Source: Selaginella tamariscina
Taxonomy: Eukaryota; Streptophyta; Lycopodiopsida; Selaginellales; Selaginellaceae
NCBI GenBank assembly: GCA_003024785.1
Contig: PUQB01000449.1
Location: forward strand, 62,001 to 126,000
DNA: 64,000 nt
Reading direction: 5' to 3'
Positions within the stretch are counted from its first letter, which is position 1, and the number at the start of each line of letters is the position of its first letter. Below are positions 1 through 64,000 of this stretch, piece after piece. Under the pieces are notes generated by a model, which worked only from the letters and a program-made list of their open reading frames with translations, ran no database searches and was not told the origin of the DNA. The translations under genes and the position numbers were made by a program.

Positions 1-1825
1 AAACCTATAGCGGCGGGATTAATCCCGCCGCTCGAGGGCTTAGCGTGTGTGCGAGAGATAAATTAATAAATAAAAAAATTATACAGATAAAAACACACAC
101 ATATATATTGTGTGTAATATATATAATATATATATATATATATAATATATTATATATGTATGTATGTATGTATAGGAGTGTACGTGTGTGTGCAAGAGAT
201 AGATAAATAAATAAAATTAACAGTACTGGTACACATAAATATGTGTGTACATAGGTATATATATGTGTGTATATGTATATCGTGTGTATGCGTGTGAGCG
301 AAACAAATAAAACATACAGAAAGGCCCTTCACGCAGGCTATGGGCGGGATTAATCCCGTCGCCCATGCTTGCATGAGGGGCCTCGGCGGCGGGATTAATC
401 CCGCCGCCCACCCATGCCCTGCGCGGAATGCGGTGGGATTTATCTCGTCGGCAATGGCCTGTGTGAAGGCCCTAATGGGCGAGATTAATCCCGGCGGATT
501 CCGCGCAGGGCATTACAGGGGGATGGGTGGCGGGATTAATCCCGCCGCCATGAGGCTAACCGAAGAGCCTGCATGAAAGATCCTGCACGGAAGGCTAACT
601 GAAGAGCCTGCATGACATGTTCTGCGTAAGGCGGCGGGATTAATCCGCCGCCTAGGGAATTCACGCAGAACATGAACGGCGGGATAATCCCGCCCCACGC
701 TCATGCCCTTCGCGGAGGGCGGCGGGATTAATCCCGCCGCTCAGGCACTTCCGCAGGATAAAGCGGCGGGATTAATCCCGCCCCACCCATCCTGTTCAAA
801 ATGCCGCAGCCAATATATATGTGTGAGCGCATGATTTACGAGAGGGCGGCGGGATTAATCTCTCCGAACCTTCATTGCCCGGTGGCGGGATTAATCCTGC
901 CACCCTTCTTTTTTTCCTCCATTGGTATGTTGAATTAATCCCGACTAACTCTGTTTGAGACGGAGAAGGTTTACAAAATACAGATGGAGGGAACTGAGAA
1001 GGTGGTGGGATTAATTTCACCATCCCTTACATGGTGGGCGGGATTAATCCCGCCGCCTTTTTGGAGCCCCTAAAGGGGTGTGAGAAAAATCCTGCCCAAT
1101 TCTCTCTGAGAACGAGAAAAGGTGGCGTCCAGCGGGATTAATCCCGCCGCCTACGGCCGAAGTGAAGGGCCTGGGCGGCGGGATTAATCCCACAAGATTT
1201 CGCACAGGGCATTGACGTTCGGCGGATTAATCCCGCTGCGTACATATGCCTGCGCGGAATCGGGCGGGATTTATCCTGCCGCCATTGGCCTGCCTGAAGT
1301 GCCTAGGCGGCGGGATTAATCCCGCCCGATTCCGCGTAGGGAATTAGCGTCCGGCGGGATTAATCCCGCCGCATAGGGACCGAGTAAAGGCCCTGGGGGC
1401 GGGATTACCCCGCCGAGTCTTCAATGCTTGTTGGAGGAATGAATCCCGCCACCCTTCGCTTTTTTCTCCATTGGTGAGTCGGACCAATCCTAAACGTTTC
1501 TGTCTGAGACGTAGAAGGTTTACAACATACCAATGGAGAGACGTAGAAGGTTTACAACATACCAATGGAGATAATTGGAAGGGTGGGGAAATTCATTTAA
1601 CCATCCCTTACATGGTGGGCGAGATTAATCCCGCCTCCTTTTTGGAGTCACTGAAGGGGTGTGAGAAATAAATCCTGCCCAGGTCTCTCTGAGACTGAGA
1701 AGGGTGGCAAGATTAATTCCGCACTCCCGTTCAAGGCCTCCAGAAAGGTGGCGAGATTAATCCCGCCCACTCTTTCAGGAGGCATTGAAGGGGTGCGAGA
1801 TTAATCCCGCTGCACCCATGTGAAT
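1..1825. repeat. Dense array of the palindrome GGCGGGATTAATCCCGCC, array 1
   Basis: The 18-bp sequence GGCGGGATTAATCCCGCC equals its own reverse complement. Exact copies are seen at 12-29, 388-405, 529-546, 721-738, 765-782, 1037-1054, 1309-1326 and 1353-1370. Many one- or two-mismatch copies lie between them, for example 343-360, 1131-1148 and others down to about 1820, giving roughly 25 recognisable units. Flanking G/C bases often extend the dyad to 22-24 bp. Spacers are mostly 25-60 bp and share GC-rich words such as CCTGCGCGGAAT. Positions 40-340 break the array with AT and TG/CA microsatellite. The array lies directly upstream of the ParB-like cargo gene and is inferred to be internal to the composite transposon, because a similar array sits beside its transposase gene at 62510-63060. 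Confidence 0.9.
40..320. repeat. AT and TG/CA microsatellite block within array 1
   Basis: Low-complexity DNA with runs of TATA, GTGT and TATG plus words like GAGAGATAAATTAATAAATAAA. Similar words occur in inverted orientation at about 13400-13700 in copy B of the composite element, so the block is probably part of the element. The short open frames here are low-complexity translations. Confidence 0.7.
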
Positions 1826-1922
1826 ATATATGTGTATTAGTATATATAAGTTGCATATCTTATTTTATTTACTTTTATCATCTTATCATAATATTTCGAG
1901 TAAAAGCTAGGAATCTATGTAA

Positions 1923-2009
1923 AACTGTCCAGAGCTCACATTTGTGGTGGTTCTAAAACGAAATGTTATCTTTCTTTTGCACTAGCACAAATGTGAGCTT
2001 TGGACAGTT
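1923..2009. repeat. Short hairpin or MITE-like inverted repeat upstream of the cargo gene
   Basis: The 24-bp arms at 1923-1946 (AACTGTCCAGAGCTCACATT...) and 1986-2009 are near-perfect reverse complements around a 39-bp loop. The flanks allow a possible TAA duplication, which would fit a Tourist/PIF-Harbinger-like MITE. The hairpin was not found at the matching place in copy B (about 13960-14030), so it is either a later insertion or was lost there. It could also act as a regulatory hairpin in the promoter region. Confidence 0.6.
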
Positions 2010-3385
2010 AATTACGTCGTCATATTCTGGGTAAATAAAATCTGTTATACTCGGATACTTGAACTAATCATTTTGTATTCATATGTGGAAGAGGTGACAT
2101 TAAAGACAAGAGCAGGAGAAGAGATGGGCAGGGGGATTCTGGAATCAACTTGGCCATATTTTAAGATAAATGGGAAGCGCATTGGAGCAACCATGGTTGC
2201 TGTCAAATTAACCTCTGTCACATCTCATGGACAAGCAAAACAATGGAAAGTAGATTCGCTAATCAAGCACCCGAAAGCAGGCTGCGAACCCAGATTGGAC
2301 GATTCTCGACAGATATGCCTTGTTCCATCCAATGTCACGTTCTCGGATCCAGAGGTCGTCAGTTACAACATTAATTTTGGGTGGTTTTGTCGACTTGTGG
2401 ATAATGACGTTCACGTGTTCACTAATGATGTTGACCTTGGAGTTTTCTTCAACTCAACGAAAGCCCATCTATGGAGGGGATCCATCTGGATGTCTACTTC
2501 GAAGATCTTCAGACTCATCGAGTAGGTGTATTGTTAGGAGATATTGCTTCACAATACAGAAAATCAGCAAGTGGAGCAATCTTCCCTCTTCACATTGAAG
2601 AAGAACAGCGACATCATAAGGGAGATTGAGAGGGTGGTCGGTCTCAGGTTCTCTACAGATCACGTTCAATTTGCTTAGGAAGCTTCGGGAGCTGGAAGAG
2701 TGTGCCGAGAACACTAGAACAGCTGCAGTCAGGGATCACACATGTTGATTCGGATCGCAAAAGAAAATCATCAATCGTTTTGTCAGCTGCACCTGTGGCA
2801 TCTCATGCTGTAATAAGTCACAAGGAAATGATGTTGGATGAAAAGATTTATCCTTGTAGGGTTAAATATTGCAGCGTCAACCCAAACTTCAATTACAGGC
2901 ACTCAACCAGGAACGTGTAGCTAAGCTCATGGAGAAGATGAAGGACGACAATTCTTATACCGTTCCACATAATGCTGTTTTGTGTCCATACTATGAAGAA
3001 GGAAGGGCGCTGACAAAGTCTGGATCACAAACAAAACAACTCATAAAGAGATAAAACGGAGAATAGAAATCTATCAAGTACTACATCATTAGTGGCCAGC
3101 ACACAATAACGGCAGCCCAACGACTTCTCGAAGAACACAACAAAGGAACGATGGCAACAAAATTTCCGAGCATACCGTGAGAAGCTGACGAAAAGATCGG
3201 CATTTTTAGCTAAGCCGACTCACAATCGAGCAGTACCATAAGTTATCGGCGGAATGGGACGCTTCAGACCCAACCACTACAACAGCAAAATATGGGAGAA
3301 GTTTAAACACACGCGATCCGTGTGGGAATCTCTTGAGCGACCACAAAGAGCTACTGCAGGAAATACACAATCTGCGAACTACCGG

Positions 3386-3445
3386 GTAAGCAAATTGTCT
3401 GGGCGGGATTTATCTCGCCGGTATATTAATCTGTTTTTTTCTCAG
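3386..3445 (+). other. Intron carrying one palindrome unit
   Basis: A GTAAGC donor and TTTTTTTCTCAG acceptor match the equivalent 16327-16394 intron of copy B (GTAAGT...ATCTTCAG). Inside it, 3402-3419 reads GGCGGGATTTATCTCGCC, two mismatches from the 18-bp array palindrome. Copy B has a more eroded version at 16343-16360. Splice signals conserved in both copies support a real transcribed gene in the ancestral element. Confidence 0.75.
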
Positions 3446-4280
3446 AGAGTTGAAGAAAATTGTAGCAGTTGATTTTGCCCAGGTGGGCGGGAAGGAAACA
3501 TCCTTTCTGATGATGTTGATTTCTTGCCCCAAAGATAGGATCTTTGCCAAATGGTTGGGGATTATGGAATCCTTTTCAAAGGAACACTGAAGAAGAAGCA
3601 GACAAGTGAAGGGGAGCCTCAGAAAAGTCTGCAAAAGAACCCAGTAAGACGCCAAAGGCTAAGTTGTTCAATCTACAAGGATGTAGACAACGATTTCAAG
3701 CTCACATGGTTGAAGCCTTTAAATGGAACAACGATGGAAGAGATGGAAGTCTTGGCTGATTTGGTGATCGATGACAAACTACAAATTAATAACAGCAGCC
3801 CAACCTCTCCTTTTCATCTCAAGGCAATGGAGTTGAAGACGGTCAGGCATTTCAAGGAGTGGTTGGGAATACACTGCCACAAACTGGGTTGGACCTCGAC
3901 CTCAACATATGAAGAGGTCAGCAAATATTTGCATGTGAGAGACGATGATATGCTTGTCGAATGGGTGAACCAATCGGAAGATCTAGGCAAGAATCTATTG
4001 CACGCCAACGCCAAAAAGGAGAACATTGGGATGACGCCTTCTCTTATGGCAGTCCTTCAGCAACGGAGAATCGAATGAACCTTATAAAGGAGGATGCTAC
4101 GAATCACGACAAGCCCTACAGATGTTTGTTGTTAGATTCAGAGACTTTTATGGGGTAAATCACTGCTTGTAGGAAACCGTTTCATTGTTCGTGATGGATC
4201 GGGTGTCAAAAAATCTTTCGACAGATAGGGCACTAGAGATCTGGTGGAGAAACTTAGCCGTGCAAGCATATACATAGAAG

Positions 4281-4333
4281 GTATTTATTATTGAATTTCT
4301 GCTTGCGCTCTTCACTGATACCTACTTTTTCAG
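4281..4333 (+). other. Short intron bounded by a direct repeat
   Basis: GTATTTATTATTG...CTACTTTTTCAG, 53 bp, matches 17233-17281 in copy B. AGGTATTTATT occurs at both the 5' junction (4279-4289) and the 3' junction (4332-4342). Confidence 0.65.
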
Positions 4334-5220
4334 GTATTTATTTCTTGATTCTTGCTCATGTCACCGATACTTTTGCCTTCGCCTTCGCCAAGAAGAATAG
4401 ACATCGTTGGACAGGATTTTATATGAACGATGCTAATCCCAAGTGCATTGATACCGTTGTTCACTTGGTTGTTAGGAATGCGCCAAACGCTTCCAAATGA
4501 CTGGCCAGGCATCTGTTTGCACTCCAACGGCCCTGAACCTCCATCCGATACACCGATAGGTATGAGTGACGTATTCGGCAATGTACGTTATCCAAACATT
4601 ACAAGTCAAGCGGCACGGAGCATCGTCAACTTGATTAGGGGTCCTCACAGTGATGCGTGGGTTTTTGACTACTGCACTAGGGGGTCCGTCTTGAAGGAGT
4701 GTTACCTTCGGCATACATGTGTGTTTGCCGTTGAAAAGGATAAGACCATGGTTGAGGACCTGAACAAGTGGATAGATTGGGTCTCAACTGAGTACCCCAA
4801 CGATCCATAAAGGCGTATTTGAGAAAGTTCGCACACTCCAGTACCATGGAAACATCAATAGAAGATGCAGAAGATCTTGAACCATCTCACAAGCGGCTTA
4901 GACCTTCTTCGCCTCACTCAGAAGGTAATAGCGAAGAAGAATTGTTAATGAATTGTTAGAGTGACGATAGTTGTAAATGAGTGTAACATAAGGCATTTTT
5001 GTATATTTCGTTTTATATTTGTACAAAAATAAATTCTCAAGGATTAATGAAGCTTTTAGTTCAAACATGGGTCACACATTAAAAGGTAAATAATATACCT
5101 TGATAATTTTAAGGTCAGCTAATTATCATTTTGCAGATGATAAGATTGAGAACATGGATTTTCAGCATTGGCATGAGGTAAGAGAGGGTTTGGCGACAAT
5201 TTCTTGTGCCACATGTCAGA

Positions 5221-6403
5221 ATGACAGAGTTCATGCAGGAAATGGATAATAATGCAGCTCAAAACATCGTTACCATGGGGGCCACTTCATCATCATTTTA
5301 TTTAGCTTCAGTTCAAAATCAATTTCTTCAGCGCATGCAATATCTGATCTTGTAAGGATGATGTACCAATTAAATGATGAAGGGATAGGCAACGAGATAG
5401 TGGCAACGGATAAATGTGAAAGGGAGCAAACAAGTGATTTGCAAAGTATTCAAGAGGCAACGCTATCTCATGTTACTCATGGCCATATTGTGTTGTTGGA
5501 TGTCAATGGTGGTTCTGCTTCATCGACAAAGGCCCGAGGATAGGAAAAAACAAATCAAACAAGGAGATTTCATTCCTTGTCATGGTAAATTTGATATGAT
5601 ATTATTTTTCGTCCAGGGTTGGATCGTCTCTTTCAAAAGCTTAAGGAGATGGGTGCGCTTGTGGGGATTTGGTCATGCATGCAGATTCATAACTTAACAC
5701 CGCTGTTGAATTTGCTTAAGAAACATTGTAATGTTGTAGAAGAGGTGATTCGTAAAGATTGGATTTTTGACCAACGAATGTGTTATAAACCTTTCGAATT
5801 TCACAATATAGAAAAGGAAAGCAAGCCATACTTCTTCAAGAATGAAAGAATAATTGGGACTCATGGGGAGATCAGTCGCTTAAGGATAATGGAGAATGCA
5901 CATATCTTAGTAGTAGACGACTCTCCTCAGAAGGCTATGCTCAACCAAAACATTGTTTGTATTCATCCAATCACTTTCGATCCATATTCTGATACCGATA
6001 TCATGGATGAGCTAGTGAACTACTTGGATACGTGCCTCAGAAAGAAGAATCTCGAAATTTTTTGTGAGCAGTATCCACCGTATCATACATTTCCTGAAGC
6101 TTTTCTTTCTCGTGATTTTGAATTTTATAAAATGAAGGATAGCAACGGGCGCTTTATAATATTATTCTTAAGGAACGTCATTCTTTAGATGAGCCTTTAT
6201 GCAGACCTGGTCTTATTACATCTTATGTATTAACAAGGATGGCAACTCCCAATTGCATTCGTGAGAGTGTTAGGTGGTGGCAACAACATCAAGATATTGA
6301 CCAAAATGATTTGATTAATCCGGAGAGTGATGATTTAGACAAAATGAGGAGATTTCTCTGTATGGTGAGGAAGAAAGTATTTATAAATAAATTAACATGT
6401 TGA
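5221..6403 (+). pseudogene. FCP1/NIF-type HAD phosphatase-like cargo gene, copy A
   Basis: The likely start is ATG 5221 (MTEFMQEMDNNAAQ), conserved at 18133 in copy B. The stop is TGA 6401-6403 after a tail (CIRESVRWWQQHQDID...) also shared with copy B. The FCP1 homology region begins with HIVLLDVNG at about 5485-5510. The frame then shifts by one base to continue as VLLHRQRPEDRKK, followed by the phosphatase core at about 5610-6060: LDRLFQKLKEMGALVGIWS, then KPYFFKNERIIGTHGE, then ILVVDDSPQKAMLNQN, which is the typical VDDS-P-KA-N late motif. In FCP1-like phosphatases the nucleophile motif is DxDx(T/V). Here it is D-V-N-G-V, with Asn in the second position, so catalysis is uncertain. It lies about 260 bp downstream of the ParB-like gene and before the element's right terminal repeat. 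Confidence 0.72.
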
Positions 6404-6648
6404 TAAGGAAATGATTTCATTTGTAATTATGTTTGATAGTATTTCTTCATTATTGTAAACTATTTTTAGAATAATATGAATATTCTAAGATAGTTTAGGA
6501 ATATTCCTTACTAATTAAGGTTATTGAATGATTAATTAATTAATTAATTAATATTTAAGGCTTAATTACATATTAATTAAATGATTAATTAATAATTAAA
6601 ACTTAAGTATTAATTAGTAATTTATTTTATATTCCCATTTTCACGTAT
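6404..6648 (+). other. AT-rich 3' region before the terminal repeat, copy A
   Basis: TTAATTAA-rich DNA between the FCP1-like stop and the terminal inverted repeat. It is matched closely by 19308-19553 in copy B, which supports a common element structure. Confidence 0.6.
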
Positions 6649-6674
6649 CATGCCCACTTTAGTTACAACGTGCA
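6649..6674. repeat. Right terminal inverted repeat of composite transposon, copy A
   Basis: Read inward on the minus strand it begins TGCACGTTGTAACTAAAG, followed by TGGGCATG. The same 26-bp end is at 19554-19579 (copy B) and, with small changes, at both ends of the foldback element 25611-27671. It also matches the left end of the transposase-bearing half at 58748. The next base, 6675, begins unrelated LTR sequence. Confidence 0.75.
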
Positions 6675-6781
6675 TTGGGGGAGAGTTTTCTAAAAGGTAA
6701 GTACTACCTTCACCTAAAGTTTCTCGAGGTACCTAGTGACAGCCGGTCGGACTACCCTAAACACCTAAGTGCACTAAGCTG
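6675..6781 (-). mobile_element. Partial LTR, family X, left piece
   Basis: It matches the minus-strand form of the 950-bp LTR family seen whole at 14758-15707 (GGGGGAGAGTTTTCTA...CCTTCACCTA). It continues at 10823-10968 after an interruption by Ty3/gypsy DNA. GTCGGACTACCC...CACCTAAGTGCACTAAGC occurs on both sides of the interruption. Confidence 0.65.
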
Positions 6782-9700
6782 TCACGACCCGATACAAGAT
6801 ACAGAATTCCGGATACAGGATATGGGTTGTAAGATTTTCCTACAAGATATTCCTATAAGGATTCCAGATACAGGATATGGTTGCAGGAATTCGTACAGGA
6901 TATGCCACAGGATATGCCTAGAGGATAAGGGACATGTGGACTCATCTTAGCCTTTGCATGCATGCAGTCACTTTGCATGCATGCAACCACTTTTAGCACT
7001 CATGCATAGATTAGCTCTTGGAGTTGTGAGCATAAAAGCACCGACCTAATTGTTGTACAATCAGTTACTATCAACACCAGTCTTACTACCAGGATTGGTT
7101 TGCAGGAACTGCTGACGGGATCTGTCCTGACGACGCTCGAACAAACGGTTGTCTCAACGAACAACTTGTTGCATGATCTCCGCTAATGTTTGGGCATCCG
7201 GTAACGTAAGGAGAAGGTCCTTCACGTCATCCCTCAACCCAAAACGGAAGTGTTCGATCAATGCAGTCTCGTCCCATGGAATGTTCGTGCAAAGTTGCTG
7301 AAATTCGGATGCATAGATAGAAGCTGGTCAGGATCCTTGAGTGAGCTTCTGTAACTTCGTGCATGCGGAACGGTACTTATCAGGATCTCCAAAGTAGGCT
7401 TCAAAGGTAGCCACAAAACCTTTAAAGTCTTCCATCAATGGGTCATCACGTTCCAGCAAGGGGGCAACCCAAGCCCGTGAGATCCACTTAGTAAGGATGC
7501 CAAAAGGCCAACCTTTTGTGCATTAGTCGAGTAGTGGCGTGGTTGCATGCGGATCAAGAGCCGGATTTGATTTAGAAAACCTTAGAAATTGGCACGATTG
7601 TCACTAAACTTCTCTGGCATGCTAACCTTCGGCTCCGAAGAAAAGTTCGATGAAGAGGGAACCACCGATGTCTGAGAGAGAGCCTGCGCAATAGCCTTGG
7701 AGGATGCATCAGCAGCTACATGTGCCGCATTGGTGGAACCTTGCAGATCGATGACCACTTGGCGCAAAGTGGCCAGCTCATGAAGCAACATTTGATGCTC
7801 GCGTTGAAAGTGCTCAAAATCAGCCATGAACTATGAAAGAAAAAGGAGGAAAACGAAGGAAAAGAATCAAGGAAAAAAAGTAGCTGGAAAACGGAGAGCT
7901 ATGAAAGTAGTTACTATCAAATTGTCAAGCCACGATCCAAGAACCAAGAAGAGAACAGGATTCCAAGAACAAGAAGGCTTGACTCAGGAGCAGGACAGAG
8001 AGCAAGACAGGAACTTAGGAACTCAGAAGCAAGACCAGGCGCAGGACAGGATCCAGGAGCAAATAGGAATAGGATAGGATCCGGGAGCAAGACAGGAAGG
8101 TGCAAGATAGGATCCAGGAGCAAGACAGGAACAAGATAGGATCCGGGAGCAAGACAAGAAGGCGCAAGACAGGATCCAGGAACAAGACATGAACAAGACA
8201 TGATCCAGGAACAAGACAAGGAAAGAACAAGAAGCAAGACAAGAACAAAGACAAGACAAGATTGATCGTAATAAGACTGGTGTTGATAGTAACTGATTGT
8301 ACAACAATTAGGTCGGAGCTTTTATGCTCACAACTCCAAGAGCTAATCTAGGCATGAGTGTTAAAAGTGGTTACATGCATGCAAAGTGACTGCATGCATG
8401 CAGAGGCTAAGATGAGTCCACATGTCCCTTATCCTCTAGGCATATCATGTGGCATATCCTGTAGGAATATCCTACAACCGTATCCTGTATCTGAAATCCT
8501 TGTAGGAATATCCTATAGGAAAATCCTACAACCCGTATCCTGTATTCGGAATCCTGTATCCTGTATCGGGTCGTGACAGCACCTCCTCCCAAAAACGAGT
8601 TCCACAAGTCTTGGGACCTGGTTTAGTAGGATAATGCCGATGAAAGGCAGCAACTTTGGAAGAAGCATGGAGTAAGTTGGATGCAAGTTCCCAAGTGCGA
8701 TCATTAGGCAAATAACATTTCCAATCCACCAAGTATTGAAGTTGGCGGTGATGAAGACGAGAATCAAGGATGGTTGCAACTTCGTACTCAGGTTCAGTGT
8801 CAATGACCACATGAGGGGAAGGAGAAGAAGCACGACCGGGAAGAGAATAAGGATGATACGGCTCTAACAAGGAGGTGTGAAACACAGGATGAAGTTTCAC
8901 CGTAGATGGTAACTCGAGTCGGAAAGCTACAGGATTGACCTCCGCCACAATCTTGTAAGGGCCCAATCGTTGAAAATCCAACTTAGAAGAAGGCTTGTTG
9001 GTGCAAATATGTCGACGAAGAAGCCACACAAGATCACCAATCTTGTATGCAGGTGCTGGCTGACGGTGAGCATCAACATAATGCTTGTATCGTTTCTGTG
9101 CCTGCTAAAGATGAACCCGGAGATCATCCTGTACCTGACGAAGATGCTGGAGACGATCCTGTACTGCAGGAGCGGAAGAAGTAGAAGCGGGAGGAGCAAA
9201 GTCAAAATGTGGATGGTGACCTGTAAGAGCAAAGAAAGGTGTTTGTCCTGTAGATGCGTGAACGGAGTTGTTGTAGGCAAACTCCGCCATTGGAAGAAGG
9301 TCCAACCAGTTGTCTTGCTGGTAACTGATAAAGCAATGAAGATACTGTTCTAAGGTCTGAATATGCGTTCGGACTGCGCATCAGTTTGCAGATGATATCC
9401 TGAAGAAAGATCCACTTTAACCTGTAGACTCCGAAGAAGTTCTCGCCAAAACTTGGACATGAATTGTGAACCTCGATCGGAAACAATGCTCTCAGGAAGA
9501 CCATGATGTCAGAACACTTCACGGATCACCAACTCAGCAGTTGTCTGACCTGTAGCTGTCTTGTTGCAGGGTAGGAAATGAGCTTGCTTAGTGAAACAGT
9601 CAATCACCACAAGAACTACATCGAATCCACAAGGAGGAAGATCTGTGAGGAAATCCATATAAATGGATCTCCAAGGAGCAGAAAGAACAGGAAGAGGACG

Positions 9701-10822
9701 AAAAGACCAGAGGGTGCATGATGAGGCATCTTCGACCTATTACAAGTGTCACAACTTTGTACAAACCTTTCCACAAAATCTCACAACCCAGGCCACCAAT
9801 AGTTGCGAGTCACCAACTCCACTGTCTTGGCCACACCAAAATGTTCTGTAGCCGGGGTATCATGACAATCCTGTACCACACGAGTCCTGGAAATACCACA
9901 GGAACGTACAGGAGACCTTCCCAGTACAGGAGTCCATCCTGTATGGTGGACAACTTGTAGTCTGAATGGGAACTGGAGGAAGAGGAACTTGCAATGTCAG
10001 GATGAATGTGTGAGAACACATTCTTTGCCAAGTCGTCTGTAGCCAACTGCGAACAGACGTCCTATAGGAGTGTTGAATTTGATGAACCTACAGTGCCGCA
10101 AGCCAGAATCGATCAAGACCCAACAACACTTGCCTTTGACAGTCATATGCAGGATCGCCCGGGCTTGGTGCAAGGTAAGAGCGCCTAGACAATGCGTCCG
10201 CCTTGCCATTCCGAAAATCGGGCTGTAGACGATGACGAAATCAAAACGTGATAGGAACTCCGCCCACCTACCTGTCGCCGACTGAGAACTCGAGCCGTTT
10301 GAAAATACTCCAGGTTCTTGTGATTTGTAAGAACTTGTACAGGATGTGCAGCACCTTCCAGGAAATGCCGCCACTCCTCGAACGAATCCACAATGGCCTT
10401 GAATTCCTTGTCATGAATCTCGTAATTGATCTCCGCCGAAAGGAACTTACGAAAGTGAAAAGCTACAGTATGAAGCAACTTGTCTTCTCCAACTTGTGAT
10501 AGGACGGATCCTACTACAAAATTCGAGGCATCTGCTTCAATGAAAAAAGGATGAGAAGGGTTAGGATGTGCTAAAATCGGAGCTGTCGTGAAGGCGTCCT
10601 TGAGTGTTGTGAATGCGTGTTCCACCTTGTCGGACCAAGAGAAAACCCCTGTGCGCTTGGTGAGCTCCATGAGTGGAAGTACACGCTTGGAGAACCAGGA
10701 AGAGAGCATGATTCGTACTCAGGTTCAGTGTCAATGACCACAAGAGGGGGAGGAGAAGTGATACGACTCCAACAAGGAGGTGTGAAACACAGGATGAAGT
10801 TTCACCGTAGATGGTAACTCGA
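6781..10822 (-). mobile_element. Rearranged Ty3/gypsy chromovirus fossil (gypsy-1)
   Basis: A broken, old element with parts on the minus strand. A gag region lies at about 7100-7827 (MADFEHFQREHQMLLHELAT). A leader at about 7830-8270 holds a short GGATCCxGGAGCAAGACAGG tandem repeat. An LTR of about 300 bp lies at 8270-8576, its minus-strand end starting TGTCACGACCCGATAC. A chromodomain region at about 8590-8800 (YLVDWKCYLPNDRTWE) is preceded in coding order by the integrase region at about 8870-9660. An RNase H region lies at about 10185-10600 (FFIEADASNFVVGSVL). A second LTR-like copy at 6781-7090 is inverted relative to 8270-8576. A short chromodomain-region segment is repeated at about 10705-10822. 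Many breaks; not functional. Confidence 0.8.
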
Positions 10823-10968
10823 GTCGGACTACCCCTAAACACCTAAGTGCACTAAGCAAGGCTATTTCTCACTACAACTAGGGTTCCTCACACATCTTGG
10901 TAGGTAACAACAGTCAAACCCCAAAGTAAAGGGTCGAGTCATAGTAAAAACTATTTATACGCCACTCC
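10823..10968 (-). mobile_element. Partial LTR, family X, right piece
   Basis: Continuation of the LTR piece at 6675-6781 beyond the gypsy-1 interruption. It ends with GGTCGAGTCATAGTAAAAACTAT, the complement of the family start. Confidence 0.65.
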
Positions 10969-12329
10969 ATCAAGAACTCTTTAAGATCTTGGCTAACCGA
11001 GAATTTTAAGTAAAAAAGATGTGTAAACTGGATAAATCCCTAACGGATTATAATGCAATCCTAATGAATTCCTCAACCCCTAAATTTTAATTTTAAGAGA
11101 GAATGTAAGAGAGTGAATTTTTATAAGTATTTTTAAATTTGTTTATAATACTTGTAAATAGCACTAAGGGTGCTGTGCTTTTTTATAAACAATAGCACTC
11201 AATTTAATGTCGCTCCTGATTAAGGAAAGAAGATCTAAAGAGAGAAAATTATAAAAATGAAGAAACTCTTGCGAGATAAAGAACCGAATCTGAATTTGAG
11301 TGAAAAATTAAAAGCATTTTCAAAGTTACATGTCAGACTAACAATACTTATGTCGGAATTTTAAATTTTTGAAAATAAAATAAAATTTTAAATGAGTTAA
11401 CATAAATAACCAACTCTCTGGCATATATACTTTTTGTTTCTAATGATTTTTATAAATTACATTTAATATATTTAACATTATCAAGTGATTCAAGCTGTTT
11501 CATTTTATAAAATTTTAGTAATTATTCTACATTCTTAATATTCCAGTATATTTATTAAGTATATATTATAAATATATATACTTATACGATAGATAAAATG
11601 ATATATTATTATGTATCATTTAAAATATATTCATAGTGTGTATATTAATATTGTTTTCTTAATTATTCCAGTAATTAATCTACATTTCTTTACATTAATG
11701 GGATATTCTTTATTATTTTCTTTTTATTCCAAGAATATTCCAATATTAAACCTAATTATCTTAATTAAATTAGTAATAATATTTTTAATTATTTGAGTAA
11801 TTATTGCACATGTGCTTATATTAATGGGATTTTCTCAATTATTTTCTTATTATTTCAAGGATATTCCAATGTTAAACCTTATTATCAATATTAAATTAAT
11901 ATATATTATTAAAACTATATATGACTATATATTAAATAAAAATATATTATTATGTATAATTTAAAATATGTTCATAGTGTGTATATTAATATTATTTTCA
12001 CTTTAATTCAATGTTTCTTTTGCACACATATATAAACACAATAAAAAATTTACATATACACGTGCACACGCATTATAAGCACTTACAAAGACACATGCAC
12101 ACATATACACAAGTCGATGGGTGAATCACAATATAAATAAATGTTCATGGGTCTAGCATCTAGCTTTATATTTACGGTTTAGATTTTAAATTCCAAACCA
12201 AACATTTATAGTTACACACACTTACATTGAGGCTTACATATACATACACGAAATATTTATAAACTTTTACATGCACACAACACACTCACACATATGCATT
12301 GAAAGCACCTATAGAGACACATATAGGAT

Positions 12330-12347
12330 TTAGGGTTTAAACCCTAA
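12330..12347. repeat. Head-to-head telomere-like palindrome
   Basis: TTAGGGTTTAAACCCTAA is a perfect palindrome of plant-type telomere units (TTTAGGG). A shorter version, GGGTTTAAACCC, lies at 12789-12800. Both sit in the AT-rich block of the composite transposon. Confidence 0.6.
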
Positions 12348-13004
12348 ACCAAGCATTTATCATTACACACACTCTACACTAGTACTTACATATACACACA
12401 CAAAACATCCATATTATATTTATGTTTAGTGTTTAGAGTAAATTTATATTAAATAATTAGAAAAATGTGCATGGATTTAATTATACTAATATATATATTA
12501 TGTGCTATGATTGCTTTCAAATGTGTTTTAATATCATTATGTTATTTAAGTTAAAATTGAGTAAAATTCAAATATATACATACACTTTTAAAGTATGAGC
12601 AAATTATAATTTGCATTTTTAAAAATAAAGTTTTTAAAATAATTGACAAATCAATATAATGATTTGTGATTTTATGTTTATCTACTTGATTATCAACAAT
12701 TCTTTATACGTGTTTTCTTGTGTATTTTTATACAAATAATAGACTTTTAATACAGATATTTAAAATTTAATAATAAAATACTTACATTGGGTTTAAACCC
12801 TAAACCAAATTGGGGAGATATGTTGCTTCTTTATCGAAAACATCATGTTAAACGCATGTATGTTCCATATGTACTTAGTCTGTGTGTATGTAACAAATTG
12901 ATTTCACACATGTAATATGTATGTATGTCTACGTGTATACATGTGTGACACTGTGTATATACTAATGTATGCAATGTGTGCAAAATTAATTTTTTAACAC
13001 TCTC

Positions 13005-13022
13005 TCTCTCTCTCTCTCTCTC
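13005..13022. repeat. TC microsatellite
   Basis: A pure TC run within the AT-rich block of copy B. Confidence 0.85.
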
Positions 13023-13542
13023 ATACACACCATGGATGATCCATAATATGACACTGACATGATATGTACTATGTACATATGTTTATATGTATATTATATG
13101 TGTGTATGTATGTATTACTGTACGTGAAAATTTAACATGTTCATAGACACATATGTTAAACACCTACATGTTTTATATTTTTGGGGTGTGATACACCCAC
13201 ACACCCAGATTATGATAATATATTTGTTTAGAGTTAATATATATTCTTTTTAGGGTTTATGTATATTCTTCGGGTTTCAGAGGAGAAAGACACGGCGGTG
13301 GTGGAATGTGCAATAGATCAATAGATCTCTTTCTCAAACAAGGTGTGGCGGTGTAATAGTGAAGGTGCATTCACACAGGTGAAATCTCTCTCACATGCAC
13401 ACTCCTGTGTATACATATACATATATTTTTGTGTGTGATAAATAATTTAATTATTTATTTGTATTTACATATACATTTATATGTATGTGTATTTATATAA
13501 TAAAATTTATTTATTTATCTCTCGCACATACACACACACTCT

Positions 13543-13573
<31 letters not shown>

Positions 13574-14757
13574 TTGTATAATTTTATTTATTTAGCTCAC
13601 ACATGCACACTCACAATATACATATACACATATATATACATATATACATATATATATGTGTGTGTATCTGTATAATTTTATTTATTTAGCTATTAATTTT
13701 CTGCACTAATTTCATCCACTTCTCTATGAGACAAAGAAGAGTGTATGTGAATTTACCAATGTATTAATATATATAAGCACATGTTTGTCTGTATATTATA
13801 TTTCTCGCCATTTAAATAGCATGAACATTTCAGAGAAAAATATGTATAGACTCTGTAAAGTTTTAATAGTGTATTTGTATATTCGGGTTTATACGAGTGT
13901 GTGTGCGTTTTTATATAAATTGTATTCATAATGTATTATTGTGTAGAAAGAAGGATTGATATAAGAAAGAGATTCAGTCACTAGTATGGAGTCGTTATTA
14001 AATTCTGGGTAAGAATTAATACAAAACATGTTATACTCAGATATGTGTTTAAAGAAGTAATCATTTTTGTATTCAGATGTGGAATTGAGGTGACATTGAA
14101 GACGAGGAGGAGATGAGATGGGCAGGGGGATTCTGGAATCAACCTAGCCATATTTCAAAATAAACGGGAAGCACATTGGATCAACCATGGTTGTTGTCAA
14201 GCTAACCTCTGTCACATTGCGTGGACAAGCAAAATAATGGAAACTAGATTCATTAGTCAAGCACCTGACGGCATGTTGCAAATCGAGATTGGATGATGCT
14301 CAAAATAAATATCTTGTTCCATCCAATGTCACGTTTTTGGATTCGGAGGACGCGAGATACAACAAGAACCTCGGGTGGTTTTGTCGGCTTGTGGATTATA
14401 ACATTCACGTGTTCACTAATGATGTCAACTGTGCAGTTCTTCTTCAGCTAAACAAAAACTCATCTATGGAGGGGATCCAATTAGATGTTTTCGAGGATCT
14501 CAATGTTCATTGAGTAGGTGTATTCATAGCAGATATTGCTTCACAATACAGATCATCCACAAGTGAAGCAATCGTCCCTCTTCTTATTAAAGAAGAACAT
14601 AGCGACATCATTAGGGAGATGACAGGGTGGCTCGATCCTAGGTTCTTTACAGATCACATTCAATTTGCTTAGGAATCTTCGTGTGCCAAAAACGTTAGAA
14701 CAGCTGCAGTCATGGCTCACGTGATTCAGACTGCAAAAGAAAATCATTTGTCGTTTT

Positions 14758-15707
14758 TGTCATAGTTTTTACTATGACTCAACCCTTTACTTTGGGGTTT
14801 GACTGTTGTTACCTACCGAGTTGTGTGACGAACCCTAGATGTAGTAGGAAACAGGCCCACTTAGTGCACTTGGGTATCTGGTGATGGTCGGCCGGGTGTC
14901 ATTAGGTATTTGCAGGAAACTCTAGGTGAAGCTAGAACTTACCTTCTAGAAACTCTCCCCCGGTTTGACGTAGGTTTTTCGTTAAATATAGCTTGTCAAA
15001 AGGGTTAGGGACACCCCTAGGGTTGCCCTAACCCCACGCCCTAATACCCCCCCCTAGGGGTTAGGTTTAGGGTTAGGTTAGGACAACCATTTTCTCTAAG
15101 GGCTGGCATTTTTGTGCCAGCCCACTTACTCATTTAGGTAAACAGGGGGGGGGGGTCCGTCACATAAATAAGGTAGAGTGTATGTAGTGAGGCTTCCTGG
15201 GTTCAAAAGAAGCTCGTTAACCTCCTACCGGTGCAAGCTAAGCTTGTGTCGTCAAGGTGCAACCCTCTGTTGTGCCGCCCAAACTTCCACACGACAGGGG
15301 TACAACCCACCCTAGGGTTAGACTATCCTTATCGTTGGCAGGATCTTGCCTTTGAGACAAGGGCACGTCACTTCCAAGGAGTTAGCCAGATTCCTTGGTC
15401 CGAAAACCTGCTCGCAAGCTCAAAGGTATTGCCCGAGTTCACGTTCCGCAGAACTAGTGGTTGAGGCCTTGCTCCGGCCGCCTCAACCACACCAAGCTAG
15501 GAACAACACCTATAACTCGGCCAGTTCGTGCATCCTGATTCACAAGGTGAGTCTCGTTCGTGGACTTGGTCAGTTAGGGTTTAAGTTCCTAAGGGTTGGG
15601 TTCCTAATACGGGTTACTTTACCAGATTCCGTGGGGTTTCCAGAGAGGGGATTCCAGGGTTGGCACCTGGCAAGCCACCTTTGTGGCACCAGGTAAAAAC
15701 TCTGACA
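14758..15707 (+). mobile_element. Solo LTR, family X (950 bp), in cargo gene copy B
   Basis: It starts TGTCATAGTTTTTACTATG and ends GTAAAAACTCTGACA. It is flanked by the 5-bp duplication GTTTT (14753-14757 and 15708-15712). The undisturbed sequence in copy A (about 2776-2795) shows the empty site. It contains CCCTAACCC-like tracts and a G run near 15145. No internal genes remain. Confidence 0.88.
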
Positions 15708-16326
15708 GTTTTCTTAGCTGCACTTGTGGCATCCCATGCTGCAATAAGCCACAAGGAAATAATGTTGGATGATAGGATTTACGAGTGTAGGGTTAAGTAT
15801 TGTAGCATTAACCCCAACTTCAATTACATACCACTCAACCAAGAACGTATAGCTGAGCTGATGGAGAAGATGAAGGACGACAGTTTTTACATTATTTCAC
15901 ATAATGCTGTTTTGTGCCCATATTATGAAAGAAAGAAAGGCATTGAGATAGTATGGGTGACAACACCAAAAACAAATCATGATGATCCAGATAGAGAATA
16001 AAAAATCAATCAGGTATTACATTATTAACGGCCAACACATGATAACGGCAGCCCAATAACTTCTCAATGAACACAAATAAAGGAACAATGGCAACAAAAC
16101 TTTCTGAGCATACCCGTGAGAAGCTAACAAAAGATCAGCATTTTTAGCTAAGCTAAATCTCGCAACCTAGTAATATCATAAGTTATCGGCGGAATGGGAC
16201 GCTGCTGACACCAACCACTACAATAGCAAAATATGGGAGAAGTTCAAACACATACGATCCATGTGGGAAAATCTTGGGCAACCACAAAGAGCTACTGCAG
16301 GGAGAGAAAAAAGTGTAAAATATTGG

Positions 16327-16394
16327 GTAAGTAAATTGTCTTTGCGAGATTTATTTCGCTCTATATATTAATTTGTCTTTTTTTTAATCTTCAG
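16327..16394 (+). other. Intron of cargo gene copy B with eroded palindrome
   Basis: GTAAGT donor and TCTTCAG acceptor, equivalent to 3386-3445 in copy A. The palindrome relic at 16343-16360 reads TGCGAGATTTATTTCGCT. Confidence 0.7.
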
Positions 16395-17232
16395 AAAGCT
16401 GAAGAAATTGCAACAGTTGATTTTGCCCATGTGGGCAGGAAGGAAACATCCTTTTCGATGATGTTGATTTCTTGCTCCAAGGACAAGGTCTTTGCCAAAT
16501 GGGTGGGGATTATAAATCGTTTACAAAATGAACATTGAAGAAGAAGCAGACAAGTGAAGGGAGCCCTTGAAAAAGTCTACAAAGAAACCCAGTAAGACGC
16601 CGAAGGCTAAGTCTAATCAATCTGCGAAGGATGTAAATAACAACTTCAAGCTCGCATGGTTGAAGCCTTTGAATGGAATAATGGTGGAGGAGACGGATGT
16701 GTTAGCTGATTTGGTGGCTGATGATAAACTACAAATTAATAACAGCAGCCCCACCTCTCCTTTTCATCTCAAGGCAATGGAGCTAAAGACGATCATGCAC
16801 TTCAAGGAGTGGTTGGGAATACACTGCATAAACTGGGTTAGACCTTGGCTTCAACATACAAAGAAGTCAGCAAATATCTGCATGTGACAGATGATGATAT
16901 GCTTGTGCAATGGATGAATCAATCAGAAGATCTAGGCAAGAATCTATTGCATGCCAACTCAAGAAAGGAGAACATCACAATGACGCTTCTCTTATGGCAG
17001 TCCTTCAGCAGTGGAGAACCGAGTTAAACCTTATAAAGGAGGATGCTACGAATCATAACAAAGTCCTACAGATGTTTGTTGTCAGATTCAAAGACTTTAT
17101 GGGTAACATCACTGCTTGCAAGAAATCGTTTCAATATTTGTGATGGATCGGCAGGTGTCAAAAAATCCTTCCTTAGAAAAGGCATTAAAGAATTTGGTGG
17201 AGAACTTAGCTATGCAAGCATGTACAAAGAAG

Positions 17233-17281
17233 GTATTTATTATTGAATTTTTGCACACTTAACTAATACCTACATTTTCAG
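17233..17281 (+). other. Intron of cargo gene copy B bounded by a direct repeat
   Basis: GTATTTATTATTG...CATTTTCAG, the counterpart of 4281-4333, with the same GGTATTTATT duplication at its two junctions. Confidence 0.6.
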
Positions 17282-18132
17282 GTATTTATTTCTTGATTCT
17301 GGCTCATGTCCACCGACACTTTTGCCTTCATCTTCGTCAAGAAGAATAAACATTGTTGGACTGGATTTTATATGAACGATGCTAATCCCAAGTATATTCA
17401 TATGGTTGTTCACTTGGTTGTTAGGAATGCACCAAACAATTTTAAACTTCTAATGACTAGCCAAGCATCTGTTTGCACTCCAACGGGCCTAAACCTCCAT
17501 CTGATACACTGATAGCTAAGAGGGATGTATTCGGCAATGTACGTTATCCAAACATTACAAGCTAGGTTGCACGGAGCATCGTCAACTTGATCATGGGTTT
17601 CACAGTAATGCATGAGTTTTTACTACTGCACTAGAAGATCCGTCTTGAAGGAGTGTTACCTTCGGATACATGTGTGTTTGCCGTTGAAAAGAATAAAACC
17701 ATGGTTGAGGACTTGAACAAGTGGATAAAGACTGACTACCCCAACAAACTCATACATGAGTATTTGGGAAAATTCCCTCCCGAGAAGTGCGATAGCTATG
17801 AGGAGGAGCCTGGTTCAATGTCAGAGTCTGAGAATGATCTTGAACCAGATATTAGACCAAAAAGTTATCTTAAGAAGTACAAAACATTCACTTACTCTAT
17901 TAACCATGAAACATTAAAGAAGAAACAGAATATGTTAAACGATCTTCTAAGCGGTTGAAACCTTCTTTGCCTCACTCCAAAAGGTAACAGTTAAAGAAGA
18001 ATTTTAATGAATTGTTAAACTGACAAATAGTTATAAATGAGTGTAACATAAAGCATTTTTGTATATTTCGTTTATATTTGTACGGAAAATAAGAGAGGGG
18101 TTTGGCAAAAATTTCTTGTGCCACATATCAGA

Positions 18133-19307
18133 ATGACAGAGTTCATGCAGGAAATGAATAATAATGCAGCTCAAAAACATTCTTACTATGGGGACCACAT
18201 CAATTTTTGCATCACCATTTTTATTGCCTTTAGTTCCTAAATCACTTTCTTCAATGCTTGCAATATATGAATCTTGTAAGGATAATGTACAAGTAAATGA
18301 TAAAGGGATCGACAACAATATAGCGTCAAAAGATAAATGTGAAAGGGACCAAACAAGTGAGTTACAAAGCATTCAAGAGGCAACTTGCCCCTTGCTACTC
18401 ATGGTCATATTGTGTTGTTGAATGACAATGGTGTTTTGCTTCATCGACAAAGGTGTGAGGATAGAGAAAAAGAAATCAAACAAGGAGATTTCATTCGTTG
18501 TCATGATAAATTTCGTTATGATGTTTTTTATCCAGGGTTGGACCATCTCTTTTAAAAGGTTAAGGAGATGCGTGGAATTATGGGGATTTGGTCATACATG
18601 CTGATTTACAACTTGACACCACTGTTGAATTTACTTAACAAACATTAGTGTTCTAGAAGAGATGATTCGTAAAGATTAAATTTTTTACCAGCGAATATGT
18701 TATAAATCTCTCGAATTTTACAATATAGAAAGAAAAGCAAGTCATACTTCTTCAAGAATGAAAGATTAATTAGGCTTCATTGAGAGATCAATCAATTAAG
18801 GACAATGAAGAATGCACATATCTTAGTAGTAAATGACTCTCCTCAAAAGGCTATGCTTAACCAAAACATTACTTGTATCCATCCAATCACTTTCGACCCA
18901 TATTCTGATATCAATACCATGGATGAGCTAGTGAACTACTTAGATATGTGCTTCAAAAAGAAGAATCTTGAAAACTTAATATTCACCATATTAAACATAC
19001 CTTGACACTTTTTTTTTCTTGTGATTTTAAATTTTATAAATTGAAGGAGAACAACCGGGCTCTACAATATTATTCTTAAGGAATGTCATGTTTTAAATAA
19101 ACTTTATGCACTCCTGTTCTTATCACAGTTTATGTATTAACAAGGATGGCAACTCCTAATTGCATTCGTGAGAGTTTTAGGTGGTGGCAACAACATAAAG
19201 ATATTGACCAAAATGATTCAATTAATCCGGAAAGTGATGACTTAGATAAAATGAAGAGATTTCTCTGTATGGTTAAGGAGAAAGTATTTACAAATAGATT
19301 AACATGA
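18133..19307 (+). pseudogene. FCP1/NIF-type HAD phosphatase-like cargo gene, copy B
   Basis: It starts at the conserved ATG (MTEFMQEMNNNAAQ) and stops at TGA 19305-19307. The N-terminal stretch keeps TSIFASPFLLPLVPKSLSSML, then DKCERDQTSELQSIQEAT. The nucleophile region reads LLNDNGVLLHRQR, so the first Asp of the DxD motif is also lost in this copy. Later parts of the fold are recognisable: GWTISFKRLRR and ILVVNDSPQKAMLNQN, with Asn where copy A has Asp (VVDDSP). There are several frame changes and stops. This copy is more decayed than copy A, and the catalytic residues are not preserved. Confidence 0.7.
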
Positions 19308-19553
19308 AAAGGATTTTATTTGTAATTATGTTTGATAATATTTTTTAATTATTATAAAATATTTTTACAATGAAGAATAATACGAATATTCTAAGATATT
19401 TTAATAATATTCTTTACTAAGTAAAATTAATAAAGGATTAACTTGTTAATTAATTAATATTTAAGTCTTAATTAAATATTTGATAATTAATTAATTAATA
19501 ATTAAAGCTTAAGTATTAATTAATAATTTATTTTATATTCCCCTTTCATGTAT

Positions 19554-19579
19554 CATGCCCATTTTAGTTACAACGTGCA
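19554..19579. repeat. Right terminal inverted repeat of composite transposon, copy B
   Basis: It reads, from the outside inward, TGCACGTTGTAACTAAAA then TGGGCATG, as at 6649-6674. The sequence after 19579 is unrelated to that after 6674, as expected for two insertions. Confidence 0.75.
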
Positions 19580-20134
19580 CATCTAGTATAAGTAGTTGAC
19601 ACATTGCTATATATTGGTCACTTGTATCGTTTATTTTATGCTGTAAGTATATTATATATGGCTACCACTAATACACATGCACACACACACACACACACAC
19701 ACACATACATATCAGATTATGTGTGTGTGTATGTATGCCAAATTGTCATGAGAGAGAACCTGAAATAGAAATAAATTCATTGAATATTATACTTATGCCA
19801 TGTATTATAGTGCATTTTCGGATATACTCAAAACTTCAATACAAGCCTTAAATATATATAGTAGTAAATCACTAAATATATTATACATTCATCTAGTAAT
19901 ATTTATAGATGAATTATATATATATACATCATATACATGTATTTTTAATGCATATGTATTCTACTGACTTAATGCACCTCCATTACACATGTCATCCTTA
20001 GGACCTTGGTGATTGGTTTATATATAAGGGGATCAATGTATATTATATTATAAATTCAAGTATAATAGATAATATGATATATTTATTATATAATATAATA
20101 TATGCCTTATATGTATTTATATAAACCCTATAAA
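19580..20134. other. Intergenic AT-rich stretch
   Basis: No gene seen. It contains an AC microsatellite (about 19675-19706) and TATA-rich DNA. About 45 bp at 19957-20002 (CTACTGACTTAATGCACCTCC...) resembles the reverse complement of 29735-29787, the border before the 3' LTR of gypsy-2. Confidence 0.6.
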
Positions 20135-23100
20135 TGCATAGTATATAAGACCATGTCATAGGGTGGCGACTCAATAGGGAAAGTAGAGAGGTAAATAGTG
20201 GGTCAAGGTCCTTCTAGTCCATCTTCTTGTGTGTGTCTTGTTCCGGCCATCTCGTACTTCTAAGAGACAATATATACATATCTCTTATGTCTACAATTGC
20301 CCACCTCTCCAAATCTCCTTCCTTCCTCTCCTCTTCTTGCTCCCTCCTCAAAGGAGCCCAAGAGGGGATCTTCAATCCACCGGTACACAGACCCTTGCGA
20401 TGTTCGAGTAGAGGCGTCACCACAACACCTTTATGTACATCATGAAGTCATGGTTGGACCCTTAGCTTGGAACCCCGAATTGGGCATTGACTGGCATCTT
20501 GACGACCATCGAGACTACCTAAGTCATAGCCTACAAAGTCTCTGATGACCATTTGTGGCGAACGTAGAGGGATAATTGCCATACTTGGATGGAGTTCATA
20601 GTAATTAGTAGAGTTGTTGTCCGAAGAAGAGATCGAAGAGTCAGGATTAACTCGTTCAAACAATTGGAGATCAATGAATATTAACTAGCCAGGAGGATGC
20701 GTTGTGTTGACTAGGAGAAAATAAGAAAGGGCATGGAGGTACCCCAAATGCCACAGTTGGCCCCAACCTCTCCCGTCCAAGTTCATGATGTAGATACCAC
20801 ATGGCCAACCTCATGAGAAGCAGAGGACCCGACGCAACACCATTGAAGTTGATCGCAAGCCACAAACAATGAAGAAAGGTATGAAGAACCCCTAGCATGA
20901 CCTAATAAAATCCTAGATCTAGGAACATGTGGGAATGAGCAACACCTGGACATGCAAGACTACCTGGCAACAACTTATGAAGTAGAGTGGGACGGATGGT
21001 GGGACGAAGGAAGCCTTCCACCTCCTCTCGACATAGGTGAAAGTGACGTCTACGATGAGTCTCCACACCATATAACTGAACTTGTATTCAATGAGTACCC
21101 CAAAGGGGGAGACCTTGCACATAACCCAAGAACATGGGAAGCCTGCATTGGAGGCAAGAAACTCGAAGTGGCAACGACAGTGCAAGGAGTGACGATGGAC
21201 GAGAGTTGAAGGTTCCGTGCACCCAACACTTTGAGGGACACAAGGTAGTAAACCTAGGGCCATCGTCACCTAGCATGGCAGCTGTGGATGCCCAAAAAGA
21301 GGGAAGGAAGAGCCTTATTCAAAAGGCCCCTATAGGGAGGGCACCAACCATTGATGAAGAAATTCCTACACTAGGAGTGTAGAGATTGGACGATGCAGTA
21401 GGCCAAGGTGAGTACCAGAATGGCAGCTTGAGGCTCTACAAAGTTGGGCAACACATGGGAAGGCCACCCATAAGAAGGTGATTGAACATCGATGAGCTAA
21501 CAGATTAGGAATGAGCGCCAATGTCTACAAGATGCCTCTCTAGAACCAAGTAGTGTTGTCTGCAAAGGTGTACGGCAGAGCCACAACAACCAAAAGAGGA
21601 GGGGATACCGTCATGGGGAGAGGAGAATCTGCCCTGGCAGTTATGACCATCACATCATCACAAGGCAATTTTGCAAAGTCGCACGGTCATGCCAAGACAA
21701 CTGCTAGACGAGGGGATACCGTCCAATTGAGGAGTGCTGCACTGCTAGCAAACATGATGGTCCCATGAAGGGAGCCCATCCTCATCAACTATCATGAATG
21801 GAAGGGTGGTTGTGCGAGGGAGGAAGAAGATACTCCTAGGGTACTAAGACTTAGACCTCAACACGTCCAAAATTGAAGGACTAGACCGAAATAATTCCCA
21901 GGAGCAACGGGAAGCTATAGGTATAAACCCAATAACCTTACTAGTTCATGCACTCAATCGATGTAGGAGAGCACATTGACAATGTCCTTACCCACGTTCC
22001 GGGAGGGAGGGGCCAAGATCCCAACCAACATGTGCACAAGTTTGAATAAGTGTGCGAGTTAAGAAGTGTAATCAACAACCACAAGAAACTAAATGCATTT
22101 GAATGCACCATAGACAAGAAGGCACATGCATGGTGGATGTGATTCTATGAGGCAAATGAAGGAGCTCGATGGGAGACCGCTCGAAGAGCGTTCCTGGACA
22201 CTTTTCGGAAGAAAAGAAGAGAAGGAGGTAATGCATAAATTAGCTAACTATAAACAAAAATAGGGGAATTGGTCAATGAATACACGATCTACATGTTGGG
22301 ATATATCACTCGACTAAGGGATTCATTGGTCGATCTTACCAAGTGATGTGGTATTGGAATGGATTGTGACTGGAGGTTTGCAAATGGATTGTGTTGGACA
22401 ATGATCGGATCTTTAACAAGTTGCTTTGATACACCAAGAAAGCTGAGAAGTGAGAAGTCAAGAGGCACAAGAAGAGGAAGACACAAGACAAATCCGATGT
22501 TGAAGAGGCGAACGACCACAGACGAGGAAAACCTCTCAAACACCCCAAGGCCCCCGAGAAGGGAACGACACTCGGGAACCAAAGAGCAATGACAACCACA
22601 ATGAGGAGAGGTCCATAGGGCTGCAATTTGGAAGGAGGACTTGACTGCAACGCTTGCCCAACTACGATACACAACACGCAAAGACAAGTATTGTAGGGTA
22701 TGTAATGTTCGTGGATCCCACAACACATATGACTGCTATAGGCTGATCGAGCTCATGAATAATACACTACCCTAGGCAGCTACATTAACCATCAAGTAGA
22801 GGTCAGAGGTAGATGCAAACAACCTGAGGGATCAAGGATGTAGGACCAATAAGAGTGACTAGTTCTGCAGAAGGTCACGGTTGGGCGAGTGCAGCCGGAG
22901 GTCACATATGCAATAGTCACCACCTACTCTATCGTTGCTCTTGGATCTTGATGATCAAGCCAATGGTAGAAGTGCATGTGTGGGGACTCACAAAGGCAGT
23001 AGACAGCCCAACCACCTCTCATGTAACACTGGCCTTTGCACCACAAGCCAACCATGTAGTGATGGTACCACCAGAGTTACAATGTGGGCAATCACGAGGT

Positions 23101-25610
23101 CACAAGCTCAATAAGCAAAAAAGGTGAGACATCCAATCAACCTAGAGAACGAAAACGATGGGGAGTCCAACGAAGAGGAACTAGTGATATAACTCTTTGA
23201 GTTGGGACATTGGCTGAGAAAGTGCATTGGAGTGGAGACTGTTGCAGAGCAAATAAGACTCGCTCAAGACCAAGAATCAGGGGAAACACCATGGATACAG
23301 GAAAGCCTCGTAGGCAAAATATGAGAAACCCAGGTATTAGTAACCCATGTGAGCTACTCCGCCTATCCCCCGGGTTATATGAAGTCCGGACCAACCATAG
23401 CTCTTCCAAAGGTCACAATGACAATAGTAGATTTTGTGGATGATATGCTAGCCATACCAAGTTAAGTTGTGGGCCGCATTGTCCGCAACATTATCGTGGA
23501 CAGAGGTTTGGGCGTGAACATCATGTTGGTGGAGCTCCACAAAGAGCTAGGAATGCCACCCTCGGAACCTTCACCCTTCCTCATACGTATGGCAAACTAA
23601 GCCAAGGTGACACCCAAGGGCATTATGAGGAAGGTAGAAATGAAGATCTGGAGCACCAAATTTATGATAAATGTCATCATTCTTGACATGCATGCAACAG
23701 GGGGTTCGACATGCTCCTGGGATGATCGCAACTTAAGGACGCAAAGGTGCAACATGACTAGGAGCACCATTAAGTAAGATTCCCCACGAAAAAGGGATTG
23801 ATATCCATGATAGTGGAGCAAGTCTGGGCACTACCCTTGGAGTCTTGACCACATGAATACCATGTGCCAAACAAGAGTGAGGGATTTAACAACGATGAAG
23901 AAGTGACCATCCTCGCTTGCCTACTGGACTTGTTTATTGTAGAGGATGTAGACCTTTGCCATGAAGTGCAAGAGACCGTTGTAGCATACCACGTGATAAG
24001 AAGGAAGCCCCTAAAAGTGCAAGTCCCAAAGTGGCCCATTATGTGGAAGGAACTGAAGAACATCGCCTGCATGCTCAAGAGGAGTACCACGACAAGCTTA
24101 TGTACGGGTGGAACATGACCCCGAGGCAACAATAAAACAAGTAAATGTGAGCATGGATGAGGAATCTCAACTGGTACACATCAATGCTCACATAGAACTG
24201 AAGCTGAGAGAACGAATTGTTGACTACCTCTGCAGCCACAAAGAAGTGTTTGCTTACCACGACTTAAGGAGAGTACTGCCAAAATTGTGCCAACATAGGA
24301 TCAAGATGAAGCTCGATACAAGCCCTAGCCACTAACAATAGTACCGCATCAACCTGAGCCTCTCCCGAAAATGCATGATGTTCCAATTGATCAGGGAAAA
24401 GCTATACACGCAGGGGAGATGACATCCTCTGGAGACGTCCCTTGTCATGGGTAATCTACAAGATCCTCAAAACAGCCTAATGCTAGACACTTCGGAGGGG
24501 AGAAGACATCTAGGAAACATGACTAAGGTGGCCTATGATTTTCAAGACGCCACTAGGCAACAAGGAGCTACAGTGACAGACAACAAATTGGCCATCAACA
24601 ACTGGCCAAGTCATGGAGTACCACCCAACAACAAAAATCACAGCGGTCAAGAAGTGGGGCCTAGACTCCATAAGCTTGAGTAACCCGAAGGGCCACAGGA
24701 CACACTCCAGGTACAGTGCAATGGCAAGGGACTACACCACGAAGTGGGTCAAAGTGAAGGGAGTCACTTCATCAACAAAACGGCCTACAAGTTAGGAAGT
24801 ATGATCATCATCAAGCACCTCATGTCAACAAATGATTACTCACAAAGGAACGGATAGGTCAAGTCCACAAACAAGACACTGATGACCATCTAGAGGAAGC
24901 TTTGCCGCAATGAACCTTGGCAATGGAAATAGATACTACCATCTGTCTTATAGATACTACATCTGTCTTAAGGTGCATCGAATGACCTTCAAGACTACAA
25001 GTGGAGCCACGTTTTTTCATTTGGCTTATGACTTGAGGGCCATCATGCCATGGGAGGTTACCATCCCTAGCTCACGTACAAGCCAGGGGAACAAGTTCAC
25101 GGAAGAACTAGGGGTTGCCCAAAGGAGGTTAGAGCAATTGGAATAGTTTGACGAAGAGCAATTCGTGGCGCAATGAACCAGGGACAACCATCAACAACAA
25201 GCCAAAAGAAAAGAAACTTCAGAGGTAAAATGAGGATGGTATGTGAAGGTGCAAGTACTCTGGAGGGGCAAATCTAGGCTAGGATGGAAGAGACCATATG
25301 AGGTCCCCAAAGTCTTTAACAACATCATGATGTTGCTAGGAGCTAGTGGACAACCACTACGGTAGACAGCCAACGAGAACCACCATAAGCTGTATATCTA
25401 CTCGGTTGAAGCTCCAACCAAGGCATCCCAACTTGTCCCTAGCCACACGTGTGGCCAGGTCACATGGTCGCATGGTCCACGAGGGTGGACCTCATGCATA
25501 AGGCACATACTATGAAGGTAATGATGGTTAGACTGTGCCATCATTACGTGTAAGGATAAATGCACTAGTCCACCTCATATGGCATCATTAGGATTGCCAC
25601 GTTGGCAACA

Positions 25611-27671
25611 TGCACATTATAATTAATAAAATGGGAATGACTATAGTCCCATTTTTTAATAATTAGCAATTTTAGTTATTTAATTAGTGTTTTCTAATAT
25701 TAAAGAAATATTCTTTAGAATAATATAGGTTTTTAAAAAAGAATATTTTTAGAATATATGTTTGAAGATAGAATATTCTTTAGAACATTATATTTTTGTA
25801 ATTAACCTTTTAATAAATTATAGCATTCATGGACCAAAAATTAATAATTAAGTTATATAATATATTATATTTAAAATTGTATGAGCTTAATATAAAAATT
25901 AGTAAAGAGCATGATACATTATAAATATTTATGTTGTTATTAAAATATTAATATTTAAATATAACATTAATTAAAATTTTGTACTAGTAATAATATAATA
26001 TATATATACAAAAATCCTATACAGTCAATCTTCCATATCTTTTTATAAATTTATATAATTAAATAAACAATTTGATACTATTATTAAAGAGTTTATTATA
26101 ATTATGAATATTAAATATACTATATTTTTATAATTTTGTAATTGCTTTAAGCTTTAGAAAACATACATTCTCTTGCGGTTTTTAATCGTGATTTTTTCAA
26201 TGCTTCTTGACATCCACCCATATCGAATGAATTTAACATTTATAAAACATGCTGGGTCTTTTTGATTGGGAAACCATGTTTTCCATTATATTTTTTGTTC
26301 TCATTCTCATGTCGCCTTTTTTATGGTTTGAACCATGTAACCTTTACCATATATTTTTTGTGATAACTTCAGGTGTGGTCAATAATTTGACTCATCCAAA
26401 TAGGCTGATTATATGACACATCTGGAGTAATGAGGACAATCATTAATTTTTTAAAGATACTTGTAGCAATCAAAGTATGATTTAGGTTTTTGGTTCCTTT
26501 ATTCAACAAAGTGTGGGGTTTGCACTTCCAATCACTATTGACTTATATGTCGTCTATGCTCATTGATGTCATTTCAATCTCCTCTCGCCACTTTGTTAGG
26601 CCAAAAAGGGTGTTATAATTATGTACTTGTGACAGTAGGCCCTTCTAACTCTCAAACAACAATCTCTTAATAGTCAACCACATGCTTATATGGTTCTGAG
26701 TAACCAATTGCCTTATAAAAGTTCTTTGACATCGATTTTTGAAACCATGCCACATATTTTTTGATGCCATCAATAATAAGCTTTTGTTCCTTGAGCTGGG
26801 CACTCAATGGAATAAGGTTTGGTTGTCCTTCTGGAAGAAGTGGCTTTCCATCCTCCACTTTTGAAAAGCATTAAGTCCTCTTTCGGTAACCATTCCTACT
26901 TTGATGGCCGTAACTTGTACTGCATAATAGGTATACCATCTCTTATGGAGAAAAAGAATTGTAGTGGCATGGATGGTCCTCATTACTCCAGATGTGTTAT
27001 ATACTCAACCTATTTGGATGAGTCAAATTATTGACACACTTGAAGTAATCACAAAAAATAATATGGTTAAGGTTGCATACAAAAAGGCGACATAAGAAGG
27101 AGAGCAAAAGATATAATGGATGCCTAGAGAAAACATGGTCTCCCAATCAAAAAGACCCAGCATGTTTTATAAATGTTAAATCCATTCAATATAGGTGGAA
27201 TGTTAAGAAGCGTTAATAAAGTCACGATTAACAAAACTACAAGAGAATGTATGTTTTGTATATTTATATATATTATTAATAGTACAAATTTTTAATTAAT
27301 GTTATATTTAAATATTAATATTTTAATAACAACATCAATGTTTATATAATGTACCTCTTATGCTCTTCCTTAAGTTTTATATTAAGCCCATACAATCTTT
27401 AAATATAATATATTATATAACTTAATACCTTTTACTTTTATAATGTTATTAATTTTTGGTCCATAAATGCTATAATTTATTAAAGGGTCAATTACAAAAA
27501 TATAATGTTCTAAATAATATTTTCTCTTTAAACATACATTCTGAAGAATATTCTTTCAATAATTATTCTAAAGAATATTCCTTTAATATTAAAAACTGCT
27601 AATAAAATAATTAAATTATTAATTATTAAGAAATAGGACTATAGACATGCCCATTTTAGTTACAATGTGCA
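25611..27671 (-). mobile_element. Foldback derivative of the DUF7869 transposon
   Basis: Both ends carry the family terminal repeat: left TGCACATTATAATTAATAAA, right (inward) TGCACATTGTAACTAAAA. The arms extend far inward: 25611-26445 is repeated, inverted, at about 26965-27671. The left and central part (26160-26960, minus strand) is a degraded copy of exon 2 of the transposase gene at 59347-60364 (EDGKPLLPEGQPNLIPLSAQ, IIDGIKKYVAWFQKSM). The right arm is an inverted second copy of the end of that gene. The element is non-autonomous, 2061 bp, and nested in gypsy-2. Confidence 0.8.
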
Positions 27672-27759
27672 TACACCCTTAAAAGAGATGATAGGAGTAA
27701 GTGTAGGATGCATGTCTCTCTCTCTCTATAGCAAGTTTGCTCACCTCTCAGTAGAACAT

Positions 27760-29700
27760 TTGACACTCCTCCATCACTAGAATGGACCGAACAATGCCAG
27801 CAATCATCCGAAAGATTCAGGTGTCTTATAGAGACCAGAAGAGGTTAGTAGAGCTCATCGCACCCAAGTACTCCAAATTCAAGGATTTGATTGAGTGACC
27901 TGACGTCCAAAAAGTCAAAATGCACATGCACATGCTCAAGTTCTTCAACCTCCCTTGAGGAGAAGTGAAGAACCTGGGGTTCGCTGAGATAGCCAAACAA
28001 TTCATCTAATTTGCATAGCTAGAAGCTGGGAGACTAGGCAATCAAGAATCTACTTACTTAGGAGGCAGTGCATCCTTCTATGTAGGGTCTAATGAGCTGG
28101 CAGCAGTGTTTCAACTACCAAAGGACAGTCTTGTAGTAGGGAGTTGTTAGAATTCGAGCCCTAGTGGTCACTACCAAGAAGAATGAGGCATCACGGCGGT
28201 ATACAAGGAAGAAAGGAGGTGGCCAAGTTCTTGGCACTCGTAGCCTTCATGTTCATTGGAAAAATGGAGAGTGCAACTGGCAAATGCCATTTGTAGCAAT
28301 TGGGAGGGAGTCGTAGTCAATTGGGCAAATTGCTTTAGGTGCTACATGATCCTGGCCCTAACTTGTGGTATCTATGGGATCCATGGTGGGACAAAGTGGA
28401 AGCTCCCCACGACCAACCATATCAGTGTTATGATTGCTGGCATGTTTAGCCAGCTGCAACTCTAATACTGACATAGCTCTGGTCCGACACGACATGAGAC
28501 ATGGAGGGGGGAGAGTAGGTCATAACAAATCAGGCAAGAAAGGGGGAACAACTAAAAACCCCGAAGTCGTCATGGAAGCGAGTAAGAGACGACGCATTCT
28601 GGAGCAAGAACAATCTATGCTCAAGAAACCCCACAAGAAGGAGCAGAGACCCCCAACCATGGAACCCATATTGGCAGTTTATGGCAGTAGGCCCCCCATT
28701 ATCGCTGAATTCGACACATGTGCTGCAAGGAGCAACCGGGAATCCAGCATGACCATCACAACTAGTCGACCTAGAGGATGAGGGGTGAGATTCCAAGGAT
28801 ATGCTTGGTGACATACCATCACTTCCATGCCAACGGGTAGTGGGCTTTGTTGTCCCCCTTTGAACTTGCAAAAGCCTTTGACTGAATTGGGAAAGCGGTG
28901 GCAATGTACAATGACCTGGACCTCATGGGTGTGGCCAAGGAGCACAATGCCATATTAGATAAGCTTATAGAATAGTGTTGGGCCGTGCAGAAGGAAGCCA
29001 AGGATACAGGGAATGGGTCATCCATGGAGTTCAACAGTGGAAGATCACGAAGATGGGGCAAAAGTACACAGAGAAGGCCTGAAGTGCACTAGCTATGGGC
29101 CTCAACAAGCTACATGATAGCCTCAAGTGGCTCCAAGACCAACTCAAGCATGACCAAAAGCATGTTGTAGTAAAGAAATAGCGGCAAACCTACGAGCTTG
29201 TGACAAGGCTTGAGCAAAGGGAGAGGCAGCTTAGGGAACCTAAGAGAAGCTGGCAACAGTCAAGGAGGAGTTGCACCAATGCATTACCCAACTTACAGAG
29301 TGGAATCAGGAGCTAACCGAGGCCATGGCCATGGCAAAGCTTGCAACCAATGTTAAAAGGACAAATGGCAATCATTTTATTCTAGCAAGAAGAGGGGGAG
29401 GAGCACGTTTGAGTAGTCGAAGCTCAACTGGACCAGCTACAAAGCACTAGGAGCAATAGCTCGTGGTCAAGGAACAAGAGAAGGAAGCCACCACCTACCA
29501 CAAAGCACTACAATATAGGCTAGGGATAAAGAACGCATGGCCTGAGAATGTGCTAACATGTAAGTTCGAGCATCTGGCCGATGGTTTGTCCACCATCGAA
29601 CAACTAGCATACATGAATGAGGAGCGGTCCAGAGGGAGGCTGAACGGGGGAGTGCACAATGTACAACGAGTACGAACCGATAGTGATGGCTGTTAGGCAT
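27760..29700 (+). mobile_element. Decayed extra coding region of gypsy-2, unidentified
   Basis: Plus-strand coding-like segments near 27785-28470 (IIRKIQVSYRDQKRLVELIAPKYSKFKDLIE) are followed by Gln/Glu/Arg-rich, coiled-coil-like segments at about 29090-29690 (DQLKHDQKH, LEQRERQLREPKR). I cannot name the family. Position between pol and the 3' LTR suggests an accessory frame of the retroelement. It is broken. Confidence 0.45.
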
Positions 29701-29854
29701 CGTTGACAAAAGGCTAGATCCAATTGTTCAGACCAACCACCAAGGTACTAAGGATTGGACGCATGAGGGAGGTGCATTAAGTCAGTAGCATAAGACCATG
29801 TCATAGGGTGACAGCCCAATAGGGAAGTGCCACCTGGCCTATGTCCTATACCAC

Positions 29855-31634
29855 TAGTTTTTATTATGACTCGACCCTTTACTTTGGACGTTGACTGTTG
29901 TTACCTACTGTACTATGTTGATGGACCTTAAATGTAGTAGGAAACAGGCCCGCTTAGTGCACTTGGGTATCTGGTGATGGTCCGGCTGGGTATCATTAGG
30001 TATTTGTAGGAAACTCTAAGTGAAGCTAGAACTTACCTTTTAGAAACTCACCCCCAATTTTGACGTCCTGAATAGGCTGATTGGTCTTTGCAGATGAGTT
30101 TGGTGTGTTAAGTACGGTTAGGAACACCCCTAGGGTTACCCTAACCCACGCCCTAAAACCCCCACCCCCTTGGGTAGGGTTTAGGGGTAAGAGTAAGGGT
30201 GAGTTATAGGCTCATATTGTTAATTTATCTAAGGGGCTAAAATTCATGCCAGCCCACTTACACATATAGGAAAAGAGGGGGGGCTGTCACATAAATAAGG
30301 TAAGTATACGTAGGAGAGCTGGGTTCATGATTGAGTTCGTTGCTCTTCTGCCGGTGCAAGCTTTAGCTTGTGTCGTTAAGGTACAACCCTCTGTTGTACC
30401 GCCCTAACTTCCAAACGACAGGGGTACGTCCCACCTTCGGGGTAGCTTACCCTTAACGTTGGCAAATCATGCCTAGGAGGACTTGTCGAGATGCACGTTC
30501 CAAGAAGCAGAGGTTGAGACTTGTCTCCAGCCTCCTCCTCCACGTCAAGCTAGGAGCAACACTCACAGCTAACTAGGGCACGTTCGTGTCCTTGTCCAAC
30601 TGTGGGCGTGGGTTCTTGATTGACAGGGTTTCCTTACCAAGTCTTGAGGGATAATTGAGGGGTTCTAGAGTTGGCATTTAGGAGCCATTGGTGCAACTCT
30701 TGAATCTAAGGGCTATGGCATGATAGCCCACATCGGGGAAGGCAGTGTCACATGGAGATGTGACACTGGGCTAAACGTCACATGGTACAATGCTGAGGCA
30801 CGCCCTTTGGGGTTATGTCATGGGCTTGTTGCCAAGGGGGTTGGATACTTTAGCAAACAGACATGCTTGTGCTTGCACTAGGGTGCTAAGCCTTGGGCAT
30901 CTGCTCAAGGGAGGTTAGGTCTCATAACTAGGTGGCTTTGGCACACTTGGCTAGGGGAGTGTTCTCCTTGGAATTCAAGGGTTGAACAACCTAAACATGT
31001 TAGCAGGAGCCCTTTCGTGAGGCACTCGCAAGTCATGTGCTTAAGGTTATCAAACCTAGCCTTAGGGAGTTTGCTTAGCAGAACACTCGTTCCGCCTATG
31101 GCACACACTCGTGTCCTCACTAAGTACTAGCCCTAGGTCTAGGGTATAACTTGGCCACTCAAATCCTTAAGGGTTAGTCATGGTTTAGGGTACCCCTTGT
31201 CGCCCTAAAGGGGTTGTACTCCTGGATGAGGGTGATTCCTCAAGGGGTAAGTGACGATGCCTTAGCTCTGTCCAGGGGTATGTGTGGAACACACGTCTCC
31301 TTGATGGGGGTTAGGGCATGAGCCTGTCTAGGTCTTCTAGGGCAAGACCCTAAGTCAATTAGGGTTATCCCTCAAGGGTTTTTGGGGGTAGACACTCTAG
31401 GGAGACTTAGGCTAAACCCTAAGTCAACTAGGGTTATCCCTCAAGGGTTCTGGGGGCAGACATTCTAGGAGACTTAGGCTAAACCCTAAGTCTCCTGTCC
31501 ACTTGGGCATTAGAGTCTAACCCTAGGGGTTGTTCTGGGAAACTTAGCGTTGCTCACACAGGGTGATGATGCCAAATGGCCACCTGGCAGCCACGTGTTG
31601 CCACGTGTTGGCCCTTTGGGTTAAAACTCTGACA
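29855..31634 (+). mobile_element. Solo LTR, family X long form (1.78 kb), in gypsy-2 3' LTR
   Basis: It starts TAGTTTTTATTATGACTC (family start without its first bases) and ends AAAACTCTGACA. The 5-bp duplication ACCAC lies on both sides (29850-29854 and 31635-31639). It includes many CCTAGGGTTA/CCCTAA tracts. Its ends match the 950-bp form at 14758-15707, but the middle is longer. Confidence 0.85.
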
Positions 31635-32057
31635 ACCACCCTACCCACTATATAAGCAGGGAGGTAAGTAGTGGGTTGGAGTCCTAGTCCATTTTCTTGT
31701 GTGTGTCTTCTTCTAGCCATCTCTAGGGAAGGGGCCACTCGTACTTCTAAGAAGCAATATATACATATCTCTTATGTTTACCATTGCCCACCTCCCCACA
31801 TCTCCTTCCTTCCTCTCCTCTTCCTACTCCCTCCTCATAGGGAGCCCACGCACCACCAAGAGGGAGGTCCAGTTTGCTAGTACATGAACCCTCACAGCAT
31901 CCAGGTAGAGGCTACCACAACACCTTCATGTACATCCCGAAGTGACAACCAGACCCCCGACTTGAAACCTCAGGATTGGGCATTGGCAACGATGTCATGG
32001 CGACCACGAGACTACCTAAGTCACCTCACACCTGGCCTGCAAAGTTTCTGACAACCA

Positions 32058-33680
32058 AATATATTGAAATCATAAGTAATAACTAATACAAAATTGTTCA
32101 CTTGTGTTAACTCATTTGAAATGTTCTTACCTTGACAAATTGTTAGTTGCCATAATTTCCTGTCATGCCAGACTGACATGTAATTTTGAGAATGCATTGA
32201 ATTTTCCTCTTATACCAAGGTCTACAATTCTCAAAAGGGTTTCATCATTTTTGCTTCTTTCTTGGATAGGATTTCATTTAAGAAAAAGGAGCTTCAATTA
32301 GGAGAAAGAACGACACTCATTGTGTTGCAAGTGCTCAAAATTATTTTAAGAATTACTTGTAAAGATTGTTTCTCTCTACAATCGCACTCTTTATCTAAAT
32401 TCAAACAAATGTAGAGTTTAAGGGTTCTCTTTCTATATTTTTAAACACTCTTTGTGTGTCACTTGGTCATGGCTTTGACAATTTAAATTGGAATTCCACC
32501 TTAATTAAAAGGTTTTTTCTTTGCAAAGATGGATAGGTACCTAGTCGTTCATGTTTATATCAACAAATTCTTGAGAGAAGATTCTCCAAAAATGGACTAA
32601 CCACAATAAGCTGGCCTATGAAGATCCAAAAGGGATTCCTTTTTATTCTTGTTTAGAAAAATTGATGAGGAAGCTATTTTCCCTTCAAGAAATAACTTGG
32701 CTAGTTGTACTTGTACTTCATGTGCATATAAAGTAGTATTCTTTACCAAGGAGACATGTACATTCAGAGGCAATTGAACAACATGTACAAGATATTAAAG
32801 ACAAAGTTGTGGCAGCTATGCACAAGAATAAAGGCTCAAGGAAAAGGCTTTTAAAATATTAAGTGAGTATCCTTACATCATTCAATGGACATTGTAATTC
32901 TTTATTGCAAAGAACAGTGAGGGCTTGGACAATGCAGCCTCAACCCCCACACCAACTAAAATAGCTCATTTGTCTTTCTTTCATGGAGTTTGCTAGTGAA
33001 CACCATGGATGCCACCTTTCTTGTTTATCTTCTATGTATGTGGTTCATTTTCAGACCACACTTTTTGACATCATCCCTGAGATCAACATCATTCATGTTG
33101 ATTACATTAAAATGATCAATGTGTACTATTGCCAAAATATTTTGGATGATTACTGAAGGCTTTAAGAAGGTGTATGGTTTATAGGCAGATCTATAAACTT
33201 TATGATGTTCGACTTGTTGGACAACCTCCATCTCCCTAATGAAACTTTGTTGAAGTGGAAAAGAAACACCTCACCATGCACTAGAATTTGTTAATGTATC
33301 TCAATCCCATGGCCATGCCCATCTTCATTCTTCCAATATCTTTGTATTTGGTTGTCATCCTCGCAAATGCACTCTGATGTATACACTTTAAATAGTATGA
33401 ATTGGGCTCTTTTAGTTTGTAACACATGCATTCAAGCTCAAGTTGGCAAAATTATAAAAGGTACATTGCATTCTTTTTACAATGCATTTTGTAACTTGCA
33501 CTCCTATTGAAGTGTTGTTCATAAATTACCATATCATTTTCTAAAGAGATCACGAGCTTGCTAAGAATGATGGTGTTGCTAATCTTGTCCTCCTAGGATA
33601 TGATAGCAACACATACATTATTCCAAATGTTATGAAAGATGAAATGTGGTTGATGGCCGTGTGTGTCCACTAGCAAAGAT
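32058..33680. other. AT-rich stretch with possible decayed coding
   Basis: No intact gene. Around 32590-33250 on the plus strand there are patches that read like eroded protein (KLAYEDPKGIPFYSCLEKLMRK, EAIEQHVQDIKDKVVAAMHK), with breaks between them. I do not recognise a family. Confidence 0.35.
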
Positions 33681-34080
33681 AGACATGTGGAGTGTCCAAA
33701 AATGGCTGGGTGGAGGCCAAACTCATGCGGCCTATCGACGAAGGGGTGGCTGCGGATACAGCTGGAAGGATGTTGACTGTTGGTTAGGTAGCACTAACAG
33801 ATTGGGATAGGTGATAGGTAGTGTTGATAGCAATCTAGGATATGATCTTTCGGACTAAACTATCAAGATGCAGAGGATGACACGTGTGGGTGAGGAGCAT
33901 TAAGACAATTCACTTGTACCTACTCTGATAGAGGACACCCCAATGGGGAAACGCCACCTGGATTATGGCCACATACTTCCCGACCTAGTTCATCTTCTCT
34001 TGTGTCTTGTATGTGGAACTAGATAGGGGTCATGTCCTACAGCCACTGCATCTTGGTGACCACTAAAACAACCTAAATTT
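33680..34080 (+). mobile_element. LTR fragment related to gypsy-2
   Basis: GACACCCCAATGGGGAAACGCCACCTGG and the following CATCTTCTCTTGTGTCTTG resemble the LTR of gypsy-2 at 29800-29850 and 31670-31720. Old and partial; boundaries approximate. Confidence 0.5.
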
Positions 34081-35525
34081 GCCTAGATCTGGCATGTAGT
34101 CCTCAATGACCAAAATGCTTATGAGTGTATCACTTAGAACAAGGTATATGAATTATAGGGAGCACTCACCAAGGTTGATGCAAGTTATATGCCACCACCA
34201 CATGCTATGGTTTATTGATTTTACTATTGGTACGGGAAGTATGGTGTAGCTTGTGCGACCACTATGCAATATCGAAAGGGCATATTGACTTGTTAAGATT
34301 TTTGAAGACCTAAAAACAAAGATTCATCACTTGTAATTGAAATTGGTGATTTATAAATTTGTAGATTTTAGTTCAATCAATATTATATAGATTCATCAAG
34401 CAGTTTTTGATCTCTATAAGAAGAAGTCAACATGCAATCTCACCAATGTTTTCAGTAACAAGTCATAAAAACCTTACCAACAAAACCAACTTGTTGATTA
34501 CGAAGCTTTGAGTGACTTATGACTATTAACTATATCTCTATTAGTTATTGCAATTCACCATGATTTTAAGTATGATGGTGTGTTTTATTTGTGGCCTAAT
34601 AAGTTTTACCAATTTTTAAATTCGCATTTCATATTTGAGATTTATATAAATCATAATTAATATAAACACAAAATGGGTCCAACCTCACCACAATATAGAG
34701 TACTACACAATATTCAATATATATTGTAAAGTTATATTTCACTAAATTTGGAAGCTCACTTTCTCATATATACAAATTAGAACTTGAAAATAAAAACATT
34801 TTTATTCAGTTTTTTAGTATTGTACAACTTCTTGAACTGATAATTTAGCATTTTAACATTTGTCACATGGTTCATCGTCATCGAACTCATACTATGAAAC
34901 TTCTTTCATGAACTCAGAAAGAAAAAACACATATTTGTATAATTCTGAACATCCCCACTTGTCACCATGACATTAAAATATCCTATTAACTTCACATTTA
35001 AGTTATATTTTATAATTTAATTAACATGAATAAAATATCTACTTTAATACTTAAATAAGATGCACTATTACTCATTGCAATTTGTGTGCTTGGAGGCTTG
35101 TGGGCTTAAAGACTCACTTCATAAGTCAAATATTCTCACTTCATAAGGCAATAGTGTTACTTCATATAGTCACTTGTCATGAGCCTCAATGCTAATGCAA
35201 AATTTATATGATATCTTGGTTAATCCAAATAATTTAAATCGTGGAACTACTATTCATTGCAATTGCAAGTTACTTTCTTGTAATGTTGTATCAATATATA
35301 TTGAAAACATTTTCTTCTAACATAAATGTAATTAATAAACTAATCATGTGATCGATTCCAGTTTAGTTCTTGGTGTTATTACTGAGTTATGCTATCTTAT
35401 AAAGTTATCTTACACAATTGATATTAATGGATCCATTCTTGATTATAAGCACTATGACTTGCAATTCTAGTCTCTTCTCTTACCCTTCGCCATAGCCCTC
35501 CATAATCAAGTATGGTTCTATCATG
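34080..35525. other. AT-rich stretch, nothing identified
   Basis: No open frame of note, no clear repeat ends and no RNA gene recognised. Confidence 0.5.
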
Positions 35526-35876
35526 CTACCCAAACGTGATACTCCATAACCAATCTAAAATAACATAGTTTTTGGTTATTACAAAGCAAGTGTGTAACCA
35601 TGTGTGATCATATACTACATACATGTATGTGGCATAACTATTGTTGTTTAACAATAAAGGAACCAAGCATGTAAGATGATACAAGTGTCCACAACCATAT
35701 TGGCAATTGCTCATTTTAGTGAATCCACTAAAGCATATCGGACAATCTTCATTTAACGGCTTTTGCCAACATTGATCCCCATCACATGTTCTCAATTGAT
35801 TATGAACTGTTAAAGTGATATCTAATGATAACACACACATCCCATGCATGATGCTTTGTGAAGAAGGTCGATCCAT
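35526..35876 (-). pseudogene. RING-like zinc-finger coding remnant
   Basis: A 116-residue open frame contains NEDCPICFSGFTKMSNCQYGCGHLYHLTC split over consecutive pieces: CPIC, then CQYGCGH, then YHLTC. The spacing resembles a RING-H2 or RING-variant finger. Upstream minus-strand DNA (35880-36100) reads as eroded protein continuing the same way (GDAIVYSNV) but is interrupted. It may be the tail of a degraded host gene or a transposon-borne E3-like gene. Length and context do not support an intact gene. Confidence 0.4.
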
Positions 35877-36657
35877 ATTACATTTGAATACACAATTGCA
35901 TCCCCTCTAGCCACTTGCAACTCATTTGAATTCCTATGTGCTTAAAATGGGCAACCTCTTGCATTATTAGCTACATAATGTTTTTTAAAGTCTTGTGTTT
36001 TTCTAATTCCCACTAAAGATTGTACATAAGGAGAAAGTGAGTATGGTTTTTTTCTTGGTGTGGTTAACCAAACCACCCTCACCGTGTCTAAAGATGCATC
36101 AATGCAACAAAGGCCTACATTATTTCATTTTCTACAGTGATGTCAACTTGTTTTCGCATGTTTTGTCCTTGTCTAATGCTGCAAGATGCCATTATGCTAT
36201 CTAACTATGTACGTGTAGGTTGTTGTTGCTATCATTGTAGTGGAGGATAAATAGCTTGCTTTAATATGGGACAAGCTATAGTAGTGGAAATTTTCATGAA
36301 CCATTCCTTTGCATTGTTAAATGTGTGTTGAATTCCTTGAAGATTGAAGATTTGAACCTTGTACCTATAAAAATACAATATTGCAACAAATTACTGTTAA
36401 TAAGTTCATACCAAGGGTTTTGTGATATCCCAATTGTGGAAGATCCCAACCTCGTGCCCTAAAACCACAACATAGAAGTGCTTCATTGCCAAAAAAGTTG
36501 GGGTACATTTTCCATGCAGGCTCAAGTAGATTTACTTAAAATTCTTTTAATCCTTCTCTTCATTAATAAAGTACTTTAGACAACCTTCTTCATAAACAGT
36601 GGCAGTCCACTTTACAACTTTTGAAATTCTATCCATGGCTAGTATGAGAATGCAAAA
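35877..36657. other. AT-rich stretch with weak coding-like patches
   Basis: Apart from the eroded continuation of the RING-like remnant near its left edge, I see nothing definite. Confidence 0.4.
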
Positions 36658-37016
36658 TGCTTCAATTTATTCTATGTCAAGTCAACTTGTTTGTTGGTTT
36701 AGATGTTATGGAGTATACATGCGTACATATACATAATGTTGTGCAAGTTATCAGCCTTAATCATGAATTTTGAGTCATTTTATCCTTCTGTCATTGTTAA
36801 AAGAACTTCACCATTTAGTTTCTAGAGCCTAACTATGAGCCTAACTAGAGCTTAACTAAATGGTGAAGTTCTTTTGACGATGACTAAAGGATAAAATGAC
36901 CCTAAATTCATGATTAAGGTTGATAACTTGCATAACATTATGTATCTATACGCATGTATACTCCATAACATCTGAACCAACAAACAAGCTGACTTGACAT
37001 AGAATAAATTGAAGCA
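36658..37016. repeat. Long near-perfect inverted repeat (hairpin)
   Basis: Arms 36658-36820 and 36854-37016 are each 163 bp and reverse complementary with about ten mismatches, around a 33-bp loop. The arms share TTCAATTTATTCTATGTCAA, GATGTTATGGAGTATACATG and AAGAACTTCACCATTTAGTT. The transcript of either strand would fold into a long hairpin. It may be a young inverted duplication, a foldback MITE, or a source of small RNA. I see no flanking target duplication. Confidence 0.85.
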
Positions 37017-37947
37017 CTTAACCATATTATTTTATATATGCCACTTGAACTTTCTTTAGCCGTCCATGGATGTATCTTCGAGCCAATGAACATGAAGTTT
37101 GTTATTTAAAAAATCATCTTATAAAATGAATGCTATTCTTATTGCTACTTCAGTATCATATTTCACCTTAATAATATCTTCCTTTGGAAACAACATGGAA
37201 AATGGTACTCTGCTATACATTGCCTTCCAATAAGGATTTCAGCGTGTCTTAGTTTTGCCATCCATGTTTGGGATCCCATATTTGTTGTTGAATTCCATAG
37301 CATCGTTACTTTCTCCTCCAATTCAACCACTACTAGGCATGTGTTGACGGGGACTAACTGGCTAACAAAGGTTTTGATGGTCTCACAAAATATTTACTCA
37401 ACATCCTTTTTAGATGATCTAGAGGCAATAACTCATCTGAATCTTTCTCCAATGTGTCATGCATCAATGTAAAGAAAGGCTTGCATATATCAAAATTTAT
37501 TAAGAAATTACATGGTCTACCTCATATGTGTTTTTGCAATAGTGTCCTCCATCTCTTTTGATTAGTAAGCACTGCATTCAAAACTGTGCATTTAAAAAAT
37601 GTGTATTCGACAAAGTTCCATATTTGTATATGTCATCACAAAGGTGACCTCCACCAAAGACATCCTATAAAATGGACATATGTGAGTTGTCATTTACATA
37701 TTGACATCAATTGCATGGCATATGTCTCTCATTTTTTGTGTTGTAGTCTGTGTCCACCCAACAAATGAGAGACATATGTAAATGACCTATGGAGAGACAT
37801 ATGGCATGCAAAAAACCAACTAGAAAATGGTTGTCTTAAGTGACATAATCTACCCAACTACAAAGCTTTTGGAATGATACATGCAAAGACATATGGGCAG
37901 TATGTCTAACGTTCATGTGCTTTCAAATATGCCATTCTCCTAAAGGG
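37017..37947. other. AT-rich stretch with small inverted motifs
   Basis: No gene. ATATGTCTCTCATTT near 37722 and AATGAGAGACATATG near 37764 form a short inverted repeat, and GACATATG words recur to about 37900. The minus strand at about 37870-38045 has a coding-like patch (GNIIKARTNRKKAGLVPLEPF) that I cannot identify. Confidence 0.45.
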
Positions 37948-38284
37948 TTCTAGTGGCACTAGCCCTGCCTTCTTTCTATTGGTTCTTGCCTTAATGATAT
38001 TTCCTAGCTTGTCATGGCCACACTTTCCATGTTTTAATTACCCACCTCTATAAAACACTTCTAGTGGCACTAGCCCTGCCTTCTTTCTATTGGTTCTTGC
38101 CTTAATGATATTTCCTAGCTTGTTCATGGCCACACTTTCCATGTTTTAATTACCCACCTCTATAAAACACTTCTAGTGGCACTAGCCCTGCCTTCTTTCT
38201 ATTGGTTCTTGCCTTAATGATATTTCCTAGCTTGTTCATGGCCACACTTTCCATGTTTTAATTACCCACCTCTATAAAACACTT
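37948..38284. repeat. Three-unit tandem repeat, 111-112 bp per unit
   Basis: Units begin at about 37948, 38059 and 38171 with TTCTAGTGGCACTAGCCCTG and end in CACCTCTATAAAACAC. The copies are nearly identical, differing by a single base in TTGT(T)CATGGCC, so the expansion is recent or the units are being homogenised. Confidence 0.9.
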
Positions 38285-40524
38285 TTAGTTCCACCTTGAA
38301 AGATGTTAAATGCTAATGTGTGCATAACATCCACTGTTGAAAGTTCCACTAAATCACACCTACAAGAGCCAAATATGGACATTAGGAACATCTTAAAGTA
38401 GGACGTTACAAGTCTCACACATAAAATGCCATTCAATAAGCTCTTAACTCGAATGACAAAACAACACAAAAGAACATACTTGCCTACACGTGCATTATGT
38501 GCATATGCAACGGTTTTGACCTTTCATGGATCCCTATCTCCTTTTGTGCATTATGTAGAGCAATGTCACTCTTGGAGCTCTCCACAATAGCCAAGTCTGT
38601 CAACAAAGTTGTTAGAGTTTTTTTCTTCTCAATTTCCATTGAATTTTCCACAATTCTAGTGTGCCTCCATCTTGTGCTTGACAACTTTGTACTTGTAAAA
38701 CACTTGCAACATGGGCCTTTCCCACCTCAAATTAAGTTAACAACCTCAATTGATTCAAAACTTAACAAGATGACAATTTTTTCATGATACAACTTCAAGA
38801 TCTCACAATTTGCCCATAGGTTGCCAGTGTTATAATTCTCTTTGGAACTTTCTAAGTAATCTCTGATTGTAGTGTTTCGGTGCTAGACCATATTTGACAT
38901 CAATACCTTCCATAAAGAGCTTTTCAAGTTCATCCATTAACAAGTTCATAAAAAGATTTGGAACATTGCAACTTGCTTCAAGTTGCTCCTTTGACACATA
39001 AATACGTGGTTGCTTGCCTTGCATCATGTGGATCATGGATTCAAGATAGCCACATTAAAGGCACCACTACTTCTCACCCTTCGCAATGAGAACATGTGAA
39101 TTCATATACATCCCCTATTCATTAGCCTCAACCCTTGCCAACATTGGCTCCAATACCATGTTGTATATCAAACATATATTGAATATACAAAACAAGAACT
39201 TGTTGACCATTACTGTACAAATTCCTTGCAACTTGAGCACTTCACTAGTAACTCAAATGATTGTTCTAGCTCCCTAAATGCTTGGTATTGCCTCCACACT
39301 AATCCGTCTTCGCCTTCCAATTTTTGGTTGGTTCTTCAGCCACAAATCTCCCCTACCATCTCATCTTGGTTCTCGAGATCAAACAATAAATAGATGGTAT
39401 GTTTTTCCTTAGTTATAGCCTACTTTGCAAAGTATCACGAAAAAGCTATGGCAACCCCACATCTTTCACAGAGTTCTTGATAGCTTTGGCAATTCCATCT
39501 AAGCAATGTTCCTGACGTGTTTCTGAAAAAGGATGTTAGAAAACACACTAAAAGTCAAGTGAAAAAACACATATTTTTCACATTTGCAAGGTTTATCTAT
39601 ATTGTTGAAAAAAATGCTAGCTGGAATTTGTGACAACACGTCTTGCCTCAAGAGAGGGGGCATTTGGAGCATTGAGAACATTCAGTTCAAACCTCTATCG
39701 TGATTAGAGTTGCATTGTTAAACACTCTTGCTAGCTCAATAATGGACTTCAACCCCTTTGCTCCCTTGTTAGTGTTGATGTCGCCAATGTTTTGGGTGTC
39801 AAGCTCATCGCTATCATCCTCTACACTTGATGAGCTTCATCTCCCATGTGGTTAACACTTCAACACTGTGTTCTGGTGTGATTTTTGGCAACACCAAAGT
39901 GGTTTCCAATGTGGTTTTTAGCAACACCATATTGAAATATGTATGAGTCTTTTATTTCAGCAGCTTCTTCAACTTGGAAAGTTCCTAAAATAAGGTTGGT
40001 TGTTGCCTCATGTGCAATGAATGAACATATGCTTGTAAAAACCAAATCTAGAAAACATTCTTCTCTCTAGATATTAATTACACACCATTCACATAGGCAC
40101 TTAAAAGGTCTTAGCATAGTATTCCTTGCTGCCACTATTATTAATCTCTTTGCCCTCTCCTTGTGCCACCAATATTGGTGCCTTATTACTTTTGCACCAT
40201 TGCATGATTCATAATGGCAAGTGTAACTGCCCATTGCCCTGTAGAGGCCTATGCCAAAAGATATGTCTAATGTGTCACTTTTTGCCACCAAAAATAACTA
40301 CTTTGGCCTTATGGTATTGCTGAAGAATTGAACCCAAAACCACTTGTGATAGTAATCAAACCGTGTTGCAATGGCCTTATGGTGATGCCAATGGACTTAC
40401 ACTTTGGCATGCTTCCATAGGGTTTTGGGGTTGGGTCTTTGACTTAGATCCAATGCCATCACACCTCTAGCCAGTATATGCCCAACACAAATGGAGCTTC
40501 CAAATGCCAATCGGCGAACATGAG
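38285..40524. other. AT-rich stretch with decayed minus-strand coding
   Basis: Minus-strand patches at about 38300-38680 (LVTSYFKMFLMSIFGSCRC, KTLTTLLTDLAIVESSKSD) and 38830-39036 (LFMNLLMDELEKLFMEGIDV) read like one eroded protein. No family recognised and no intact frame. The rest shows no feature. Confidence 0.4.
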
Positions 40525-41235
40525 TATATACTAAAAAACTCCCTAAGGCTAGGTTTGAACCCCCCCAAGGCCAAGTGTGCCAAAGCATACCTAGTTACAA
40601 GACCTAACCTCCCCCTTGTGCGGATGTCCAAGGCTTAGCACCCTACTACAAGCACAAGCATGCCTGTTTATTAGAGTATCCAGCCCGTTGGCAACAAACC
40701 CATAACAGAACCCAAGAGCGTGCCTCATGTGTCGTTTAGCCTAGTGTCACATCTTCATGTGACACTGTTCCCACAATGTGAGTTATCATGCCATAGCCCC
40801 TTAAATTTAAGAGTTGCACCAAGTGCCACAACATGGCTCCTAAATGCTAATTCTAGAACCCTCTGTGGATCCCTTAGGAACTCGATAAGGAAAACCTATT
40901 AACCAAGATCCCACACCCACTGCTGGACTAAAACACGAATGTGCCTTATTTAGTTGTGAGTGCTACACTTAGCTTGACGTGGGGAGGTAGGAGACAAGCT
41001 TCAAACTTTGCCTCTTGGAACATGCAGTCCAACAAACCTCTCAGACATGGATTTGCCAATGTTAAGGGTAGGCTATCTCGAAGGTGAAATGTATCCCTAT
41101 TGTTTGGAAGTTAAGGTGGCACAACAGAGGGTTGTGCCTTAATGACATAAGCTTGAGCTTGCACCGGTAGAAGAATAACAAGCTCTTGTTAACTATATAC
41201 ACTACCTTATTAACCTTATATCGTATCAATTTATC
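40525..41235 (-). mobile_element. Partial LTR, family X long form
   Basis: The minus strand matches roughly 57235-57980 of the solo LTR at 56775-58444, including the GTGTCACATCTTCATGTGACAC dyad near 40745. Truncated at both ends. Confidence 0.7.
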
Positions 41236-42199
41236 GAAATGCTACAACTACAATACAGACATGGTCTTACTTACATGAACTCAACTTCAGTTTTGAGACA
41301 GAATTTATAATGTTATGACAATATTCCAAAAAACTTGTTCACAAACTAAGAGGAATCATGAACTAGTGTATGGTTCATCCAGCTGATTTAGTAATTATTT
41401 TTCACACTAATGTTATCATGACACAAACGTGCCACATTAACTTCACAGGAAATCTTCCCAAACATGAATAAGATATCTAGTTCAGTACGTCAAACTAAGA
41501 TACATTATCCATTTAAACACCTAGTAATTCACCACATTGCTCTTTAAGCACCGTATTGAGAAACGCCTCATTTCTTAACTAACTTAAAAAACACATAAGT
41601 TATAACACTAAGGTAATGCTTTATCAAAGTGTCAAACTCAAATCTGCTTAAGTCTTTTTATTTTATGATTATGGCCACTTCATGTGATCATAATCAAGTC
41701 TCGATATTAAGCACTCCAAACTCAATATTGAAGAGATATCATACCATACTTTGACAAGTCATTTATAATCAATGTTGAAAAGATTGTCACAAATCTTTCA
41801 AAAGTCTAACGTATAAATATCTCAATGATGAGGTGATAGGAAACCTTATATTTTTGTATTCGATATTAACCATATATTAGGAACCATGAACCATGATCAT
41901 TTAGAAGGGACACTAACTTCTTGAGCTAATCACAAAACTCGATATCATATTTGCACGAATGTTAAAGTAAACTCAAGGAACACCATCAGACTTTAAGATA
42001 GAATCCATAACTAACCCAAGAAATATAATCAAACCTTAAGTCAAAAATAATTTATTTATTTATTTATTTATTTTTTAATATTCCAAACAACTAAAGATAC
42101 CTACTGTATAAGTTCTTTGAGTGGCCACATTGTGATCATGATGCAATCAAGAAACCATCTTTTGAATAATTGTATTCGACTCTAAAATGAATTGTACTA
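41236..42199. other. AT-rich stretch, nothing identified
   Basis: No gene. TTTA tandem run near 42055-42072. It lies between two partial copies of LTR family X. Confidence 0.5.
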
Positions 42200-43231
42200 A
42201 TGAGCTTAGGTTGTTCAACCCTTAGATCCTAAGGAGAACACCCTCTAGCCAGGTGTGCCAAAGCACACCTAGTTATAAAACCTAACCTCCCTTGAGCAAA
42301 TGCCCAAGGTTCAGCACCCTAGTGCAAGCACAAGCATGTATGTTTACTAAAGTATCCAATCCCTTGGCAACAAACCATGACACGACCACAAAGGGCATGC
42401 CTTGGCGTTGTATTGTGTAACGTCTAGCCCAGTGTCACATCTCCATGTAATACTGCCTTCCATGATGTAGGTTATCATGCCATAGGCCTTTAGATTCAAG
42501 AGTTGCACCAAGTGCCATAAACGTAGCTCCTAAATGCCAATTCTAGAATCCCTTAGTGAACAATCAGGAACTAGGTAATGTGAACATATCAAACAAGATC
42601 CCACGTCCATAGTTGGACAAGAACACGAATGTGCCTTACTTGGTCATGAGTGCTACACCTAGCTTGACGTGGAGGAGGAGGTTAGAGACAAACCTCAACC
42701 TCTACCTCTTGGAATATGCATTTCGACAAGAGTCACCTTCCAGACATGGATTCGCCAACGTTAAAGGTGAGTTACCCCGAAGATGGGACGTACCCCAAGT
42801 TAGGCGACACAAAGAGAGTTGTACCTTAATGACACAAACTAAAGCTTGCACCAGTAGAAGAGTAATGAACTTAGTCATGAACCCAGGAGCTCTCCTACAT
42901 GTACTACTTAATATATATGACCCATTAACCCCTAAACCCTAACTTGAGGGGTTTAGGGCATTAGGGCAACCCTAAGGTTAAGTCAACCCTAAGGGCATCG
43001 GAACCACCCAAAAACCTAATTGGGACAGGTAAGAGTTTTCTAGATGGAAGTGTTAGTTTCAAACTTGCTTAGTGCACTTGGATATTTAGTGATAGTCCGA
43101 CTGGGTATCATTATGTATTTGCAAGAAATTCTGATATTTCTTTTACACTTAAGACTTATTAACATAGTTCAGTAAGTAATAACAATTAATATTTAAAGTA
43201 AATAGTTAAGTCATAGTAAAAACTATGACAA
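42200..43231 (-). mobile_element. Partial LTR, family X long form
   Basis: The minus strand matches the first two thirds of the solo LTR at 56775-58444. Its outer end is the family start (CATAGTAAAAACTATGACA read on the plus strand). It is more diverged near 43100-43200. Confidence 0.7.
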
Positions 43232-43925
43232 TATTAACAATTTTAAGTAATTAATAAGATCAAATGTATTCATTCTAATTTTAATGAGGTAGAGTAAAAT
43301 CATTTCAACAATACTTTGATAATGCAGCAGAATATTAACTTTGTACTTTAAATAGAATAATAAATAATGTTAAGAAAAAATAGGCAATTACCCAAACTCT
43401 TCCAATGGACAGAAATCTTTTATGGGCTATTTAAAAAAGCCAATCTTTAAAACACTTATTATTACACTTACCATGTGTTAAGTTCTAACAATAAACCCTA
43501 ATAGACAATTAGAAAATGCACATGGGTTTTATTCTTGGGATTAAGAATGTTAAACTCCTATAACATATAGAAAAGGTCCTACATAAATTGTAACGAACGT
43601 GATAAAATCAATTAAAATTTTAAAATATTAATCTTAAAAGAAAAAAATTTAGAAATTATAAAAATCTTATGGAAAATATGAAAAACATGGAATCTGATAT
43701 CAATTTTTAAATAAACTTTTGAAAAAATAAACCAAGGATTGACAATATTTTAGATATTAGAATCTTTGAAAAAAAAATCTACATATTAAAGAGTACCTGC
43801 ACACAAAATAATTTATCTTTAATCATATGAAGAACTATAAAAAAAAGAAAAATTCAAAATTAACTATCAGATAGTCTAAATTCTATTTCAGCCTTAAATT
43901 TTATTTAAAAATTGATAACTTTAAA
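43232..43925. other. AT-rich stretch, nothing identified
   Basis: No gene or repeat ends recognised. It lies downstream of the STOP1-like gene. Confidence 0.5.
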
Positions 43926-44437
43926 CGTGATTAGCTGGCCTTGTGGCTTGCAAAAGAGCCTCCTCTAAGTTCTTATGGACACATAGAGCATTCATAAACT
44001 TACAATCAGATGCCACACCACGGAGTGCACCTGTATGCAGAAACATCAACCAATCCATTCCATTTGACTCGCCACCTGGAATCCCTTTGATTACAGTTTA
44101 AATATAATGCCCGATAATGTGTAGAAATTCCAGAGTTCCGGTGCACCTGTTGCATCCACCAGCCAGTTAGAGGGCAGTAACCCCTTAGAGTCTCTCGTGT
44201 TGACAATTTACTGCATTCAGATATATAAAAACCAGTCACGAACCATATATAAGCTGATCAGGATTCAGTAAGCGGCATGCTAATAGTATCCTCTGGCAGC
44301 ATATAATGTAGACGAGGAACCAAGCAGCAGCACGTATTTACGTGCACATTTGCATGATTGTCCACCTTGGTTGGTGTATGAGAAACTCCTACATACAGGC
44401 TAACATCAGTGCCCTCCGCACAATTGCAATTTAATCT

Positions 44438-44438
44438 G

Positions 44439-44484
<46 letters not shown>
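44438..44484. repeat. TA microsatellite
   Basis: An alternating TA run of about 46 bp, 3' of the STOP1-like gene. Confidence 0.9.
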
Positions 44485-44487
<3 letters not shown>

Positions 44488-44916
44488 TATTTTAAGAACA
44501 GTTGCAACATTCACATGTCCTACCAGTACAGCTGCTACCATTGAATTTTCTCAAGAGGAGTCCAATTATTCCAGCCTGACCAGCAAAAGCAGCTACATGG
44601 AGCTACATGGAGTGGAGTGAGCCTGTTATAGAAGAAGAGCGTTGTTGAGAAACTTTTGCGATGCATGCTCCACCGATTGGCAGACTCAGCTGCCAGCAAC
44701 TCTGTGGTCGCTCAAAACCAATCCTCTGTTTCCTAATACAACTGTTGACAGTTACTATACCATCCGGTTCCTCTAGCATCTCCTATCTGACTCTAGGTTA
44801 GTTATCTCCACCTAAGAACCTGCATGCATGCCGAAACTTAGAAGCTAGACTACCTACATATTTTGTTGGCCTAACCTGATGCCATTCCACCAAGTCTGAA
44901 CGCCCAATATCTTCAT

Positions 44917-46341
44917 TCATTGCCTGCTCTGAAGCAGCAGCTGCTGAAGTAGAGGCTCTGTATCTTGAAGAGGCAATGCTGGCGTGTGACCTTGAAACAA
45001 GCCAATATGTCCAAGGAGCTTATCTTTCCTTGAGAAGGTGGTACCACATGAGCACTGCCATTTATCCCGCCCACAATGCTTTTCGTGTGTCTTGAGATCA
45101 GCCACAACTGAGAATTTTTTGCTCTTGCACTTGCTGCAAGTTAGTGATTTTGGGCAATGGCTCCGTCTGTAGTGATTCTTGACGCATAGCACAGTCTTTA
45201 GAGGCTGAAACTTCCTGTGTTTCTTATTTCTCTTGCATCCAGCGTAGGGACAGGAGTACCTCCTGGGACGAACCACGGCTGCATTATCCTGTGAAAACTT
45301 GTCCGGTCTTGCCAATGCTGCAGGCGACTTGTACTGCTCACCGTGGCCCGCATGTGCATTCGCAAATTTGCATCCCTCTTGAAACCCTTTCCGCATTTGT
45401 CACAGAAGTGCGTGTGCTCTGCAAGGATCTCCACGGCGTTCATCTCGACTAAATCATATGAGCCAGGCACTAGGTCTTCTGCTTCTCCATCGTCATCCTC
45501 GTCCCTTGATCCCGCACCCGAGTCACCGTCATCTGTTGGAACTACTGCTGGCACCATCGGTAAAGGCTCTCTACCTTCGCTGACATTCTTGCCAGGCACC
45601 AGCTGAGCCACTTCAAGATTGAATGCTGCCGCTCCTGAGTCTTGGTGCTGCTTGTGCTGCTGCTGCTCAACAACAGGAAGTGGGTTCCGGACTGCGGCTG
45701 TAGCTACTTGCAGAGTGCTGCTGGTGCTGTTGTTACTGCTGAAGAGTCCATGCTGCTGCATATCTGGCAACAAAGAGTGAGCAGCATTGGGCACCACCCC
45801 AACGGCTGCCAATGCAATCTGCGAGATACTCGATGCAATCCGTGCAGCTGCCATTGCTGCATGAGGTTGGAGAACGCCGCTCCCGCATTGTGGGAGAAGG
45901 AATGGACCAGAGTCCGCAGCTGCTCCGTTTCTGCTCCAGCAGAGATACGAGGTTCACGTTGTAAGAAGCAGGAGCACTGGTGCCTGCGTTCAAGGGGACA
46001 GGAGGGCTTCCGGGAGGGCTCAGCTTTATCAGGTCTTCCAATAGCATTTGCGGAGCAGCAGCCAGCTGCAAATTGTAGCCAGGCTGTGTAGGACCTGTGG
46101 TTAAGAGAAAACCCTGATGGAGCAAATTCTGAAGAGGAGGAGCAGTAGCTGTTGCCATTTGCACTTGGTGATGGAAATGCGGCTGCGGCTGTTGTTGCTG
46201 CTCCAAGGCTCCGAGGATTGAGAACCCATGGCAAGGGGAAGAAGCGTAATGACCCAGAAAAGAGAGCCTCGGCACACCTCCTCTAGGGCTCTGCTGCTGC
46301 TGTTGGCTATCGCCTTGCTGCATCGTAAAGCAAGCACTCAC
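44917..46341 (-). CDS. STOP1-like: STOP1/ART1-like C2H2 zinc-finger transcription factor
   Basis: Start [17 protein letters not shown] at 46341 (Met at 46323 is an alternative). The stop after LLLQSRQ is at 44917. About 475 residues are expected, close to known STOP1 proteins (nuclear regulators of proton and aluminium tolerance genes). The Gln-rich N-terminus is followed by [11 protein letters not shown], a [16 protein letters not shown] helix, and the [19 protein letters not shown] block before finger 1 ([19 protein letters not shown], about 45350-45413). Finger 2 is at about 45160-45270 ([20 protein letters not shown]...C), finger 3 at 45080-45145 ([22 protein letters not shown]) and finger 4 at 44985-45075 ([16 protein letters not shown]), ending FQGHTPALP. 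As given, the frame shifts by one missing base at 45928-45930, 45854-45855 and 45347-45349. All lie in homopolymers and together restore the frame. The gene is likely intact, with consensus errors. Single exon, as usual for the family. Confidence 0.9.
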
Positions 46342-47300
46342 CTCTTTCTTCCTTTCAATTCTGCTTATGCGAAGCCAACCCTAGAAACTCCTCTGAATGG
46401 AAGAGAGAGAGGAAGAGGAGTTAAAAGCAAATGGGACCTGGCCAAACATAGGCTACTAGGCAGTACACACCACTGTCGAAAGTCGCCTGTCTCTAACATT
46501 CCTATAGCTACGCCTATTATTACGTACTACTTACGTACGATTTTCGTTGAGTGCTGTGTACAGTCTAAAAGATAAAGCATGGGTCAGCATAGAGTGTCAC
46601 CAAGGGAGTGAATTCTACTGCAGATTCAACAATCTGCATTCTTATACGTTTTGGTTCAATTCTATTGTGGACGTCTTCGAGCAGAGTACTCGATTTCCTA
46701 AATCACAAATTTTTAACAGTGTTGAAGGCCTATGTACATCATATAAGTCTTTCACAAGTTTATGTTACTACATAGGGAAATCGTCGCATGCAGGTGGGTA
46801 TACGACATGACATGGCTTTTTAAGAATTGTCATTAGCAAAGAAGCCAGAGAAGCTTGGTTTTCAAACTTTGTAAAATTAACCTGTGATAATCAATCTTGA
46901 AAAGTACTTCTATCAAATAAAACCTAAAAACCCTTATATACAGGCTATTTCTGGTGATTGCTGATGTGACTAGTTGTCAATGGAGCAGCCACCAACTAGT
47001 GATGAACGCCCGCCAACGGAGGTGCAAAGATCGTCCGTGTAGAGCTATGGAAGTAGGAGACAAGTTGACAAACTATGGTCCACACCAATAAGTCATTGAC
47101 AAGATGTCAAACAATGCTACAAACTCAACATTAACATGTGTTATATGATCCCACATATGGATCCAACCAACTACCCAGAGGTATTGAAAAATGGCATGCA
47201 TGGAGAGTCACATTACGATAGTTGACTAGGTACAAGTTCATCATGAGGACATCCCAAGGAGGGGACACCACATGGAGGATGGCAACCCAAGGGGGATTGA
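46342..47300. other. Upstream region of the STOP1-like gene
   Basis: 46342-46450, on the minus strand, holds a CTCTCTCTTCC-type pyrimidine and purine tract typical of a plant 5' UTR. Beyond this I see no gene, and no TATA box I would defend. Confidence 0.45.
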
Positions 47301-48250
47301 CATGTGTACGCACCCAATGACTATATGAGGGGGAAGGTGGCTAGTAAACAAGGTTCTAGTGCTTCTACATCCAACAACCCTTCCATTGCTTGTTCTTCGT
47401 TCTTAGTCTTTGAGTCTAGTTGGTGTTGTCCTCCTACAAGAGAACTACACATATGGCAGCATTTAAAGCATTCAGCTATATGTGAAACTGTTGATCCATC
47501 AAGTGGAATTAGTATGGGGCCTCAACTATTTGTTGTTTGTGATTTTTGAATGCCCTATGTTGGTTGTCTATCATTTATATGGCACCTCCTTGACAAGCAA
47601 ATTGCTCAACAACTGAGCCATGTGGTTTACTGCTTGTGGTAGAATCTAGCCTTAGGAACTTTCTAAGCTTGGTAATGTTTTTCAAATGTGGCGATGGCTC
47701 GTACCATCCCTAGATCCAATGTGATCCCTTTCCTAAATACAATGTGTCCTCACAGCTTCCTAAAAAACATCTTGAATACACATTTTGAGTAGTTCAAAGA
47801 AATGCCAAACTTCTTGCATTAGTTGAATACCCATTCAAGGAATGTTTGGACAAAATCTATGAGATTGTCCGAAAACACATGTTGGACTAGCCTTTGGAAT
47901 GTTGGGTACAATTAGGTATTGATCACTTAAGAGACCAGTCCAAGACAACATTTACGATTGTTTAGGGGACATTTATTGTGGTACTGTTGTTTACAAATTC
48001 ACATGTCTTTTGTTTCATATTGGCTAGCTTGTGAATTACCTCCTTGCTCTTTTTTTCATAGAAAGCATTCAAAATTGCCTTGTGAGCTACAATTTGATAG
48101 ATCCCTTCAATAACCTCTTGGAATCACATCTATCATGCATGGGCCTTCTTCTCTAGGGTACATTGGAAAGTGCTTACCTTCTTGGGATTTCTAAACACCA
48201 TGCACACATGTTTGAACTTCTCTAGATGGCATTGACATATTGGGGTTATC
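47300..48250 (-). mobile_element. Ty3/gypsy pol fragment (gypsy-3)
   Basis: Minus-strand patches at about 47560-47850 read like the end of a reverse transcriptase (FGISLNYSKCVFKMF, GHIVFRKGITLDLG). More eroded pol-like coding extends to about 48200. Broken and old, with no LTRs assigned. Confidence 0.6.
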
Positions 48251-49159
48251 TTTATGATCTCTTGTCTGTGTCTTGTGGGCATTTCAAGCCTCATCCCTCC
48301 CCATTAGGGATGGTGATGATGGGCTCCTGGCTGTCCATTGGGAGTTATTCTTTATTCATCCAACTTTCCAAAGGGCGACATGGTATCCCTTGCATGGACA
48401 AGGTTGGCAGCATTCGAGTAGGTTGAATCCCCTCGCTTTGTCATGATGGCCTTGCTTGCTTAGGTAGTATCCCTCACCTATGAACAAAATTACCTCATCC
48501 AACATTAATCATGATGACATTGTCTGAACATGTAAAATACCCTTACTTTATTGTGATGAGTGAGGTAGAATCCTTGCTTATTGACAAAATCTCCTCATCC
48601 AATGATACTTGTGATGGCAGCGTCTAAGCATGCTGAATCCCCTTGCTCTATCATGATAGTCTTGCTCATATGGGCAGAATTCCCTTGTTGAAGGACATAA
48701 TCACCTCATCCCTTAGCTGGCCTTTTGTGGTGCACATGATAGGGCATGCCATGTAATGCTTCTATGTGTACACTTGGCACATCTAGATCACACTCCTCAA
48801 TTTTGTCCAACACCTGCTCTCCTCAAAGGTTGGGTTGCTCCTTATGGACAGCCCATCTCATCGATGCTTCAACCCACTCTATTTGCTTTTCAATTTCTAG
48901 GCGTCTACCTTCTCATGCCCAACATTCTTGAGTCCTGGGTTGTCGTGCTACTCAAATGTAGGTGCAATATTTCACTAACTACTCTTTGAATAGTTCACTC
49001 TCTCTCTCTCTCTCTCCTTAGAGTGGTGGCAGAATTTCCTCATCATGCCACCTATCTCAACCCTCTCCACATGTCATACTAGAGTGGGATCGCCAACCAT
49101 GTTGTTGATTCTACCTGTGTGTTCCCATGCTTGTGCTTCTATTGGGATGTGTTGTGTGC
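48250..49159. other. Stretch with an imperfect short repeat, no gene
   Basis: Between about 48420 and 48720, phrases such as CCTTGCTYTRTCATGATRG and CTCATCCAAYATTAATC or similar recur three or four times at roughly 85-bp spacing, an eroded tandem repeat. TC microsatellite near 48998-49016. No intact coding. Confidence 0.45.
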
Positions 49160-49960
49160 TGTCATAGTTTTTACTATGATTACTCTTCACTTTAAAGATT
49201 GGTTATTGTTTATTATGATTCAACTGATTATCACTATACATATAAACTCTAGGCAAAGATAAAACTTCCCAAAAACTCTTCACTTTTTCCTTAGCTTGAA
49301 TTTTGGTTCATTTGATTAGTTGACTTTGACCCCTAAGGTTGACCAAACCCCACTCCTAACCCCTTGGGGTAGGGTTTAGGGGTAGGTGGTTCATTAGTAT
49401 ATTAAGTAGGCAGGGGTGTGGTGAGCATGTTAAAGATTAAGAGGTCTTTGGTTCTTCATTAGCATGAGCCTAGCTTATGTTGTCAAGGCACATTCTCTAT
49501 GCCCCCTAACTTTCAACATGTAGGGGTACATCACACCGTAAGGGTAAGCTTATCCTTATTCCACATTGTTGTGCTTGGGTACGTCTCATCCAGTGGGTTA
49601 GCAAATTCCTTTGCATTCTTTTGCATGTCTGGTTTGAGGTCTAATTTAAGTACATGTTTTGATAGTTAAAGGTTGAGGCTCCTCCTCCCTACTAACATTA
49701 ACTCACAATGTAAGCATTGTATGTCTTCTTGTTTAACTGTGAGTGTGGGATTTTGGTAAACATGTTCTCTTTATCATGTTCCTTAAGGGTTCACAAAAAG
49801 GGATTCTAGGGTTGGCATATGCGGGCCCTCTTACCTCGGAGGGAATATGTATGTCTTGGAAACACTGTCACATGAACATGTGACACTAGGTTGGGTGATA
49901 CTATGATGCACAATACAATGTCCAAAGCATGACCTTAAGAGTTGTCTCAGCCTATTACAC
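49160..49960 (+). mobile_element. Partial LTR, family X
   Basis: It starts TGTCATAGTTTTTACTATG and follows the family through the GAACATGTGACACTAGG dyad region, then loses similarity. The 3' end is missing. Confidence 0.75.
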
Positions 49961-50670
49961 ACTCTCGTGCCTGCCTATTGCACATATTGGTGTTGAAGGC
50001 TTGATTGGCTTGAATTTATTAGGACCACTATCACTTTCATCTGCCTGAAAAATTCGATTCAAAGGAACTTAATTCTGAATCATGCTTCTTCTTCTTTTGT
50101 CATGTGTCAGTTGTGGAACATTTGGTAATATGGTAACTACTGGAATCTGAGCAACATTACTGATTCAATTGTTCAACCCTAAAATATATCCTAAAAGTTC
50201 GTTTAGGGCATCCATCATTATTTCCCGCCAACCATGTCGCTGCCTAACTCTAAGGGGTTGACCTGGATCATCTTCATCCATTTCCTCATTTTGAGCTTTT
50301 GCAATAACCTCTTTGCCTCATGTTTGGTTGCTTTCTCTTATTCATTATATTGAACTTTAATTTCAACACTCTGAGAATATGCTTAGAATATTTCCATTAT
50401 GGAATTGAAAACACTATACACAGTTGTACACCCACACAATCACCTTGAACCAACATAAGACTTTCAGACATACCTAAAATCTCACCCCGACTCATTGAGT
50501 AAGTGTTTTTCAAAATTAATAACTCACAAGATCAAACTCTCTACATAAAATACGGACATGTTAACCGAAAGTGATAGAGTATATTAAGAATTTAGAGTTA
50601 TTTAAACACTGAAACACCCTATGACTTAACGTAGTCCTATTAACCGCATAGAACTTGCTCCAATACCAAT
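49961..50670. other. Stretch between LTR copies, nothing identified
   Basis: No gene or clear repeat boundary seen. Confidence 0.45.
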
Positions 50671-51575
50671 TGTCAATGTTTTTACTTGGTGCCACAAAGG
50701 CAACTTACCAGATGCCAACCATGGAATCCCCTCTCTAGAAACTCCACAAAATTTGATAAAGTAACCCATATTAAGAACCTAGCCCTTAGGAGCTTAAACT
50801 GCTAGCTGACCTAGTCCATATATGAGGCTCACTTTGAGAATCAAGATACGTGGACCAACTGAGCTATAGGTGTCATTTCTAGCTTGGCGTGGTTGAGGCA
50901 TCTAGAGCAAGGCCTCAACCACTAGTTTTGCAGAATGAGAACTTGGGCAATGCCTTTAAGCTTGTGAGCAGGTTTTTGGACAAGGGAATTTGACTAACTT
51001 CTTAAAAGTGACATACCCGGTCACAAAGGCGAGATCCTGCCAACGATAAGGATAGTTTAACCCAAAGGTGAGACGTACCCACGTCATGTGGAAGTTAAGG
51101 TGGCACAACAGAGGGTTGCGCCTTGACGACACAAGCTTAACTTGCATCGATAGGAGGTTAACGAGCTCTCTTTTAAACCCAGGAAGCCTCATTACACATA
51201 CTCTACCTTATTTATGTGATGGAGCTCCCCCCCTTGTTTTCCTAATTGAGTAAGTGGGCTAGTAAGGAAATACCAAAAAGAGATGCCTAACCTAACCATA
51301 AACCTAACCCCTAGTAAGAAATAGGGTTAAGTCAACCCTAGGGTGACCCTAACTCTTTTGACAAGCTTTACTTTTGTGGAAAACCTATTTTGGAATGTCA
51401 AACTGGGGGAGAGTTTTCTAGAAGGTAAGTACTACCTTCACCTAGAGTTTCTTAAAGAATCTAGTGACAGCTGGCCAGACTACCCCTAACACTTAAATGC
51501 ATTAAGCAGGGTTATGTCTCACTACATCCAAGGTTTGTCACACAACTCGGTAGGTAACAATAGTTAAATGTCATA
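50671..51575 (-). mobile_element. Partial LTR, family X short form
   Basis: TGTCAATGTTTTTACTTGGTG at the plus-strand left edge is the family's 3' end. The match runs collinear, inverted, with 14758-15707 up to TAGGTAACAATAGTTAAATG. The outermost family start is absent. 51575-51640 resembles a piece of the long form (GTATGTGTGGGACACATCTCC). Confidence 0.8.
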
Positions 51576-51639
51576 TGGGTATGTGTGGGACACATCTCCT
51601 TGCTGGTGTTAGGGTAACATCATGTTCCCATAATCATGT

Positions 51640-52205
51640 TAATTTATACATTAAAGAAAAGAAAAAAATTCCGAAATATGTTGACTTAGATCACCATATG
51701 ATCTAATTCATAAGACATAATTTGTAAATCAACACAAATTAATTCGTCATGATTTATGAAAATGTGAGGTAAATTAATATATGCAAACATAAGGTAAAGT
51801 AGCATGGGCAAATATAAAAAAAGTAACTTTGGCACACAACATGTCTTCCAAGTGCTACCTTAATACTAGAGTCCATAACCCACAGCAAGGCCTCTCCTCA
51901 AATGACTGAGAAACATAAGATCTGATCAAAGTTTTGACTCAAAGCCTCAACATGTGGTTGCCAAGTGATCATCCATTGTCATCACCCTATGTGAACAATG
52001 TCAAGTCTTCCATGACAATTTTAATTGACCCCTAGGGTAAGTCTCCTTATAGTGTTTACCCTCAAACCTATAGTATTACTATTCTCAAACATTAAGTGCA
52101 TTAAGCGGGATTGTTTTTCACTATGTATAGTCTATGAACTTAGTAGGTAACAATAATCAACCTTTAAAGTGAAATGAGTACATAATAAAAGCTATGACAA
52201 CTAAC
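51640..52205 (-). mobile_element. Stretch ending in a family X LTR fragment
   Basis: The right part (about 52090-52200) is the family start in inverted orientation (GTAGGTAACAATAATCAACC...AAAGCTATGACA). The left part is AT-rich and unassigned. Confidence 0.55.
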
Positions 52206-53690
52206 ATCTTCATAACCATGTTAATTTGAACTTGCCACCTTCGTGCAATTATAAGATATCCCACAAGTTTACTGAACTCCTTGACTAAGTGAGGTTTTCA
52301 TGTGGAAGGTTTGCAATGAGTAGTATAGACGTGGATGAGGCCTTGAAACATAGGTTAACCTTCTTCTATAGATCTTCTCCCCCATTTTTCTATAAGGCCA
52401 AGTGGGCTGACATTAAATGGCCTTCCTATTGATTGCATTAAAATCATGTCATATCCTCGCACATGTTCTCCTATCCCTTTCTAGCCTTTTTAGGTCCTAT
52501 AGTTGGACTATTGTTAGGATTTACCTAAAAATGTTTCTTCTCACATGCATTCTAACCTGTTTCCTACATGGCACCAAACTTACCATTTCATGTATTTTTA
52601 ATTACACAAAAGTCTTCATACCTTTATTCTCTATTTACAATTCTTTATTATTTGCCCTCACGTTCTCCTTTTATAAGGCTAGGGTTTTCTTCCACACACA
52701 CTAAAATCTTTCTATTTCATGTTGTTAAAGGCAAAAGAGAAAAATGAAAAATAACAATACTTTAGTTGAGACTTGAACACTCCTTATATACCAAATGAAT
52801 ATATGTTATAGAATCTTTTAGAGTGGAATATACTAAAGATGTTCCAAAAACGTTGCAACATCTACAATGTGAAGGGAACTGAAAAGCCAACTTGTCTATT
52901 CTATAATGTGAAAGAAACTCATTGCTGTCCTTGCCTTTCTAGCACATATTTTTTCCACTTGATGCCATAGAAGGCCTATCATTGACATTGGTCTCCTTCA
53001 ATATATTGTTTCCCCCTTCTTCACCATTGTGGGTTTGCTGAAACTAACATCTTTGCTCACTCTTGGCCTTTTACTATATGTCCTTGGTGATAATTGTTTC
53101 TTTAGATAATCCTTTATGAGGCTCACATACATCATCATGAATGCCCATGACACAATGTGCAAGAATGATAAAATCCATTTCACATCTTTTAAAACCCAAA
53201 GGAAAACCAATGAGATAAAGCCAAATTTTCAAGGGCTCTACTTAAATGCATAATTGCATGCTAGATTTTCAATTGCAATGTATCATTCAGAAGGATGTGT
53301 TAGTCATACATGAAGTCCACTCTATATGAAGTCCACGGCATGATGTAATTTGCTTGTGTGTTATCTATAAAGAGATCATTTTGCACTTCAAAAGCAGTCA
53401 TGAGATTGCATGTTGGTGCACAATTGCATGATCACAACCGTCTCTATCTCCTCGAACTTGGCCTTTGTGGGTTCTACAGCCTCAAATTTGAGATCTGGTT
53501 AGTGACATTGCTTGCAAATTAATTTCAAGACTTGAAGGATTTATTATCACAGTTTTCACTTGACCATATGTTTTTATCCTCAACCTAATTATAATAATTG
53601 AAGTCATAAGATTTTGTATAATGTATATACGCATGTGTATATACACACATGCATAGTGACACATGGGTGGTGATCTGGCCCCCATGTGTT
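52206..53690. other. AT-rich stretch, nothing identified
   Basis: No intact gene. Open frames at 52417-52704 and 52998-53210 are short, without recognisable domains. Confidence 0.45.
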
Positions 53691-56493
53691 AGTGCCACGT
53701 GTCGCATGTGTGCCACATGGCAAAAGGTCTCTTGTATATAAGCAGGGTTTTGTACATGAATAAGGGATCACGTTTTGTGCATATTTATCTGTTCTTTCAT
53801 TGGTGGAGAAGTTGGGTATAACTTTCTTTCACCTCTTCCTTTTCTTGTTTCATGACAATGAATATGGAGACGACTTTTAGCATTATTGCTACTACTATTG
53901 ATGCACAAACTAAGTTATTGGAGCGCTTTGTGGGTCCATCCTCTTCTTCCCCACCTGAGCCTCCTGCCAAGGGATCTGCTTCTAGTGCTCCTTTGTCTTC
54001 TTCACATGCCACAAATTCGAGGGTTCGACCTCGATCTTTTTGTGGTGATCGGGAGATGATGTATACTATTGGTTTGATCATTTCCAGGTTATTGTTTGTT
54101 ACCATGGTTGGGATGAGGCCCATGCTCTCAATGTATTTCCTACATGTTTGGAAGGCCCTGCTCAAATGGTATAATGGATTGGCTGCGGAGATTCAAGCCA
54201 ATAGTAATCGTTGACGGAATACCTCAAACATATGTTTGGCAAAGTTGAGCATTCAGATGATGCTTTTTAACAACTAATGCGATACGACAACATCCTGGTG
54301 AGTCTGTTATGCGGTTCAGTATTAGATTTGGGGATTTAGCTTGGCATGTATATCCTAATATGCATGAACCCATTAAGTTCGATATGTTATGGCCGACTAT
54401 GCGACCCGAACTTGTTCAATTCATTCGGGCTCTTCGACCTACCAAATTGGAGGAAGCTTTTACACTAGCTCAACGATTTGAGTTGGTGCTTGGTGAGGGT
54501 CGTGGTCCCCTTGGGTTACCTACTCCTCCTATTCAGCGTGCTGATCCAATGGAGGTGGACGCTGCTGCATACATGCCCGCATGACAAGCCCTTTGTGGTC
54601 GACCTCGGGGCCCACCCGTGGACCACCTCCACAAAATCGTCCTCACTTGCTCCAGTTCCTGCCCGTGGTGGTCAAAATCCACGGATTCGTGACAGGAATC
54701 GAAACAATGCGGTCGACCCAATCAAGTTCATTGTTGGGCATGTTGGGCACCTGGACATACTTGGTGGGCATGTGATGTGTATCTTGATTGGCGTCCACCA
54801 CATCCGAGTGGCGACCATATGTTCCGAATGGTGTGCATGTGGTGCCATTATGTCTGATGATGAGCTTTCAGATGACGAAGCCTCTCTTGCAGGTGGATCT
54901 GTTGCGGAAAACCATAATTGTACGGGGCGAAGGGATCCCGTGTGATGGAGACTTTCCTCATGTTTTTTCCGCTATGCATATCAAGGATTGCAAGTTCTAC
55001 CAAATCATCTAGTTTTCACATTTTCTACACGGGTGAATGATTTTCAATCACAGTGCTTGTGGATACAGGATCCAGTATGTCTTCCATAACTACTTCTCTG
55101 GTGCATCGGTGCTCATTACCCTTGAGACGTGCAGATATGGTCTTGCACATTTTATATGGTAATGGGCAGTCTCGTGCAGTATCACAATACACCACTTCAA
55201 CTATGCTGATTATGGGTGCCAACTGTAAGTTTCCCTCTGGGTCTCTTAGGTTGTCCCTTCCTAGGTCTTTGACATTATTTTGGGATGTGATTGGTTAAAG
55301 CAGTCAAAAGATGTGTGATTTTTCATTCTCTCCTCTCGTATTACGCTTGGAGTCTGTGTCTCTGCAGTCTGTTCCTTTACGTCCAGAGAAGCTTGTTGCT
55401 GTTTGTATCACACATATAGCTCCTTTGATTCCGGTCTTGGGGTGGTGTTCATCTCAACAGGTTCAAATGCCATCTGTCACTTGAGTATCGAGCACACTGC
55501 ATCGAACAACTTAAGCAGCAGTATGCAAGTTTGTTCAAATTTGATATGTCCCAAGGTGCACGTGTGAAGAGTCAACACTGTATACCCACTGGCAATGCAA
55601 AAGCCTTCAAAGTTCTGGTTCGACACAGGGCACCAAAAGAGTTATCAGCCATGCAAACAACTGTTACCGATATGATTGGTAAGCGAGTGTGTTGTCCATC
55701 ACGGAGTCCATGGGCATGTGAACCTCATTCGACCTCTCAACGATGTTACCATCAAAGATGTTTATCCACTTCCAAACTCTGCCAATTTATTAGATCGTTT
55801 AGATCAGAGTTGATGGTTTACTAAGTTGGATTTGGCATCAGGATATTGGCATGTTCCTATGGATGAGGAGGATATTCCAAAAACGGCTTCCGGACACCAT
55901 TTGGTCTTTACGAGTTTTTGATCATGCCCTTTAGATTGATTTTAGCTCCTGCTACCTTTCAATGCATGATGGATGAGCTTCTTTCAAATATGCATAATAT
56001 CACTACCGATTTCATTAATGATATGCTAATTCATGGGTCTGGTTCTTAGGAGGATCACATTCATGATGTATAGCGAGTTCTTGATCAATTTTGAGAAGTC
56101 GGCTTAAAGTTGAAACTTGAGAAGTGTGCGACCAACACCACTTACTTGGGTTACCGTATATCTCGAGAGGGTTTACAGGTGGATCCAATGAAGTTGCGAG
56201 TTGTTCGAGAGTTTCCTCATCCCCATACATTACAGGAAGTCCAACGTTTCTTGGGCAAGGTGCAGTACTTGGGTCGATTCATCAATCATCTTGTTGATCG
56301 AACTTCCCCTCTTCATGAGTTAGTTCGTCCACAGGTACCTTTCAAGTGGACTCGTATGTGTCAGTAAGCATTTGACCAATTATAAGAGTTCCTGACACTC
56401 CACCATTGCTTCAATACCCAGGTCTTTTGTATATAAGCAGGGTTTTGTATATGAATAAGGGATCACGTTCTGTGCATATTTATTTGTTCCACA
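53690..56493 (+). mobile_element. Partial Ty3/gypsy element (gypsy-4)
   Basis: An LTR segment at about 53725-53798 (TTGTATATAAGCAGGGTTTT, including a TATA-like box) is repeated directly at about 56420-56493. Between them, on the plus strand, are a gag region (about 53852-54590), a protease region (about 55050-55300, VLVDTGSSMSSITT) and a reverse-transcriptase region (about 55530-56370, ending EVQRFLGKVQYLGRFINHL). RNase H and integrase regions are not seen. Broken, with several breaks. Confidence 0.78.
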
Positions 56494-56774
56494 CCCTAAC
56501 CTTTAATGGCACATCTACCAATGCATATTCATTGACCAAAGGCAATGACCAACTCCACATCATGTCAATTGCCAGGTTGACAAGTTAGTGACATTGGCTT
56601 ATCCATACCAAGTAAACAAAACCTAAACTTCACATATATATGAGGTGGGGGATGTTTGGCATAACTAAGGTGACATATTCCCTAAACCAAGGGTGAGTTC
56701 TATCCCTCCTTTACTTTTTAGTGGACTCTTGGGTGGCCTTGTCCTTTGAGTTCAACCTCCACATTCACATATGA

Positions 56775-58444
56775 TGTCTAGTTTTTACTATGATTCCTCT
56801 TTACTTTGGACGTTAACTGTTGTTATCTACTAAACTATGTTGATAAACCCTAGGTGTAGAAAAAACAGGCCCGCTTAGTGCACTTGAATATCTAGTGATG
56901 GTCCGGTTGGGTGTTATTATATTTACAAGAAACTATGGGCGAAGCTAGCACTTCCATTTAGAAAACTCTTACCTTGGTTTTCCGTGTCCCAATTAGATTT
57001 TTGGGTGGTTTCGATGAGTTCGGCATGTTGTATATGGGTAAAAACACCTTAGGATTACCTAACCCCACGCCCTAAACCCCTCATGTTAGGGTTTAGGGTT
57101 AATGTGTCATTAATTAACTCACTAAGTATATTCCCTGAATGAGATTTCGTGCTAGCCCACTTATGTAAACAGGAAAACAGGGGGGGGGGGGGGGGGGGCT
57201 TTATCACATATATTAAGTAGTACATTCCTGGGTTCATCACTGAGTTCATTGCTCTTTTGCCGGTGCAAGCTTCAACTTGTGTCGTTATGGTACAACCCTT
57301 TGTTGTGCCACCCAAACCTCCAAATGATAGGGGTACGTCCCACCTTTGAGGTTGCTCACCCTTAACATTGGCGAATCCATGCCTGGGAGGTCTTGTCAGA
57401 ATGCACGTTCCAAGAGACAAAGGTTGAGGCTTGTCTTTAGCCTCCTCCACATCAAACTAGGTGTAGCACTCATGGCCAAGCAAGGCACATTCGTGTCCCT
57501 GTCCAATTGTGGGCACGGGATCTTGTTTAACAGGTTCACATTACCCAATTCTTGAGGGTTCACTAAGGGTTCTAGAGTTGGCATTTAGGAGTCACATTTG
57601 TGGCATTTGATGTAACTCTTGAGTCTAAGGGCTATAGCATAATAGCCCATATCATGGAAGGCAATGTCACATGGAGATGTGACACTAGGCTAAACATCAG
57701 ACGATACAATACCCGAGGCATGTCCTTTGGGTCCTATCATGGGTTTGTTACCAAGGGTTGAATACTCTATGCTTGTGCTCACACTCGGGTGCTAAACCTT
57801 AGGCATCTGTACAACAAAGGTTAGGCCTCGTAACTAGGTGTGCTTTGGCACACCTTGGATGGGGGTGTTCTCCTTAGGATCTAAGGGTTGAACAACCTAA
57901 GCTCATTAGTAAAAGCCCTATCGTGAGACACTCGCAAGGTCATCTACTTAGGGTTATCCAAACCTAGCTTTGGGGTTTTGCTTAGTAGAACACTCATGTT
58001 CGCCTATGGTGCACACTCGTGTCCTCACTAAGTACTAGACCTAAGTCTAGGGTATAACTTGACCACTCAAACCCTTAGGAGTTAGTCGTGGTTCATGTTA
58101 CCCCTTGTTGCCTTAAAGGGGTTGTACGGCTGGATGAGGGTGATTCCTCAAGGATAAAGTGACAATGCTTTAGTTTTGTCACGGGGGTATATTAAGGCAC
58201 ATCTCCTTGATGAAGTTAGGGCATGAGCCTGTCTAGGTCTACTGGATAGGATCCTAAGTCTATTTGGGATATCCTCTAAGGTTCGAGGGATGGTTATTCT
58301 AGGGGACTTAGGTTAGAACTCTAAGTCTTTTTATTTAAACTAGGCATCTGGGTTAGAATTTTGGGGTCATCTTGGAAGACTTAGCGTTACTCCACAAAAT
58401 TGACACCAAAAGCCACTTGGCGGCCACATGTGAAAACTCTAACA
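56775..58444 (+). mobile_element. Solo LTR, family X long form (1.67 kb)
   Basis: It starts TGTCTAGTTTTTACTATG and ends GAAAACTCTAACA. Perfect 5-bp duplications TATGA flank it (56770-56774 and 58445-58449). It carries an 18-base G run at about 57181-57198. It aligns along its length with 29855-31634. Confidence 0.9.
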
Positions 58445-58449
58445 TATGA

Positions 58450-58747
58450 AAATGATATTCATATTTGGAATTTAGTCATGTACCTTCTGTATACTCATCA
58501 GTGTTGTCAATGAGAACTGCTCTAAGGACTTTAAAGAGGCTTGAAAGGTGATTCCTCATGGATGTGATGGTGCCGATAGTTAGGTTCTCTTACTTGAAAT
58601 GATGCCATGAAAGTGAACTTCTCTTTTATACATGATAACTAGATTTTATATATCCAAGTGTTGCCATAAGTGGTTGTGTCTCTTAAAGATGATGATTGAT
58701 TAGTTTTATTGAAGATGCTATGATGCAAGTGGCCATTAAACAATACA
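58450..58747. other. Unique spacer, nothing identified
   Basis: About 300 bp between the solo LTR and the left end of the composite transposon. No gene seen. Confidence 0.5.
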
Positions 58748-59346
58748 TACAAGTTATAACTAAAATGGCATGGCTATAGTCCCATTTCCTAATAATTAGC
58801 AATTTTAGCTATTTAATTAGCATTTTCTAATATTAAAGGAATATTCTTTAGAATATATGTTTGAAAAGAGAATATTCATTAGAATATTCTATTTTGTATT
58901 CTACCCTTTAATAAATTATAGCATTCATTGAACAAAATTAATAACATTATAAAAGTAGAATGTATTAAATTATATAATATTTGCCTAATATAACAATTAA
59001 GGAAGAGCATAAGAGGTACATTATATAATATGATGTTGTTATTAAATATTAATATTTAAATATAACATTATTAATTAAAAATTTGTAGTAGTAATAATAT
59101 ATATAAAATCCTATAATAATATAGTCAATCTTCCATATCATTTTTTAAATTTATATAGTTAAGTATACAATTGGTACTATTATTAAGAGTTTATAATATA
59201 TTATGAATATTAAATATATGATATTTTATAATTGTAATGCTTTAAGCTTCAGAAATATACATTCCTTTGTAGTTTTGTTAATCGTGACTTATCAACGCTT
59301 CTTGACATCCACCCATATCGAATGGATTTAACATTTATAAAACATG

Positions 59347-62300
59347 CTAGGTCTTTTTGATTGGGAGACCATGTTTTCTTAGGCATCCATTATATTTCGC
59401 TCTCCTTCTCGTGTCGCCTTTTTTGTGGTTTGAACCATGCAACCTTAACAGTACTATTTTTTGTGTTACTTCAGGTTGTGTCGTAATTTGACCCATCCAA
59501 ATAGGCTGATTATATGACGCATCTGGAGTAATGAGAACCATCATTAGTTTTTGAAGATCCTTGCAGCAATCAAAGTATGCTTTAGGTTTTTGGTTCCTTT
59601 GTCCAACAAAGTGTGGGGTTTGCACTTCCACATCACTACTGGCTTCTATGTCGTCTATGCTCAGTGATGTCATTTCAATCTCCTCTCGCCACCTTGTTTT
59701 AGGCCAGAAAGGGTGTTGCAATTCTGTACTTGTGACAGTAGGCCCTTCCAACTCTCGAACAACAGTCTCCCAATAGTTGACCACATGCTTATATAGTTCT
59801 GAGTAACCAGTTGCCTTATCAGAATTCTTTGGCATCGATTTTTGAACCCATGCCACATATTTTTTGATGCCATCAATAATAACCTCTTGTTCCTTGAGCT
59901 GGGCACTCAATGGAATAGGGTCTGGTTGTCCTTCTGGGAGAAGTGGCTTTCCATCCTCTCCACTTTTGAAGAGCATTAAGCCCTCTTTCGGTAACCACTC
60001 CTGCTCTGATGGCCGTAACTTGTACTGCATAATAGGTATACCATCTCGTATGGAGAAAAAGAATTGTAGCGGCACAAGGTGACCAACTAAAGAATCACTC
60101 CCTTCTTTTATATACTCCTTGAGAAATTTTTTGAAGTCTGGCACCTCAGTCACAAGCAAAGCACAACTTTTTTTGGAGATGCAATTTTCAAAAAGATTCA
60201 TCATATGCGGTAAGGTAAGTGCACTTGTCCTTTTTGTAGAGTTGGAGACCTTGCTGAAGAACGCATCAATATCTTCATGAGTGTGACCAACCATAAGGAA
60301 ACTGAGCGTGATTGTTTCAAACACACCTTTGGCAACAAGCATTGACAAGTATGCTAGCACATATCTAGAAAATAAAAGTAAGTATGAGCTTGAGAAACCC
60401 TTAAGTAAAATGATTTACCTATTTTTGTTCTCGCCTGCACAATTATCCATCTGTAAAAGCAAATGACGAGGAAGCTTATTTGATGTTGAGGACACATGTA
60501 CACTATTTGAGCTAGATCCCTCCACTGAACCTGAACTCTCAACAGGGCCATCTGTTTTTTGTGCAGGTTGCTGACAATGCCTCTCATATTCCCAAGTAGC
60601 CTCAAGTGCAGATGTGTTCATGAGAGCATTATGTAAAGGTTGAAGGTGTTGTTTCTTCACTTTGAGATCACTGATAGGACTTGTCTGTGAGTGGGCTTCA
60701 AGGTTTCTGAAACACATGGCTAACGACCCAATAGTGAAATTGGAGTCGCTAGACCAATGTGGAAGTGAAAAGTGTCCATATGACTCACAACCGTGTCCAT
60801 GTGTTAGCACACCTGTCAATGAAATCGGAAGTTTCATGACATTTCCAAGGCACTTTGGTGTTGCAAAGAGCTTTGGAATGCTGGTCTTTGAATGATCCAT
60901 CTTGTCATGGATCAAGCACAGGTACTCTGATGGGCGTGACACAGAAAGCATGCGGTGTGCATAGTACTGAGACCGGCAAGTTTGTTGTGCAATCATGTGG
61001 GCCTCCATCTTCCTTTGAATGGTAGTGATCTCCACCAAGGTTTTTGCACAAGCCTCTGCAGCCTTCAATGATGTACAAGTGTCACACTTAGAAAAGCTAG
61101 AGTGTTTTGCAATCTCCACATCCTTAAAATGAGTATTCCATATGTTGTTGAAGGTACCAGTGCAGATTGCTTGGAGCCCCATCAAACTGAGGCACTTGTT
61201 CACATGTTCACACAGTTTCAATTGAGTGTAGATTGAAGGTAAAACCTTGAGATTTTCCCTGACCCCTGCATTTGTGGTTCGGCATTTGTGAGGCATCCTG
61301 TCTGCATTTGCTTCCACAAAAGCCTTGAGTATCTCTATGGCTGCCATGATGTGAGAGCGGGTTTTGACCAAGCGAGTGTTCCCATGAACTGAGGTTCGCG
61401 CTCCATCTAGCCACTCATCCCTCCGACGGTAGAACGTGGTCTTTGGGATCCCGTATATACTGTACCAAGCTTTGAAGCAGATGGCCACCTTATTAAATAC
61501 CATGGATGTACTCTGATAACCTGTGTCCGAGGCCATTCCATCAATACACCCAGTTAGTGCAGCATATACAAACTCATGCCTTTGCTTTTGGGTGAGCATA
61601 CGAAAGACATGTCTACATTGGGTAATTTCATTCCGGTCTGCCATCTGACAACACTTCTTCTTGCAACAGTCAATCGTGGAAATGCTCGTAACACTTTCGG
61701 AAGATGTAGGATCCATCTTTACCCTCTTGCTGAAACTTGCAGGGGAAGATCTACAACCCATGAATCGCCTTTTTCTTACAATAGGACCAATGCAAGGAAC
61801 CTCTTCAAATATGAGTTGTTCTTCCGGGTTGTTATTATTGAAATCCAACCCAGAATATGTTGAACCATCTTGCCGTCTTAATTCAGATGTTCGCCACCTC
61901 ACGAGGGATCCAGGATACAATGTGCCATTAGGTGAAACCTCTGTCACAACTACACCCACGAAGTCGGACCCTAGTTTCTCTTCTGACACTGCTTCCATTG
62001 GATTTATAGCTGTGATGATGCCTCTTCCGACTTCAATCTCACGAAGAAAGAGAATCACCTCATCCATCACAGCAGGCAAGCCATCATCTGGTAAACTCGT
62101 GCTACTATTTGTTTGTGACTCTGCATATTCTGTGTCAGCCTTGACTTCATCCAAATTCCACAATACAGGAGAACCCTCCTCAAATTCCATTCCCAGAACC
62201 TCAACATGCTTGTAAATGGTGTTCACCCATACGTACACACAAGATCCTTGGGCAATATTGTGACATGATGCATTATTATCTCGAACTTCCACAGTTCCAG

Positions 62301-62367
62301 TGCCAACTATCTCGTTGTTCCGAAGAAGACATACTTTATCTCCAGTATTAAACATATTGTCCTGCAC
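59347..62367 (-). CDS. DUF7869/DDE-type transposase-like protein, two exons
   Basis: Exon 1 is 62367-60419 and exon 2 is 60364-59347. The intron 60365-60418 has a GTAAAT donor and TTTTCTAG acceptor. Splicing joins ...GENKN-R-YVLAYLS in frame, giving about 988 residues with no break. A splice acceptor (TTTATGTGCAG) just upstream of GACAATATG suggests a further 5' exon; otherwise the first ATG is the Met of NMFNTGDK. The N-terminus (TGDKVCLLRNNEIVGTG) is followed by a Cys-rich patch (CCKKKCCQ, then CDTC further on). The DDE-like acidic residues sit in HDKMDHSKTSIP (near residue 491), LLLQMDNCAGENKN (near 641) and GHTHEDIDAFFS (near 680-683). These motifs are, as I recall, those of the DUF7869 family; DNA cutting and joining in the nucleus is inferred. 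Lys/Arg-rich C-terminus (KKGDTRRRAKYNGCLRKH). The intact frame suggests recent activity or selection. Confidence 0.75.
60365..60418 (-). other. Intron of the transposase-like gene
   Basis: 54 bp, GTAAATCATT...TTTTATTTTCTAG on the minus strand. Removing it joins the two open frames across a conserved GENKN-R-YVLAYL stretch. Confidence 0.85.
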
Positions 62368-62509
62368 ATAAATAATTGTATTATTTATGATATCTGTTTA
62401 TGCAATATTTCTAAGAAATCTGAATTACGGTTACTTAATAATATGCATATGCAATAATACATAATTATGTTTAGAGATAATATCTCATGTTTGATTAATA
62501 CAACTGATG
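62368..62509. other. Spacer between transposase gene and palindrome array
   Basis: AT-rich, probably upstream intron or 5' UTR of the transposase gene, which is divergent from the cargo genes on the far side of the array. Confidence 0.5.
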
Positions 62510-63060
62510 GGCGGGATTAATCCCGCCCACGAATCCCTCCGACGAGGAACGGTCGGCGGGATTAATCCCGCCGCCGACTCAACCCCTTCGGAGAGAGTCG
62601 GCGGGATTAATCCCGCCGGACTCCCCCGAGGAAGAGCGGCGGGATTAATCCCGCCGGCTCTTCCTTGTCGGAGGGAGTCCAAGGCGGGATTAATCCCGCC
62701 CACAATTCTTACGACGGGGAATGGGTGGCGGGATTAAACCCGCACATAACTCTCTCCAAAACTATGATTTCAAAGAGATCTCGGGATAAATCCTGTCCCC
62801 AAATCCTTAAAACAGGGAGTGGTGGCGAGATTAATCCCGCCACCCCTTCCCTGCCTCCTAAAATGGTTGGCGGGATTAATCCCGCCGACAACTCTTTCTA
62901 ATAAATTCTGGTAACTCTTCATCAGTTGAGAAGGTTATCGCGGGATTAATCCCGCCACTCTTTTTCAGTGGCGGAGAAGCATTGCCCGAAGATGGTGGCG
63001 GGATTAATCCCGCCACCTCTTCAAAGAGGCGAAAAAGAAATGGCCGGATTAATCCCGCCG
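62510..63060. repeat. Palindrome array 2 (GGCGGGATTAATCCCGCC)
   Basis: Exact 18-bp copies at 62510-62527, 62555-62572, 62600-62617, 62638-62655, 62683-62700, 62869-62886 and 62997-63014. Near copies lie around 62728, 62780, 62824, 62939 and 63042. The first five start 45, 45, 38 and 45 bp apart. Spacers are related but alternate in orientation: the spacer after unit 3 (CTCCCCCGAGGAAGAGC) is close to the reverse complement of the one after unit 4 (GCTCTTCCTTGTCGGAGGGAG). This array is less eroded than array 1. Confidence 0.92.
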
Positions 63061-63061
63061 C

Positions 63062-64000
63062 CCCGGTTAACCTAGAATATTAAGTTAAAAGGATATTTAA
63101 ACGGGATAAATCCCTAACGGAATATATTATAATCCTAATGCATTCTAAACCCCTAAATTGTAATTTTAAGAGAGAATGTAAGAGAGTGAATCTTATAAGT
63201 ATTTTTAAATTTGTTTATAATACTTACTTGTAAACAGCACTGAAGGCGCCGTGCTTTCCTATAAAGAATAGCACCCAATTTAATCTCGCTCCTGAGATGA
63301 TCACTATGAAGAAAAAAGAAGATCTAAAGAGTGAAAAATACAGAAATGAAGAAACCCTTGCCGGAGAAAGAACCAGATCTGAATTTGAGTGGGAAATTAA
63401 ATGCATTTTCAAATTTACATGTCAGACCGACAATACATATGTCAGAAATTCAAATTTTTTAAAAAGAACAGAAAATAAAATTTAAGATGAGTTGACACAA
63501 ATATCCGACACTCTGACATATATACTCTCCAGTTCCAATGAGTATTTTAAAATTGCATTTAATGTTATTCAAGTGATTCAAGCTGTTTAATATTACGAAA
63601 TTTTAGACTATATTCTACATTCTTAGTATTCAAGTATATATATTATATATATATATATATATATAAATATATACTTATACAATAAATAAATTGATATATT
63701 ATTATGTATCATTTAAAATATATTCATAGTCTGTTTATTATTATTATTTTCTTAATTACTCGAGTATTTAGTTTTCATTTCCTAGTATCAATGGGATATT
63801 CTTTAATATTTTATTAATATTTGAAGAATATTCTAATATTAAACCTGATTATCATAATTAAATTAGTCTTGTTCTTAATTATTGCAGTAATTATTCTACA
63901 TTTGTATATATTAATGGGATTTTCTCAATTAATTTGTTATTATTTCAAGAATATTCATGTGTTAAACCTTATTATCAATATTAAATTAATACACACTATG
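63062..64000. mobile_element. AT-rich block of the composite transposon, collinear with 10985-11890
   Basis: Shares GGGATAAATCCCTAACGGA, AAGAGAGAATGTAAGAGAGTGA, GAATTTGAGTG and the terminal TTAAACCTTATTATCAATAT with copy B in the same order. An eroded palindrome unit lies at about 63095-63116. TA microsatellite at about 63640-63666. No gene. Confidence 0.75.

Follow-up and report, generated by a model that had tools for sequence, protein, structure and literature searches.

We found that the transposase, palindrome arrays and cargo genes in the window, a 64-kb stretch of Selaginella tamariscina DNA, belong to a single family of DNA transposons with terminal inverted repeats. In the 300.7-Mb genome, 8 of 11 copies were collinear end to end (14.7–15.6 kb), running in the order 27-bp terminal repeat, DUF7869 transposase, palindrome array I, AT-rich block, palindrome array II, multi-exon second gene, FCP1/NIF-like gene and terminal repeat, with the second gene on the plus strand diverging from the transposase on the minus strand. 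Beyond this set, the C1077 copy likewise held its parts in order between matching ends. These joined copies had differing flanks and mostly exact target duplications. The original prediction, that one element held all of these parts and that some locus would join the transposase to the cargo, was borne out by these copies; its estimate of about 12 kb was too low, and "composite transposon" was the wrong word for a single element with extra genes.

Ends, target sites and amplification

Target duplications are 4 bp long: of the 11 testable copies, 7 had exact duplicates, 3 had duplicates with one mismatch and 1 had none. One empty site was found (the first C1239 element, inserted in an older element). 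The ends read ATGCA[A/C]GTTGTAAC, and the left terminal repeat in most copies other than copy E was ATGCAAGTTGTAACTAAAATGG(G)CATG. That TGCA is the target and not the end was rejected, as the duplicates flank ATGCA...TGCAT on the outside; a tandem arrangement of the C1239 copies (15.67 kb apart) was also rejected, the first sitting inside an older inverted element. Among further left ends, a right end lay at the expected distance for only 1 of 9. All six exons or gene parts were unbroken in none of the 11 copies by a rough k-mer measure, so the autonomy of any single copy is only putative; the second-gene exons are open in copy C102.

Amplification is recent, and all 40 scored matches to one exon were 100% identical over 845 bp. 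Signs of purifying selection were seen in both the transposase (N/S relative to neutral 0.49; p 0.008) and the second gene (0.48; p 0.003).

Copies within the window

The blocks shared within the window far exceed chance (Table 1). Copy E aligned with the foldback (58745–60074 with 25608–26969; 84%, 1,391 columns) and with copy B (63065–63999 with 10991–11909; 82%), and copy A aligned with copy B over two segments (2777–4830 with 15708–17775, 83%; 5179–6674 with 18090–19579, 84%). Copy E holds what had been described for it: from 58747 up to the end of the window, the terminal repeat is followed by the transposase, then the array and the AT-rich block. For copy A, the array, cargo genes and terminal repeat were as described, and they proved to be the right end of a complete element. 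Copy B does have the AT-rich block and cargo regions in common with the others, but it is older, left-truncated and interrupted by another repeat. The foldback carries the terminal repeat and transposase remnants that had been claimed; its ends, however, are two left ends, and its flanks (CAAC/ACAC) show no 4-bp duplicate.

Table 1. Element copies and their parts in the 64-kb window, in window positions.
Feature	Position	Strand	Remarks
Copy A, right part of complete 14,732-bp element	1..6675	+	G000:C781:53944-68675; start outside window
Palindrome array II, copy A	1..1811	.	Onset just left of window
Second gene, copy A (ParB-methyltransferase-like by eye)	2086..4973	+	Frame broken, approximate limits
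FCP1/NIF-like gene, copy A	5218..6406	+	Frame broken, approximate limits
Right terminal inverted repeat, copy A	6649..6675	-	Target duplicate TGGG comes next
Copy B, older relative (~80-84%), left-truncated	10991..19579	+	Without exact palindrome core
Other repeat interrupting copy B	~14763..15707	.	Limits from alignment
Foldback derivative	25610..27672	.	Left end with transposase 3' part, followed by a second, inverted left end
Copy E, left 5.25 kb of complete 14,875-bp element	58747..64000	+	G000:C781:120747-135621; remainder past window end
Left terminal inverted repeat, copy E	58747..58772	+	ATACAAGTTATAACTAAAATGGCATG
Transposase exon 2	59347..60364	-	Exons joined, 984 aa with DUF7869 (PF25273)
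GT-AG intron, 54 bp	60365..60418	-	Predicted; within DUF7869 domain
Transposase exon 1	60419..62355	-	ATG at 62355
Palindrome array I, copy E	62510..63059	.	11 sites of GGCGGGATTAATCCCGCC, at most 3 mismatches tolerated in inner 16 of palindrome
AT-rich block between arrays, start, copy E	63060..64000	.	Common to copy B 10991-11909

The transposase and the FCP1/NIF-like gene

The transposase matched PF25273 with 159.7 bits (Pfam gathering cut-off 26; E 8.2e-47), a domain present in 96 of 97 homologs, and D192/D195, D353 and D395 (P0001 numbering) were invariant across 28 relatives. A search of viral contigs, sensitive to close relatives only, returned no relatives of it. The predicted FCP1-like gene was recovered as well, its protein matching PF03031 with 37.1 bits (gathering 21.8; E 3.1e-9). 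The canonical NIF/FCP1 phosphatase motif is DxDx(T/V); here this position reads DVNGV, the second D being replaced by N. The N/S test gave no sign of purifying selection on this gene, which is probably dispensable. That a host FCP1 gene had been captured recently was not supported (0 homologs at E 1e-3 among 514 candidates).

Palindrome arrays at the gene 5′ ends

The exact 18-bp palindrome GGCGGGATTAATCCCGCC, which contains two GGCGGGA half-sites, occurred 27,128 times genome-wide, and its reversed control 0 times. Among the 100 palindrome matches listed, all on contig C1, 99 were clustered and only one lay outside a cluster; six cluster pairs in this set were spaced 3.1–3.8 kb apart, resembling arrays I and II. 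Within the element the arrays are internal (~3.75–4.8 kb and 7.8–10.3 kb) and non-coding, and their site number varies between copies. In 10 of 11 copies, array I had its first site 152–155 bp upstream of the ATG of the transposase (155 bp in copy E); in 9 of 11, the last site of array II started 357–394 bp upstream of the second-gene ATG. The query ATG string was not found in the copies outside these counts. Conservation by column was 79–100% in the palindrome and 29–71% in its flanks, and the two outermost palindrome columns, unused in site picking, were still 82–88% conserved. All 19 exact 12-base palindrome cores in the window fell in copies A and E. Since copy B keeps the second gene yet has no exact core, the arrays may postdate the gene.

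Searches with the second protein

Profile and library searches of Pfam, NCBIfam and the PDB gave no match to the second protein, and the best hit among PHROGs (E 0.16) was to a family of unknown function. No match came from a search of 5.8 billion proteins (6,889 candidates compared), which admitted only candidates of 0.55–1.75 times the query length with common 5-residue words, nor from viral or prokaryote contigs, where the searches were sensitive to close relatives only. The ParB-like profile PF02195 matched neither the second protein nor, at E up to 1, anything in the genome (control positive in 11 of 14). The protein's 951 aa contain no [DNS]PP[YFW], the motif canonical for methyltransferases. 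By eye, its GQHTITAA resembles ParB box II. A phage origin of the gene was rejected: tblastn against phages gave only E values of 2–10, under unrelated genes.

Comparison with known systems

The available text of PMC12477816 describes Sola1-1_Ec32, a 21.5-kb Ectocarpus element with a ParB-methyltransferase gene opposite the transposase (protein of ~1,000 aa), and reads this protein as self-binding and self-modifying for its transposon, naming no target site; for ParB-methyltransferase accessory proteins in transposons of green and red algae it cites Iyer et al. 2011 and also Petroll et al. 2025. By description, the role proposed for those algal proteins is the same as the one proposed for the second gene here. 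Our family resembles Sola1-1_Ec32 in being a giant element with an accessory gene opposite the transposase and a protein of ~1,000 aa, the ParB/methyltransferase likeness being reported there and seen by eye here; compared by description, it differs in length (14.7–15.6 kb) and in host, Ectocarpus being a brown alga. Neither palindrome arrays nor an FCP1-like gene is mentioned for Sola1-1_Ec32 in the available text (PMC12477816). The available parts of PMC10741241 and PMC9033089 give Sola elements a DDD transposase, 4-bp target duplications, terminal inverted repeats of 11–1124 bp and, for some, lengths >15 kb, and report Sola1 in Physcomitrella. Target duplications are of 4 bp here too, and the link between DUF7869 and Sola transposases is a putative one.

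Because Ectocarpus Sola1 carries such a gene opposite its transposase, we read the family as probably a Sola-type giant element with a ParB-methyltransferase-like gene. Judged by layout and description, its nearest counterparts are probably the giant algal Sola1 elements. The predicted ParB/methyltransferase cargo, which sequence searches (Pfam, NCBIfam, PDB, PF02195) did not support, is made credible by the published Ectocarpus gene. That publication also means that the combination has been described before, although the host there is a brown alga and no plant.

In Arabidopsis, VANDAL21 carries the anti-silencing gene VANC and, in upstream regions and introns, motif arrays of copy-varying number (available text of PMC5735166). 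Our family likewise has an extra gene and non-coding motif arrays varying in number, but it is another type of element, with an 18-bp palindrome in place of YAGTATTAY in one orientation, and any array function here is putative. En/Spm (CACTA), with TnpA and TnpD, is also a two-gene element with repeated protein-binding motifs, and CACTA elements have CACTA ends and 3-bp duplications. The present family differs in lacking a CACTR terminus, in its 4-bp duplications and in having repeats that are not subterminal.

Proposed mechanism and alternatives

The best explanation overall, which we hold with moderate confidence, is a Sola1-like transposon whose second protein reads the arrays and alters chromatin or methylation. 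The transposase, with its invariant D, D, D, would cut at the ATGCA...TGCAT ends and paste the element in across a 4-bp stagger. The product of the second gene would be a transposon helper of the ParB-methyltransferase kind, the DNA-binding part of which may recognise the palindrome arrays before both genes. Such recognition would alter the element's chromatin or methylation and keep the element expressed, an outcome comparable to that of VANC on VANDAL elements, by other means. More tentatively, helper and parS-like arrays may form a complete self-recognition system in a giant transposon of land-plant type; by marking itself, the element would have escaped silencing and reached >1,000 copies of 15 kb, ~5–10% of the genome.

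A serious possibility, if short of an even one, is that the second gene encodes an orphan protein of another fold, unrelated to the ParB-methyltransferase kind. The empty searches of Pfam, NCBIfam, the PDB, 5.8 billion proteins and viral and prokaryote contigs, phage records of only E 2 or weaker and the silence of PF02195 across the genome all favour this, whereas the box II likeness seen by eye and the layout shared with Sola1-1_Ec32 speak against it. It is unlikely that the second protein acts as an accessory in transposition, as TnpA of En/Spm does, with array binding that shapes a synaptic complex and not chromatin: the two-gene logic is the same, both genes bear signs of selection and the arrays are tied to the element among the matches listed, but TnpA binding sites are subterminal and these arrays are internal, at gene 5′ ends.

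We think it quite unlikely that the arrays are simple enhancers binding a host activator, with another task left to the second protein. The E2F core is GGCGGGAA, which the GGCGGGA half-sites resemble, and the arrays do lie at gene 5′ ends; yet the half-site has AT where the E2F consensus has AA, and only that one non-clustered palindrome occurs among the 100 matches listed. To two unrelated adjoining repeats, or an assembly artefact, we give almost no credence. Although 6 of 9 extra left ends had no element at the expected right-end position, this account is refuted by the 8 of 11 copies and C1077, which are joined, with differing flanks and mostly exact duplications.

The novelty lies in the arrays, which place candidate binding sites ahead of both genes, in the FCP1-like gene and in the copy number. 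A 15-kb element at such copy number and identity is unusual, and DUF7869, named in no paper found by literature search, thereby gains a role as a transposase with defined ends and duplications. With a candidate 18-bp palindrome target present at both gene 5′ ends, the self-binding proposed for the algal helpers could be tested in a simple binding assay. If the second protein of this Sola1-like family does read the arrays, they would be, going by the available text on the algal elements, the first named target sites for the ParB-methyltransferase helper class.

A single 15-kb element joins the window pieces

The original prediction took several pieces in the window to be parts of one transposon, and local comparison reproduced both the pieces and their matches. 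We searched the whole genome (300.7 Mb, 1,391 contigs), in which the window lies at C781:62001-126000, and examined 11 copies, consisting of ten out of 15 loci fully identical to the left-end probe plus copy A, the right part of an element at the window start. Sequence was collinear from left end to right end in eight of these (copy A, copy E at the window's right edge, and those on contigs C1293, C948, C627, C837, C102 and C1), with arrays of differing length. Among the other three, the right end of C802 was masked, the match in C596 ended at about 13.07 kb, 0.86 kb short of the contig end, and the stretch of C511 examined covered 9.9 kb. C1077 carried another complete copy (14,716 bp), and element length was 14.7–15.6 kb. 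Together, the eight collinear copies and C1077 demonstrate that transposase and cargo genes do lie between one pair of terminal repeats, as had been predicted. From the left, the order is transposase, array I, AT-rich block, array II, second gene, FCP1/NIF-like gene and right end.

Features of the element and of neighboring window sequence (window coordinates where numbered)
Feature	Position or extent	Strand	Remarks
Transposase	exons 60419-62355 and 59347-60364	minus	54-bp intron
AT-rich block	about 3.4-3.9 kb		between arrays I and II
Second gene	first exon 23 bp (predicted), then exons of 1,318 bp and 844 bp, and a last exon	plus	GT-AG; open in C102
FCP1/NIF-like gene	between second gene and right end		
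Inverted repeat	6778-8580		arms of 201 and 111 bp, 90-96%; directly right of copy A; GGAGCAAGACAGGA-type tandem repeats inside
Tandem repeat	37948-38289		period 112, 3.1 copies, 99% matches
Open frames resembling C2H2 zinc fingers	44917-46380	minus	perhaps a host gene

Ends, target duplications and derivatives

In most copies the element ends read ATGCA[A/C]GTTGTAACTAAA[A/G]TGG(G)CATG. Target duplicates were scored in 11 copies with both flanks readable (A, E, C1293, C948, C627, C837, C1, C1077, two C1239 elements and C1242), C102 being excluded for its masked left flank. An exact 4-bp duplicate was present in 7 of 11 (TGGG, CCTA, ATAT, GAAG, ATAA, ATAA, TCTT) and one with a single mismatch in three (E, C1 and the second C1239 element); C1293 had no 4-bp duplicate, and there a 5-bp TATTT would fit. 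The old foldback in the window (25610–27672) had no target duplicate at its ends. On C1239, an older inverted element is split by the first element, and rejoining the flanks of that first element gives the empty site. The element should transpose by cut and paste.

In the C1239 interval (G000:C1239:48000-81500; pieces L031–L033), 15.67 kb separates the two elements. The first lies nested within the older inverted one; the duplicate of the second is mismatched, and on its right the flank is not continuous with the older element. C533 has a similar pair, 15.65 kb apart.

For nine of ten further left ends, the contig was examined for a right end 14.6–15.65 kb away (that of the tenth, C270, was too short). 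Only C1242 had one (1/9), indicating that left ends often lie in truncated, nested or foldback derivatives. At the expected site, C760 had array and AT-rich sequence, and C79 an array II stretch with the second-gene start in opposite orientation. No element sequence was found there in 6 of 9 (C1285, C461, C605, C682, C689 and C638), whose left ends are near-identical and which are probably shorter or rearranged derivatives. In C948 (pieces L015/L014), an inverted second left end lies 1.2 kb upstream, head to head with that of the complete element, like the window foldback. A further family left half (85–97% identical) starts downstream of copy E (piece L010, about 6.1–9.9 kb).

Copy number and palindrome arrays

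The exact 18-mer palindrome occurred 27,128 times genome-wide (about 0.001 expected at 40% GC), and the reversed 18-mer control 0 times. With 20.6 exact palindromes per copy (11 copies), this amounts to about 1,300 copy equivalents. A first look gave 1,851 candidates with an array II probe and 1,914 with an exon 3 probe, 40 of each being scored; if the candidates are copies, we estimate the family at roughly 19–28 Mb, or 6–9% of the assembly. All scored exon-3 matches (40/40) were 100% identical over 845 bp, thus the amplification burst is recent.

Each copy carried 8–22 sites in array I and 22–29 in array II, with spacing peaking at 44–46 bp. The first array I site starts 152–155 bp from the transposase ATG (10 of 11 copies), and the last array II site 357–394 bp before the second gene's ATG (9 of 11); the remaining copies were without the ATG strings searched. 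One degenerate site lies within a second-gene intron. Palindrome columns were 79–100% conserved and neighboring columns 29–71% (104 and 211 distinct windows). Sites were chosen for resemblance to the inner 16 bases, a criterion that biases toward the columns concerned; the columns at the two outer edges of the palindrome played no part in that choice and were still 82–88% conserved. Such conservation could reflect homogenization of whole array units, yet this process would keep the spacers conserved as well, and we therefore favor selection on the palindrome.

Gene integrity and selection

We compared distinct nonsynonymous and synonymous variants over the 11 copies (N/S relative to neutral, transitions weighted fourfold); these variants are not independent along the tree, and coverage was partial (the FCP1-like part is missing from C596 and partly from C802, exon 4 partly from A). 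The two transposase exons gave N/S values of 0.40 and 0.74 (pooled 0.49, p 0.008), and second-gene exons 2–4 gave 0.68, 0.19 and 0.37 (pooled 0.48, p 0.003). Taken singly, transposase exon 2 and second-gene exons 2 and 4 were not significant, and no selection was detectable on the FCP1-like gene (N/S 1.21, p 0.75). A comparison by codon position between copy B, an older relative, and C102 agreed with the low N/S values for exons 2 and 4, and weakly for the rest. Second-gene exon 3 was open in 8 of 11 copies, and by a rough measure none of the 11 had all parts unbroken; the breaks are indels, which could reflect either errors of assembly or genuine decay.

Kinship of the element and its proteins

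Pfam bore out both the DUF7869 assignment of the transposase and the FCP1-like cargo, which matched NIF and whose motif reads DVNGV. Transposase homologs (n = 97) included proteins from Riccia, Physcomitrium, bivalves, corals and a sea cucumber, and in a tree of 26 it clustered with a pair of unnamed proteins (about 52% identity). D192/D195, D353 and D395 are invariant among relatives, which suggests a DDD set. By the features compared, namely duplication length, size, this likely DDD set and moss occurrence, the element fits Sola.

The second protein had no match in Pfam, NCBIfam, PDB, 5.8 billion proteins, viral contigs or prokaryote contigs; phage searches returned unrelated genes only (E 2–10), and PHROGs one unknown PHROG (E 0.16). 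Its GQHTITAA resembles ParB box II by eye, and the [DNS]PP[YFW] motif is absent. Despite these silent libraries, the predicted ParB-methyltransferase label is credible by analogy with Ectocarpus, where, according to PMC12477816, a gene for a ParB-methyltransferase of 1104 aa lies opposite the transposase of a 21.5-kb Sola1 element; the paper gives Iyer 2011 and Petroll 2025 as its sources. Judged from that account, it is the closest known system: both elements have a gene opposite the transposase, a ParB-methyltransferase there and ParB-like by eye here. The palindrome arrays recall the VANC target motif arrays of VANDAL21, as outlined in PMC5735166, and the palindrome is a candidate binding site of the second protein. 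This 15-kb element is real, abundant and recently active. It is unusual in having palindrome arrays at the start of both the transposase and the second gene, in carrying an FCP1-like gene, and in its copy number.
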